From Zygnema cylindricum (lineage: Eukaryota; Streptophyta; Zygnematophyceae; Zygnematales; Zygnemataceae): a stretch of DNA of 64,000 nucleotides. Below the pieces are notes generated by a model. That model ran no database searches, was not told the origin of the DNA, and saw only the letters and a program-made list of their open reading frames with translations. Each line of letters begins with the position of its first letter. Position 1 is the first letter of the stretch. The translations under genes were made by a program, and so were the position numbers. The stretch lies in NCBI GenBank assembly GCA_037447655.1, contig JBBHKE010002761.1, forward strand, positions 22,260-86,259. The letters run 5' to 3'. This document shows, piece after piece, positions 1 to 64,000 of this stretch.

Positions 1-892
1 ATTACCAAAGCCATGGGCATCTCAGGAAAAAAAAGCAAAGCACGACAAGTTAGTTCTTCCAAGAATATGGTGTGAGACATTAGAGGCAAAGTCAAACTTG
101 TTGCTTTATGAATATTCCGACCGAGCAAGGGTGCTCGACCGAAGAGAATATAGTACGGGCTGAAATTAGCCAAGCTAGCCTGTACGGACATCCGGTATCC
201 CATGGTGATATAGCCCAATGATTTGTCTTAGACAGAGATGTGTTTCTCCAAACAATGCTTTTGGAGAGCAAGCTTAAAAGTATGGACAGCTCGTTCCGCC
301 AAGCCATCGGCTTATGGGTGATCACGACTCGTCGGGCGATAATCAATTAAACCTTCATCCAACATCTCTTGAAATTCCCCTGGAACTCCCAACCCTAGTC
401 CGTAAGAACCTCCGCAGAGGCTCCGTAACGCATGAGAACGTGCTCTTTAAAAGCAACACTGGTCAATTTAGTGGTCTTGTGGGGAAGAGCAACCACCTCT
501 ACCCACTTGCTAAAATTTTCTATCATAATCATAATGTATTGTTTCCCCTTTCGGGATAAGGGAATCGGTCCGGCGTGATCCACGAACTAGCGATAGAACA
601 ATCCTCTGATGGGCAATGGCTATAGAGACACTTGCCGATTAGAGAAAGAGGTACGTAACATATCGCATGTGGCGCATTTGTGAAGAATGGCCGCCATATC
701 CGCTTGCATTTCGGACCACCAATAGCGTGCTTCTACAAGGCTCAAAGTGCGCTTAGTCATGTATTGTCCGAGCTCTGTATGTTTCTGCTCAATCAAGGAC
801 AAACGCTCGATTGGCTGGGGGATATGCCGATGACTTCTGTCGTCAACAATCGAACTAAAGATCCGCCGAGCCACAAATAATTTTTGGCTCGT
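1..892 (-). pseudogene. Ty3/gypsy integrase, zinc-binding and core domains (broken)
   Basis: The element's integrase inserts the cDNA into host DNA. On the minus strand, 874-620 encodes the N-terminal zinc-binding region ending in HKCATC, with the typical spacing ahead of the core. 583-395 encodes the start of the core, with DHAGPIPLSRKGKQYIMIMI carrying the first catalytic Asp in its normal context. 346-1 holds the rest, including HPQADGLAER, the conserved segment around the third catalytic residue, in another frame. Several frameshifts and stops separate the pieces. One histidine of the zinc site appears replaced by Gln (HTELGQ). The domain is cut by the window edge. Confidence 0.85.
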
Positions 893-1633
893 TTTTTTAC
901 TCGGTCTTCCTCCTCAGCGGTAGTACCGGGCCTAAAGGTTTGAGAGGAGAGGAAGAGGATTAATGGGCCGTCGCGCCACGAATTTGTGGTCGGCCGACGG
1001 TGAGAAATAGAAAAGAGACAGTAAGTGATATAGGAACCAACCAACATGGCCATTACCTCGTCCTCGTCGAAATCTTGCCGGACCCCGTTATCGGTGGTCC
1101 GAGGTAGTGGATTCCGGGAAATCCCGTCGGCGTTCAAGCTTAACAAACCAGGCCGATGGATGATCTCAAACGTCGTACTCTTGTAAAATCAAAGCCCATC
1201 GGGCAAGCTTCCCTGAAATTTTATCATTGGTCATCAACCAATGAAGGGGTTGATGGTTAGTTAGGACCGTGAATGGCTTGCCGTAAAGATAATGTCGAAA
1301 ATGAACAATACCTCATACTGCGGCGAGACATTCACCCTCGTAACTACTGTAATTAGATTCAGCTCGGTTATTGCTCTGGCTGGCGTATACCACTACGTAT
1401 TCCTCTCTATTCAACTCTCTTTGCATTAAAATAGCCACAATGCCAGGCTTCCAAAAATACGTTTGTAGGCAAAAGGGAAGCTTGTTGTTAGGAGGTCGAA
1501 TAATGGGAGCGCTGGAAAGGGAGGTTTTCAGTTTTTGAAACGCTTCTACTTGGGCGGGTCCCCAAACAAAAAGCACTTCTTTTTTGAGAAGGTCGTTAAA
1601 GGGAGAAGTAATCGTACAAAAATTCAGTACAAA
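893..1633 (-). pseudogene. Ty3/gypsy RNase H and connection to integrase (broken)
   Basis: RNase H degrades the RNA of the RNA/DNA hybrid during reverse transcription. Minus-strand 1576-1313 encodes the start of the domain (PAQVEAFQKLK, then YASQSNNRAESNYSSYEGE, the usual SR.L..AE.NYS..E.E pattern). It continues in frame-shifted pieces through HYLYGKPFTVLTNHQPL and ends with the tether LSLNADGISR (usually N..ADALSR) near 1146. The first catalytic Asp segment is altered (QTYFWKPGIVAILMQ, where the family usually has QTDAS). The copy is non-functional. Confidence 0.85.
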
Positions 1634-2398
1634 TCAACAGTAATAATTGGCTAGTCTAAGAAAAGCCCTCAAACTAGTGAGATATGTAGGGGCTAGCAGT
1701 TTGGTGATAGCCTCTACCTTAGCTTCCAAGGGAGTGATGCCCTCAGCTGAAATAAAATGCCCGAGATAGGGCACTCCCTCTGCACCAAAAGTACACTTTG
1801 CTGGGTGACACTTCAGCCCGACTTTCTTTAACTCTGTGAGAACCCACTCAATATGACGGGCGTGCTCCTCCACCGTGGCGGAAGCGATTATCAAGTCATC
1901 AATGTAGCACCAAGCGAATTTTCATCCACCCAGCACTGAATCAATGACTTTCTGAAACATAGCGGGTGCGTTTTTAAGACCGAAGGCCATGACTGCCCAT
2001 TCCCGCCGACCATCACTACCCCAAAATGCAGTTTTATGTCGATCTCTTTCCTCGATTTCAATATGGTTATACCCTTGACGTAAGTCAAGAATGCTAAAAA
2101 ACTTCGCACCACCTACATGGTCAAATATTTCCTTCGCTAGAGGCATAGGGTGGCGGTCTTGAGCAGTCCGGGCATTGAGCTCTCGGTAGTCCCCACACAT
2201 TCTTCGCTCAGTAAAATTTCCGTTGAAATCTTTCTTCCTAGGCATGACTAAGGGGGCGTCAAAGGTGGAATCTGACCGATAGATTAGACCAGCTTCTTCC
2301 AATTCTGCGCATCTTTTGTCCACGATCTCCCATTCCATTTCAGAGAGACGATGTTTCAGCTTAAAGATAGGTCGATTGTCTTCAAGGTCGATTGACAT
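1634..2398 (-). pseudogene. Ty3/gypsy reverse transcriptase
   Basis: RNA-dependent DNA polymerase of the gypsy element. Minus 2398-1922 is open for 158 codons and covers fingers and palm: PLVMPRKKD, CGDYRELN, FSILDLRQGYNHIEI (motif A Asp) and GLKNAPAMFQ. A TGA at 1922-1924 interrupts the frame. After it, at 1895-1906, is YIDD, the catalytic metal-binding motif, in the same frame. The thumb follows (KCHPAKCTFG, PYLGHFIS) to LANYY, where a further stop falls exactly where the family has Arg (CGA to TGA). The order relative to RNase H and integrase is normal. Confidence 0.92.
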
Positions 2399-2860
2399 TT
2401 TGTAAGTAGAATACGTCCAAGGTCATTCATGGAGAAAGCAAATAAGTGTATATAACGGGTGATTATGTCACTTAATAGTGCATATTATGCCTTTGTGAAA
2501 CTGGAACCGAACTTCCACTTAGGCGTCTCAAGTCTCTTGGTAGTGAAGGCTTCCTTCGCCTAAGCGAATGCGATTTGCTCATCGACGATGAGAGAGTGGC
2601 CTAACTCGTATTTTATTTGTGTCTGCTGCATGCAGTTCACCCACTCGTGCTAGCTCCGAGTGGGATATGCGGCTGTCCAATGTGGGACCGGCGAGGCAGA
2701 AGGGAAAGGGGTGGACTGAGCAACGGTATAGGCTAGAATCTCCCATGACATGTGACTAAGGTTAAGGAAATCGTAGATTGTGATATCCGAAGGAGCCGGA
2801 GTCCAAGATGGAAAGAGAGAAACTAAACTGGATTACCCCGAAGGCCTAGGGAAGCCCGAG
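2399..2860 (-). other. Spacer between methyltransferase and reverse transcriptase
   Basis: About 460 bases of the gypsy element lie between the last methyltransferase motif and the start of RT. I see no recognisable domain or long open frame. It may hold the end of the methyltransferase plus a linker or a decayed protease-RT junction. Confidence 0.4.
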
Positions 2861-3710
2861 AAAGACTAGTCTTTGATGATGGTGTGTGATCCCCCCCTAA
2901 TTGATTGCGACGGATGATTATTTGTGTACCGACCAGCTGCTAGACCCAGACCTAAAACAAATGACAAGAAATGAGGGTCCATGACTCTACCTAGCAGTGT
3001 GCACCTCTTTCGTTCTGTAAGGCCGATGGCAGCAATAGTGCCAATTATAAAATGCATTAGATGCTCCCTCTCTGTGGCAGTAAGCTCCTCTAACTTCCGT
3101 GTGACAGTGTTTTGGAGCATGCCTAAACCAGTATGCGAGTATGCGTGTCAATTAGGATAAGAAACCAAGGAAGGAATGAACTTCGGTGGTTGACCGACTA
3201 CATTGTTGTGGTAGTTAGGAGGATAGTCTGGGAAGACGCATGTTAAGACTTGGTGAAAGGGAAGCAAGGTGGTCTTAATGTCTACAATGGGAGGTCTTAT
3301 GGACAGATTAGCCTCACGAAGACGACCGACATCGATTAGGTTCGTCCATTTGGAGCGAACTCAATGAGCCAGTGACCCATGCCGAGCGGCATCAATTATT
3401 AAAGGCGGTCCAATTAGGTGTTCAATATGCTTATAATCAGCCAAAACCACGGGCAATGGATCATTATAAGCGAACACGTTTTCCAAAATATATTCGACAG
3501 GCCGGTCTTTAGTTTGGAGAAAATCAAGGATCCTGAGAAGTTCAAAAAATAATTTTGTACGGTGATCCGCCAAACAAAGACTTTTGCAAGCTCGAGACAT
3601 GCCTTAGCACTCCCACCCCTCGAAAACAAGGTTTATCTGCTCCACATCCCATAGGTGGTGGTTACTAAGGATGGGGATGTCTTGTGGAAGGGTCGTGTGC
3701 ATATGCAAAT
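2861..3710 (-). pseudogene. C5-cytosine DNA methyltransferase, C-terminal part (motifs IV-X), inside gypsy element
   Basis: This half carries the catalytic and target-recognition side of a C5-cytosine methyltransferase. Read on the minus strand: motif IV as GWEC with the candidate catalytic Cys at 3607-3609, then a TAA at 3604-3606 where a Gln (WECQ) would be expected, then SRACKSLCLADHRTKLFF. Next come motif VI as ILENV (ENV codons at 3475-3483), then GPPLIIDAARHGSLAH and a motif VIII-like VRSKWTNL interrupted by TGA at the Arg. Last is a motif IX/X-like block, TATEREHLMHFIIGTIAA then LTERKRCTLLGRVMD (3120-2866). The WEC(Q) form differs from the common PCQ motif. The N-terminal half lies beyond the nested copia element. 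Three stops make this copy inactive. Confidence 0.82.
3706..3710. repeat. Target-site duplication of element A (left copy)
   Basis: CAAAT directly before the LTR start TGTTGATATT; the partner copy is at 7989-7993, overlapping the CA that would end the LTR. Deleting the element and one copy rejoins the methyltransferase frame. Confidence 0.65.
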
Positions 3711-4883
3711 TGTTGATATTTGAGTATTTTCTAGGTCTTTATAGAAAAAGAGCAAATGCAGTCTGTCCCTGACTCCCTTCTCTAAGCCCCCACACTTGTT
3801 GTAGTCACTGAAGGCTTGATAGGGAGCTAAAGCCATGGCTGCTAATCCTCACTAGATAAGACATGGGGTGGATTAGATATATACTAAAAGTTAATTGACG
3901 GGCCCAGGAATTGATCTTAGTACCTGCCGTCCATCAATTTCATTTAGACGTTAGCTCTAACAGTTAGGCATAGGATACATATTAGTATGTATAGGATTAG
4001 ATAAATATATAAATTGTCACAGGTAGATTAATTGGTTTAACAGCGAATAGATACTTAGTGCATCGATACAGTTTGATTTAGTAGGCAGTACGGTACGCGG
4101 AGAGAACGGATACCGCGCATTTGTTTCAATAGGGAAACAAATACTGCGCGTCGAAGTTCAGCGGCTAGGATTATAGCCGGTTTTGATCGGACGGCCGCGA
4201 TAGGCGCCGCGATCACAGAAAAGGTACTTTTGGCGTTTTACGGTATTTGCCACGTCAGATGACACGTGGCGTGATAACATTAGATTACGGGAATTTCGAA
4301 GATTACAGGAACTAATCCTGAATTGACGCGTGTCGACATTTTGGCCATGTCGTACAATGGCCGTACAGAAAGTACACCGGCACCTGTACTTTTCTGTACA
4401 ACACAAAAAATCGATTGGTGTCGTACTTCAGTAGATAGAGTTTTAGAGAGGGAATAGGACTTAGAAATTTTTTGGTAAGAAGCTACCTCTCCCAGAGAGC
4501 ACCTTCAATAAATAGCAAACTTTGGCCAGCCATAACAATAAATTTACTTGACCATTTTCAGTGATTCTTTTTGCTTCGGACTCAAGGTAGTCCACGCTAC
4601 ACAGGGGTGTAGTCGGTGAGAGTATTTTGTCTGCCAGGGTGGTTGCATTTCTAAGGGAAAGTCAAAGTGGGTGAATGTGTCCAAATCTCATATTCTAACT
4701 TTGCATTCTGTGGTGGAACTGAGCACAGAAAAAGTGTTATTTCACAAGGGTGAATCTATATTGGGGTTCTGACTGTCAAGGGGTCAGTCACTTGGGTTTA
4801 TATTAACTTGGAGTCGGCACTATCTAGATTACCTTCTTTTGGATCTGCATACTCTGGGGGCCAATGGAGGTCTTACAGTTTCA
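3711..4883 (+). repeat. 5' LTR of copia element A
   Basis: Starts TGTTGATATTTGAG and ends TTTCA immediately before the primer-binding site. It matches 6903-7990 along its length and is related to the LTRs of element B. It includes the conserved hairpin at about 3898-3940, a degenerate TATA region near 4507, and the Gag start codon at 4864. Confidence 0.9.
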
Positions 4884-4896
4884 GGTTATGGGCCCA
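4884..4896 (+). promoter_or_regulatory. Primer-binding site, anticodon arm of initiator tRNA-Met (element A)
   Basis: GGTTATGGGCCCA lies directly after the LTR. Its core GTTATGGGCCCA is the complement of the anticodon region TGGGCCCATAAC of eukaryotic initiator tRNA-Met, as for Drosophila copia, which uses a cleaved 5' half of that tRNA as primer. Confidence 0.75.
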
Positions 4897-5690
4897 CCAT
4901 CTAGTGTGCCTATGTTCGATGGAACATACTTCAGTTATTGGGAGTTTACAATGGCGGGATTGCTTTTCGAGAAGCACTTATGGGGAATTACTTTGGGACA
5001 ATTGAGATGTCCGCCACCTAGCATTGGAGGAGCTTACTATGGAGATTCATCTGAGGCTGCCCAGAATATCAACCGGAGTTCAGTTGCAACGGAAGGTGAA
5101 GGGAAAAATCTTTCCGTGGATGGGGAAATAGGGGAGAAGGAAAAAGGGACACCTATGTTGAGGGGAGCTAGGCTCTCAGCTATGGTACCACATGTAGGGA
5201 TTAAAACTGAAGAAAATGACAGGAAAATATGAGAATACAAAAACACTATAGCAAAACATCTCATACTTAGATATGTGTCTAAGTCGATAGCTATCACTCT
5301 TTTAAGTCTAACCAAGTCTTCACAGATATGGGAAGCACTAATTCAGATTTATAAGAGTGAGACTATTTAAAGGCAGCAATTAGTAAAACAGGAAATAGAG
5401 GCCTACGTTTATAAAGGCGGTAGCATGATAGAGTTTTGCAATGATATTGCTACGTATATGTTGAGCTTACTAGTGCGGGATATGTAGAATCTGAGGAGAG
5501 TAAGATTAATACACTAATTATGAAACTCCCAGATGAGTAGGAAAACATCATTTGTCATATGTAGGCAATGGATGGCTCCTCATGGACTTGGAGCTTTACC
5601 ATGGGGATAATTCTTGTGAGGGAAAGCACTTTGGAGTTTCGTAGGGGAAGGGACAGGATCAATGCATTTTCAGCTAGTGGTGATTGGCGG

Positions 5691-5802
5691 AAGCGTGATG
5701 AGAGGAACGGGGGTGACGAGCGAAAGCGTGATGAGAGAAACGGTGGTGACAAGTGCAAGCATGATGAGAGGAACGGTGGTGACGAGCGAGAGCGTGATGA
5801 GA
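5691..5802 (+). repeat. 33-bp tandem repeat in Gag of element A
   Basis: About three and a half copies of a 33-bp unit encode KRDERNGGDER-like segments just ahead of the zinc knuckle. The unit is a multiple of three and keeps the frame. Element B has a shorter version near 32400-32460. Confidence 0.85.
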
Positions 5803-6245
5803 GAAAGAAAGACAAAGGTAAACCTTATCCGAACTTTGGTGGAAAGAGAGGGAGAGGAAAAGAAAGGGGAGATTTGAAAAAGGGGGTTTGCTTCTTTTGT
5901 AGGGAACCGGGTCATTATATGGAGGAATGCCCTTGTTTGGAAAAACTTAGAAGTTGGAATGTGGATGAGGAGGAAGAAGGGGAAGAGGAGAAAGAGGATG
6001 AAGATATTTTAGAGCTTTTCCGGATTAGTAGTAGGGGGAAGAGAGAAAAGCACACAGTAATTGCACGAAGGCAACAGTGTGCTTTTGGAGGTATAAGGGA
6101 AGTAAAGAGAGAGGAGGTACTTGAGGATGTCGAGGAGTATAGATTGTATGACTTAGAAATGAGAAAGTCAGTTCTAGGATCCATAAGTGAAAACGGGAAA
6201 GATAAAATTAATGAGGATAATTTTTTTGATAATAGGGAAACATAA

Positions 6246-6770
6246 AACTGGTCGGAAAGGGAGACTTCAACGGATTCCGAGGAAAGGGGAGAAGTGAAAC
6301 TCGAAGAGGTTTTAAAGGTTAGGGGAGAAGAGAAATATTTGATTAAAGGTTTAGGGGAGAAGAAATATTTATTGGGAATTAAATTAGAAAGTAATAGTGG
6401 AAAGAATTCCATGGGAGAGAGTGAGGGAAGTTCAGAAAATGGGGTAATTATCATGGATAAAAACATGAGTACGAAAGATGTAGATCTTATGAGGAACTTA
6501 GTGGGGACTAGTGTTTTTGGGGAATATTTGGGGGTGGATGGATTTGACATCACTACTTGGTGTGATGTCACTTGTGAAGATGTGCCTGTAAAAGGGTTAT
6601 CATCCGGATATGTGTTGTAGGTAGGGGATGGGGCTGACTATTGGATATGCAAAGGGGAAAGTAGATTCTGGTTGAATGAAAAACAGAGGAGGTGGATAAA
6701 ATCTTTGATCGGATTTATGATAAGTGAGGTGCTAAATGAAATGTGTGATGCAATTATTATTTCAGTTCAT
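6246..6770 (+). pseudogene. Remnant of copia Pol C-terminus in element A
   Basis: After Gag, the interior keeps short stretches resembling the RT/RNase H end of element G: KYLLGIKLES (KYILGIQVEK in G) at about 6352, and DGFDITTWCDVTCEDVPVK then SSGYVL at 6536-6617 (ITTWSDASYGNAPMRRCTS then YVLY in D). The polymerase palm, integrase and protease are missing. This indicates an internal deletion of a full-length ancestor. Confidence 0.65.
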
Positions 6771-6902
6771 CTAATGCATTGTTTTAAATACGAGAGTATT
6801 TTTCTTAAGTTTTATAAAAGGAAAAGAAAAAGGAAATAGGGGAAGGAGTGTTTGTTTATTTGTTTGTAAGAGTTGAAAAAGTAGACTAGAAAATAAAGGG
6901 AG

Positions 6903-7990
6903 TGTTGATATTTGAGTATTTTCTAGGTCTTTATAGAAAAAGAGCAAAGGCAGTCTGTCCCTGACTCCCTTCTCCAAGCCCCCACACTTGTTGTAGTCAC
7001 TGAAGGCTTGATAGGGAGCTAGAGCCATGGTTGCCTAATGCTCACTAGAGAAGACATGGGGTGGATTAGATATATACTAAAAGTTAATTGACGGACCCAA
7101 GAATTGATCTTGGTACCTGCCGTCCGTTAATTTCATTTAGACGTTAGCTCTAACCGTTAGGCGTAGGATACATATTAATATGTATTTCATTTGATAAATA
7201 TATAAATTGTCACATGTAGATTAATTCGTTTAACGTCGAATATATACTTAGTGCATCGAATTTCAGCGGCTTGCATTATAGCCGGTTTTGATCGGACGGC
7301 CGCGATAGGCGCCGCGATCACAGAAAAGGTACTTTTGGCGTTTTACGGTATTTGCCACGTCAGATGACACGTGGCGTGATAACATTGGATTACGGGAATT
7401 TCAGAGATTACATGAACTAATCTTGATTTGACGCGTGTCGACATTTTGGCCATGTCGTACAATGGCCGTACAGAAAGTACACCGGCACCAGTACTTTTCT
7501 GTACGTCACACTAATTTGATAGGTGTCGTACTTTAGTAGATAGAGTTTTAGAGAGGGAATATGACTTAGAAATTTTTTAGTAAGTAGCTGCCTCTCCCAG
7601 AGAGCACCTTGTATAAATGGCAAACTTTGGCCAGCCATAACAATAAATTTACTTGACCATTTTCAGTGATTCTTTTTGTTGCAGACTCAAGGGAGTCCAC
7701 GCTACGCATGTGTGTAGTAGGTCAGAGTTTTTTGTCTGCCACGGTGGCTGCATTTCTAAGGGAAAGTCAAAGTGGGTGAATGTGTCCAAATCTCATATTC
7801 TAACTTTGCATTCTGTGGTGGAACTGAGCACACAAAAAGTGTTATTTCACAAGGGGGAATCTATATTAGGGTTCTAACTGTCAAGGGGAAAGTCACTTGG
7901 GTTTATATTAACTTGGAGTCGGCACTATCTAGATTAGCTTCTTTTGGATCTGCATACTCTAAGGGCCAATGGAGGTCTCAGAGTTTTACA
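6903..7990 (+). repeat. 3' LTR of copia element A
   Basis: Begins TGTTGATATT after the purine-rich tract AAAATAAAGGGAG (about 6890-6902), the expected polypurine tract. It matches 3711-4883 and ends GAGTTTTACA. Confidence 0.9.
7612..7618 (+). promoter_or_regulatory. LTR TATA box (element A, 3' LTR)
   Basis: TATAAAT follows a conserved CTCTCCCAGAGAGCAC segment. The same place in element B has TATAAAA (31208-31214 and 34222-34228). This is likely the core promoter of the LTR. Confidence 0.55.
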
Positions 7991-7993
7991 AAT

Positions 7994-8235
7994 AAGCAAA
8001 CTTTGGAAGCAGTTGTGGATACTGGGAATGTAAGAGATTGCAGTAATGGAATTGTGCCTTTTTAGCTATATCATCTATTTCCACTGTATAATAGTGACGA
8101 ATGAGAAGTCCATTCCGTAAACATCACTGTAGAGAAGTTTTGATCCCAGCAAATAAGTCTAAAATAATGACCCCGTTCGTATGAGGACTCAAATGTACAG
8201 GCTTCCAATTAATAGGGAGGAACCCCGAAGGATTG
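7994..8235 (-). pseudogene. C5-cytosine DNA methyltransferase, N-terminal part (motif I, SAM binding)
   Basis: Minus strand from about 8235: a lead-in NWKPVHLSPHTNG, then VIILDLFAGIKTSLQ with the DLFAG of SAM-binding motif I at about 8142-8163. A TGA follows, then HYYTVEIDDIAKKAQFHY, matching motif II (acidic residue that binds the SAM ribose) and the spacing of C5 methyltransferases. The reading continues to LLPKFAYL at the copia insertion point and resumes in the same frame at 3710 on the other side of element A. The N-terminal border with the protease region is unclear because of a frame change near 8230. Confidence 0.8.
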
Positions 8236-8870
8236 GTAGCTTCTGGAGGAATGGGAAGGTAGGTGTTAAATGTATAGGTAATGTAGACTTATAGATTTGG
8301 TCCAATGTGTCGGAATCGATAAGGAATCCCGGTTCGGCAAAGAGCTCGGGTAAGGGAGAACTATCTGGTATGATTTCTTCGGCCGAAAGAGAGAGGAAAA
8401 TTTCCTCCCCAACGGAGTTCCCCAAAAATGCGTGGAGAGCCGTAGCCGAGTGAGCCATAGTGGGCAAAGGTCGGCGGGTTGAAATGAGAGGGAGGCAGAT
8501 TTTGCGCTCCGGAAAGTGTGTCGGTGGGAAAGAAAATGTTTGGTCGTGCATGTCCACGCCACTGCCAATTTGGAATATAACGTCTTCACCCACCAAACAC
8601 TCATAGTCGTTACATTGAGTGACCAATGATCTGACGGAAATTTCAATGGACTTATTTTCGGTTCCTGTCTGAAACCAAAAGATGAGCGGGTCCTTTGTGG
8701 TTCCAAGGACCGGCTCCATGGTCCCAATCGAAGTAAGAAGGCAGGTAGCTGTCGCTTGAAGCTTGTTTGTTGTCAAACCAAGCTTGAGCGCAAATCCGGA
8801 TCTGAGCATCACGGGTTTGGCCCCGATGTCCATGAGAGGAAGAGTGGGGTGAACACCATTCAGTGAGAAT
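8236..8870 (-). pseudogene. Ty3/gypsy aspartic protease region
   Basis: The minus-strand frame open from 8833 begins MDIGAKPVMLRSGFALKLGL, which fits the flap-side start of a retropepsin-like domain (usually D-T/S-G-A). Here the middle residue is Ile, so the catalytic triad may be damaged. VTQCNDYECLVGEDVIFQIG follows (usually YDVLVG...VL...G), typical of this plant-type gypsy protease. The domain sits between gag and methyltransferase, as expected. The C-terminal 90 codons are not recognisable and may be linker. Protease identity is fairly sure, activity is not. Confidence 0.65.
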
Positions 8871-9049
8871 GATCCCCGAGAGTTATCAAGGAAACTGATA
8901 TGGGATCGAGATTACGACGCTCTTCCGTTTTAACCGGTTGAACCGCTGAAAGACTGCGGTTTACCTACAGAGCCCTCAAAGCAGCTGCTGCTACGACCTC
9001 ATCAACGAGGGGAAAGGCTTTTAGTACATCCTCCATCATCGCTGAAATA

Positions 9050-10849
9050 ATACTTAATCACTCCTTCACCCAATAAGCCTCATGAATAGTGCCATCCAAT
9101 ATGGTCAGTGCCTCCGCCGCGATGGTAGAAGTTGTTTTCGGTAGGGGAGGTAGAGACTCTATTGCAACTAAGAGTGGGACACGCGAATTTTGTAATTTGC
9201 CCACTCGGTTATGGTCTGCTAAGCCCATTTCAAATATAGCCATCCGTTGTTGGACGGTGGAATCCCGAAGGGTTCGCCCAGCCAACGACGGCATGTGGAC
9301 AACGGTCATCGCCATCCTAGTAAATCGGGGTTTCATTTCCGCCATGAAAGCTGCAAATTGCTCTTTCATCATGGCCCCCATTGTGGCTTGAAGCTCGGCC
9401 TTCTCTCTCTCTCTACGAGAGATCTTAGGAGGAGCTTCCTCCTTCTCGGTCTCCTTAGGCACAATAACTGGTTTTGCGGAACGGGCCGAAATTCCGCCGA
9501 TCTTTATCTGATTTTGATAAGTGAAATTAGGGTCCTTGATGTGGCATCGATAGACCTAATGTCCCCTTTGGTGGCAATGAGTGCAAGTGGTTGCCTTGTC
9601 AGGACACATGCGGGCATCCTGCTCAGTTTTTCAATATCGGAAACTTATTCGGTTTCCAGAACTAACGGGTGGAGTTCCCATGGTTGGCGTCTTTTGGGGC
9701 CTATTGGGGGGCCATGGGTTTTTAGGTGGAGGAGAAGATGGATTTGCGGGTTACCTGTGAGGAGGTTTGGACCGCTCATGGGCGTCCCACCACGATGTCT
9801 GCATCTAATACTCTACCGCATATTGAGCCGCTTGTTTAAAGGTGAATTTCAGTCCATACATCTGGCTGAGGTGGTTTTTGGATAAACCTCTTTGATGGAC
9901 CTTGAAACTGTCCCACAAATTTTTGGACAGCTTCCGCATCAGACATGAGGTCCGGTAATGCCTCTCGCAGAGTTTCAATCCGAGCTTGTAAGGCAAGAGC
10001 AGTTTCACTTGGCCTACGCTTGAAGTTCATCAACTCTTTGATCTAATCCGGTTTTTGCACCCGGTACTCCTCTTGGAGGATGTCAAACATGACCAAGAGA
10101 GGGTCACGCAGAGGGATGGTTCCCCCCGCTCTAGTTAGGACCGCCGCTCGGGCCGCCACTGCATACTAACGAGGAACCTCGAGGATAGCTAGATAGAACT
10201 CGTCCCGATAGCATCTAATACAGCCAGTCTCGCACCTTGATATGGGATATCCACTTGGCCGAAGACTTCTGGTAACCCCGCAAAAGGAGCCACATGCTTT
10301 GTCATCGAAAAAACATCCTCGTACTTGCGAGTGTAGAGAGTGAGGACTGAACCATGGAGGTATCGACCAAGAAGGGAAAAGACGACACGGGGGTCAAACC
10401 TATTCTGATATCTAAAGGCTAGATACCTCATTTCCGTGTCGTATAACATCCGGAAATGCGATAAGAAAATGGTGTCATTTAATCTGGAAAAGCAAAATTG
10501 CATCTTATCCATGGATCCCTCTAAAGTGGAAGCCATTTTGTAAAGATGAGGATGCGCTAGTTGTGCCAAAGCTCGGCTGGTAGGGAACCTACGAGTGTGA
10601 GGAGTTAGAAATGTTTCCTCCGGAAAGTCTTCTTCGGTCCCCTCTAGGAATGACCTAGATGAAACCAAGGATAATGATGACGTAGATGTCAGAGCATACT
10701 ACACTGACGGCGATCTGCGATCTGCAATCGGATCGGATGTGGTTAACGAATCGGGAAAATCCGAAGGATTTAATTGCGGAGGACGATAGAGTGTACCTCC
10801 TCGGGTGGACCCGGATAAATAATGAAGGTTATCCCAATCTGTGGGCATA
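9050..10849 (-). pseudogene. Ty3/gypsy Gag with CCHC zinc knuckle
   Basis: Likely start ATG at 10849 (MPTDWDNLHYL). Minus 10668-10189 is open for 159 codons and 10033-9805 encodes the typical Gag helix region FKRRPSETALALQARIETLR. A knuckle of C-x2-C-x4-H-x4-C spacing (CTHCHQRGH, stop, VYRC) is at about 9543-9587, with TAG where Gln is likely. The stretch 9462-9058 follows, rich in Lys/Glu (KETEKEEAPPKISRREREKA). Several stops and frame changes; order and spacing are normal for gag upstream of protease. Confidence 0.75.
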
Positions 10850-11284
10850 AACAAAGGGGTTCCCTAACTACAATAATGAAATGTTTCGCACGACCTAACC
10901 AAGATGCAACACGTGTCAGACCAATCCACTCGTCCAATCAACATACTTAGTCACTATAAAGACCCGATGGTCATATCTAGCAAGAAGCCGATTTACCAAA
11001 ACCTCTACCCTGCAAACAGTAGGCAACGCCAAAGGGCCAGATTTATATAAACAAGAAAATTGCTATCTAGGCACCCTAGGGTGCAGATCTACAACAACAC
11101 AGCCGGGAAAAGGTCTACAGAGTGCCACCCACGGCAAGATCTAGCAAGAAATCCCAATCGAGATAGTCACAAGAAATTCCAAGGCCACTCAGGGCCAGAT
11201 AGCATGCACGGAAAGCACCAAAATGCAAATGCTCAATAAGAAAGGTTCGCAATGGAACCACTCCACACCGATCCCCTACACGAG
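10850..11284 (-). other. Leader of the gypsy element, between LTR and gag
   Basis: No coding frame. Directly after the inferred LTR end, the minus strand reads CTCGTGTAGGGGATCG. This resembles the complement of a tRNA T-arm plus acceptor 3' strand and is the candidate primer-binding site, but the expected TGG is not cleanly placed. Confidence 0.4.
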
Positions 11285-13078
11285 TGTCCACACTAAATCG
11301 GAATGCTTATGCACCTGCAAGGCATCAGCTACTTACAGACACCTTTAGTGCTCTGGTGAGCACTAAGGGTGAACCGAACTTGTTCGAAGCAAGTCGGGTT
11401 TTGCAGAGCTCCCTGGGATAAAATTCGCTCCACGAAATTTTCTCCGAGCAGCGTCTCCAAAATAACCCTTCCCAAGACCCGTCCGTACCGTGAAGATGTA
11501 CGCCGTGGAATGTTAGGGGACCAATGGAAGGAAGGGAAGAAAGCGTTCGGTGGAAAAAAAATAAACAATAAGACACACAAATACGATAGATGGGAAAAGT
11601 GTGTTAGAATAAAGTAGGAGGCAGCTCAAACTCCAAATATACAGCCAAACTTGTGACCACAATAATCCAAAGCCAGCAGCCAACCCTAATTCCACTTGGA
11701 AAACCCTAATTCCAAAGCCAAACCCTAATTCTAGACGGCCAAGACTCCAAATCTGCAGCCAAAGAATAAAAGGATACCGACCTAAGGACTGGAATCAAAA
11801 GGAATAAACCCTAAATATGCTGCAACCCTAATTTTGCAGCCAAAACCCTAATTCTGCAGATAAACCCTAAATTTGATGCAAAATTTAGGTTTAACACTTA
11901 CTCCAATAAATATAGTGGCAGCAGAATAAGTGACAAAGATTGAAAGAAAAAAATAGCGGAAAACAAAAACAAAATGTTTTTTTTTTTTTCATAAAATAAA
12001 ATTTATAGTTTTAATATATATTTTTTTTTTTTTAGTTTCTTTTGGACAAGAATGCTAAGCCAAGAGGTAGCCACTAGGCTCTCTGGTCTTTATCGCATCC
12101 CCTACAAAATTTATCCCGTTTTGAGAGCAAAGCAAGAAATATTCCAACCGGAATAAGGGAAAATCCTATTCCGATCAAAAATACACTCCTTCCAAGCCAA
12201 CCGAAATACAAACAAGACACAAACACACGACCAAACCGTCAAGCTGCCCGAGGAAGGCATAGAAAGGTCCAAATGTGATCCCCCACGATCTCCAATTCCA
12301 CACTTTCACCCAAAAGACCAAGTTTGGAGGGAAACCTTCCGGACGTGGCCTTAGGCCGTGTGGATTAAAAACGTGGGCACAAATACAAGAGAAAATATTC
12401 GTAACCTATCTAGCCTCTATAGCTAGCTAGCAATAACAAATAAAAAGCATGAGCAATCGGTGAGAGAGAGAGCAAGAGAAAGCTCCGCAGCCAAGAGAAA
12501 ATTATTGTCCAAAAGTTAAATTCTCTAAGTATGAGAATTAGCCTTAGTAGGAACTAAGCTACGCCTAGCGCAAAACTAGCCAAAGTCTAACCTACTTTAC
12601 ATGAATGAAACTACTTAAGATGTTGGCCAATAGGCGGCCAACATCGTCCGCCGTACGTCTAACAAAATCCACCGTGCGAGGGTGAAAACCCTCCCTAACT
12701 ACATGTATGCGCGAACCTACATGGGTTCGCGACTTAAATGAATGAAGGGTATCGAAGCGTCTGTTGTACTCCCGAAAATCGGGCTTCATCACCAAACGAT
12801 ACTTCGCGTCCATACTCCAAAATCGTGTACCTACGCACAAAACGAAAAATATCGCACGAAATTAGTACACGTTCAAAGAAAACGTGCACGCAAATCGTGT
12901 ACACATCCCTAATGGATAAATTGACGATATCGCGCAGCAAAAATAAGCGTGCGTGCATGAAATCGTGATGCATGCAAAATACCGTGCGCCCGCGTCAAAT
13001 ACCGTGCGCGCGTGCTAAAAATCGTGCAAGCGTGCCCCATATCGCGCGTGCTAGCAACTGATACCATGCAGCATGACA
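11285..13078 (-). repeat. 5' LTR of the methyltransferase-bearing gypsy element
   Basis: Bounds are inferred from TG...CA ends (minus-strand start TGTCATGC at 13078, end GGACA at 11285) and from partial similarity to the 2.4-kb block 19161-21565, which begins TGTCATTT and ends ACGACA. Shared stretches include CTACGCCTAGCG (near 12570 and 20938) and the GGTTCGCGACTTAAA / GGTTCACGACTTAAA pair (12723 and 21107). The LTR contains several AAACCCTAATT telo-like motifs at 11690-11880. Length is 1.8 kb. The outer bound agrees with where the host exon breaks off. Confidence 0.6.
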
Positions 13079-13177
13079 AATCGCAAACATACGGGAAAAT
13101 ACCACGTAGGTGGCCTGGAAGCATAGGTCCCAGTTTTGGAAAATATTAGCGGCATGGAAAGAGAGGGAAGTTTTCAC

Positions 13178-13803
13178 CTTGAACCAATTGACTAACACTA
13201 GTTGCCCTTCATAACGATCTTTGCAAACTACATAATAGTCTCTTTCTTTGAAGGGTATAGAAGCTCGAAACGGAGATATCTCTTGTGAAAAGAACTGTCG
13301 TAAACCATCCAGAGTTTTTCTAGCTGCATTGAAGATAACAAATCATAAGTTCATTATATCTTTCTAGAGATATGTACCATGAATGGTAGTAATAAATTCC
13401 CTGCGTGAGTGTTTTTACGCACGTGCAGATGCGGTGTGACAGGGACATGGGATCCGGACGAGCCAATGTGAGTGAGAATACATTTTTCTCAAAAACTGAG
13501 ATTGACATGGGAATCAATGGAGCCAATAAGAGTGATTTTACACACGTGATATTACTCTGCTGTAGTGACACGTGGACCAGAGGAGCCAATGAGAGTGAGA
13601 ATAGTACGCACGTGTGAGCGGATCAGATGCCATTGGAAAGGAAACGTCATGAGGAAACAGAAAAGAGGCGGAAAAGAAGGACGTGACTTACTGTCTCCTG
13701 GAGCCATTTCGATCGCCCGTACGGAAGCTGCATGAAAAGAAAGCAGTACAATAATGGTGACTGCAGTCAAAGGCGCCATGAATGCCAAAAAACCACGTGG
13801 CAT
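13178..13803 (-). CDS. 5' exons of a host gene with a signal peptide (function unknown)
   Basis: Exon 1 (13803-13692) starts MPRGFLAFMAPLTAV and has a strong hydrophobic core (IIVLLSF) ending AASVRA, a good signal peptide, then EMAPGD and a consensus donor GTAAGT. A second in-frame ATG is at 13779. After a 368-base intron, the acceptor TGCAG precedes exon 2 (13323 downward). The split codon is completed and the frame stays open through TLDGLRQFFSQEI, ERDYYVVCKDRYEGQLVLV and NWFK. A donor GTGAAA at 13177 would end exon 2 in phase; without it the frame stays open to 13079, where the gypsy LTR begins. I do not recognise the family. The remaining exons would lie beyond the gypsy element, outside the window. 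A telo-box sits upstream near 13847. Confidence 0.55.
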
Positions 13804-14812
13804 TGCTAGAGATGAGCCACATGGCAGGCTGGCTGTATCATACTGAATTAGGGTTTGGTTTTGGAGTTGCCTCGACAGTCGTGCGAACTTGTGAGAGCGA
13901 AACGGTTTCGCGTCGGATTCCCCGACATGTGGCGTTCGCTTGGTGGACAAGAGTGCTAACTGTTCACTCCCATCGTCGACGACTCCTCTCATGAGGGATT
14001 CTTTATTAACTTTTAGTATTTACTGTTGAATACTTGATATTTTTGAACCAATAATATCTCTCGACGGACTTAAAACCGCCGACATTTTGTAGCCGCGGAA
14101 GTGGAAGCTTTCTAAGAAAGACAGCATGTGTACAGGACTGTACAGTACTGTAGCTCTCTAGATGAATGACAATTGTAACGGAGTTGCGCTAAATAAAGGA
14201 GGTCTCTCTATGATGGTGGCTTTTCTTTTGATCTTAAAGGGTGTGCACTGAGGCAACCGTCATGTTTTCACGTATATTTGCGGGATGAGCAAAAAATATA
14301 AAAGCGTGTGCTTTCCCTCGTGAGAAAATGTTGAAATTGTGCGTGCGAAGACGGATTCGTATTCGTCGTCAATTGTTATGTTAAGTGCCTCTCGGGGTGG
14401 TTGACGTTTGAAGTTCGAAAATGTGCTGTCATAACGTGGCAGTGGATCGATAATAGAAGACGACAAAAAAAGACTCATAGTACATAACTACATACTGAAG
14501 TACAGACAAAGTTTGAGGATGACGTAAATGGTCGTCGGTTTTAACATTTTCAGTTTTGAATCACAGTACGGATTTCCTGTGGAGCCGCCATTATTGTTTA
14601 AAACGACAAACAATTCCTCGGTACAGTACATGTCGTACGTTTTGCACTCGTTATTTTGTGCGCCAACCGAACGAATGTGTCGAACCAGACGGCCGCCAAA
14701 ACGTTTTAAGCACTTTGGGCGGCGACCGTCACTGTCTATCTTGAACACATTCGAAAGCGTCGATTCTTAGTGGTTTACCGTTGACCAACAGAGCCCCGTT
14801 CCATGTGTATAC
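13804..14812. other. Upstream region of the 13.8-kb gene and intergenic DNA
   Basis: Includes a telo-box in gene orientation (TTAGGGTTT read on the plus strand, about 13848-13856). No other gene is supported; small open frames here are not conserved-looking. Confidence 0.4.
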
Positions 14813-15016
14813 TACACCGCGAATGGTTATTAGACTACAGAAATTATTAGAGTTAAGAAAAAATTAGCGTCATTCATTTTAATTTATTGCCTAGGAAACG
14901 TGGCAGATTATGGTCCACGTCCTTAAATAGTGTAATTTGATCTATTTGAGGTATCAATGTCAAAATTTTGGAGTGCCGATATAGATTAAATAACGCTAAT
15001 AACGATTCACGGTGTA
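14813..15016. mobile_element. MITE (TIR TACACCGCGAATGGTTATTA), copy 1
   Basis: The left end TACACCGCGAATGGTTATTAG and right end CTAATAACGATTCACGGTGTA are inverted copies with two mismatches. Both ends carry TA, consistent with a TA target duplication (Tc1/mariner-like). The element is 204 bp and has no coding capacity. Confidence 0.7.
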
Positions 15017-15949
15017 GCTTTGAGCCTTTGAAATGGTTGCGTGGTTCACACTTGAAAAAGGGGAAAACTGATGTCATATATGCATGGTTCACACATTAAA
15101 AAAGGGGAAAACGATGTCATAAATTTTGGGATTCGTACGCCAAATTTCATAAAATGACAAAAATCGAGACGGTGACGGTTGGGACGGTCGGTTTCGACCG
15201 TTTTGGAGCGTAGCGGCGGACAAAAGATGCAGTTCTATGCGTCAAAACTCGAGAGCTGCGAAAACCAGACGGCAGCTGCCGTCCGCCATCGGACACCATT
15301 TTCGGATTGCACTTTTTCGTTTTTGAAGAATTTCGAAAACGAAGCGCACGGACTTGAACCGTACAAGAGTTCATTCCCTCGCAAACTTATGAACAAACTA
15401 GAGGACCAATCACATAAAAGAACATGTAATTTATAAAAAAAAAACACCGATGGAAAAAAAAAGGGTCACCTTTTTCGCACTCTTTGCTGGTAGTGCTCCC
15501 CTCTTCCTTCACTGCAAAGCAAATCTCTCTCTCCCTGTCTGTCTCTCTCTCTCTCTCCTTCTCTCTCCCTCTCTCTCTCTCTAAAAAATAATTACTCATG
15601 TCAGGTTATACCTGGCGTTTTTGGATCCCGGTTTTTACTTCGATGATTATTTTACTCTCAATTCCTTAAAAGAATCTTCCTTTTCCATACTATTCGTGGT
15701 CAGAAGTCAAGCTCCATTTTTCCCATTATTTCTCTAAGTCCTGGTGGTCTCTGTGATGCGGTTTTCGTTTCACCAATTAGATGTGGTAAGAAGAGAAAAG
15801 AAAAATGACACACAAAAAAAAGAAAGAGTTTCATACCGTTTGTGTGGCTTTGTTGGCAAAATGTTAACTAAGTTATGTTTTGGGTTTTTTGTTTTAGGTT
15901 TGAGATAAGGGAACTCACCAAATTAGGTGTGGTAAAAAATCCTCTAGTA
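15017..15949. other. Intergenic DNA with short local repeats
   Basis: A two-copy tandem duplication of about 45 bp (GGTTCACAC...GGGGAAAAC...ATGTCAT) lies at about 15035-15120. A CT microsatellite lies at 15519-15583. No gene seen. Confidence 0.5.
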
Positions 15950-17252
15950 TTGCAACACTTTAGTAATGCACGAACTAATAATGTGCTAATACTAATTATA
16001 CAGACAAAAAACTGTACCGATATTAATTGTACAGACTAATAACTATGTCAGCACAAGTTATACAGACTAATAACTGTACTAACTGATTACAAAGACTAAT
16101 TATTGTAGTAATACTGATTACACATACCAAAAACTGAATTAATACAAATCATATAGACTAATAACTCTACAGATACTGATTATATAATAATTGTCCTAAT
16201 GCTAATTATACAATACAAATAATTGCACTAACACTCATTATATAGACTAATAACTGTACTCATACTATAGCTGTAATAACACTTATTATACAAACTAAAA
16301 CTGTGCTACGACTAATTATACAAACTAATAATTGTTGTATCACTAATTATATAGACTAATAACGGTGTTACTACTAATTAAACATTATTAATAGCTGTAC
16401 TAACACTAATTATAGAGACTAATAATTGTATCAATACTAATTACACAGACTTCTTATTGTTTTAATACTAATTATAAAGACTAATAACTGAACCAATACT
16501 GATTATACAAACTACTAACTATAAAACACTAATTATACATACTAAAATCTGTACTAATACTTGTTATACAAATTCATAGCTATAATAATACTAATTTTAC
16601 AGAATAATAATTGTACCAAAACTAATGATACAAACCTATAATTGTAATCACACACTAATAGCTTTACTAATACTGATTATGCGTACTACTAGCTTTACTG
16701 AAAATGACAGTACAAAAACTGATTATATGTACTAATAGCTGGACTAATACAGATAATACACAAATAATTAGTATGAATATCTCGTATAAGTACAGCTATC
16801 AGTATGTATGATTATTGATTAGAACAATTGTTAGTTTGTATATTTAGTTTTAATAAAGTGCTTAACCTGCATATCTTGTATTAGTAAAGTGCTTAATCTG
16901 TATATTTAGTATTACTATCCTTTGTAACTGCATAATTAGGATTATTATAAGGATTAGTACAGTTATTAGTAATGTAGAATTAGTATTAGGACAGTTATTA
17001 GTAATGCAAAATTAGTAATAGTACAGTTATTAACAAGTATAATCAGTATTAGTACAATTATAAGTATGTTTAATAAGTATTAGCACAGCTATTAGTCTGT
17101 ATATTTAATATGAGTCAAGTTATGAGTTTGTATAATCAGTATTGGTACACTAATTAGTCGATGTAATTAGGATATATAGAGTTATTAGTCTGTATAGTTA
17201 GTGTTAGTACAATTATTAGTAATGTTTAATTAGTATTAGGACAGTCAATGTA
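15950..17252. repeat. AT-rich tandem repeat with central inversion
   Basis: From about 15950 to 16745 the plus strand repeats a degenerate unit of roughly 30 bp (ACTAATTATACAGACTAATA, AACTGTA). From about 16755 to 17252 the same unit appears as its reverse complement (TTAGTATTAGTACAGTTATT). The whole could fold back on itself. It ends in the assembly gap. Confidence 0.85.
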
Positions 17253-17262
17253 NNNNNNNNNN
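17253..17262. other. Assembly gap (10 N)
   Basis: Ten Ns at the end of the inverted tandem repeat, probably a placeholder gap caused by that repeat; true distance unknown. Confidence 0.99.
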
Positions 17263-17340
17263 GAGTGGAGTTCTTCTTGGGACCTTCTAATCCGCGAATC
17301 TCCTTGATGTTTCTCTATCTTCTGAATTTGGTGAGGTGAG

Positions 17341-18403
17341 TTCAATTCTGAGACCTCCATAGGTCCTAAGAATAGGCAGCTCACACGAAGCCCCTAGGAT
17401 AACCCTGACCCCGTTGTGTTTCAACAAGAATAACTACCACCATGGCAGACGAAACACTGACCACCTTCCTTCTTATGAAAGTAAGACTCCCCTGAGTCGA
17501 TCGCAAAAAGAATCTGTGAATTTGCTCCTCTGAGCAGTAAGATATGGAGGGTCAAAGTTGACCTTTTTGTACACGAGCACTTTGGGAGAGAGGCGGCTAC
17601 CTACCAATTTTTCTAAGTCCTAGATCCCTCTCTAAATCCTTTGCTACTAATATACGGCACCAATGAGAATGCTGTGACGTACAGAAAGGTACAAGTGTCG
17701 GAGTACTTTCTGTACGACCATTGTTCGGCATGGCCAAAATGTCGACGCCTACCATATATGGATTCGCTCCTATAGTCTTCGGAGATGCTGCAAGCCTATA
17801 AGGACCTACCACGTGTCATTTGACGTGGCGGTGACCAAACACCGCCAAAACCCGTACTCCTTGATCTCGACGCTTATCATGGCTGTTTGATCGGAACCAA
17901 CTTTTAATTCTAGCCGTCGCAATTAAATGCGCGGCATTTGTTTCGCCGTCGAAAACAAATGCCCGGTATTTATTTTGCGAGGTACCGTAATCCGTACATA
18001 TGCTGTAACTGTGTCTATGCGGCATAATTCAATTCACGGTGTTAAATGGATTTATATTCGAGTACATCTTTAAATATTTAACGAACCCTATTTACCTCAG
18101 CATTCATCCTAAACTAATAGGATAAAGCTAACTGCTTTTGGCGAACTTGACGGACAGCAGGTACCAGGATCAAATCCTGTGTCAGTCAGGTGCCTTTTTT
18201 GTGAACTTATTAAGCTACTGCCTGTCTCTCTATGGGCAGCATAGGCAGCCATGGCTCTAGCTCCCTCTCCAACCTTTAGTGACTACGACAAGTGTGGGAG
18301 TTAGAGAGAGGAGGTAGAGACAGACTGCTTCTGCTTCTTTTTTGCATTTTATCTTTACAAGTTTTAATCCTATAAAATACTAAAAGAACCTTTAATTTCT
18401 ACA
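17341..18403 (-). repeat. 3' LTR of copia element D
   Basis: Minus strand starts TGTAGAAATTAAAGG after the polypurine-like AAAATAAAGGGAA and ends at GAATTGAA near 17341. It matches 25196-26004 and the LTRs of element G. Confidence 0.8.
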
Positions 18404-19160
18404 TTCCCTTTATTTTCCAGTCACTCTTCAATTTAAGACCAAACTTCTCCATGCAAAAAATTAGTTTAGGGGAAGGCAAAAGTTTGAACATCATATCTGC
18501 TACCATTTCACTATCTGGTCTATACTCTAAACTAATTGTTTTGTCTTCTACCATCTACTTAACAAAGCTAAGTCAAATGTCCATATGTTTGGCTTTAAAG
18601 TGGTGTTTAGGATTGGCAAAAATGCTAATGGCTACTTGATTGTCACTAAACACTTTCTGAACACCACTCTTAAGATGACCAAGCTCACCAAGCAAAGACT
18701 TGACCCACATTAATTATTTTATAGCAGAACAAGAGGCCATATACTTAGCCTCTATGGTGGACTGAGCAATGACTTTTTGCTGCTTGCTGCTCCAGCAGCA
18801 AGCCCCATCACACACATACAATACATACCTAGATGTGCATCTCCTCATAGGAGCATTCCCATAGCTGGCATCACTCCAAGTGGTGATATCAGTATTGTTC
18901 CCACCCAAATTCAACCATATATCTCTAGTCCCTATAAGATATCCAAGGACTCTCTTAGCTGCCTCCTAATCTTTGTTAGTGGGAGCATTCAGACTTCTAC
19001 TTAGTACTCCTACAGCTGTGGCTATGTTTGGCCGCGTACAATTTATAAAATATATAAGGCTGCCCACTACTTGTCTATAAGGAATTGTCTGCATAAATCT
19101 TTTCTCTTCAAGGCCTAACTCATCATCTAAGATTTCTACTCCCTATTCCACACTCCCCTC
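18404..19160 (-). pseudogene. Copia RNase H of element D
   Basis: Minus-strand pieces encode RQVVGSLIYF, then VGVLSRSLNAPTNKD, ITTWSDASYGNAPMRRCTS, SSKQQKVIAQSTIEAKYMAS and SDNQVAISIFANPKHHFKAK, the usual copia RNase H order. It includes the Asp of SDASYG and the Glu of IEAKY. Stops are scattered (one after SCSAIK). The upstream RT is across the solo LTR. Confidence 0.85.
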
Positions 19161-21565
19161 TGTCGTGCACGTGTTAAATAACGTGAAGATGCATGCAACA
19201 TCATCAGTTGTGTTCCACTTAAACCTAAATGATGACAAGCTATAATGAATAAAATAAGACATAAAAGTGAAAAATGGATAAATACAACAACAGGCAAGGT
19301 GGAAGAAAAAGAAAGGTCAACGACTTAGTTGGTTATGGTCATATAGGTTTTAATACTAAGCCGATGGATGGCCACTAGGCCCCACAGTCTATTTATATTC
19401 CTTGCAGGAGTTATCCTATCGAAGACAATTTGAATTTAGACTTAAAGAGAATAAATCAAAATAGAAACAACGGAGACGGTAAACAAAAACTGAAAATGAC
19501 AATATGCAAAACACTTATAAGGTTTGAGATAACCAAACTCAAAAGATGCGCATAAGCCAAATAGAAATATATACACAATCACAAGAAATAAAAACAAAAA
19601 CATGATATTCCCAACATGCAACTTTCACACTAATTAAATTTCAGACACAGTCGGGAAAAAAAGTTTGTGTTATGATGACGCGATCCAAATCCACTCAAAC
19701 GGACGAAAAGAGTTGAAGGGAAACAGTGCAGGTCTTCGCCGAAGCTGTTGAAATTGGAAATCTTTACTTTGTAGATAGAGCTGTGAGGAGGAATTAAGGA
19801 CTTAGAATATTATGGGAAATGAAAACCTGTAATACTTACCTCAAATAGTGTTATAGTAACAGAAGACTAAGATAGTGTACTGTACAGCCAGTTAGACACG
19901 CGTCGGTAGGAAAAGGGTGTTGCAGGTTTCAAGGAGTAGCGCCGATGACCAACTACACGTGTCGGGAGATTAACGTGTGGATTGATGAAATCGGACGAAA
20001 GGAATGCAAACCACATATCTGGAAAAGTATGGTACGGTGAGCCAAGAAGGGCCGTTGATTGACATCGAATTAACGGACGCAATTTAGACGGGACCACAAA
20101 TGACGAAGCACACTTGGACGGTATCAGGTGCTTTGTACTACACGACAACAGTCAGCCGAATGCTATGGACCACTGTTGACTAAGCGCCAAGAACATTTAA
20201 TGTACGGCCTTCTATTTGTAAATATCTGAAAACAAGGGTTTGTAGTTTAGCTAATTTAAAATAGTGTCGCACTAGTCAGATTTAGAGAAATGGCAAAATT
20301 CGTTTTGGAAGTACTCTAAGAATAGTAAGTACAGTTTTAGTACTTTGTCATAGCATAGGACAGTATTGTAGTACAGTCACTTAAATTAGTGTGACCAGTA
20401 GATACTCACTGTGAGTATATAGTTTAGGACTTAGACAAATTACGATTATCCAAGTCTTGGGATATTAATCAACTAAGGCAGTTTTGTGAATCTGCAGTGT
20501 GAATATCTTATGGTTGGTTTGATCAATTGAGTTAAATCTTTGTAGAGTGATTCTACACTGTGCTTACTACAGTTGTGCAGAATTTGAGTCTGCATAAATC
20601 ACTAAGTTGCATTCTATCACATCTTGAAGTTGGTTGTTGAATAGGGTGCTTGTTAGCTTTTGCTTTAAATGTCTACTTTGACTACTACTGCTTCTAGCTC
20701 TCCTCCCTCGATAGTTGGCGAAACACAAGCAGTATAGATTAATATATAAGGCTTTACAAGAGATTGATAATATAATAAAAACTAGACGCTTCACGCTAAG
20801 GTAGAAAATCACCTCTAAGTTGTCCAGACAATTTTTCAAAGATAAAGATGGCTGCAGGATTTCTTCAAGAAACATAATACCTGCAATTGACAATTTTGTA
20901 CAGGAAATCATCTAAAATCAACTAAGTACCAAGGCCTACGCCTAGCGAAAATAAGCCAATAAGATTACAATGTGCTATGTAAGTATTTCCGTCTAGTTTG
21001 GATTCAACCAATAGGTGGCCGGAATCCTATGCCCTATGTTACAAATCTATAACCTACGGATTAAAACCCTTCCTATCTACGTGTGAACGCGTGAACCTCC
21101 AAATGGTTCACGACTTAAAATAGTCCAATCGTGTAACGTGGTCAAAACTGACAGCCGGTTTGTCTGTCACTCGCGTCAACGGTCCAGATGTCACCTTTCG
21201 AAACTCGTATATTTCCGCGTCGACGGTCGAGATGCTCCTCCGCTCGAAGCGACAAATTCGCCGTCCGCTGGAATTCCGAGAGATGCAGGTACGTTAAGTT
21301 TATATGTACGATCACGAATTCGAAAGTAAGTCGTCGGCTGAGAATCCGGGAAAAGTAAACAGTACGTTACAAGTTGTCGTCAGCGAGAATTACAATAAAT
21401 GTAAGTCGTATGGTCACACTCGTCGTCAGCCGAAATTACGGCCAACGTAAGTATGTATGGACCTGCGAAACCCAAATAACACCCAAATGCAAATTAGTGT
21501 GGCGGCCGCCCATCCTAAAATCTAAATATAAACAAGTAAGGTGGCCGACGAGATGCGAAATGACA
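19161..21565 (-). repeat. Solo LTR related to the methyltransferase-gypsy LTR
   Basis: The block splits the copia Pol of element D exactly inside the stretch that in G reads GAAGGGAAGTGAGGGG. Its minus strand begins TGTCATTTCG and ends ACGACA. The flanks AAGG and GAGG suggest a 4-5-bp target duplication with one mutation. Patches match the 11285-13078 LTR. No internal retroelement genes are present, so it is interpreted as a solo LTR. Open frames inside it (for example 20567-20911) are not supported as genes. Confidence 0.6.
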
Positions 21566-22640
21566 CCTTACTTCCCTTCTTTAGTTCCATTGGAGTGGTA
21601 CAACTATTAGCCTTGTCCATTTGGAATATTTCTAACATGTTTCCAATGGCCTCCTTCTGAGTTCATCTAATTATCTTTCTATCTCTGTCTTTGTCTTCCT
21701 GAATTCCTTAAATATACTTTGCTTTGCCCATATCTTTCATCTCAAATCTACCTTTTAGATCCGTTTCAACTTATTTATTTTATCTATAGATTTACTTAAA
21801 ATAAGCAAATCACCAACATAAATTGCAATAAATATAATTCCTTCCTCATCTTCAAACAAATAAATTGAGTGATCTGAGCTGATCCGAATGTATCCCAAAC
21901 TTGTAAGAAACTCATCGAGCTACTTATTCCATTGCAAAGGCGCCTGTTTCAGCCAATACAAAGATTTGATCAATCGGCAAACCTTGCTTTCCTCCCCTTG
22001 CTCCACAAATTCTTCAGGCTATCCCATAAAGATCTCCTCTAACAACTCTCCATGTAGGAAGGCCGTCTTGATGTCCATTTGATGCAGTTCCATGTCTACT
22101 GCTGCTACCAAACTTAGAAGTATCCAGACGGAGGGAAACTTGACGACTGGGGCAAATGTCTCCCTCGTGGTTAATTCCCTCTTTCTAGTTAAACCCTTTC
22201 GCCTCTAACCAAGCCTTGTAGCGCTTAATGGTGTTATCCAGGTTGAGTTTCAATTAAAAAACCCATTTACACCCGATTGGCTTTCTGTCAACAGGACAGT
22301 CCATCAATACCCCTGTATCGGTTGCCATAATCGAAGCCATCTCCTCATTAATGGTTGTCTTCCACCGATTCCTCTCACGACAGTTCATCGCCTCACCATA
22401 GGTTTAGGTTCATTGGGGTGAGACAGTTTGGTTACCATGTTGTTAACTTGCTTCTCTTGTTGTCTTTTGTTGCTTTTCCTTCCACCGTCAAACTCAGATG
22501 CCGGAATGGATGGCTCTCGTGGATTCTTTCGAACAGTTTCGACTTCTCCCCTGTCCCTTAATTCCGAGTCTATTTCCACCACGTCTTCCGTTTCGGTTAG
22601 AGTAGGAACTAGGGGTTCCACGGCTGAATCCTCCTCGATC
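21566..22640 (-). pseudogene. Copia reverse transcriptase, N-terminal and central part, element D
   Basis: Minus-strand 22621-22385 gives the integrase-RT linker (ETEDVVEIDSELRDRGEVET, homologous to G). Next come the RT start RKPIGCKWVF and decayed fingers/palm in several frames, and at the end QKEAIGNMLE, FQMDKANSCTTPME. Many stops. It continues after the solo LTR into RNase H at 19160. Confidence 0.75.
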
Positions 22641-23860
22641 TGATTTGTACCTGCAAAATCATCATCTTCTTAGAAACCTGGATAGTTAGGAAGCTCAAAG
22701 TCATCAGAATTTTCTGACTCAAATCTGATTTTGACTTTTTTTGTATGCTTAAAAGGATCTTTAGATTTCCTTTCATCCATAACCACAAGATGCTTCACTA
22801 GGATTATATCTTCTCTCTTGAGATCATAGACTGAATATCTTTTTACATCTTCATCATATCCTAGTAGATATCATGGTTTTACTTTCGGATCTAACTTCCA
22901 ATTTGACCGATCTGTGTGTAGACTGAATACTTGACTGTCGAAAACCTTTAGGTGTGAAACATCTGGTTTTCGGCCGGTCCATCTCTCATAAGGTGTTTGG
23001 CCTTTTACTCCCGAAGTAAAAACTTTATTTCTTAAGATAGTTTGCACAGTTCATTGCTTCCACCCGAAATCTCTTTTCTATCTTTTTATCCAACATAATA
23101 CTCCTGCCACTATCACTTAGTGTCCTATTTAACCTCTCGGCTTCACCATTGTGCTCAAGATTTTCCAAGATTGTCTTTTGATGTTGCACTCCATCTTCTC
23201 TAAGAAAATCCTCAAACTGATAAGAGGTATACTCTCCCCCATTATCACTCCTTACTCTCTTAATTGTGGTTTCATGGAGTTTCTCACTCCACGCTTTATA
23301 TTCCTTAAAAATATGTGGAGCCTCTGATTTATTTTTTAAAAAATACACTCTAGAATACCGAGTCCAATTGTCAGTGATTGTCATCATAAACCTCTTACCC
23401 CGGGTAAAGGCACTTTGGCCGGTCCCCAAATATCAGTGTGTACCAAGTCTAAAACTTTTTCTCCATTATAAGTGGCTTCTTTTGGGAAGGGTAACCTGTG
23501 TGCCTTACCTTGAGCACAACCACTACAGTCACTTAGGTTTTCACTTTCTCCGAACTAAATTCCTTCCACTATTTCTATCTTTTTCATTTCTTTCAACTTA
23601 TCTAAATGCTCATGTCCAAGCCTCTTATGCCACAACATAATATCATGAACACCAATATAGTAAAGTTTCTTCTTTTTATTGCTTAGAATCAGCCTAAACA
23701 TCCCTTGGCTACCCTTTTCAGCAGTGAAATAAACTTCCTCCTTAAAGCTAGCAGTAAAGGTTCCCTTCCTAGTGCTAGTGTCAAAACCCTTATCATCAAA
23801 CACAGACGTTGAGATGAGGTTTTTGTTTGACTCTGGAATAAACAACACAGGTTTTTGTTT
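22641..23860 (-). pseudogene. Copia integrase, element D
   Basis: Minus 23848-23555 holds the GAG-pre-integrase segment WHKRLGHEHLDKLKEMKK with a zinc-site His, then the CSGCAQGKAHRL-type region. 23429-23025 holds the core (GKRFMMTITDNWTRYSRVYF, RVRSDNGGEYTS with catalytic Asp) up to NCANYLKK. The C-terminal part (WTGRKPDVSHLKVF, GYDEDVKRYSVYDLKRED) continues to about 22700. In the first Asp segment the expected HTDIWGP is disturbed by frame changes. Confidence 0.85.
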
Positions 23861-23881
23861 GACTCTGGAATAAACAACACA
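23817..23881. repeat. 32-bp tandem duplication in Pol of element D
   Basis: GGTTTTTGTTTGACTCTGGA followed by ATAAACAACACA occurs twice in a row. A 32-bp duplication shifts the frame just upstream of the integrase segment; element G has one copy. Confidence 0.9.
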
Positions 23882-24320
23882 TCACAGAATGTCACTATGG
23901 ATGTCTTTCCCTCCACTAAGATTTTTAGATCTACCGATCTTACCAAAGTAGTGGTGACTACCGTCCCATCCCCATACTCTATCTCTACGATGGGATCTTT
24001 CTCATCATAGTGAACAGATGCTTGTCCTTACACATGTGCATGGAAGCACTTGAATCCACAATCCAACCTCTTTCACTTTTCAAACCTCCGAAAGCACATA
24101 TTAGCTTTCGAGGAATTTTGACCTCGGTCTTCGCCTCTAACTCCTCATCCAACAAAAGCTCATCGTCCTCGTCCTCAGATTCCTCCTCATGTACTTGTAC
24201 CACAAGAGCCTTTTTCATTCCTCTTCGAGGTCCACCCATCTGCCCCTCCTTTAACCAAATCTCGGTTAGCTTGGTGCACTCCGCCATATAGTGCCCTGGT
24301 TTGTTCCAAAAATGACACAA
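23882..24320 (-). pseudogene. Copia zinc knuckle and protease, element D
   Basis: Minus 24320-23985: CHFWNKPGHYMAEC is a CCHC knuckle whose second Cys is Trp. An acidic stretch SEDEDDELLLDEELEAK follows, then GWIVDSSASMHMC, the protease active site, where the usual DSG is DSS. Both key sites are altered, so neither is likely to work. Confidence 0.85.
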
Positions 24321-25215
24321 TCCCTTAGGAGCCCTCGATCCAAACTCATCGGTGTGATATTTTTGCCCCCCCCCCCTCCATATTTTCCGACCGGTTTTTT
24401 GGAATCCATGTTCCTCTTATCGGTCCCTGCTGACAAGGCTTGCCCACTCTTTCCTCCCCTTCGAATCTCAATCGTATTCTCCCAAACGAGAATCATCCCT
24501 TCCACTTAATTATATTTTAACCTTAAGTCTAGCAAGTCCTGCACACGGTTGACTATATTTTCGAACTCATCTGGTAACCTCATGAGCAAGCAGTTTACCT
24601 TTTTTTTTCAGTTTCCACTTTTCCAGCACTCTCTAGCTCCATGAAAAGTGTTGCGAGCTCATTACAAAAATCCAACATTTTCCCCCCTTTGTATACATAT
24701 GCATTAATTTTTTGATCAGCCAACTGCTGTTGGTGAATAGTACCACTTCGGTACATCTCTATAAAAGCCAGCCAAAGATCAAATGCCCTATCTACATGCA
24801 AATGAGTAGATGCAAGTCCTTGAGTAAGATGACAGAGGATGAAGGGCTTTGACGCCATATTGTTGTAGTCCCAGGTATCACTATCATTCTCCTAGTTCCT
24901 CGGAATATGTGACATGAATGCTGAACCGGTTGCTATAGGTGTGATCGTCTCATTCCCTTTTCCTTTGTCCACCACCTCCCCTTCCTTTCTCTCATCTGTT
25001 GGAGATCGATCTGCATCTCTGGTGAGTTTTCTTCCTACAAACCCTGGAGACGTGCCATGACTGGATGGACACCTCACCCGTCCACTCACTATTCCCCAAA
25101 ACCTTTTCTCACATAGAGCTCCTCTCATCATTCTCTCCCAATATATGAATCTAGTTCCATTAAAGATGGGCACTTTAGAGGGTGGGCCCATAACTTGCAA
25201 TTCAGAGACATCCAT
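24321..25215 (-). pseudogene. Copia Gag, element D
   Basis: The start codon at 25215 lies in the 5' LTR and the frame crosses the primer-binding site (MDVSELQVMGPPSK), then IFNGTRFIYWERMMR. 24858-24595 encodes the central helices (FDLWLAFIEMYRSGTIHQQQ, FCNELATLFMELESAGK) and 24505-24321 the basic tail (ILVWENTIEIRRGG). Stops and frame changes occur between the pieces. Confidence 0.8.
25183..25195 (-). promoter_or_regulatory. Primer-binding site of element D
   Basis: Minus strand AGTTATGGGCCCA directly after the LTR end TTGCA; same anticodon-arm initiator tRNA-Met match as in the other copia elements. Confidence 0.75.
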
Positions 25216-26004
25216 AGGTCCTCAAAATAAGCAGCTCACAAGATGCCCCTAGGATAACCCTGAGCCTTTTGTGTTTCAACAAGAAAAACTGCCACCATGG
25301 TAAACAAATACTATGAACACCTTCACCCTTGTGAAGACAAGACTCCTTTGAGTCGATAGCGAAAATTATCTCTTAATTTGCTCCCTTGAGCAGTGAGTTA
25401 TGAAGGGTCAAAGTTGACCTTTTGTACAAGAGCACTCTGGGAGAGAGGCGGCTACCTCCCAATTTTTCTAAGTCTTAGATCCCTCTCTAAACGCTCAACT
25501 TCTAATGTACGGCACCAATCAAAATGCTTTGACGTACAGAAAGGTGCAGGTGGCGAAGTACTTTCTGTACGGCCATCGTACAGCATGGCCAAAATGTCGA
25601 CCCTTGCCATATCCGGATTTGCTCCCATATTCTCCGAAGATGCCGCAAGCCAATGAGGATGTGCCACGTGTCACTTGACGTGGCGGTGACAAAAAACTGC
25701 CAAAACGCCTACTCGACGATCCCGGCTCCTATCGAGGCCGTTTGATCAAAACCGGCTTCTAATTATAGCCATCGAAATCAAATGGGTTGTATTTGTTTTG
25801 CCGACGAAACAAATGCGCGGTATTTGTTTCGGGAGGTAATGTAAGCCGTACATATGCTATAACTCTGTCTATACGGCTTAAGTGAATTCACGCCGTTAAA
25901 TGAATTTATCTTCGAGTACATCTTTATACATGTAACTAACCCTACATTCCTCAGGACTAATCTTAGACTAATACTATAAAGCTAACGGCTATCGGCGAAC
26001 TTGA
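25196..26004 (-). repeat. 5' LTR of element D, truncated by element C
   Basis: Matches 17341-18403 up to GGCGAACTTGA, then stops abruptly at the first base of the LTR of element C. About 260 bp of LTR start are missing. Confidence 0.85.
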
Positions 26005-26845
26005 TGTTGGTTTTTGAAAAGTTAGTTTCGTGCAACACGACATTTCGTGAGTGCGCATGTTCGCGTGCGTGTTTAATTACCGAAATTAATGTGGTGGTTC
26101 GAATGGTTTGCGGATTGGGGGAGTAGATGTACGAGGAAAATTAAAGGGATGTGAAAAAGTAATTAAGTGGGACGCGAAATCGCGTCCATCACATGATATT
26201 TATATTGGACGGTCTAGATTCGTTTGATGAATTTGTAAGGTTTGTAAATATTTGCAACAATGTTTTGTCCTATGTGTATTAGGTATTAGTGTAGATCTAT
26301 TCATTTTGACATGTCACGAAGTATTCGGGTTACGTACGGTTGGTTTGCCTCAGTACATTCAGTAGTGAGCTCTAGTGTATATTTGTAGGACTTCGTCAAT
26401 TTGGACTTAAGGAACTTTTTGGACCAAAAACTGTTTATGGGGATTTTTGGTAATTTTATCTAAGGATTGCTCTCAGATCTGTAGGCAGAATTGTCTGAAA
26501 CTTTGCATGTGTGTTCCTCTCTATATTGTTTATATTTTCACAGATTTTCAGGCCTATTGTGTGCCTGGTCTGTGTTTTACTTCATTGTGAAGTTAGTCTG
26601 TTTAATCAAAGTTCTGGCAGACTGTTTTTCTGCAACTTTGACTAGATGATGTGATCACTCTGTTTATTATTTTTATCTGAAACTTTGTGAGGTTATTTTA
26701 TAGCCTATATAATATCTGTTAATTTAGTTTCAGCTTGTTTTGTTAATTCTGTTGAATTCTGTGTCTATCCAAAGTACGCTGTTTTTAGGGTAGTCTGTGG
26801 TACTTCCGAGGGTGAATCCATGGCTAGAAATGGCTATGGACAACA
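26005..26845 (+). repeat. 5' LTR of element C
   Basis: TGTTGGTTTTTGAAAAG to GGACAACA; near-identical to 28832-29673. The Gag ATG at 26820 is inside it. Confidence 0.95.
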
Positions 26846-28106
26846 GGTTATGGGCCCACGCCCATGGCTACCCATATTGGATGAATCTTACTTACCCATA
26901 TTTGATGGAACTGAATATTATTGTTGGAGGAGTATTATGGAGAGCTACTTCAAGTTGAGGGAGCTTATGGATGTGGTGGATGGGACATGTGTCGAAACAT
27001 CAGCTGAATGGGAGGAGAAAAACCTGGAGAGCTTGAGGATTATCAAGCTATCTATGACTAAGGAATTTGTAATGATGTACCTTGATGTGAAGAGTGCAGC
27101 TGAATTATGGAAGTTTTTAGAATGCACTTATCAAAAGACTTCTGTGTATCACTGGATGATTAGTGCTACAAAAATATTTGAATATAAATATGATGGTGGT
27201 AGCATGTTGAAATATTGCCTTAGTTTGCAAAGATTGTTTGCAGAAAATGATATTGCGGGAGGAAACTTTACAAATGTTCAAAAGGCTCTCTTGTTAATGA
27301 AAGGATTACCTAAGGAATATAGGTGTGCTTTTGATAGATTAAACCAAGTTGATAAAAAGGATTGGAATTTATCTTTAGCAATCAGATTTGTTTTAGATGA
27401 AGAGGATGATAAGGAGGCTCTAAAGAATAGGGGGAATTTTCAAGATGTTAGACCACAATTCCAGAAAAATAGAAAAAGTTGTAAATCAGAAAATTGTTTT
27501 TATTGTAATGTTTTAGGGCATACCTTCAGGGTATGTCCGGTATATAAAAGTGCATGTGTCACAAGAACTTTCAGAAAAGGATGGGATGACAATCGAGTTC
27601 GACCCCCTAAACGAGGGGTTACCCTTCCCGTTGACGAATTTGTATATTTGCCGATTGTTGCTCCTCTAGATATGGAACATGAGGAAGGAAAAGAAATATT
27701 TTTTGACACCGAAAATGGAGTGGAGAAAGAGGTGACTGAAAATGAGTCAGATTTTATCACATCTTCCAACGACAGATTGGTGAGTGATAAAGATTCGCAA
27801 GTGGAAGAATTTATTGAAGTAAGAATAGTAGGAGGAAGTGAAGGTGACTTGGAAGTGGAAACGGGAAAAACTGAAAATAATTTGCATGAAGAGTGTGATT
27901 CATTTAGAGAAGGAGAGAAGGAAAAAGTTCAGAAAATTGGTGTAAGTAAAGAGCCCTATAATATGAGAAAAAGAAATAAAAATGCAAAAATTGAGAAAAT
28001 ACCAAAATTCATTAAGAAAACGAAGAAAAGAAGTAGAATTGAGAGGACCACCAGTAGAAGAAAACATGTGCCAAAAGTGGTAAAAAGAAAACGGCGTGAA
28101 AAATAA
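26820..28106 (+). CDS. Copia Gag of element C (intact, 428 aa)
   Basis: The only uninterrupted retroelement gene here. It starts in the LTR (MARNGYGQQVMGPRPWLP), then IFDGTEYYCWRSIMESYF, the copia Gag (UBN2-like) N-terminus. Typical helices follow: SAAELWKFLECTYQKTS, FEYKYDGGSMLKYCLSLQRL, ALLLMKGLPKEYRCAFDRL. A CCHC knuckle CFYCNVLGHTFRVC is at residues 225-238. A long acidic segment and a very basic C-terminus (KKTKKRSRIERTTSRRKHVP) follow. It has no protease, integrase or RT, so it presumably relies on proteins of an autonomous relative. A basic nucleic-acid-binding tail would suit an RNA-packaging role (inference). Confidence 0.85.
   Translation: MARNGYGQQVMGPRPWLPILDESYLPIFDGTEYYCWRSIMESYFKLRELMDVVDGTCVETSAEWEEKNLESLRIIKLSMTKEFVMMYLDVKSAAELWKFLECTYQKTSVYHWMISATKIFEYKYDGGSMLKYCLSLQRLFAENDIAGGNFTNVQKALLLMKGLPKEYRCAFDRLNQVDKKDWNLSLAIRFVLDEEDDKEALKNRGNFQDVRPQFQKNRKSCKSENCFYCNVLGHTFRVCPVYKSACVTRTFRKGWDDNRVRPPKRGVTLPVDEFVYLPIVAPLDMEHEEGKEIFFDTENGVEKEVTENESDFITSSNDRLVSDKDSQVEEFIEVRIVGGSEGDLEVETGKTENNLHEECDSFREGEKEKVQKIGVSKEPYNMRKRNKNAKIEKIPKFIKKTKKRSRIERTTSRRKHVPKVVKRKRREK
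26846..26858 (+). promoter_or_regulatory. Primer-binding site of element C
   Basis: GGTTATGGGCCCA, the anticodon-arm complement of initiator tRNA-Met, immediately after the LTR and inside the Gag reading frame. Confidence 0.75.
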
Positions 28107-28309
28107 TTTTATTGAGGAAACTACCTTTAACCTTCGGTTATATTTGTGGAATCTTGAATTTAGCATTTTTGTTTTGAAATTGGTTGAAAAGAGAGTTTTT
28201 AAAGGATTCAGTAAGGGGTTTGAGAAATTTAGAAAAATTGAAAAGTTTTTCATTTTTGGAAATTGTTGTGGTAGTTAGAGGAATATGTGGGATTTTTTTT
28301 TTTTTTTTT

Positions 28310-28350
<41 letters not shown>

Positions 28351-28587
28351 GTTAGAATTTGGTCTTTTTCGGTATTTTGTTTTGGGGAAATAGATTTTGA
28401 TTTATTTATTTTTAATGGGAAATTTTGAGATCCGATTATTAAATGGAAAAAGAAAAATTTTGAAATTTGATTTGTTTTGTTAAGGTAGAAGTTATTTGAG
28501 TGGGATATATTTGTGTGATACTTTGGTAGAAATTTGACTTGTGACAGAATTTTGGAAAGTAAAATTGAGGTGTAGATTATGGTAGAA

Positions 28588-28620
<33 letters not shown>

Positions 28621-28831
28621 GTAATCGAAGAAAAAAAAAACTGTTATAAAATGTGGAAAGATTTATGGAGGCAGCGGAAGCAGTGGTGGAACAAGAAAAA
28701 AAAAATTTAGTCGGAGGCATTTGGCGGATTTTAATGGAGGAGGCAGCTGAAGGCAAGAGTGACAGTTGGTAAAATTGGTGACAGCTAATGACCTGGCGCC
28801 ATGGACGCACGAAACTAAATTTTCGGGGGAG
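28107..28831 (+). other. Untranslated 3' interior of element C with poly-T tracts
   Basis: AT-rich, two long T runs (about 28290-28349 and 28591-28620). No Pol remnant recognised. Ends in the polypurine tract before the 3' LTR. Confidence 0.7.
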
Positions 28832-29673
28832 TGTTGGTTTTTGAAAAGTTGGTTTCGTGCACACACGACGTTTCGTGAGTGCGCGTGTTCGCGTGCGTAT
28901 TTAAATAATGAAATTAATGTGGTGGTTCGAATGGTTTGCGGATTGGGGTAGTAGATGTACAAGGAAAATTAAAAGGACGTGAAAAAGGAATTAACTGGGA
29001 CGCGAAATCGCGTCCATCACATGATATTTATATTGGATGGTCCAGATTCGTTTGATGAAATTTGTAAGGTTTGTAAATATTTGCAACAATGTTTTGTCCT
29101 ATGTGTATTAGGTATTAGTGTAAATCTATTCATTTTGACATGTCACGAAGTATTCGGGTTACGTACGGTTGGTATGCCTCCGTACATTCAGTAGTGAGCT
29201 CTAGTGTATATTTGTAGGACTTCGTCATTTTGGACTTAAGGAACTTTTTGGACCAAAAACTGTTTATGGGGATTTTTGGTAATTTTATCTGAGGATTTCT
29301 CTCAGATCTGTTGGCAGAATTGTCTGAAACTCTGCATGTGTGTTCCTCTCTATATTGTTTATATTTTCACCGATTTTCAGGCCTATTGTGTGCCTGGTCT
29401 GTGTTTTACTTCATTGTGAAGTTAGTCTGTTTAATCAAAGTTCTGGCAGACTGTTTTTCTGCAACTTTGACTAGATGATGTGATCACTCTGTTTATTATT
29501 TTTATCTGAAACTTTGTGAGGTTATTTAATAGCCTATATAATATCTGCTAATTTAGTTTCAGCTTGTTTTGTTAATTCTGTTGAATTCTGTGTCTATCCA
29601 AAGTACGCTGTTTTTGGGTAGTCTGTGGTACTTCCGAGGGTGAATCCATGGCTAGAAATGGCTATGGACAACA
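28832..29673 (+). repeat. 3' LTR of element C
   Basis: Near-identical partner of 26005-26845; the ATG of Gag is preserved at 29648 but leads only into flanking DNA. Confidence 0.95.
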
Positions 29674-30443
29674 CGAACATGGTGAGCATTTGAAGGTTCT
29701 ATATCCCACCCCATAAAATCCTCATTGTCTCCACCTGCCGTGGATTCTTGTTAAAGCTCCGCTAGCTTGTGTACCAACTCCTGTTTTCGCCGTTGGAGTT
29801 TTTGAGCGGTCGTTAGAGCAGGAGTCCGGGAGGCATATCCTAAACAGAGTGCGATCGATTTTGCAGCCATCGGGGCCACTTGCACGCTCGGTTGCTGGAT
29901 GATATTCTTCGGGGTTAGTCTTGATTGACTTGCTGGTGTTTGTTCTTGTTCGTTTATGGTGCGACGCCCTCAAGGGTAAAAGAGCTAAAGGGGAAGAGGA
30001 TTCACGACAATGTCCCCTTCGCCGCTTAACAAAGCGTACTGCATCATCTCTTTCGGAACTCCATTCTTCCAGATACATTGCCCCTCCTTGTGTCCCATGA
30101 AACTCAAGGCCTCACACTTGGAGCCCTCGGTGGTGTATTTTCTCCTTAACTTATTTCAGATTTGCGCATCATCAAAATTTGGGAGTTTAATTTGTCGCAA
30201 CTGAACTTGTGACATTTTGGTAATTTTTGACCAGGGAGTTTGGCGGTAATTGTCCTTGGTTACCGACATTTTGTCTTCCGATCCTCCTATTTGTTTTCGT
30301 TCCATCTATTTCCTTGTCCTTTCAGCTCTCTCTTTTTCCCATTCCTTCTACTTTAGGGCAAGTTCGGCTTTGAGCTTTTGTGGGCAGTGCTTCCACCCAT
30401 GACCGGTTTGCTAACAGATCAGACAATTGTACAGGAAGCCTCA
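29674..30443 (-). pseudogene. Second gypsy element: Gag C-terminus with zinc knuckle
   Basis: At 30384-30425 the minus strand encodes CLIC, stop, QTGHGWKHC, a C-x2-C-x4-H-x4-C knuckle with TAG at one position. Lys/Arg-rich sequence lies before it. The next fragment upstream in the element is 34596-35961, beyond element B. It is broken by stops. Confidence 0.55.
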
Positions 30444-31581
30444 TATTGATATTTGAGTAATTTCTAGGTTTATATTAGGATAGAAAAGAGCAGAGGTAGC
30501 CTGCCTCTAACTCTCATCTCCAAGCCCCCACACTTGTCGTAGTCACTGAAGGCTGGATAAAGAGCTAGAGCCATTGCTGCCTAGAGCTCACTAGAGAAGA
30601 CAGGGGGGGGATTAGGTAGATTTACCAAAAGGTACTTGAGGGACCCAAGAATTGATCCTGGTACTTGCTGTTTGTCAAGTCAACCGCAACCGATAGCTTT
30701 GTTCGTTTAGTCTAAGACTAGTGCTAATGTATAATGGGTTGGATACGTATTTAAACATGCACACATAGGTTTTTCCATTTAACTAGATTAAGGTTTATAT
30801 GGCATAGAAAAAGTTGTACAATTAGTACCGGACGAAACAAATAGTACGGACATTTGTTTCGATAGTCCATATTAAAAACCGATATCAATCGAACGTTCGT
30901 GGTAAGCACCAACTTCGCGAAAAGGACAAATTGGCAATTTGTGGACTCCACCACTCCGGATGACACGTGGCAACATCAGACAAGTTTACGAAATCCCCGA
31001 AACGGAAGGCAACAAATCCGGATGTGACAAATGCCGCATTATGACGACGTCGTACACTGTCCGTACAGAAAGTACTCCAGCATCTATACTTTCTTGTACG
31101 GTACACTCTTGTGATTAGTCATTACCTCAGTACTTAGGGGGTTTAGAGAGGGGTTTAGGACTTAGAATATTTTGGGTAGGTAGCCGCATCTCTTAGAGAG
31201 CATGTTGTATAAAAGGCAAACTTTGGACAGCCATAACTATCAACTTAGTTGACCATTTTTAGTGATTTTTTTTGCTGCGGACTCAAGGGAGTTTAGGCTA
31301 CATAATGGTGTAATTGGTCAAAGTTATTGCCTGCCAGGGTGGCTGCGTTTCTAAGGGAAGTCAAAGTGGGTGAATGTGTCCAAATCTCATATTCTAACTT
31401 TGCATTCTGTGGTGGAACTGAGCAGACATAAATTCTTATTTCACAAGGGTGAAGCCGTAATGGGGTTTTGATTGTCAAGGGGTCAATCATTTGGGTTTAT
31501 ATAAACTTGGAGTCGGCACTTTCTAGATTAGCTTCTTTTGATCTGCGAATTATATGTGGCAATGGAGCCCATAGAATTTCA
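30444..31581 (+). repeat. 5' LTR of element B
   Basis: Starts TATTGATATTTGAG (TG decayed to TA), ends ATTTCA before the primer site. TATAAAA at 31208-31214. Matches 33461-34595. Confidence 0.9.
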
Positions 31582-32700
31582 GGTTATGGGCCCACCATCT
31601 AGGGTGGCTATGTTCAATGGAACATACTTCACTTATTAGGAGTTTACGATAGAGGGATTGCTTTTCGAAAAGCACTTGTGGGAAATTGTTTCGAAACAAG
31701 TGAGGTGTCCGCCACCGGGCTTTGGAGGAACTTACTATAGAGAATCATTTGGGGCTTTCCAGAGAACCAACCGAAGTAAGGATGCAACGGAAGGTGAACG
31801 GAAAATCATTACCATGGAAGGGAAAAAAAGAGAGAATGATAAAGGGACACCAATGGTGAGGGGAGCTAGGCTCTCGGCAACGGTTTCACTTGTGGGGATA
31901 ATAACTGAACAAAAAACTGAAGAAAATGACAGAATAATTTGGGAATATAAAAACACTATAGCAAAATATCTCGTATTTAGATATGTGTCTAAGTCCGTAG
32001 CTATCACTCTTTTAAATCTAACCAATTCTTCGAAAATTTGGGAAACAATAATTCAGATTTATAAGAGTGAGACTATACAGAGGCACCAATTAGTAAAACA
32101 GGAAATTGTGGCCTATGTTTATAAAGGCGATAGCATGATAGAGTTTTGCAATGATATTGCTGCATTATATGTTGGGCTTGCTAGTGCGGGATATGTAGAA
32201 TCTGAGGAGAGAAAGATTAATACACTAATCATGAAACTCCCAGATGAGTACGAAGACATCATTTACTGTATGCAGGGAATGGATGTCTCCTCATGGATTT
32301 GGAGCATTACCATGGGGATAATACTTGTGAGGGAAAGCACTTTGGAGCTTCGTAGGGAAAGTGACAGGGTGACTGCATTTACAGCTGGTGGTGACTAGCG
32401 GAAGCGTGATGTGAGGAATGGCGATAACGAGCGGAAGCGTGATGAGTGGAACAACGACAAAGGTAATCCTTATCGGAACTTCAGTGGAAAGAGAGGGAGA
32501 GGAAATGAAAGGGGAGCTTTGAAAAAAAGGGTTTGCTTCGCTTATAGGAAATCACGTCACTATATGGAGGGGTGTCCCTATTTAGAATAACTTAGAAGTT
32601 GGTATGTGAATGAGGAGGAAGAAGTGGAAGAGGAGAAAGAGGATGAAGAAATTTTGGAGCTTCTTCACATCAGTAGAATGGAGAAGAGAGAATAGCACAC
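31562..32700 (+). pseudogene. Copia Gag of element B
   Basis: ATG at 31562 inside the LTR, then MEPIEFQVMGPPSRVAMFNG. A TAG replaces the Trp of SYWEF. From 31658 the frame is open for 246 codons with the central helices (SKIWETIIQIYKSETIQRHQ, FCNDIAALYVGLASAGYVES, TLIMKLPDEYEDIIYCMQG). A TAG at 32396 precedes the repeat region, and the knuckle at about 32536-32577 is damaged (CFAYRKSRHYMEGC, second Cys lost). It is homologous to Gag of A. Confidence 0.85.
31582..31594 (+). promoter_or_regulatory. Primer-binding site of element B
   Basis: GGTTATGGGCCCA, anticodon-arm initiator tRNA-Met type. Confidence 0.75.
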
Positions 32701-33300
32701 AGAAATTCAACGAAAGCAACAATGTGCTTTTGGAGGTATAAGGGAAGTAAAGAGAGAAGAGGTACTTGAGGATGTCAAGGAGTATAGAGTGTATGACTTA
32801 GAGATGAGAAATTCAGATCTAGGGTCCATGAGTGAAAAAGGGAAAAATATAATTATTGAGGATATTTTTATATATATTTTGGAAACACAAAACTGGTCAG
32901 AAGGGGAGACTACAACGGATTCCGAGGAAAGGGGAGAAGTAAATCTAGAGGGGTTTTTAAAGGATAGAGGAGAAGAATAATATTTTATGAAAGGTTTAGG
33001 GGAGGAGAAATATTTTTTGGGAATAAAAATAGAAAGTGATAGTGGAAAGAAATCGATGGGAGAGAGTGAGGAAAGTTCAATTTTTGGGGGTAATGGGTTT
33101 GACAACACTAAAGGGAGTGATGGCATTTATGAAGGTGTGCCTCTAAAAGGGTTAGCATCTGGGTGTGTGTTGCATATTGGAGATGGGGCTGGCTGTTTAA
33201 ATTGCAAGAGGGAAATAAGATGTAGTGTGGATAGAAAAGAGATGTGGATTACATCTTGGCTCGAATTTATATAAAGTGGGATGCTAAATAAAATGTGTGA
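32701..33300 (+). pseudogene. Pol C-terminal remnant of element B
   Basis: Frames at 32987-33274 include KYFFLGIKIESDSGK and YEGVPLKGLASGCVLHIGDG, collinear with the remnant in A and with the RT/RNase H end of G. Protease, integrase and RT core are absent. Confidence 0.55.
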
Positions 33301-33460
33301 TGCAATTATTATATCGGTTCATCTAATGCACCGTTGTAAATACGAGATTATTTCTCTTAAGTTTATGAAAGGAAAAAGAAAAAGAAAAAAGGAGGGGAGC
33401 GGGTTTTTGTTTATTTGTTTGTGGGAGTTGAAAGGAAAACAAACAAGAAAATAACGGGAG

Positions 33461-34595
33461 TGTTGATATTTGAGTATTTTCTAAGTCTATAGAGATAGAA
33501 AAGAGCAGAGGCAGTCTGCCTCTAACTCTCTTCTCCAAGCCCCCACACTTGTCGTAGTCACTAAAGGCTGGATAAGGAGCTAGAGCCATAGATGCCTAAA
33601 GCTCACAAGAGAAGACAAGGGGGGATTAGGTAGATTAACCAAAAGGTACTTGAGGGACCCAGGAATTGATCTTGGTACCTGCCATCCGTCAAGTTAACCG
33701 CAAGCAATAACTTTGTCCGTTTAGTCTAGGACTAGTGATAATGTATAATGGGTTTGATACGTATTTAAACATGTACACGTAGGTTTTTCCATTTAACTAG
33801 ATTACGGTTTATAGGGCATAGAAACAGTTATACTATTAGTACCGGACAAAACAAATAGTACAGACATTTGTTTCGACGATCCGTATTAAATACCGATATC
33901 AATCGAACAGACGTGGTTAGTGCCGGCTTCGCGGAAAGGACAATTTGGCGGTTTGCGGACTCCGCCAATCCGGATGACACTTGGCAACATCACACAAGTT
34001 CACGGAATCCCCGGAACGGAAGGCAACAAATCCGGATGTGACAAATGACGCATTATGACGATGTTGTACATTGTCCGAACAAAAAGTACTTCGGCATCTA
34101 TACTATCTTGTACGATACAGTCTTGTGATTGGTCAGTTTTTGAGTCTTAAGGGGGTTTAGAGAGGGGTTTAGGACGTAGAATATTTTGGGTAGGTAGTCG
34201 CCTCTCCTAGAGAGCATCTTGTATAAAAGGCAAACTTTAAACAACCATAACTATCAACTCAGTTGACCATTTTCACTGATTCTTTTTGCTGCATACTTAA
34301 GGGAGTGTAGGCTACACAGGGTGTAGTCGATCAGAGTTATTGCCTGCCAGGGTGGCTGCATTTCTAAGAGAAATTCAAAGTGGGTGAATGTGTCCAAATC
34401 TCATATTCTAACTTTGCATTTTTTGGTGAAACTGAGCACACAGAAAGTCTTATTTCACAGGGGTGAAGCTGTAATGGGGTTTTGATTGTCTAAGGGTTAA
34501 TCATTTTGGTTTATATAAACTAAGAGTCGGCACTATCTAGATTAGATTCTTTTGATCTGCGAATTCTTTGTGGCAATAGAGCCTATAGAATTGCA
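33461..34595 (+). repeat. 3' LTR of element B
   Basis: TGTTGATATTTGAG to ATTGCA; TATAAAA at 34222-34228; matches the 5' LTR. Confidence 0.9.
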
Positions 34596-35961
34596 TTCAG
34601 TCGTCGACCCCTATGGCCCATTTTGACCCGCTATTAACCACCTAGTTTCCCTTAAGTTTCCTCAAAGCTAGAAGTTCCGCGGATTCCTCATTGTCAAAAG
34701 GCATTTCTCTTGTAAACTTTGCAAAATTTCCCCTAGCTTTGTTGGTGACCGCTTTTTCCCTGGCCTTAGTGTTAACGAAGTGGTCGTAGAGTGTCATTAG
34801 GAATAAGGAAATGTTCGTAGCAAATGGATTAATATCCAGGATAGCCTAGCCTACAATCCAATTGTCGAGGGCAACCTGCCTCACGGGCCCGAAAGAATTC
34901 CGGACTACGATGTAATATTTAGTGGCCATAGCCGAAAGATAGATGGTTGAGAGTTTCGTCTTTTAACAAAGGCTTAACTATCTGTTAATAAGAGTTTGCG
35001 GTGTCTCACTTTTTAGACACCGGAATTCTGTAAATTTTCTTTATAGCAAATTCATTTCTCTTGGTGTAGAGGAGCCTCCTGGTGTTCAAAATAGTAGTGC
35101 TAGGTGTAGGGTTTGCGACCATTCCACTGGCAGCCCGGGCGTCTTGGAGAGCCTGCAGCTCATTGACATAAGCTAGTCCTTGTGCTTGTAACTTCATGTC
35201 TTCTGTGAATGCAGGCGTGACAAGAGCGTCCGAAGCCACAGCAAGATGTGCTTCCGCCAGGAAGACAGCTGCGTCGAGAGCTGGGTCGGAAATCTTGATT
35301 GTTGGGGCCATTAGATGGGGTTGTCGATCTTAGTAGTCCGCCAGAGCTCCCCCGGAGAGGTAATTTACCATCATCGAGAAAAGGGTTGTTCGAAGTCATC
35401 TAGGATTGCTCCTCCTCGATACTTGTTGATCTCAGACGGGGTGAAATATTTCCACAACAGTTGGAAATCCGAAAATGCTATCCCCAAACTATCCCCTATA
35501 AAGATCTGGACGTCACCCATCTCTTTCTCTTCCTCTGCGAGATTGGTGAATTGTGGCGAGGTCAGTCTGGTGGGGCTGACAAACTGAGCTTGCGAAATTG
35601 CTCTTCGATCTATGCCTTCTAGATCCGAACCGCTTCCACCTCCGATAAAAAGGGCGGGTGTAACAGCTGTGATCCCCCCCCCCCCACTGAGGATGGTCTT
35701 ACTGTTAAAACAGGTGTTCGATTTCTTACTCCTCTATACCCAGGAAAGTATTGTTCCTCCCTTAGAACTGTCTCTACCAATGGGATGTGGAGACGAGGTC
35801 AGTTTAAAGGTCTTTGTGAAATGGACGGTGACAGAGACAGAAACTCCTGGGGCCCTGTAGGATAATGCGTTTGTCTCCTGGTTCGCCTCCTCAATGTCTC
35901 AGGAGGTGGAGTTCCTGAGTTGGAAGAAAAAAAACATCGGTGAGGAGGAGAATAGGCAGAG
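34596..35961 (-). pseudogene. Second gypsy element: central Gag region
   Basis: Minus strand, shifting frames. 35311-35006 is open (DPALDAAVFLAEAHLAVASD, ELQALQDARAASG). Downstream pieces such as QQIVKPLLK and VALDNWIVG are Gag-like. Upstream (35620-35340) encodes MGDVQIFIGDSLGIAFSDFQ. Flanked by element B on the low side and by element G on the high side. The family assignment rests on position and on the knuckle at 30384-30425. Confidence 0.45.
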
Positions 35962-36815
35962 ACTAAAATTAAAGCTGTCGCTTACAGGATGTGATCCTGG
36001 TACCTACCGGCCGTCAAATCCGCCGGTAGCCGGTAGCCTCATCAATTTCGCCTATGACTAGTGTTAAAACATTTAGTTTTTGATAAATACTTAAACATTA
36101 TTACGCAAACAATTTCATTTTACGGAACTATTTCCAGGACACAAATCTTTGGTTATGTAAATGTACGGATTAGGGTACAGACAACAAAACTAGTACTGGC
36201 ATTGGGTTTGATAGCAAAACAAATACCGCGCATGTATTTATTACGGCTTCGATTAAATCTGCATATTAATCGGACGGCCGGAAAGAATGCCGAGATTGTG
36301 GAAGAGGATTTCGGCGATTTTTGGTCATCGCCACATCGGATGACACGTGGATGAATGACATTGGATCGCGGCATCTCCAAAGATTAAAGGAGCAAATCCG
36401 GATATACCACGTGTCGACATTTAGGCCATGTTGTACAGTATTTGTATATAAAGTACACCGGCAGCTGTACTTTTGTGTACGGAAGAGTAATATGATTGGT
36501 TTCGTACGTAAGTAGATAGAGTTTGTGAGAGAGATAGGACTTATAAAAATTGATAGATAAGACCCTCTCTCCCAGAGAGCTTTTGTACAAAAGGTCAACT
36601 TTGACCCTCCATAACTTACTGCTCAGGGTAGCAAATTCAGAGATTCTTTTTGCTATCGACTCAAGGAGTCTTATTTTCACAAGGGTGAAGGTGGTCAGAT
36701 TTTTTGTTGACTAGGGTGGCAGTTATTCTTGCTGAAACACAAAGGGGTCTGGGATATCTTAGAGGCTTCTTGCAAGCTGTCCACTCTAAGAACCTAGGGA
36801 GGTCTCAAAGTTTCA
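35962..36815 (+). repeat. 5' LTR of element G, 5'-truncated
   Basis: Matches the 3' LTR from its position 41343 onward; about 180 bp of LTR start are missing. Where the 3' LTR has the Gag ATG (near 42190), this copy reads AGG (near 36796). Confidence 0.85.
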
Positions 36816-36828
36816 CGTTATGGGCCCA
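36816..36828 (+). promoter_or_regulatory. Primer-binding site of element G
   Basis: CGTTATGGGCCCA, anticodon-arm initiator tRNA-Met type, after the LTR end TTTCA. Confidence 0.75.
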
Positions 36829-37740
36829 CCCTCTAGAGTACCCATCTATAATGGAACTGGCTTCATATAGTGGGAAAGTATGATGACATGAGCTCTATGC
36901 GAGAAAAGGTTTTGGGGATAGTGAGTGGACAAGTGGGGCGTCCATCAAGTCTTACAATCCCTCCACGGTTTGGAGGAAGCAGATTAACAAGGAAAGCAGA
37001 TCCATCTTCAACGAAGGAGACAAATGAAGGAGAGGTGGTGGACAGAGGAACAGAGAAAGAGACGACCACACCAATAGCAACTGGTTCAGCATTCATGTCA
37101 CCGATTTCGAGGAACGAGGAAAATGATACTGATACCTGGGACTTCAACAATATGGCGGCAAAGCACTTCATCCTGCCATCTTACTCAAAGGCTTGCATGT
37201 CCTCATTTGCGATAGATTGGGCATCCGATCTTTAGATGGCTCTCATATAAATGTATTGAACTGGTACGATTCAGCAACAACAGTTAGCTGATCAGAAAGT
37301 TAAGGAGTATGTATACAAGGGAAGGAAGATGTTGGATTTTTTGCAATGAGCTTGCTACACTTTTCATAGAGCTAGAGAGTGCGGGAAAAGATTTTAGTGA
37401 AAAAAAAAAGGTTAACTCTTTAATCATGAAGTTACCTGATGAGTTCGAGAACATAGTCAACTGTGTGCAGGACTTGTCGGACTCAAGGTGGATATGCAAT
37501 TGAATGGTAAGGATGATTCTCGTTCAGGAGAATACGTTTGAGATGCAAAGGGGAGGAAAGAGTGGGCAAGCCTTGGAAGCTGCGACCGATTAGAAGAACA
37601 AGGATTCCCGAAGACCAAACGGAAACTATAGGGGGTGGGAGCAAAAAATCAAACCGACAAGTTCGAACGAAGGGCTCCCAAAGGTTTATGTCATTTTTGT
37701 TAGAAACCGGGGCACTATATGGCGGAGTGCACTAAGCTAA
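36829..37740 (+). pseudogene. Copia Gag of element G
   Basis: Pieces in two frames: 36870-37235 (REKVLGIVSGQVGRPSS, TWDFNNMAAKHFILPSYSKA) and 37309-37503 (FCNELATLFIELESAGKDFS, SLIMKLPDEFENIVNCVQDL). The knuckle at about 37686-37730 is CHFC, stop, KPGHYMAEC. The start codon in the LTR is lost. Confidence 0.8.
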
Positions 37741-39260
37741 CCAAGCTTCGGTTAAAGGAGGGGCAGACTGGTGGAACCCCGAGAGGAAAGAAAAAGGCCT
37801 TTGTGACACAGGTGCATGAGGCTGAATCCGAGGACGAGGACGATGAGCTCCTATTGATGAGGAGTTGGAGGCGAAAAACGAGGTCGAAATTCCACGGAGG
37901 CAGGAATGTGCTTACGGTGGATTGAAAGGTGAAGCGGGCTGGATTGTAGATTCAGGTGCCTCCATGCACATGTGTAAGGATAGGCACCTGTTCACTAAGA
38001 TAAGAAAGATTCCCACTTTAGAGATAGAGTACGGGGATGGGAGGATAGTCACTACTACTTTTGTAGGATCGGTAGATTTGAAAGTGCTAGTAGAAAGAAA
38101 AACATTTATAGTAACATTCTTCGATGTATTGTTTATTCCGGATCTGAACAAAAACCTCATCTCTACATCTCTATTAGATGATAAGGGTTTTTTCACTAGC
38201 ACTAGGGAAGGAGTCTTTACTGCTAGTTTTGAGGAGAAGGTATATTTCATTGGTGAGAAAGGTAGCCAATGGATGTTTAGGCTGATTTTAAGTAATGAAA
38301 CAAAGAAACTTTATTATGCTGGTGTTCATGATATTATGATGTGGCATAAGAGGCTTCGACATGTGAATCTAGATAAGTTAAGAGAGATGAAATATATGGG
38401 AGTGGTACAAGGAATTAAATTCAGTGAGAGTGATAATATAAGTGATTGTAGTGGATGTGCTCAAGGTAAAGCACACAGATTACACTTTCCCAAAACAGCC
38501 ACTTATAAGGGGGAAAAAATTCTAGATTTAGTACACACAGATATTTGGGGACCGACTAAAGTACCGTCACCGGGGGGGAAGAGATTTATGATGACTATCA
38601 CTGATGATTGGTCTCGGTATTCCAGAGTGTATTTTTTGAAAAACAAGTCCGAAGCTCAGGATTGTTTAAGACAATATAAAGCATGGAGCGAAAAACTCCA
38701 TGAAACCTCAATCAAGAGAGTAAGGAGTGACAATGGTGGAGAGTATACCTCTAACCAGTTTGAAGATTTTTTGAGGGAAGATGGAGTCGAACGCCAAAAG
38801 ATAGTTCCACAAAACCCGGAATAGAAAGGGGTTGCTGAAAAATTAAATAGGACACTAAGTGATAGTGTTATAAGTATGTTGTCATATAAAAAGATAGGAA
38901 AAAGGTTTTGGGAAGAAGCAATGAACTGTGCTAATTACCTTAAAAATAGAGTTCTTACCTCAGCTATAAAAGATCAAACAACTTATGAGAGATGGACAGG
39001 CCGGAAACCAGACATATCTCACTTAAAGGTTTTCGGCAGTGAAGTATTCAGTCTAAATACAGCTCGATCTAATTAGAAGCTAGATCCCAAAGGAAAACCG
39101 GGATACTTATTAGGATATGATGAGGATGTTAAAGGATATAGAGTTTACGATCTAAAAAGGGAAGATATAATCTTACTAAAGCATCTAGTAGTTATGGATG
39201 AAAGAAAGTCTGTGGATCCCTTCAAGTATACAAAGTCAGTAAAATTAAGATACTAGTCAG
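37741..39260 (+). pseudogene. Copia protease and integrase of element G
   Basis: 37865-38824 is open for 319 codons. The protease active site is GWIVDSGASMHMC (intact DSG). The GAG-pre-integrase segment is MMWHKRLRHVNLDKLREM. The zinc region is CSGCAQGKAHRLHF. The integrase core is LVHTDIWGPTKVP (first catalytic Asp) and RSDNGGEYTSNQFEDF (second). A TAG at 38822 falls where the family has Gln (NPEQ), then GVAEKLNRTL with the catalytic Glu, and 38876-39076 gives the C-terminus ending YERWTGRKPDISHLKVFGSE. A short linker runs to 39260. Confidence 0.9.
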
Positions 39261-40560
39261 AAAAATTCAGATGACTTTGAGCTTCCTAACTATCCATTCT
39301 TTAGAGAAGATGACATTCTTCCAGGTACAAATCAGACCGAAAAGGACTTGGCTGTGGAAACTCTAGTGACAACTCTACCCGAAACGGAAGACGTGGTGGA
39401 AACTGATTCGGAATCAAGGGACATGCGAGAAGGCGAGATTGTTCGAAAGAACCCACGGAAACCATCTATTCCGACAACAGATTTTGAGGGGGCGAGGAGA
39501 AGTAGCAAAAGATTGCAGGAAAAACAGGTTAATAAAAAGGTAACAAAACTATCTCATCAAGATGAACCTCAGACTTATGGAGAGGCGATGACCTGTCTAG
39601 AAAGGAACCGGTGGAAGACAGCCATCATTGAGGAGATGGCCTCAATTATGGCAGCCGATACTTGGGAGCTGGTGGATTGTCAACCTAACCGAAAACCAAT
39701 CGGTTGTAAGTGGGTTTTCAAATAAAAACTGAACCCATATAACACAATCGAGTGCTACAAGGCTAGATTAGTGGCAAAGTGATTTACACAAAAGGAGGGA
39801 ATTCCCTACGAGGAAACTTTTGCCCGGGTCGTCAGATTTCCCTCCGTCCATATACTTCTCAGTGTGGCAGCAGCGGAAGACATGGAGGTGCACCAGATGG
39901 ACATCAAGACAGCCTTTTTGCATGGAGAATTGGAAGAGGAGATCTTCATGCGACAACCCAAAGGATTTGTGGAGGAAGGAGACGAGAGTAAGGTATGCCG
40001 GCTGTTAAATCTCTTTATGGTTTGAAACAGGCGCCTCGACAGTGGAATAAGAAGCTTGATGAGTTTTTTACCGGTCTAGGATACATTTGGATCAGCTCAG
40101 ATCACTCAATCTATGTTTTTGAAGATGAGGAAGGTGTTATATTTATTGCAATTTATGTTGATGATTTACTTCTTTTAAGTAAATCAATGGAAAAATTTAA
40201 TAAACTTAAAACCGATCTTAAGGGGAGATTTGAAATGAAGGATATAGGGGAAGCAAAATATATTTTGGGAATTCAAGTAGAAAAAGACCGAACAACAAAG
40301 ATTATAAGATTGACTCAAAAGGAAGCAATAGGGAACATGCTTGAAAAATTTCAGATGGATAAAGCTAATAGTTGTACAACTCCAATGGAGTTAGAGAAGG
40401 GAAGTGAGGGGAGTGAGGAAGATGGAGTCATAGTCTTAGACGAGGAATTATCTCCTAAAGAACAGAAGTTCATGCAGACTATTCGTTACAGGCAAGTAGT
40501 GGGAAGTCTAATCTATTTATGAATTTTACCCAGGCGGATTTAGCTGCAGCTGTAGGAGTG
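39261..40560 (+). pseudogene. Copia reverse transcriptase of element G
   Basis: 39348-39725 encodes the linker and RT start (LVDCQPNRKPIGCKWVFK), then a TAA. 39731-40020 has HQMDIKTAFLHGELEEEIFM in two frames (motif A region). 39995-40522 is open for 175 codons with SLYGLKQAPRQWNKKLDEFF and FIAIYVDDLLLLSKS, the YVDD catalytic motif intact, then GRFEMKDIGEAKYILGIQ. RT-proper is recognisable throughout but not in one frame. Confidence 0.9.
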
Positions 40561-41130
40561 CTGAGTAGAAGTCTAAATGCTCCCACTAAGAGGGAATAGG
40601 AGGCAACTAAGAGAGTCCTTAGATATTTGATAAGAACTACGGATCTATGGTTGCATTTGGGTGGGGAGAATACTGACATCGCTACTTGGAGGGGATGCCA
40701 GTTATGGTGATTCTCCGATGAGGAGATGTACTTCTAAATATGTATTATATGTGGGTGATGTGGCTTTCTGTTCGAGTAGCAAACAGCAAAAGGTTATTGC
40801 TCAGTCTACCATAGAGGCTTTGTATATGGCCTCTTGCTCTGCTGTAAAAGAATTGATGTGGGTCAAGTCTTTGCTTGGTGAGCTTGGTCACCTTAAGAGT
40901 GGTGTGCAAATTTTTTTTTGTGATAATCAGGCAGCAATCGCTATTTTTGCCAATCCTAAACATCATTTTAAAGCCAAACACATGGACATTAGACTCAGCT
41001 TTGTTAGAGAGAAAGTATAAAATAAAATAATCAGTTAACAGTACCCACCAGATAGCGAGATGGTAGCACATATGATGACCAAACTTGTGCCTTCCTCTAA
41101 GCTAATTTTCTGCAGGGAGAAGTGTGGTCT
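40561..41130 (+). pseudogene. Copia RNase H of element G
   Basis: 40661-41020 encodes GDASYGDSPMRRCTSKYVLY, then SSKQQKVIAQSTIEALYMAS and FCDNQAAIAIFANPKHHFKA, with the Asp and Glu positions of copia RNase H. Later HMDIRLSFVREKV and a decayed end at about 41130 precede the polypurine tract AAAATAACGGGAG. Confidence 0.88.
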
Positions 41131-41162
41131 GAAATTGAAGATTGACTAGAAAATAACGGGAG

Positions 41163-42209
41163 TGTAGAAATTGATGGTTCGTTTAGTATTTTCTAGGTCT
41201 AAAATAAAATACAGAAAAGAAGCCAAGGCAGTCTGCCTCTAATTTCTCTCTTCAACTCCCACACTTGTTGCAGTCATTGAAAGTCGGCGATGAAGCTAGA
41301 GCCATGGCTGCCTATGTTATCCTGAGACATACGGGTAATAGATTAGTTAATTTACTAAAAGTAAAGCTGTCGGCTACAAGATGTGATCCTGGTAACTACC
41401 GGCCGTCAAATCCGCCGGTAGCCGGTAGCCTCATCCATTTGGTTTATGACTAGTGTTAAAACATATAGTGTTTGATAAATACTTAAACATTATTACGCAG
41501 ACAAATTCATTAAACGGAACTATTTCCATGACACATATGTTCGGTTATGTAAATGTACAAATTAGGGTACAGACAACAAAACTAGTACCGCGCATTTTTT
41601 TCGATAGCGAAACGAATGCCGCACATGTATTTATTACGGCTACAATTAAATCTGCATATTAATCAGACGGCCGGAATGAATGCTGAGATCGCGGAAGAGG
41701 ATTTCGAGGGTTTTTGGTCATCACCACATCGAATGACACATAGCTGAATGACATTGGATAGCGGCATCTCCGGGGATTAAGGGAGCAAATCCGGATATAC
41801 CACGTGTCGACATTTAGGCCATGTCGTACAGTATTCGTACATAAAGTACACCGGCAGGTGTACTTTTGTGTACGGAAGAGTAATATGATTGGTTCCGTAC
41901 ATTTGTATATAGAATTTGTGAGAGAGATACGACTTAGAAAAATTAGAAGATTGGACCCTCTCTCCCAGAGAGCTTCTCTACAAAAGGTCAACTTTGACCC
42001 TCCATAACTTACTGATGAGGGGAGCAAATTCAGAGATTCTTTTTGCTATCGACTCAAGGGAATCTTGTCTTCACAAAGGTGAAGGTGGTCAATGTTTTTT
42101 TCAGCCAAGGTGGCAGTTATTCTTGCTGAAACACAAAGGGGTCTGGGATATCCTAGAGGCTTCTTGCAAGCTGTCCACTCTAAGGACCTATGGAGGTCTC
42201 AGACTTTCA
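41163..42209 (+). repeat. 3' LTR of element G
   Basis: Starts TGTAGAAATTGATGG, ends GACTTTCA. Same LTR type as element D. Confidence 0.92.
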
Positions 42210-43850
42210 GCTTTTACTATCTCCACCAACTCCTGCGTTTTGCTAACCACCTTAGTCAGATCTGCAATCCCTATGCGAAGAACCTCTAGATCTATTTCCA
42301 TGGTCCCCTTGAATCCTTCCAAAGGTCTCACAGTTTGTACGTCTGGAGGAGACAGTCTGGGTGCAAAGGTCGCCGGAGGAGGGAAAGTCTTCTCTTTCAC
42401 AACGGGTGCCAACTTCCCCTTGCTGTCTCGGTGGTCAAAGGGCTTACCCTTCCAGGTCTTTGGAGAGTGCCTTCGGCTGACTCCTTCCCCAGCCCAGGCA
42501 CGCGAAGTGGTTTGACCTCAAGTTAACGTGCTAGTGGCAATATCCTTCGATTGCGTGACCTGCGAGCGTGATAGCACTCTACTAGGTTTGTCCTGTATGG
42601 ACTGAGATGAATTGCTCTCAGATGAACTGCAAAGAATCTCCACTATTCCCCTATAGGCCTGACCACCCTAGTCGATCTGTGCGTGCCACCCTCTAAATTA
42701 ACTCCTTTTTGACCTTCAACTCATGCAGATTGTGATGTGCAAAGAGTTCTTTTATCCCATGACAGCGAGGATCTACCAAAGTTGCTAAATCTATAAGGAT
42801 CTCAGCCATGGAAACCTTTGACAGGGTATGGAACCCCACTTCTGAAAAGTGACCCGTGAACGGCTCTTTGTGAGCTAACCCTTTTCGGGGAGCCGTAGGG
42901 GATGACTTCTTCCTCTCCTCAGCCTGGACACAGGCAGCCTCGACCAAAGAGGGAAATTGTTCGGGCGTCAGGCTAGGAGGAGATGGAGGAGTTGATGCCT
43001 TCAATGGTTCCTTCGCAGGCTAATGAAACATCGAGGCCATAGGAACTGACTCCTCTCTCTTTTGCGACTCTTATTCCCATACAAAAGTATCCAAACTACT
43101 CTGCTCCCCTGATCCGATTTCTGAAGCCCCTTTTTCCTGAGCTTCTCCCCCTCCCATCGAGTGATGGCTAACGGAAAAAACTGTAGGAACTTTCAGTAAA
43201 GAGAACCGTAACTCCTCTCAAGAACTGAGGGTCCCAAAATCTGACGCTCCTATCCCCTCTAATCCGAGGAGACAGATGGCTTTTCAAAACTGTGCTACTC
43301 TGCTAGAAGTCTGACAAGAGCCTACTCAAAACCCACGGTCCCCGCCTAAGGGATCCTTGTTATCTACTCCGTTGAAAACGCACCCGAGAAGAACCACCAA
43401 ATGAACCCCAAAATACACTTCCACATTGATATAATAAAAATATAGAATCGGTTGTTTTAGAATTAACAATATCACCTTGCCCCAGAAAATAGAAATAAAA
43501 GATAAAATCAATGTTGATGTCAAAGCAAGCTACATATACCCGTGGGAGCAACGATGGCAAAAAGAGAAGAAGAAATCTCCCCCGATGGCACCGTAGACAG
43601 GTAATGCACCCCTTCACCCCTCGATTCCCGCCAATTAGAACCGACTTGACTCCCCATAGTTCCAAACAAAAAAAGTCCAAACCGCCCAGAAGATTGATAG
43701 TGCCAACTACCCTCCGAGCTACGATTTCCACAAAAGTCCGTTCCAAACCAAGATGGCAAAAGAGTTCCACACACCACGACAAAGATTCTCCAAAAGAAGG
43801 TTTGATGGAATTTTCTAGGGTTTTTATCGGGAGACAATACTAAAAAGCAA
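42210..43850 (-). pseudogene. Second gypsy element: N-terminal Gag region and leader
   Basis: Minus frames 43004-42693 (Pro/Glu-rich, then VSMAEILIDLATLVDPRCHG) and 42412-42188 (KEKTFPPPATFAPRLSPPD, LTKVVSKTQELVEIVKAES) have gypsy-Gag-like composition. They sit upstream, in the minus sense, of the fragments at 34596-35961 and 29674-30443. 43360-43850 is open in places but not recognisable and may be leader. The LTR of this element is not identified. Confidence 0.4.
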
Positions 43851-44549
43851 CCTGTCTCTTTCGGCCCTAAGTGCCTTATACAACAAAGTTTGTCCAGTTT
43901 CAGATCCTAAAGGTCAACGCGATGCAAGGAGTCTATGAGCGGAGAGCAATTGCTATCGAACAGACATAGGACAAATAAGGTCGTACCACACTCAGGGCGA
44001 AAAGTTCTACTTGAGATTGCGGCTGGATCCGTAGCCTAAAGTCAAAGTAGGTTCCACTGTTAAACCACAAAGTACTGAAAAGGACAGGCACGATCCTAAC
44101 TTCTTCCTCATGTAATTAATGGATTAAAATGGTATAGGACCTACACTGGATTCCTACTGACATTTAACAGCATTATCAAACTGACAGTCCGGAAAGTGAT
44201 GTGGCGTTCCACAATATACCCTCCAAAAGGTCTGGTGGAACCGGTTTTTATGTTTCACCATGGCACAGTTTGAGATGCAATAACTTTGTGGTTCGGTCTC
44301 CGTTAGACGCAAAATAAAGTGTGTTGCGCTTAGTTCAGGACATCTGAGGATATGGCTAGTTTGGTGCACTCCTCCCTCCGTACACAGGTAACCGTACAAG
44401 GTTGAAGTGGCTCCGAAATCATGGATAAACAATGGTGTGCCGACACCGCCCACGAGCTTTACATCACCCCGGCTCAGCTCACCACGGCCCTCAGGTTTCG
44501 GCTTTGCCTCCCTCACCCACCTTTGCTTCGCTCTCTTGTTTGCTCATTT
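43851..44549. other. Unassigned sequence, possibly gypsy-2 LTR
   Basis: No convincing gene. Position would suit the 5' LTR of the second gypsy element, but I find no LTR partner in the window. Confidence 0.3.
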
Positions 44550-45170
44550 GAACACATTCTTGAGCTCAATGGCGTCCATTTGCTTCGTTGCTCCCACATG
44601 GGCGAGTTCATTTAGGCGCACGACACGATTTGAGACACCATTGCTACTATCCCTTCAGAGGGGGGATAAATTGTTCATCGAGAGGTTCCCCAAATTATTC
44701 CTTCGCGTCGGAATGACATTGTATCAACCGATGGTGGGCATCCTACATTTGGTGGCATTGTTTTGGCGAACCATACCTTGGATACAGTCATCAACCAAGC
44801 AACTCGACATGTGGGTGTGGTCGCCCGCGACTCGGCTAGGAGGAAGAGTGTGATTATGCCCATCGCGATGCTATGGATGGCTTCATTCTGATGACGGTCA
44901 AGATTTTTGGTTGTTTGGTTGTGGCTTGAGACGAGTTCCTCCATGCTTGTCGTCGGCGCTCGCTTGAGCGGCAAGGACCTGGAAGCCTTTTACTCACTTC
45001 TTTTTATTGTCAACGTGTATCTATGGCCCTACAACGAGTGAAGGCTTTTATCCTCCTCGGATAGTCTATTACAGCTTTGGATCGTCGACGTGTCCCCAAA
45101 CTCCCTCCTTTTGCTCCTTTGGGATTCGTGGACTTACGTGGTTGCTCTTCGTAGATTTTTTGTTATGTTG
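44550..45170 (+). pseudogene. Degraded C-terminal domain of a LINE-like retroelement protein
   Basis: Plus-strand pieces in shifting frames: LNGVHLLRCSHMGEFI, AHDTI, then SRRNDIVSTDGGHPTFGG, IVLANHTLDTVINQATRHVG, VVARDSARRKSVIM, and later SFYCQRVSMALQRVKAFILL. The order (Cys/His start, HDAVRD-like, RRVDIV-like, IADPT-like, a basic QAKEKSY-like segment, then a YRQRVS.ALQR-like segment) matches, from memory, the C-terminus of proteins encoded by plant/oomycete reverse-transcriptase elements. Not verifiable here. Confidence 0.4.
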
Positions 45171-45404
45171 GGTTTTGGTTGGATCTTTTCTTTGATGTTT
45201 CGTTTGTGTTTTTCTTTTTTGCTTCTTTGGGTGTTTTTGGCTTACCTAGCATCTTTTTGAATTTTTCGTTGCTTTTGCCTCGCTTGTCCTTCTTGTTTCT
45301 TCCTCCCACATGTTGGTTTTCAGTTTTGCAATGCTACTTTCTTCTGTTCCGATTGACTCAGGTGGTTTACCATCGCGCTTTTAATCAAGTCAACCCGTAT
45401 TATT

Positions 45405-45665
45405 ATTAAGTCCCACTATTAAGACATATTAAGACCCGCTGTTAAGACCTTGTATTAAGACCCAATATTTAGACCCCAGTATTAAGACCCAGTACTAAGA
45501 CCCACTATCAAGACCCACTATTAAGACCCATCATTAAGACTTACTATTATGACCCATTATTAAGACCCACTATTAAGACCCAGTATTTAGACCCAATATT
45601 AAAACCGACTATTAAGATCCTCTATTAAAACCCTGTATTAAGACACGATATTAAGACCATTATGT
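45405..45665. repeat. 13-bp tandem repeat (ACTATTAAGACCC)
   Basis: About 20 degenerate copies of ACTATTAAGACCC directly downstream of the LINE-like remnant; may be its variable 3' tail. Confidence 0.9.
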
Positions 45666-46926
45666 GGCTTTTAAATACCCTTTCGTCATGAGAGTATTAT
45701 CGTTTTTAATTGTTTTCATTTTTTTCAATTTCCTTTTCACATTTCTTCTTTTTTTGTTCAAAAGTGTACTCAGATGGTTTGCCTTTGTCGTACCTTCTTA
45801 GTAAAGTCTTACGTTTCATGTGTGTAAGGAAACAGAAAAATAACAAAAAACAAAAAACAAGAAACAAAAAACAGTAAACAAAAAAGAAAAAACAAAAAAC
45901 AAAACGAGACATTTCCCTTTGTCCACACAAGCAAATACAGAGACCATACCGCTATACTTGACAGTAGTCCAACCGAGAAAAATAAAACTAAAAACAGTTC
46001 ACCAGTAATTTATCGAATAAGTACGCCGACCTTTCATTGACTATCTTCATATTGCATTAAAAAACTGGAATTTTCGGGTCACTTACCTCAGTACACCTGC
46101 TTAGCGTACTTTATTAGTGGTTAACATGAATACGATTGCTACTTTTTCTGACTAAATATTACGAAATATTGTTGGGTCAAAAAGCCCAAAATACCCCTAA
46201 AAACCATGGAAAACCCAAAAAGATCCCAAGAAAAACCTAAAAATCTCTAAAAACACTATTTAAGTACGTGGACTACAATCTTACGTGATGGTCCCTTTCC
46301 ACCAAATTATTTTTATTTATATATATTTGTATTTGCATTTGTATTTGTATTTGTATTTGTATTGACATATGTATCTAATTTTGAACTAACGCAAATATAT
46401 CTCTAAACACTAATAAAATGGCAGTGCAATATTGTCTTCAACACTAAATTATGATTTTTGTTGAAAATAGTTACTACCTAGGGTTCAATTAATTTTGGAG
46501 TTAAGGGTTTTTTCTCCTATCCAGGGTTTAGGGTATTATAGCAATGCGCAATGACCTGATGTCCCATGCACCATTTTTTCGTATCTGTATTACATGGTAT
46601 TATTATGGTGCAACAAGCATATCAAACGAGGTACCATAAATCTAGGCACTATTTGTCTTGACGTGATTGTACTATGTACAGCAATAATTTTTAAACGATA
46701 AACCCTTAAAACCATAAAACGTTAAAACCTTAAAGCCTTATACCCTTAAAATCTTTGACGTTAAAACCTTAAAACGTTGAAACCTTAAACACTTAAACCT
46801 TTAAACCCTCAAAACCTAAATGGAAGTCAATATTGGGATAAACCGCAGTTGACTATTTCATGAACCACCACCGATCGAAAACCCAACACAAAAAAAAAGG
46901 ACAAAAGCAGTGACAAAAAAAAAAAA
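45666..46926. other. Intergenic, AT-rich, with simple repeats
   Basis: Contains an A-rich AAACAAAAAAC stretch (45835-45905), a TTTGTA hexamer array (about 46325-46363), and a degenerate CCTTAAAAC array (about 46695-46820). No gene seen. Confidence 0.6.
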
Positions 46927-47044
46927 ATGCAAGTTGAGGACAAAATACATGTCACCCCAAAAAAAAAAAAAAATTACTATAAAGCGGAACATTTTGCTGT
47001 AGTTCCGAGCTATACATGTTGTTGCCTGCCTTCGATTCGTTTTA

Positions 47045-47575
47045 TTTCGTTTCTTTTCCCTCTCCCTCTCCCTCTAACTCTCCATCTACCTCTTCCCCTC
47101 CCTCTCCCTCTCCCTCTTCCTCTCCTTCCTCCTCTCTCCTTCTCCCTCTCCTTCCTCCTCTCCCTCTCCCTCTCCCTCTCCCTCTTCCTCTCCCTCTTAC
47201 TCTCCCTCTCCCTCTCCCTTTCCCTTTTCCTCTTCCTCTCCTTCCTCCTCTCCTTCTCCCTCTTCTTCTTCCTCTCCTTCCTCCTCTCCTTCCTCCTCTC
47301 CTTCTCCCTCTCCCTCTTCCTCTCCTTCTTCCTCTCCTTCCTCCTTTCCTTCTCCCTCTTCTTCCTCCTCTCCTTCCTCCTCTCCTTCCTCCTCTCCTTC
47401 TCCCTCTCCCTCTTCCTCTCCTTCCTCTCCTTCCTCCTTCTCCTTCTTCCTCTTCCTCTCCTTCCTCTCCTTCTCCCTCTCCCTCTCCCTCTTCCTCTCC
47501 TTCCTCCTCTCCTTCTCCCACTCCCTCTCCCTCTCCAAAACAATTCTTTCCTCTCCCTGCCTCTGTTGACTTCTG
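47045..47575. repeat. CT-rich array (CCCTCT/CCTTCCTCCTCT)
   Basis: About 530 bp of pure pyrimidine on the plus strand. Open frames on both strands (up to 252 codons) are artefacts of this composition. Confidence 0.95.
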
Positions 47576-47825
47576 ACCCTAAAAAACCCTATCCCTCTTC
47601 CCCCAATACGTTGTTAAAGACACACCAAAAAACTCATCCTATCTACCTCCACAAACTGCCTTCCTACAAAATCATGCTGCCTTGAATGTTTGCTTTTGTT
47701 TTTTTGTTTTTTTTCGTTTTTTTTGTCTTTTTTGCCCACTGAACAAAGTTTAGCGTGAAAAACAACACTAATCGTTCTTTTTTCTTAACGCTAATTTCAA
47801 AAACATATATGGTCCTGGGCTGAGA

Positions 47826-47831
47826 GGGGGG

Positions 47832-47887
<56 letters not shown>
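47826..47887. repeat. GA microsatellite
   Basis: About 28 GA dinucleotides downstream of the VAP27 stop codon. Confidence 0.95.
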
Positions 47888-47889
<2 letters not shown>

Positions 47890-47995
47890 AATCCTTTCTT
47901 CCTTCACCCTCTTCCCTCCCTACCTTGCCTCTCTTCCCTCCCTCCCTCACCTCCTTTCCTCCCTACCCTTATCCGTTGTATTTTAACCAACGGAA

Positions 47996-48199
47996 CTACG
48001 ATACACCGGACGAGTGTGACGGAGAGTGACCGTAAAAGTACCCAAAAATGAAAGCAAAAATGGCGACCAATAGGAGATGGAGAATAGACCATCCTTTTTG
48101 TACCGTCGGAGTCTTCTTCGTCGCGACAGTTTGACCTCCACCGGTACTTTTCGTTTTATTTGAAAGACCGGGATCGTATTCTTCACGGAAGCTTCCAGA
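47996..48199 (-). CDS. VAP27: VAP27 last exon with tail anchor
   Basis: Acceptor ACCGACAG, then [11 protein letters not shown], a Lys/Thr-rich stretch, the 19-residue membrane segment from ILHLLLVA to GYFYG, and tail [10 protein letters not shown] with stop at 47996. Confidence 0.8.
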   Translation of the reverse strand, partial: SGSFREEYDPGLSNKTKSTGGGQTVATKKTPTVQKGWSILHLLLVAIFAFIFGYFYGHSPSHSSGVS

Positions 48200-51100
48200 C
48201 TGTCGGTGCCCAAAAGACGAAAAACGGAAGCATAAGAGAAAAAAACAAAAGCAAAAAGACAAAAAACAAAAACAGAACAGACAAAATAAAGGCATAAACG
48301 ACAGAAAATGACGGCATAACAAACAAAAAATGAAGGCATAAAAGACAAAAAACATAGGAAATGATAAACCCTAAAAAACGTATAAACCCTAAAAAATGTG
48401 CAAAAAAAACATAAAAAATAATATAAAAAAAAGACCGATATAGGACCAGATCGACTCCGAAATTGCGATGACCCTAGCATTACTATAAATCTGTCGATAT
48501 TTACAGGCTCGATATATGGATAAAAATATACACGGCTCGATATATACAAATGGAGATTCTTAACTTTCAATGAAAGAAACCTTTCCTTTTAAAAAAAATA
48601 AAAAATAAGACATATAATTACAATATATCATCAGTATTTCACTGAAAACGGCACCCGAGGTCAACATTTCATCCCATAAATGACACTTTGATAGTTAACT
48701 ATAAGTGATTTGCAATTAAAAAATACAGCTATCGGTTTTTACAATGTTTTTTTAGTTATGAAAATATACTGGGGATTCAAAGGTTTTACAGTTATGTAAT
48801 TAACACACCATAGCTATCGGGGTTTTTAAGATTTTATTTTGTAATTAAACTATTTAATTATTGGGATTTCAAGGCTTTATAATTAGGTTTTATAAGGCTA
48901 AAGAGCGAACCTCAACAAAACATTTGTTTCCCAAGATTTTTAATTTTTAAGCTCACAAATAAACCTGTTAACCCTTGAAAACCCCAAAAACCAAAAAAAG
49001 TGAACCATGACCTACCTCCAATTTTGAAGTCCGAGGTTCCCCTTCCTTGGATTGCTGCACAAAAAAAACACGCAACCAATAAGAAACTATAAAATAAGAA
49101 CTGGAAATAGAAAAAACTAATTTTCGTTTCTTCACAAGCATGTTTTGAAAAACAGCACCAGAAAATACAAATTTTGCCGATGTGGAAGAAGTTTTACATG
49201 ATTGAATAAAGTGGAGGAGGGCCTATCAAAGTTATCTACATGAATTAGTATAATTTTTTACATGTCATTTGTATAAAATGCATAACCGTAAAAAACACTA
49301 AAACTGCCAGCATGGAAAAGGACAGCATAGAAACGACAGCCTGAACTGTTATTAGCGTTGCTAGAACAAATTCGGTGCCAGTCTTCTATACAGCATAAAA
49401 TGGTGTTAATTTAACCGATTTCTTTTTCTTCACGCTAACCTGGTAAATGATTGAAAGTAGTCCACGTCATTCAGACCTAAACCAGGATTAAAAACACTAA
49501 AATGTACCACCAATATATATTTCTTATAGCTCATAATGATTCAAATGTACCATAGCCGAAAATTTTGAACCTAAAACATATTAAGATAATGATGAAATCT
49601 TTATGGGAAGGTAAAACAGTCAGAATCAAATATCTGCATTGATGAATAATAAACCGTTACCACCAACCCAAACAGAGGTGTAACACGAAACTTGCCAAAC
49701 GTCCTCTAAAATATTATTTCTACACTCTCGACCATCAATCATTAAATGTAATGACATGCACATACATGATACCGATTTCGATTAATCATGCATTAAAACT
49801 ATAGCAACATCACCAGTATATAATTTCAGTTTCAATAACCATTCTGCAAAGTATATTTAAACATGGGATGGCAAATATGATAACAGCATAGTAATATAGA
49901 TATTCCAGTTTTTGAAATCAACATACCACATATACATGCCGATCCCAACGAGCAAGCGACAAAATCATTTCCTCCTCCACTAAAACTACAACAAACCTAT
50001 AACTAAACTAGAACAAAGCTAGAACAAAAATATAACAGAAAAATTACGAATATTTGCTTCAGGTTTCCAATAAGAATCGTCCTGCAAACGAAACAAAATC
50101 AACGAAATCGAAGAAATAGACGAAATCAACATCCTATAAATGAAATTGACATACCACATCCACTGGAATACCATTGGGCCGGCAATACCATTCTCTCCTC
50201 CATTGGAAGAGAAGGAAGGATCAGAAGATGAAGAAAAAAAAAAAAAACAAGGAGAAGAAGAGAAGAAAAAGGAGGAGAAAAAGGACATACCACGTCCACG
50301 TGACGATCCGATTGGGCCGGAGATACCATTCCCTCCTCCGGAGACTCGGCGACAGGAGAAGGAGGTTGAGGGGGAGCGATGTATACCACCTTCAGTTTTG
50401 CCTCGTGGACTTCTCTCCCACTATCCTTGGTGAACTGCAATAGTAAAAGAGAGAGTGTGAGAGAGAGGAGGGAATGGGAGAGGGTGAGGGGGGGGGGGGG
50501 GGGGGGGGGGGAGGGGGAGTCGCAGTCAAAGTCAATAGGCAGTTGAAGTCAAAAGGCAGTCGAAGACGAACAGCAGACAAAGTCAAAACGCAGTCGAAGT
50601 CAAAAGGCAGTCAAAGCAAAACGCAGTCAAAGTCAACAAGCAGTCTAAGTCAAAAGGCAGTCAAAGACAAAAGGCAATCAAAGTCAAAAGGCAGTCAAAG
50701 TCCAAAAGCAGTCGAAGTCAAAACCCAGTGGAATGCAAAAAGCAGTCAAAGTAAAAAGGCAGTGGAAGTAAAAACCGGGAGAGAAAGAGTCAAAGTCAAC
50801 AAGCAGTCTAAGTCAAAAGGCAGTCAGAGACAAAAGGCAATGAAAGTCAAGTGCAGTCAAAGTCAAAAAGCAGTCGAAGTCAAAACCCAGTCGAAGTCAA
50901 AACGCAGTCAAAGTAAATAGGCAGTTGAAGTTAAAAGCAGTCGACGTCAAAAGGGAGTCGAAGTCAAAAGGCAAACAAAGTCAAAACACATCGAAGTAGG
51001 AAGGCAGTCAATGCAAAAGGCAGTCAAAGTCAAAAGGCAGTCTAAGTCAAAAAGCAGTCTAAGTCAAAAAAGTCAAAGTCAAAAAGCAGTCAAAGTCAAA

Positions 51101-54100
51101 AAGCAGTCAAAGTCAAAAAGCAGTCTAAGTCAAAACGCAGTCAAAGTCAATAGGCAGTCGCAGTCAAAACGCAGTCAAAGTCGAAAGGCAGTCGCGATTA
51201 AAACGCAGTCAAAAGGCAGTCAAAGTCAATAGGCAGTTGAAGTCAAAACGCAGTCAAAGTCCATAGGCAGTCGAAGTCAAAACGCAGACAAAGTAAATAG
51301 GCAGTTGAAGTCAAAAGGCAGTAGGTCGAAGTCAAAAGGCAGTCGAAATCGAGAGGCAGTCATAGTCAAAACGCAGTCGAAGTCAATAGGCAGTCGAAGT
51401 CAAAACGCAGTTCAAGTAAATAGGCAGTCGAAGTCAAAACGCAGTCGAAGTCAAAACGCAGTCAAAGTCAATAGGCAGTCGAAGTCAAAACGCAGACAAA
51501 GTAAATAGGCAGTTGAAGTCAAAAGGCAGTTGAAGTCAAAAGGCAGTTGAAGTAGAAAGGCAGTTGAAGTCAAAAGGCAGTCGAAGTCAAAACGCAGTAA
51601 AAGTCCATAGGCAGTCGAAGTCAAAACGCAGACAAAGTAAATAGGCAGTTGAAGTCAAAAGGCAGTCGAAGTCAAAAGATAGTCGAAGTCAAAAGGCAGT
51701 TGAAGTCAAAAGGCAGTTGAAGTCAAAAGGCAGTTGAAGTCAAAAGGCAGTCGAAGTCAAAACGCAGTAAAAGTCCATAGGCAGTCGAAGTCAAAACGCA
51801 GACAAAGTAAATAGGCAGTTGAATCGAAAGGCAATCGAAGTCAAAAAGCAGTCGAAGTCAAAAGGCAGTCGAAGTCAAAAAGCAGTTGAAGTCAAAAGGC
51901 AGTCAAAGCAAAAGGCAGTCAAAGCAAAACACAGTCAAAGTCAATAGGCAGTCAAAGTGAAAAGGCAGTAGAAGTCAAAAGGCAGTCGACAGTCAAAGTC
52001 GAAAGGCAGTCGACAGTCAAAGTCGAAAGGCAGTCGACAGTCAAAGTCGAAAGGCAGTCGAAGTTAAAAAGAAGTCGAAGTCAAAAGGCATTTGAAGTCG
52101 TCAGAGACAAAAAGGCAGTCGAAGTCAAAAGACAGTCAAAATCGAGAGGCAGTGGAAGTCAAAAGGCAGTCGAAGTCAAAAAGCAGTCGAAGTCGAAAGT
52201 CAGCGGAAGTCGAAAGGCAGTCAAAGTGAAAAGGCGGTCAAAGTCAAAAAGGCAGTTGAAGTCGAAAGGAAGTCGAAGTGGAAAGGCAGTCAAAGTCAAA
52301 AGGCAGTCGAAGTCGAAGGCAGTCGAAGTCAAAAGGCAGTCAAAGTCGAAAGGCAGTGGAAGTCGAAAGGCAGTCGAAGTTGAAAAGCAGTCGAAGTCAA
52401 AAGGCAGTCGGAGTCAAGGGGAACAACGGCAGTGAAAGGCTCACCAGATCCTGAGCCACATCTTTTGTCGAGGATCCCTGCGGTACGACCACGCTTTGCA
52501 CCAAAAACTTGTCCTTGCACTGCATGTCACTCGGCATCTCCCTCTGGACCTGCATCATCACTGAACCAGACGAAAGAAGGAAACAAAGTTAAAAACAGGG
52601 CCCACGGGATCGTCAAACCTCTCTCTTTCTCCCCAGCTCTCTCTTTCTCTGTCATTCTCGCTCTTCTCCTTCCCTCTCCCTCTCTATTTCTCCCCATCTC
52701 TCACTCTCTCTCCGTCTCTCTCGCTCTTCTCCTTCCCTCTCCCTCTCCCTCTCCCTGTCCGTCTCCATCTCCCTCTCCGTCTCCATCTCCCTCCAAAGGA
52801 GAAATCAGGGGCCACAGTCAAAATCCAAAAAAAAAAACATTATCCCACAGGAATCTCGCAGGTTGAATCTGAACTGTCAGATGGACTTTCTCGACTTGGA
52901 ATAACTTATGTATGCTTTTAGAGATCCTTAGGGTGTTAACAAGGGTCTTTCAGGGTATTTTGGAGTCTTTTGGTTCAATAGATGTCAATCTGTAATATAT
53001 ACAGTTATGCTCGCACCCTGTGGTATACCGAGGAATAGAGGCCAATCCATAGAAAAAAATGACATAATCGAGAAAGAAGAAGAAGAGAGAGAGAAGAGGA
53101 AGAGGGAGAGGGACAGGGAAAGGGATATGCAGGGGGAGAGGGAGAGAGAGGAGGATCATGAAAATTCACAAAAAGAAATGACATAAATGAGAAAAGGGTG
53201 GAGAGAGAGTGGGAGCGGGAGAGGGAGGGAAAGGGAGAAGGAGAGGGAGAGGAAGGGGGAGAGGATCATAAAAAAAAATGACATACAGGGCTCGGAACTA
53301 TATTTTTAAAGTGCTTAATGGTATGGAACCATTACAGGAGGTGACTCCACACTATACACATAATATTCCCAAAAACACGTATAAGAGAAAGTCAATATAG
53401 GTAAGGGAGGAGTGAGAGAGGGGGGAGAGAGAGGGGGGAGAGAGAAATATGGAGCATAGAAAACAGGGGAGGAGGAAGGAGGAGAGAGAGATAGTGGAAC
53501 GCGAAAAGGCAAAGAAAATAGAGGGTGGAGTGAAAATAGGAGGTTGAGAAAGAAATAGAGAAGAGAGAGAGAGGGAGAAGGTAAAATAGATAGGAGAGAG
53601 CCAGATATAGCATTTCCACAAGTTTTCAAACTGAGAACTATGCTCTGAATTTAAAGCTTTAGTAGTAGTAGGAATAGGGAAGAGGAGGAGGAGGAGGAGG
53701 AGAGGAGGAAGAAGAAGACGAAGAGGAGGGGGCCACAGCTGTAAAACATTCAACTCATATCTTCTGTCGTTTCTTTTTTTTCTTAAGAATATATAAAAGA
53801 GAATTTTCACCAAATCCCAATCTCTATCTCCACTCCTACTGCAAAACATCTCTATCACACAAACACTTTCCCTTTACTTTCTCTCCTGATAATTTTCCAA
53901 AGACCACTTTCTTGTGTCCAGAATTGGTTTTTTTATTATTTTGAAACATTTATTTTCTAGACATAATTTTTTGAGACATTTGAAGTACTTTACTTTTTTT
54001 TTTCCAAAGCATTTATATTTTGTGACATTACATTTTGAGGCATTATATTTTGAGACAATATTTTTTGAGACATAAAAATTTTAGTTTTTTAGAATATATC

Positions 54101-57100
54101 AATGAGAGTCGAAACAATACAACAAAAAATTTTGGTAATCACTTAGTCTCCAATCTATTTTTGAACTTCTCAGAGTGAAAACGACATGTAATCTCCAAAA
54201 AACATGTCATACTACAAATAGTTTCACAAATATATATTATACCGTAAATAGTTTAGACACAAACATGTTATAGGATAAATAACTTCCACAAATACATGTC
54301 ATATAACAAATAATTTATACAAAAATATGTCAAACTACAAATAGTTTTCGCAAATATACTTCATAATACAAAATAGTTTTCCTGGTGTATTCCTTGGAGG
54401 TCTGTCTCTCAAACCTAACAAAAATCAATGAAATCCATGAAAAATTATTAAAAAAGAATCGATGAAATCAGTGGGAAAAAAAAAAAAATCGATGAAATAG
54501 GTGAAAAATTAATGCATAAGAATCGATGAAATAGGTGAAAAATTAATGCATAAGAATCGATAAAATAGGTGAAAAATAAATAAATAAGAATCGATGAAAT
54601 CGGTGAAAAGTAAAATAAAAAAAAATTGATGAAATCGGTGAAAAACAAATTAAAAAAGAGATCGGTGAAAAATAAAATCAGAAAGAATCCATAAAATTGG
54701 TGAAAAATTAGTAAGAAAGAATCGATGAAGTCAGTGAAAAATAAAGAAAATATATACAAAAAATCGAAAATATGAAAAAATAAAAATAAAAAAGAAACAG
54801 CGAATAATAAAATAAAAAAGAAATCAGTGAAAATGACCAAAGAAAGAATACCAGCTCTCCTCTCCAACTGAAAAAATGATGGAATATCTGTATCTTCTCT
54901 CAGTTTCTACTCTCTCTCTCCTCCCCAACTCTCCTCTCCGATAAAAAATGAAAAAAACAAGATAAAAGAACGAGTATCGATACTTCCCTTCACTTCTTCT
55001 GTCCTCACTCCTCGTATCAAACTAAAAAACCCTAAAAAATCTGGCAAAACCCTTAAAAATCCTAAAACCCATAAAAATCCTACAAAAAAAACCCTAAAAC
55101 GAAAAAATACCTGAAAAAATATTTAACTGTCTCGTACATATCTCCTCGTATTGACCAAAAAAACCCTGACGTATAAATGAACCCTTAAAATCCTACAAAA
55201 ATCCCGTAAAGAGAGCACTTGTGACTTTTTCCACTTCACTTTCTACTTTCTCTTTCCTCTCCTCTTTTCAAACTAAAATATCACTAAATAACTCTACAAA
55301 AGCCCAAAATAATCCTCCAAATCCAGACGCATAAATCCCTAAAAAAATCCCCCAAATAAAGGCAACCTGTAACCTTAGCGCTGCTCTGCAAGGGGGACGA
55401 TTATCCCTCTCCCTCTCTCTCTCCTTTCCCTCTCCCACTACCTCTCCCTCTCCTCTTCCCCTCCTCTCCCTCTCCTCACCCTCTCCTCTCGCCCTCCCTC
55501 TCCCTCTCCTCTTCCCCTCCTCTCCCTCTCCTCCCCCTCTCCTCTCCCTCCCCCTCTCCCTCTCCCTCTCTCTCCCTCTCCCCCACCTCCCTCTCCCTCT
55601 CCCTCTCCTCTGAGGCTGCTCAACTCTACTGTTCAGTTCCTCTTTCTCTTTTTTTTTCTTTTTAGATACAATTAAAAACCCCCTAAGGACCCCCCTTAAC
55701 TCCCCATGAAACTCCCCTCCTGTAAAACTCCCTTAAAACCCCCTTATATCCCCAGACGTCTTCTTCCCTCCCTCTCCATCCCTCTCCCTCCCTCTCCCTC
55801 CCTCCCTCCCTCCCTCCCACCTGTGACCTGGGCGCTGGACTGGGGGGGGACGAGGCCGGTGTTGGGCCTCACACAGTATTTCTTGGGAGAGGTCGTCTTC
55901 ACCTGGGGGGGGGAGGGGGACGGAGGTAGAGGGAGAGAAAGAGACAAAAATAAATATAACCAAAAGAAGAATCATCCATCCTTCTCTCTCCCTCCCTTCC
56001 TCCCTCCTTCCCTCGCTCTTTTGCTAGGAGAGGTGGTCTTCACACGGAGGGTCAGAAAAGACAAAAGTAAATAAAAAGAAAAAAGATACAAAGAAACCTA
56101 AAACCCTCCATCCCTCTCCCTCCCTCCCACCTCTCCCTCCCTCCCTCCCGCCCTCCCTCCGTCCCACCCTCCGTCCCACCCACACGCCCTCCCCTCCTCC
56201 CATCCTCCCTCCCTCCCTCCTCTCCCTCCCTCCCTCCATCCGTCCCTCCCACCCACCCTCCCTCCCATCCGCCCTCCCTCCCTCCTCTCCCACGCTCCCT
56301 CCTCTCCCCCCTTACCTCCATCCTCTCCCCTCCCTCCCTCTCCCTCCCTCCCTCCTTCCCAACCTCCCTCCCTCCTTCCCAACCTCCCTCCGTCCAACCC
56401 TCCATCCCGCCCACCCGCCCTCCCTCCCTTCCTCCTCTCCCTCCCTTCCTCCTCTCCCTCCCTCCCTCCCTCCCTCCTCTACCTCCCTCCCCCCCTCCTC
56501 TTCCTCCCTCCCTCCCCCCTCCTCTCCCTCCCACCCTCCATCCGTCCCTCTCACCCGCCCTCCCTCCCTCCTCTCCCTCCCTCCCTCCCACCCTCGCTCC
56601 ATCCCTCCCACCCGACCTCCCCTCCTCTCCCTTCCTCATTCCTCTTCCTCCCTCCCTCCCTACCTCCCTCCCTCCCTCCCTCCATCCGTCCCTCCCATCC
56701 GCCCTCCCTCGCTCCCTCCCTCCCTCCTCTCCCTCCTTCCCTCCCTTCCTCCTCTCCCTCCCTCTTTCCCTCCCTCCCTCTTTCCCTCCCTCCCTCCCTC
56801 CTCTCCCTCCATCCCACCCTCGCTCCGTCCCTCCCTCCCTCCCTCCCTTGCTACGAGAGGTGGTCTTCGCCTGGCAGGAGAGAGGGAAGGAAGGAGGAAC
56901 AAAGAAAGAGAGTGGAATAGAAAGAGATACACCCACTCTCCCCGTCTTCCTCCCCCCCACTCCCCCTCTCTCCCCCTTTTCCCCTCTCCCTCTCTCTTCC
57001 TCTCTCCCTCTCCCCCACTCTCCGTCGCTCACTCGCCCTTTATCCCTCTCTCTCCCTCTCCCCCACCCTCCTTCCCTGTCTCACTCCCTCGCTCCCTCTC

Positions 57101-57966
57101 TCTCTCTCTCCCCCCTCTCACCCCCCCTCCCTCCCTCCATCCCTCCATCTCTCTCTCACTCCCCCTCTCTCTGCCTCTTTCTCCCCCTCTCCCTCTATCA
57201 ATCTGTCTCCCTCTCTCCCTGTCTCCCTCCCTCTCCCTGCCCCCCTTTCCCACCCTGGCATTCTCTCTCCCTCTCTCGCCCTCTCTCTCAGTTTGCAGTT
57301 TTCAAAAAGAGGAGAATGAAACAGAACAAAAAAAAAGGGAAAAAGAAGGGCTACAAATATCAAATAGACTTCATGTGTGAAGAAATTAAGGAAAATTTAA
57401 AATATTCTATATAGCTCTACACTAAAATTGGTATACCCAATTTTTGAGTCAAATCCCCTTTCTAAAACCTAACATCGTAGAAGAGCAATATTCTCGGTTC
57501 TTTTTTCTAAGTCGTTTAGATTTTTTCATTTACGGGTATTTGAGAGGAAGAGAGGAAGAGGGAGGGAGGGAAGGAGGAAGGGGGAGAGAGAGGGAGAGAG
57601 GGAGAGAAGGAGAGAAGGAGAGAGGGAGAGAGGGAGAGAAGGAGAGGAGAGAGGGAGAGACGGAGAGAGGGAGAGAGGGAGAGTAGGAGAGAAGGAGAGA
57701 GGGAGAGACGGAGAGGAAGAGAGGGAGAGGGAAAGAGGGAGAGAGCAGAGAGAAAGAGAAAGATTCAAGGATGATACCTTAAATGCGACATAGTCGGATG
57801 TGACATTGACCAAACGTAAGGTGCATGAAACTTGCTTCTTTAACTCAACTGGACAAGGACACAAACATAAAATAGTGTCAATTATTTATTTATATCAAAT
57901 ATAACCAAACAGAATCATGTTTGTTGCATGTATACATACATACACATATATACATAACGATTGAAA

Positions 57967-58003
<37 letters not shown>

Positions 58004-59129
58004 ATATATATATATTCATATATACATATATACATATATACATATATACATATATATACATACATATATATGTACTTTTATATAAATATATATACATACA
58101 TACATGTGTATGTACATAAATACATATATATATATAGATAGATATATAGATATATATGGGTAGAGAGAAAAACAAGTAATTTTCTGAAAACTCGATTGAA
58201 ATAAAAATGCGATGCTACGACGCCTCACCCGTTTAAACCCATTATAACCCATTTCAACCAGTTTGCACCCGTTTAAACACCCTTTTCAACAACATCATCA
58301 GCTGGTGACAAAACTATACAGATCCAAAACGATAAATAGAAATAAAAACTGTAAAATGGAGAATCGAAGGGTTTTAACAAAAAATTCAACACAATCTTCC
58401 TAACTCCAACAGTTATTTTTGACTTCCTGTTAAATAAACCCTAGACTAAAAGCCCTAAAAAACCTAAAACCACTGAAAAGACCTTAAAAAAACCCGAAAC
58501 TCCCAAACTATCAAAACCCTAACATACTCTGAAAACCCTAAAATCCGGAAAGAAATCCACAAAAAAGCTAAAAATCTCCACAATCTTGGAACAAAAAAAA
58601 ATAAAAAGTGTTAAAAAACCTACGACGAAGATTGTGTCGATTTAAAAGAAATGTTAGGCCGTCTTTTATCATCCATCCTCATGTCCTTTCAACAATCTTT
58701 ATTTTTCCTCCTCCCTCCTCCCCCCTCCCTCCCTCTCTCAATCCTCCTCCCCCTCCCTCCCTCTCCCTTCCTCCCTCCTCCTTCCCTTCCCTTCCATCCT
58801 CCATCCCTCCCCTCCCTCACATTATCCGAAGAAGAAACAATTCAAACCCGCAAGATAAAATAAAAATAAAACATAATAAAAAAATAGAATAACAAAAATA
58901 AAATAAACAATATATCACATATTAACATAAAACAGTAACAACCTAAAGTAAACAATATAAAGCAGAAATATACACAATTAACCATATATAAAAAAACTTT
59001 TTTAAAATAACAAAATACCATAACAACATAGTTTACATAAAAACAATTGATATATACACATCATAACAATACAAACTCACACGGAAATTTTAGATCCCCC
59101 GGCTGGATGTTGAGCAGGTCTCCGTGCAT
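47996..59129 (-). CDS. VAP27: VAP27-type vesicle-associated protein (MSP domain, tail-anchored), 7 exons
   Basis: An ER tail-anchored receptor that binds FFAT-motif proteins and tethers ER to plasma membrane and other organelles (family knowledge). I assembled seven exons with consensus splice sites: 59129-59081, 57848-57778, 55902-55821, 52560-52445, 50434-50291, 49054-49016, 48199-47996. All phases agree and give 234 codons plus TAG, a normal VAP27 length. MSP domain: exons 1-5 ([84 protein letters not shown]). Exon breaks match those I recall for land-plant VAP27. A short linker replaces most of the usual coiled coil. The last exon ends with the membrane anchor [19 protein letters not shown] and a short lumenal tail. 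The region around exon 6 and possible extra exons are the least certain. Confidence 0.9.
48230..48440. repeat. A-rich simple repeat in VAP27 intron 6
   Basis: Degenerate AAAGACAAAAAAC units, plus two AAACCCTAAAAAA motifs. Confidence 0.7.
49016..49054 (-). CDS. VAP27: VAP27 exon 6 (39-nt microexon)
   Basis: Acceptor TTTGTGCAG, donor GTAGGT, in phase; reads [13 protein letters not shown]. Charged, linker-like. Predicted from splice signals and phase only. Confidence 0.55.
49927..50201 (-). repeat. Two partial copies of the VAP27 exon 5 end in intron 5
   Basis: Minus strand 50201-50155 and 49978-49927 both resemble the last ~50 bases of exon 5 (GGAGGAG...AATGG... to ATGTG) and each keeps the donor GTATGT. 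They look like duplicated exon ends or pseudo-exons. Confidence 0.65.
50291..50434 (-). CDS. VAP27: VAP27 exon 5
   Basis: [35 protein letters not shown], end of MSP domain. Acceptor ATTGCAG, donor GTATGT. Its 3' end is repeated twice downstream (50155-50201, 49927-49978). Confidence 0.9.
50489..50511. repeat. Poly-G tract
   Basis: Over 20 consecutive G on the plus strand at the edge of the 17-bp minisatellite. Confidence 0.95.
50515..52430. repeat. 17-bp minisatellite in VAP27 intron 4
   Basis: About 110 copies of a unit near GGCAGTCGAAGTCAAAA over 1.9 kb, with frequent variants (TAGG, ACGC, TTGA). The Ser/Lys-rich open frames in it are artefacts. Confidence 0.95.
52445..52560 (-). CDS. VAP27: VAP27 exon 4
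   Basis: [20 protein letters not shown], then [19 protein letters not shown]. Acceptor GGTTCAG, donor GTGAGC. Confidence 0.92.
52611..54400. repeat. Simple repeats in VAP27 intron 3, part 1
   Basis: CT-rich 52611-52800, GA-rich 53070-53270 and 53398-53600, a GAG-rich block near 53680-53730, and a degenerate ~42-bp AT repeat (CATGTCATACTACAAATAGT type) at 54195-54380. No exon seen. Confidence 0.75.
54420..54760. repeat. ~30-34-bp tandem repeat in VAP27 intron 3
   Basis: Unit near AATCGATGAAATAGGTGAAA, then AATTAATGCATAAG, about ten degenerate copies. Confidence 0.85.
55398..55610. repeat. CCCTCT array in VAP27 intron 3
   Basis: Pyrimidine-rich CCCTCTC repeats on the plus strand. Confidence 0.95.
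55821..55902 (-). CDS. VAP27: VAP27 exon 3 (MSP signature)
   Basis: [20 protein letters not shown], then QSSAQVT; basic residues here form the FFAT-binding face in VAPs. Acceptor CCCCCAG, donor GTGGGA. Confidence 0.92.
56021..56047 (-). repeat. Partial copy of VAP27 exon 3 start (copy 1)
   Basis: Minus strand GTGAAGACCACCTCTCCTAG matches the start of exon 3 (VKTTSP); the acceptor CAG is mutated. Confidence 0.75.
56848..56873 (-). repeat. Partial copy of VAP27 exon 3 start (copy 2)
   Basis: Minus strand CAG then GCGAAGACCACCTCTCGTAG matches exon 3 and keeps an acceptor-like CAG. Confidence 0.75.
57540..57765. repeat. GGGAGA array in VAP27 intron 2
   Basis: Purine-rich GGGAGAGA repeats ending just short of exon 2. 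Confidence 0.95.
57778..57848 (-). CDS. VAP27: VAP27 exon 2
   Basis: Acceptor TTGTCCAG, donor GTATCA. Completes PFELKKQ across the junction and reads to [11 protein letters not shown]. Confidence 0.92.
57930..58160. repeat. TA/TATACA microsatellite in VAP27 intron 1
   Basis: Alternating TA, TATACA and TACA units. Confidence 0.95.
58705..58820. repeat. CCTCCCT-rich tract in VAP27 intron 1
   Basis: Pyrimidine-rich tract on the plus strand; no coding value. Confidence 0.9.
59081..59129 (-). CDS. VAP27: VAP27 exon 1 (start codon)
   Basis: [16 protein letters not shown], donor GTGAGT, phase 1. The ATG is the first on the sense strand after the CRE-type palindromes. Confidence 0.85.
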
Positions 59130-59131
59130 GA

Positions 59132-59160
59132 TGACGTCAGCGATAGTTGCGATGACGTCA
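59132..59160 (-). promoter_or_regulatory. Two CRE-type palindromes upstream of VAP27
   Basis: TGACGTCA at 59132-59139 and 59153-59160, each within GCTGACGTCATC on the sense strand. This is the bZIP (CRE/TGACG) core; the first copy begins 3 bases from the ATG, so it may lie in the 5' UTR. Confidence 0.6.
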
Positions 59161-59173
59161 GCAACCTTGGCAC

Positions 59174-59273
59174 AAACCCTAGATTTTGATCAAACTGGAG
59201 TTTTAGCTGAAACCCTAATTATTCGCGAAACCCTAATTTTCGTTCTTTCAGATGGAATTTGCGTAACCCTAAA
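59174..59273 (-). promoter_or_regulatory. Telo-box cluster upstream of VAP27
   Basis: Four AACCCTA-type motifs on the plus strand (59174, 59210, 59228, 59265), i.e. TTAGGGTTT-like in gene sense. Telo-boxes are common in promoters and 5' UTRs of plant housekeeping genes. Confidence 0.6.
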
Positions 59274-60191
59274 TGTCTGTCGACGGTATGCCTGCGCTCA
59301 ACTCATGCAGCAATTGCCGTACGGTTCTGTACTGTAACATACTTTCGTACGAACAACTTATTGTAATGGTACTTTCGCATGTAACCGAAACTTAGTCTTG
59401 TTGCTTTGTTTTTTAGCGAAGATTTTCAGAGCATTCGGATGTAAACGCAAATAACTTGTCACTTAAAAAAGTGACTTACGTAGACGTGTACGAAACAATG
59501 TGACAGATGAAGTGGTACACAAAATGAGAAGAAATTTCCACTTAGCTTCAATTTGAGGCGTTTCTCCGCATACTGTACAATTTTTTTGACTTCGTAATGT
59601 TCGTACGCCACATTGTCGACGTGTCGAAACCCTAAAATACCTTTCGATGTCGCACAGAAATGAGGTTTCGTTTTTCGTCTTCCCACTTGCCGATAGGTGG
59701 CCAATGTTTTTCGTACGCCGTATGTGTGAATACACGTTTGTTTGAGAGAGACGGCCCCTGTACGGAAATCAACGCACGGAAAACAGTACGCACAGGCTGG
59801 AAACGTGCAGTGTGTTTTTTTTTGGTACTCCGCGCACAAAAATTGTAAATAGCTTCAGACACGTGCAACAGCGTCTGCCTATTCGTTCACCTTATTGGAT
59901 TTTATTTCAAATCACCTCGTGAGGTGATTTGATGTAAAGTTTGAACATGTGTTGAAAGGACGTGAAAGTGGATCGAAATACGGTAGACGACAAACCCTGT
60001 ACGTATAAAGTTTCAAGGTAACGCAACTTGTACGGTGGTAATTTCTATTTTATTGAACTAGGTTGAATAATACGACCATATTGAATAGCTGACGCACGGC
60101 CACATTGACGATGATTTTCAGCCTCGCACGACGGCAGGAATAAACGGATTTGTCAAATTGGGTCTCAAGTCTCAACTTCAACTTCAACTTT
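59274..60191. other. Upstream/intergenic DNA
   Basis: No gene supported. A perfect short inverted repeat (CAAATCACCT / AGGTGATTTG, 59910-59933) is present. Frames at 59459-59868 overlap in several registers without family similarity. Confidence 0.4.
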
Positions 60192-60386
60192 ACAATTAAC
60201 CGCAGTATCATGTTATGTTTTTTCGCCACTAAACATATCTGCACCGTATATTGTCATATGACGGCCGCGATTGAAAGGTAATATTCTCAGCCTTCGGACA
60301 AGGTCTCAATTGAAATCCAACAAGGTGTACAGAGAAAGATGCTGTAAATGGCTAAAACCTTGACGATAAAAACGATTCGCGGTGTA
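60192..60386. mobile_element. MITE of the TACACCGCGAATCG family, diverged copy 2
   Basis: The right end AACGATTCGCGGTGTA at 60371-60386 is clear. The left end is degraded but keeps the subterminal TTATGTTTTTTCGCCACTAA stretch. Confidence 0.5.
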
Positions 60387-60537
60387 CTCCAATTTCTAAT
60401 TTTAGACCGTCGATTGGAAGCTAAGAAGCTTGCATTTTAATCGAAACCGTCAGATCTAAAAACTGACATTTGTGTACGGAGAAAAGATGTTTTAAGAGAC
60501 GAAAAAAACATTAACACTAATAACGATTCACGGTATA
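60387..60537. mobile_element. Right half of another MITE of the same family
   Basis: 60470-60537 (GTGTACGGAGAAAAGATG, then ACGAAAAAAACATTAACACT, then the terminal AATAACGATTCACGGTATA) matches the right arm of the 63087-63300 copy. No left end found. Confidence 0.5.
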
Positions 60538-60795
60538 CTGAACCTTGCAACTTTCCACAAGCCTACGGACGCCCGGTGGGTCTGTGGGTTCGAGGAATTG
60601 GACGCATCCACGTCGCCCCCCCTTCATTTCGTTTTACGACGCGCTGTGCCGCGTAGCCGCGCGTGTGGAAAACTGACGGACGAAAAAACACGAAACATTT
60701 ATGTGCACCGTTTTCATTATCGAAATTCGCGGGCCTATTTTCATTTTCGTTTTTCTACCCTACAAGGGTCAAGTTCCATCAGTCAAAAAGTGGGG

Positions 60796-61318
60796 TACAC
60801 CGCGAATCGTTATTAATGTCAATAACTCTAATTTGGGTTTTTTAAATTTTGATTTTTTTTTCAAATAGGATATATGATTTTAATTTTTCCTTGATGTTAA
60901 TTAAAGTACCGTACAAAAGAGTGTAAAGCCCGAAAGTACAATAAAATCTAAATAGTGTGGTGTACGGTCGATGTCAGACCGTACATAAATGTACCTTTTC
61001 AAGTGAAAATTTACATAAACTGAATTAATCGATTGACAGAACGGCAAAACGGGATTAGTCCGACACGATTAGTATGGCATGTACAAATATTTTAAATTCG
61101 CGACGGCGTACGATTTCTTATATTTTGTACGAATACATATATTAATGTATATAATCGTACGACGAATATTCCATTTTTGTTGTTCCCAAATTAGCATTAA
61201 CGTCGAAATTAGAATACACCTTTTTTTGAAAAAAAATCAAATTCTTAATTAGCATCAAGTACGGTAAATTTTCTTCAACACTATTTCAACTTTGATCCTA
61301 ATAACGATTCGCGGTGTA
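60796..61318. mobile_element. MITE of the TACACCGCGAATCG family, copy 3 (523 bp)
   Basis: The left end TACACCGCGAATCGTTATTA and right end TAATAACGATTCGCGGTGTA are exact inverse complements, flanked by or including TA. The interior is AT-rich and non-coding. Confidence 0.75.
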
Positions 61319-63086
61319 GTTTACAAAAAAATCCGGGACTATCCGTACTAAACCGTACCGCTTATATTGTTTTTATACTAGAAACAACATTAAGAGAATC
61401 TTGCCAATACTCTACAAAGGTCTGGGAGGTAATACTGACCGTCGGATGTTCATCTGCGAGGCGTTCGCTTCATTTTTCTCTGTAAATGCCAACATACAGA
61501 GGTGGGTACAGAGGTGGGTTGGGTTGGCAATTACAGAAAAAAATTAATCGTGACACGCTGGACGAATAAGCTACATATCACGATAGAAAACCAACGAAAG
61601 TTGACGAAATTTGCACATGGTATGTACTTTCCAAAATGCACCTGAAAATTAAAAAAATAATCTCGAAACGGTCCTTCGTCGCGCCATTTTTGGCAACGCT
61701 CTTTTGTCACACTATTTCCGGCAAAGGATTTTCGTCATGTTCGAAAAGAAGATCCCTAGAAAATGAGTTGGCGTAAAAGACTGGCATTTGCAAAAAGTAC
61801 AAAAGTTCAACTTGATACGCCGGTACATGGTATGCAAGTGAAGATTTGAAGTGAAATTTGTCCGTGTTAAGATATTTAAAAGATTTTGAATATCCGGCCA
61901 AAACCCACGTGGTGCCAGTCAATGTATAACAAATGGTTTAGATTGCATGGAACATCACCAGAGGTGGTCGTGACGATTATTTAAACGATCATGGAACTGA
62001 TCTTTCAATAACGCTGTACCCGCATGGCACGTTCAGTTTATCATGCCTGCTGCGCACCGCTTTTTTGTCATTGTCATCATGATGATTTGTTGTCTCTCTC
62101 AAAAGGTTCTGGTCTCTTTTTTTTTATCTCTGTGGCTCTCTCTCCTACACACACACAAAAAACCCAAAACTCAAAAACCTGACCACATCTTGTCATAACA
62201 TTTATTTGTGATTGTGATTTTGTGTTTCGTGTTTTATGTCACATGCTTCCATTATGCCCATGGAGAACCTACCAAGAGGCCAAAGCAACAGGGGGTCGGA
62301 TTAAGACATTAACATCTACATGGTTAATGAACTAATACATTGGACCGTTGGTACTCAATGACTAAGAGGAGAATTGGACGCAACGTTGAGTATGGAAATG
62401 AAGGTGGCGAAGCAGAAGATGGGAAAAATGATGGACAAAGAAGGTGCACCCGAACGAGTAGTGTGTAACCAACCTCTTTTACTCTGAACATGGAAGAAGC
62501 TAGACGAGATGGAATGGGTTGTCAAATAGATACGATTTTAGATAATACCATGATACAATACACGCGACCCATGCGATAGTAAAAGGTATTGGGCAAACTT
62601 GTTCTCTCATTTTAAATGTTTATGATCGTTATGGAGCAATTTTTAACAATCTTGTATGTTACGAATGTTTTCTGGTTGAAGTTTTTAGTCTTGATTTCAA
62701 TTGTTTTAAAATAAGAGGGAGTTTTTTTGGTGATGTGTTTATAGTACAAAAATGGTGGGCACGTAAGAAGAGAAGCTGCATCAAGGAGAAAGGACGTTTT
62801 CTGACTACATCCAAAACTAGGATGAAGGAGTTTGGGTTCGTACGAATGACCGTACAAATAGTTTCACAATAATTCCGATGTATGTATGTAGAGTGTAACT
62901 TAACTGAGATACATTTTGAGTGTCTGAATCTGAAAACTATTCTAAGTCCTAAATGTTCTCTCCTAGGAGCATCGCAAGCATCTAATCTAATAAGAAGAGC
63001 AGTTACAAGAGCTGGTGGTTTTCGGGTATTGAAAAGGAAAATACAAGTTAAAAGGGAAAATGAGCTTAAAAATGTGCGTTCTAAAG
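61319..63086. other. Intergenic DNA, nothing recognised
   Basis: No long frame, no repeat array and no domain similarity that I can support. Confidence 0.4.
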
Positions 63087-63300
63087 TACACCTTGTATCG
63101 CTATTGGTGTTAATGTTTTTTTTGCCACATAAAACATCTCTTCTCTGTACACGTTTGTCGGATTATAGAATTGACAATTGCGATTGAAATCTAAGACTCT
63201 CACCTTCTGATTGGAGGTCTCCAATCGGACAAGTGTGTATGGAGAAATGATGTTTGAAGTGGCGAAAAAAACATTAGCACCAATAGCGATACACAGTGTA
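63087..63300. mobile_element. MITE with ~70-bp inverted arms, copy 4 (214 bp)
   Basis: The left arm TACACCTTGTATCGCTATTG, then GTGTTAATG..., mirrors the right arm ending CAATAGCGATACACAGTGTA over about 70 bp; TA at both ends. Same subterminal sequence as the 60387-60537 half copy. Confidence 0.75.
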
Positions 63301-63815
63301 CTTTATAAATAGAAAACATTAAACCGATAAAGTTGTTGAAATATCATTTTCATCGAATGCTAATTAGACCAAATAGATGTGAAACTCTAGCCCAAATTAA
63401 TGACGTTTTTATTATGTTTTTTCTAGCTGTCATGTGTAGCGAGCACTAAGGAAAATCTGTTGTTTTTTCATTCGGTGACCATTATTTTTTCATTCGACAA
63501 CCATGTAACAGAAACTTGAGGAATATACTCCTAAATGTTATTACTGATATTGCTAAATTTGGTTTTTCTTTAAAAACATAAGAAAATAAAAAAGTGTTCT
63601 CTATTTCAATTTGTTTTTGTGATTTAGGCTTTAAAATATATGGTGTTCCATTGGTGCACACAGTTTGACTGAAGTATTCATCGTTCACAAAAACATCACG
63701 TATTGACATTCAATACTGAGTTTTAAATGATAAATTATTTTATGTTCAACAAGTGAAAACATGGTCCTGGGTTAACATTGCTTAACATCTTAGAAAACAC
63801 ACGCTTGTTATTGTA
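63301..63815. other. Intergenic DNA, nothing recognised
   Basis: AT-rich, no supported gene. Confidence 0.4.
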
Positions 63816-63928
63816 ACTCTGAGACCTCCATAAGTCCTCAGAGTGGACAGCTTCCAAGAAGCCTCTAGGATAATCCTGACCCCTTTGTGTTTAAGCAAAA
63901 ATAACTGCCACCCTGGCAGACAAAAACC
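63816..63928 (-). repeat. Copia LTR fragment (end), minus orientation
   Basis: CTCTGAGACCTCCATAAGTC through AACTGCCACC matches the low-coordinate end of the element D LTR (17349 onward). Confidence 0.85.
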
Positions 63929-64000
63929 CTGTCAACTTTGACCCTCCATAACTTACTGCTCAGGGGAGCAAATTCAGAGATTCTTTTTGCTACTGACTCA
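63929..64000 (+). repeat. Copia LTR fragment, plus orientation
   Basis: TCAACTTTGACCCTCCATAA to GACTCA matches the plus-strand LTR of element G (36595-36663), so orientation flips at about 63928. Confidence 0.85.

Follow-up and report, generated by a model that had tools for sequence, protein, structure and literature searches.

In many eukaryotes, transposons are silenced by DNA methylation, which raises a question for any retroelement that seems to encode the enzyme writing that mark: is the methyltransferase a regular component of the element or just a neighbour, and what could the element do with it? The case considered here comes from a 64,000-nt stretch of the genome of Zygnema cylindricum (hereafter, the window). 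On its minus strand lies a decayed, dead Ty3/gypsy copy with a Dnmt3-type C5-cytosine methyltransferase (MTase) between its protease (PR) and its reverse transcriptase (RT).

The gag, PR, RT, RNase H (RH) and integrase (IN) of this copy are collinear (Table 1), and all the MTase motifs that the initial annotation had quoted as lying on one strand, collinear with the gypsy domains, could be located on the minus strand: motif I (ILDLFAGI) at about 8165-8142, motif IV (GWEC) at about 3618-3607 and followed by an in-frame stop, ILENV at 3489-3475, VRSKWTNL at 3360-3337 and GTIAA...LLGRVMD at 3042-2977. The two separate coordinate ranges proposed there for the enzyme were also right, the pieces being separated by a nested 4.28-kb Copia-like element with repeats at 3711-4881 and about 6903-7986, flanked by a CAAAT target duplication (3706-3710 and 7989-7993). 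The best PDB match of the RT is the Ty3 RT (4.6e-66). The protease ORF has no Pfam match of its own, and in open copies both Asp_protease_2 (17.7 bits) and zf-CCHC (18.6 bits, in L015) stay below the cut-off. The outer terminus of the 5' repeat, at 13078, reads TGTCATG, and 11 nt of the primer-site-like stretch following this repeat show perfect complementarity to a site within A1 that lies about 461 nt short of the A1 end. The element runs past the end of the window, its PHD region and B1 being found in L051. Neither Rfam nor a tRNA scan gave any match in the window.

Table 1. Features of the gypsy-Dnmt3 copy and of the element nested in it (window positions)
Feature	Position	Strand	Basis
5' repeat A1 of gypsy-Dnmt3 element	12055..13078	-	blastn pieces vs A1 of copy C449, 70-80%
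Primer-site-like stretch after A1, ATTCTTGTCCAAAAG	12039..12053	-	sequence reading
gag, broken frames	9766..10851	-	tblastn to C1344 gag, 36% over 391 columns, E 3e-52
CCHC zinc-knuckle remnant	about 9540..9590	-	by eye
Aspartic protease region and linker	8192..8833	-	ORF; DIGA vs DTGA in open copy
Methyltransferase part A, motif I, one in-frame stop	7989..8231	-	
Nested Copia-like LTR element interrupting methyltransferase	3711..7988	+	direct repeats, ends read
Methyltransferase part B, motifs IV, VI, VIII, X, three in-frame stops	2899..3710	-	
Reverse transcriptase and RNase H	1169..2398	-	RVT_1 2.1e-27, RT_RNaseH 3.3e-29
Integrase, H2C2 and rve	6..850	-	Pfam; tblastn 75-78% to C1344 IN

The similarity to the DNA methylase profile PF00145 that the initial annotation expected holds for the family, but not for the window copy taken by itself. 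Part B, with its stops read as X, reaches 18.4 bits (E 0.0016) against a cut-off of 22 bits, and part A matches nothing in Pfam or, up to E 10, in the PDB, whereas open copies of the family are significant (45.9 bits for the open copy C1344 of family E and 51.6 bits for the best copies of family P). The weak match of the window copy is nonetheless not due to chance, given that all 17 distinct PDB sequences retrieved with part B by phmmer at E up to 1 are DNMT3A, 3B or 3C (best 0.0016), and that the same genome holds 145 matches to part B (142 of them scored, from 1608 candidates, the window included), forming the two families E and P. The best of the other genomic copies share 79% identity with part B; a search of part B against 5.8 billion proteins yielded 978 candidates, none of them at E 0.001. 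As a separate observation, a limited search revealed no host Dnmt3 gene; L007 has, by eye, the look of an exon from a host MTase belonging to a different class.

Could a host Dnmt3 gene or pseudogene have ended up between gypsy fragments by chance? The stops, frame changes and weak PF00145 score of the window copy, considered alone, would fit such an origin, which is nevertheless left with practically no probability by the number of genomic matches, by the collinear RT found downstream of the MTase in 28 of the 32 E loci and 13 of the 15 P loci, by the recurrence of the PR-MTase-RT order in an unrelated contig and, decisively, by C1344. This copy, of 10.6 kb, encodes gag-CCHC-PR-MTase-RT-RH-IN-PHD in a single open frame of 2395 aa, whose integrase, following RH, matches H2C2 (1.6e-15) and rve (4.3e-12), RVT_1 and RT_RNaseH being matched too. 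Its repeats A1 and A2 are 100% identical over 931 nt and TTGG flanks it on both sides; it is a recent insertion. Among the E loci, PR lies upstream of the MTase in 26/32, and PR, MTase and RT follow each other on the same strand in 24/32 (two duplicate loci having been dropped from this count). The placement of the MTase within the gypsy Pol, between PR and RT, put forward from the window alone, is borne out by these loci and by the frame of C1344. The MTase recurs in related copies, of which at least one is young and intact, and this shows it to be a standing component of the element rather than something that lies beside it by accident. The element combines a Ty3-type RT/RNase H and the PR-RT-RH-IN order, including a DDE integrase, with an MTase inserted between PR and RT.

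Regarding the enzyme itself, its profile matches DNMT3A (E 2.6e-18) better than HaeIII (3.1e-8), DRM2 (2.5e-6) or DNMT1 (0.05), and the 50 Foldseek matches listed for a predicted structure (pLDDT 63, pTM 0.70) are all DNMT3 entries; among C5-MTases of known structure, DNMT3 is the closest. The motifs follow the linear order I-IV-VI-VIII-X. Median dN/dS values of 0.235 in family E (16/91 pairs usable) and 0.251 in family P (14/28 pairs usable), about 0.24 overall, show the intact MTases to be under purifying selection. The median for the RT over all E pairs is 0.27 (13/66 usable). A comparison of RT and MTase on shared pairs had two usable E pairs and one usable P pair, too few to be informative.

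All 44 aligned retro-MTases retain the catalytic Cys as well as the glutamate of motif VI, and the motif IV dipeptide is PC in family P and EC in family E. In relatives from elsewhere, the catalytic-loop Pro is replaced by Glu (10) or Asp (1) in 11 of 37 sequences, and the four E sequences aligned are of the Glu type; the PCQ-to-ECQ change is recurrent. These replacements might be taken as a sign that the domain methylates RNA or is a non-catalytic, nucleic-acid-binding part of Pol, a role that would also suit its occurrence at two Pol positions, each adjoining RT/RH (in other Pol proteins, the MTase is located between RNase H and integrase). However, neither the catalytic Cys nor the motif VI glutamate has been lost in any aligned sequence and the nearest family is one of DNA methyltransferases, and we consider this alternative improbable.

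The ends of the element depart from the Ty3/gypsy layout. Instead of plain LTRs at both ends, C1344 and C449 show the repeat order A-ORF-B-A-B, with TGTC...GACA ends, in two subfamilies whose repeat sequences are unlike. The B|A stretch has 42 matches, of which 37 span the junction; there, the palindrome GACA-GC-TGTC is kept in C1344, C1407 and C449. Right after A1, a perfect self-complement of 18 nt in C1344 and 15 nt in C449, different in sequence, finds its target 475 nt and 467 nt, respectively, before the A end, and none of 456 control stretches equals the self-complement length in either copy. The primer site of C1848 keeps 15/18 positions, with no significant perfect match. In C1407, A2 is similar to A over the first 705 nt only and no 5' repeat was found; the stretches examined did not reveal left ends for C1307, C2310 or C1407, and the 8.2-kb contig L065 showed no repeats.

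Is this repeat order the product of circle-based integration, or did neighbouring copies recombine? Chimeras do exist: C1848, which shares 87% identity with C1344 in its 5' repeat but 100% in its B|A part, is likely one, and C449 may be another, because its A1 and A2 are 80% alike but its B1 and B2 96%. A target duplication is clean in C1344 only, since the flanks of C449 and C1848 match at 3/4 bases and GC follows their outer GACA, as at the inner junction. Still, recombination seems an unlikely source of an order that occurs in two subfamilies with unlike repeats, that in C1344 comes with identical A repeats and matching flanks, that preserves the junction palindrome in three copies and that has also been published for Klebsormidium (PMC5890265).

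We lean slightly towards an explanation that joins these observations, namely a Dnmt3/PHD gypsy lineage with self-primed reverse transcription and circle-based integration, whose MTase marks its own cDNA; the repeat mismatch of C449 and the GC after the outer GACA lower our confidence in it a little. Also weighing against it are the Glu that family E has in place of the conserved Pro before the catalytic Cys, the undepleted CpG of open E copies and the negative yeast result for the KnitGypsy-Dnmt3 domain (PMC5890265). The RNA of the element would start about 470 nt before the A end, and its own 5' end would act as the primer for reverse transcription at the complementary site that directly follows A1. 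The plus strand would be started from the G-run preceding B, and the product would be a linear BA-ORF-BA molecule whose ends would join to form the A2|B2 joint seen in the copies. The junction palindrome suggests that the DDE integrase acts on this circular intermediate: the other GACA-GC-TGTC palindrome would be where the integrase opens the circle, which it would then insert with a 4-bp duplication. Foamy virus and HIV-1 are known cases of integrases that cut palindromic circle junctions (PMC1180852, PMC1905944). The MTase, made within Pol, would most likely methylate the cDNA either ahead of integration or during it, and a new copy would thus already be marked on entering chromatin; the PHD finger would guide either integration or methylation according to the histone state.

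The same marking could instead be a self-limiting device by which new copies are exposed to host silencing, with less harm to the host, an option raised by the authors of PMC5890265. The selection that keeps the MTase is compatible with it, and so is the CHG observed/expected ratio, lower in decayed E copies (0.74-0.89) than in open ones (0.97-1.31), as would fit methylated old copies mutating, for the few loci available and with no significance test. Nevertheless, a self-silencing element should lose to copies lacking the activity, and this reading is rather unlikely. As for CpG, the observed/expected ratios are 0.82-0.94 in open E copies, 0.64-0.67 in P copies and 0.73 in the window, and depletion as a trace of self-methylation is absent in the open E copies.

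Beyond this genome, 14 protein relatives were found by profile search (profile A1) and 29 by region search with the open copy, including P0009 from Closterium sp. NIES-53 (38% identity) and P0019 from a eukaryote transcriptome; none is named Klebsormidium, most matches being unnamed. No relative of part B, the RT or P0022 was found in viral contigs. The Pfam matches of the elements include no tyrosine recombinase, the rve integrase being present instead. The position between PR and RT is common to the two families and the unrelated contig.

How does the element relate to known systems? Plain LTRs are found in Tf1/Sushi and Tcn1, and REM1 of Chlamydomonas, also Ty3/gypsy, has both a chromodomain and a PHD finger, in a reverse-strand ORF; unlike in REM1, the PHD finger here stands at the Pol end, alongside the MTase. 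The Tf1/Sushi and Tcn1 chromoviruses are self-priming and carry a chromodomain (PMC6317226), in contrast to the PHD finger and split repeats of the present element. Ngaro retrotransposons share the A-pol-B-A-B repeat order, but they have a tyrosine recombinase and neither protease nor DDE integrase (PMC3783388), both of which are present here. Retrotransposon MTases were mentioned in the initial annotation for dinoflagellates and Klebsormidium; SymbioDIRS-Dnmt3 and KnitGypsy-Dnmt3 are both described in PMC5890265. SymbioDIRS-Dnmt3, from Symbiodinium, has a Dnmt3 in Pol and A-coding-B-A-B repeats and methylates CG in yeast, but uses a tyrosine recombinase, unlike the DDE integrase (H2C2, rve) and Ty3-type RT found here. 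KnitGypsy-Dnmt3, from Klebsormidium nitens (de Mendoza 2018), is of the kind seen here as far as its published description goes, with an intron-free Dnmt3 in the gypsy Pol frame, under purifying selection, and DIRS-like repeats; its domain gave no methylation in yeast, a result its authors deem inconclusive (PMC5890265). A gypsy-borne Dnmt3 with DIRS-like repeats is already published, and the novelty suspected in the initial annotation holds only in part. The PHD finger and the two MTase positions, as well as the PCQ-to-ECQ change, were not found in print for gypsy-Dnmt3 elements in the accessible part of the open-access literature, and the words PHD, protease and rve do not occur in the main text of PMC5890265. 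A self-primer and a junction palindrome were not seen for KnitGypsy-Dnmt3 in the parts of that article examined. A 2025 paper by related authors mentions Copia and DIRS elements with DNMT3 (PMC12344493).

More tentatively, and with some doubt, these elements might form a separate retroelement class, Ty3-type and self-primed by the 5' end of their RNA, with a DDE integrase that acts on a circular intermediate at a palindromic site within the repeat, in convergence with the tyrosine-recombinase DIRS/Ngaro elements, and with both a PHD reader and a Dnmt3 writer; if so, each new copy could select the chromatin it enters and set an epigenetic mark of its own. The relatives elsewhere, with the MTase at two Pol positions, show a lineage and not the oddity of one alga, and the split repeats, DDE integrase and junction palindrome suggest that circle integration may also have evolved among Ty3-type elements. 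Because this large family, in which at least one insertion is recent, keeps a Dnmt3 of its own under selection beside a histone-reading finger, it allows tests of why a parasite would write the silencing mark.

Taken by itself, the window carries a marginal methyltransferase (MTase) signal: part B of the split domain scores 18.4 bits against Pfam PF00145, below the cut-off, and finds DNMT3 enzymes only (17 of 17) in a phmmer search of the PDB, and part A has no match in the Pfam or PDB searches. It is the copies in the rest of the genome that settle the matter. In the same assembly (353 Mb, 2689 contigs), part B has at least 145 matches, counting the window (142 scored of 1608 candidates), and PF00145 at least 123 (123 scored of 782 candidates), the latter including one or more host-type exons such as L007; both totals are lower bounds. 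Two genome searches provided 50 loci, of which 47 remain after removing two duplicates (L031 and L033, of L015 and L016) and setting aside L007: 32 belong to family E, that of the window (GWECQG), and 15 to family P (GWPCQGY), the two being ~42% identical. A same-strand RT follows the MTase in 28/32 E and 13/15 P loci, and an E-like protease precedes it in 26/32 E loci and 0/15 P loci; by eye, P loci L006 and L020 show another protease (DTGA) upstream. Locus L007 (G000:C514) contains a C5-methyltransferase exon, GGPPCQGASGHNRF, unlike the retroelement MTases, and is probably a host gene.

The open E copy on contig C1344 (85514-96154, spanning L052, L015 and L053) has, with frames checked, a single frame of 2395 aa running from gag through the whole of Pol. 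Pfam recognizes in it PF00145 (6.7e-12), RVT_1, RNase H (7e-35), H2C2 (1.6e-15), rve (4.3e-12) and a PHD finger (4.5e-10); the zinc knuckle and protease score below their cut-offs, and gag has no Pfam match. The initial annotation had placed a C5-MTase inside a Ty3/gypsy element, between protease and RT, which is borne out by this copy and the collinear E loci; the PF00145 similarity it expected is significant in the open copy but not in the window. In family P, copy C1374 likewise has a PHD-like finger at its end (39% identity over 46 columns, 1e-5).

The window copy is dead, owing to stops, frame changes, the nested insert and an additional break of ~1.3 kb in its PHD region. Past the edge of the window, locus L051 contains this region and one B repeat; no A-like repeat turned up there.

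Components of the gypsy element in the window and of its nested insert
Feature	Position	Strand	Remarks
Repeat A1, start of element	13078-12055	minus	
gag	10851-9766	minus	
Zinc-knuckle remnant	between gag and protease	minus	
Protease	8833-8192	minus	
MTase part A	8231-7989	minus	
Copia-like element splitting parts A and B	3711-7988		two long repeats, CAAAT both sides
MTase part B	3710-2899	minus	
RT/RNase H	2398-1169	minus	
Integrase	850-6	minus	

The nested Copia-like element contains a 33-nt tandem repeat as well as an ORF resembling gag, and a related element (81-86%; own end repeats 88% alike) occupies 30446-34595. Elsewhere, the window contains a 4.3-kb inverted pair, 79% identical (21566-25829 and 36187-40409), an ORF resembling by eye Copia protease and integrase (37865-38824), a minisatellite with ~113 copies of a 17-nt unit (50522-52417), CCCT and TCCCTC tracts (55404-57238), and an assembly gap of ten N (17253-17262) adjoining an array of 31-nt repeats, some of them inverted (15974-17245).

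Regarding the enzyme, a profile of 14 intact MTase domains retrieves DNMT3A (2.6e-18) and DNMT3B (4e-16) from the PDB ahead of all other C5-MTases scored, namely HaeIII (3.1e-8), HhaI (9e-7), DRM2 (2.5e-6), DNMT2 (3e-6) and DNMT1 (0.05). In a Foldseek search with an AlphaFold2 model (pLDDT 63, pTM 0.70), the 50 matches listed of 743 are all DNMT3 entries. Median dN/dS (NG86; domains without stops and of at least 230 residues) is 0.235 in family E (14 loci, 91 pairs, 16 with dS 0.05-1.5, leaving out 68 saturated and 7 with dS <=0.05) and 0.251 in family P (8 loci, 28 pairs, 14 usable). The catalytic Cys is present in 44/44 aligned sequences (without rows <240 residues and P0001, P0012, P0013 and P0014), and the preceding Pro is replaced by Glu or Asp in 11/37 proteins from elsewhere and in all four E sequences aligned.

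Two protein searches yielded 14 and 29 proteins, mainly unnamed and from sources labelled ena, jgi or lgn, which we take to be metagenomes; one carries the name Closterium sp. NIES-53 and another comes from eukprot. A Pfam scan of ten long Pol proteins selected from the 29 finds a PHD finger downstream of integrase in all ten and PF00145 between RNase H and H2C2 in nine; for the tenth, P0033, Pfam calls no PF00145, but our own profile puts the MTase at that position too. Since E and P have it between protease and RT instead, two layouts exist: PR-MTase-RT (I; E, P and, with protease adjoining the MTase, P0003, P0005 and P0015) and RT-RH-MTase-IN-PHD (II; 25 proteins by the rule applied, several being fragments), with P0031, P0032 and P0043 left out of the assignment. 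Layout I, with long open frames in the order PR-MTase-RT-RH-IN-PHD, also appears in L065 (CADCWO010000201.1), binned as Synechococcales (MTase 42% identical; RT, RH and IN 53-60%); it has a single in-frame stop between MTase and RT, a search for repeats found none, and it is probably a mis-binned eukaryotic contig contaminating that cyanobacterial assembly. An RT tree of 23 rows sets layout II apart as one side of a branch (100/98) and recovers E (99/97) and P (100/100). The MTase tree (45 rows) recovers E with P0003 (99/96), P (99/98) and a clade with 23/25 layout II rows (88/85), on a weak backbone with several long branches, and requires two changes for layout II and three for layout I. These trees are compatible with a single capture and a later shift inside Pol, and equally with two captures whose sources were related.

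The C1344 copy reads A1 (931 nt), ORF, G-run, B1 (242 nt), GC, A2 (100% identical to A1) and B2, with outer ends TGTC...GACA flanked by TTGG on either side. C449 shares this order, the G-run motif before B1 and GACA-GC-TGTC at B1|A2, although its A and B have almost no DNA similarity to those of C1344; its B1/B2 are 96% alike, A1/A2 only 80%, and its flanks are TCAT/GCAT. C1407 has the same junction and a GACA end, its A2 matches A over 705 nt only, and no 5' repeat was found. GACA ends also occur in C1848 and C1307, the exact end being less certain in C449 and C1848 because GC follows the outer GACA. Genome-wide, 37/42 matches to the B|A stretch span the junction (40 scored of 360 candidates).

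Right after A1, C1344 has an 18-nt stretch and C449 a 15-nt stretch of different sequence, each complementary to a site within A (475 and 467 nt upstream of the A end, respectively); 0/456 control stretches match as well in either copy. The window copy retains 11 nt of complement (site 461 nt before the A end); C1848 retains 15/18 positions, counted by eye, its best perfect match being 8 nt elsewhere, not above control (61/456). The simplest reading would be self-priming like that documented in Tf1/Sushi and Tcn1 elements (PMC6317226). Priming after A, together with the G-run before B, would give a BA-ORF-BA cDNA, unlike integrated copies, in which A comes first and B last; if the two ends of this cDNA were joined, the A2|B2 joint would arise, and a cut at the other B|A palindrome would generate the observed ends. 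We infer this joining-and-cutting step; foamy virus and HIV-1 integrases cleave such palindromes (PMC1180852, PMC1905944).

The placement of the MTase had been annotated as possibly new; a gypsy-Dnmt3 element whose repeats are DIRS-like has already been published (PMC5890265), but layouts I and II are apparently new. So, as far as seen, are the self-complementary primer site and the junction palindrome, the ECQ variant and the PHD finger, as well as the abundance of these elements, including a fresh open copy, in another genome (353 Mb). The CpG observed/expected ratio, 0.82-0.94 for open E copies, 0.64-0.67 for two P copies and 0.73 for the window, argues against a strong effect at CG; for CHG, decayed E copies have lower values than open ones (few loci, without significance test). 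Most likely, the MTase would methylate the element's own cDNA, the role also proposed for Symbiodinium DIRS elements (PMC5890265).
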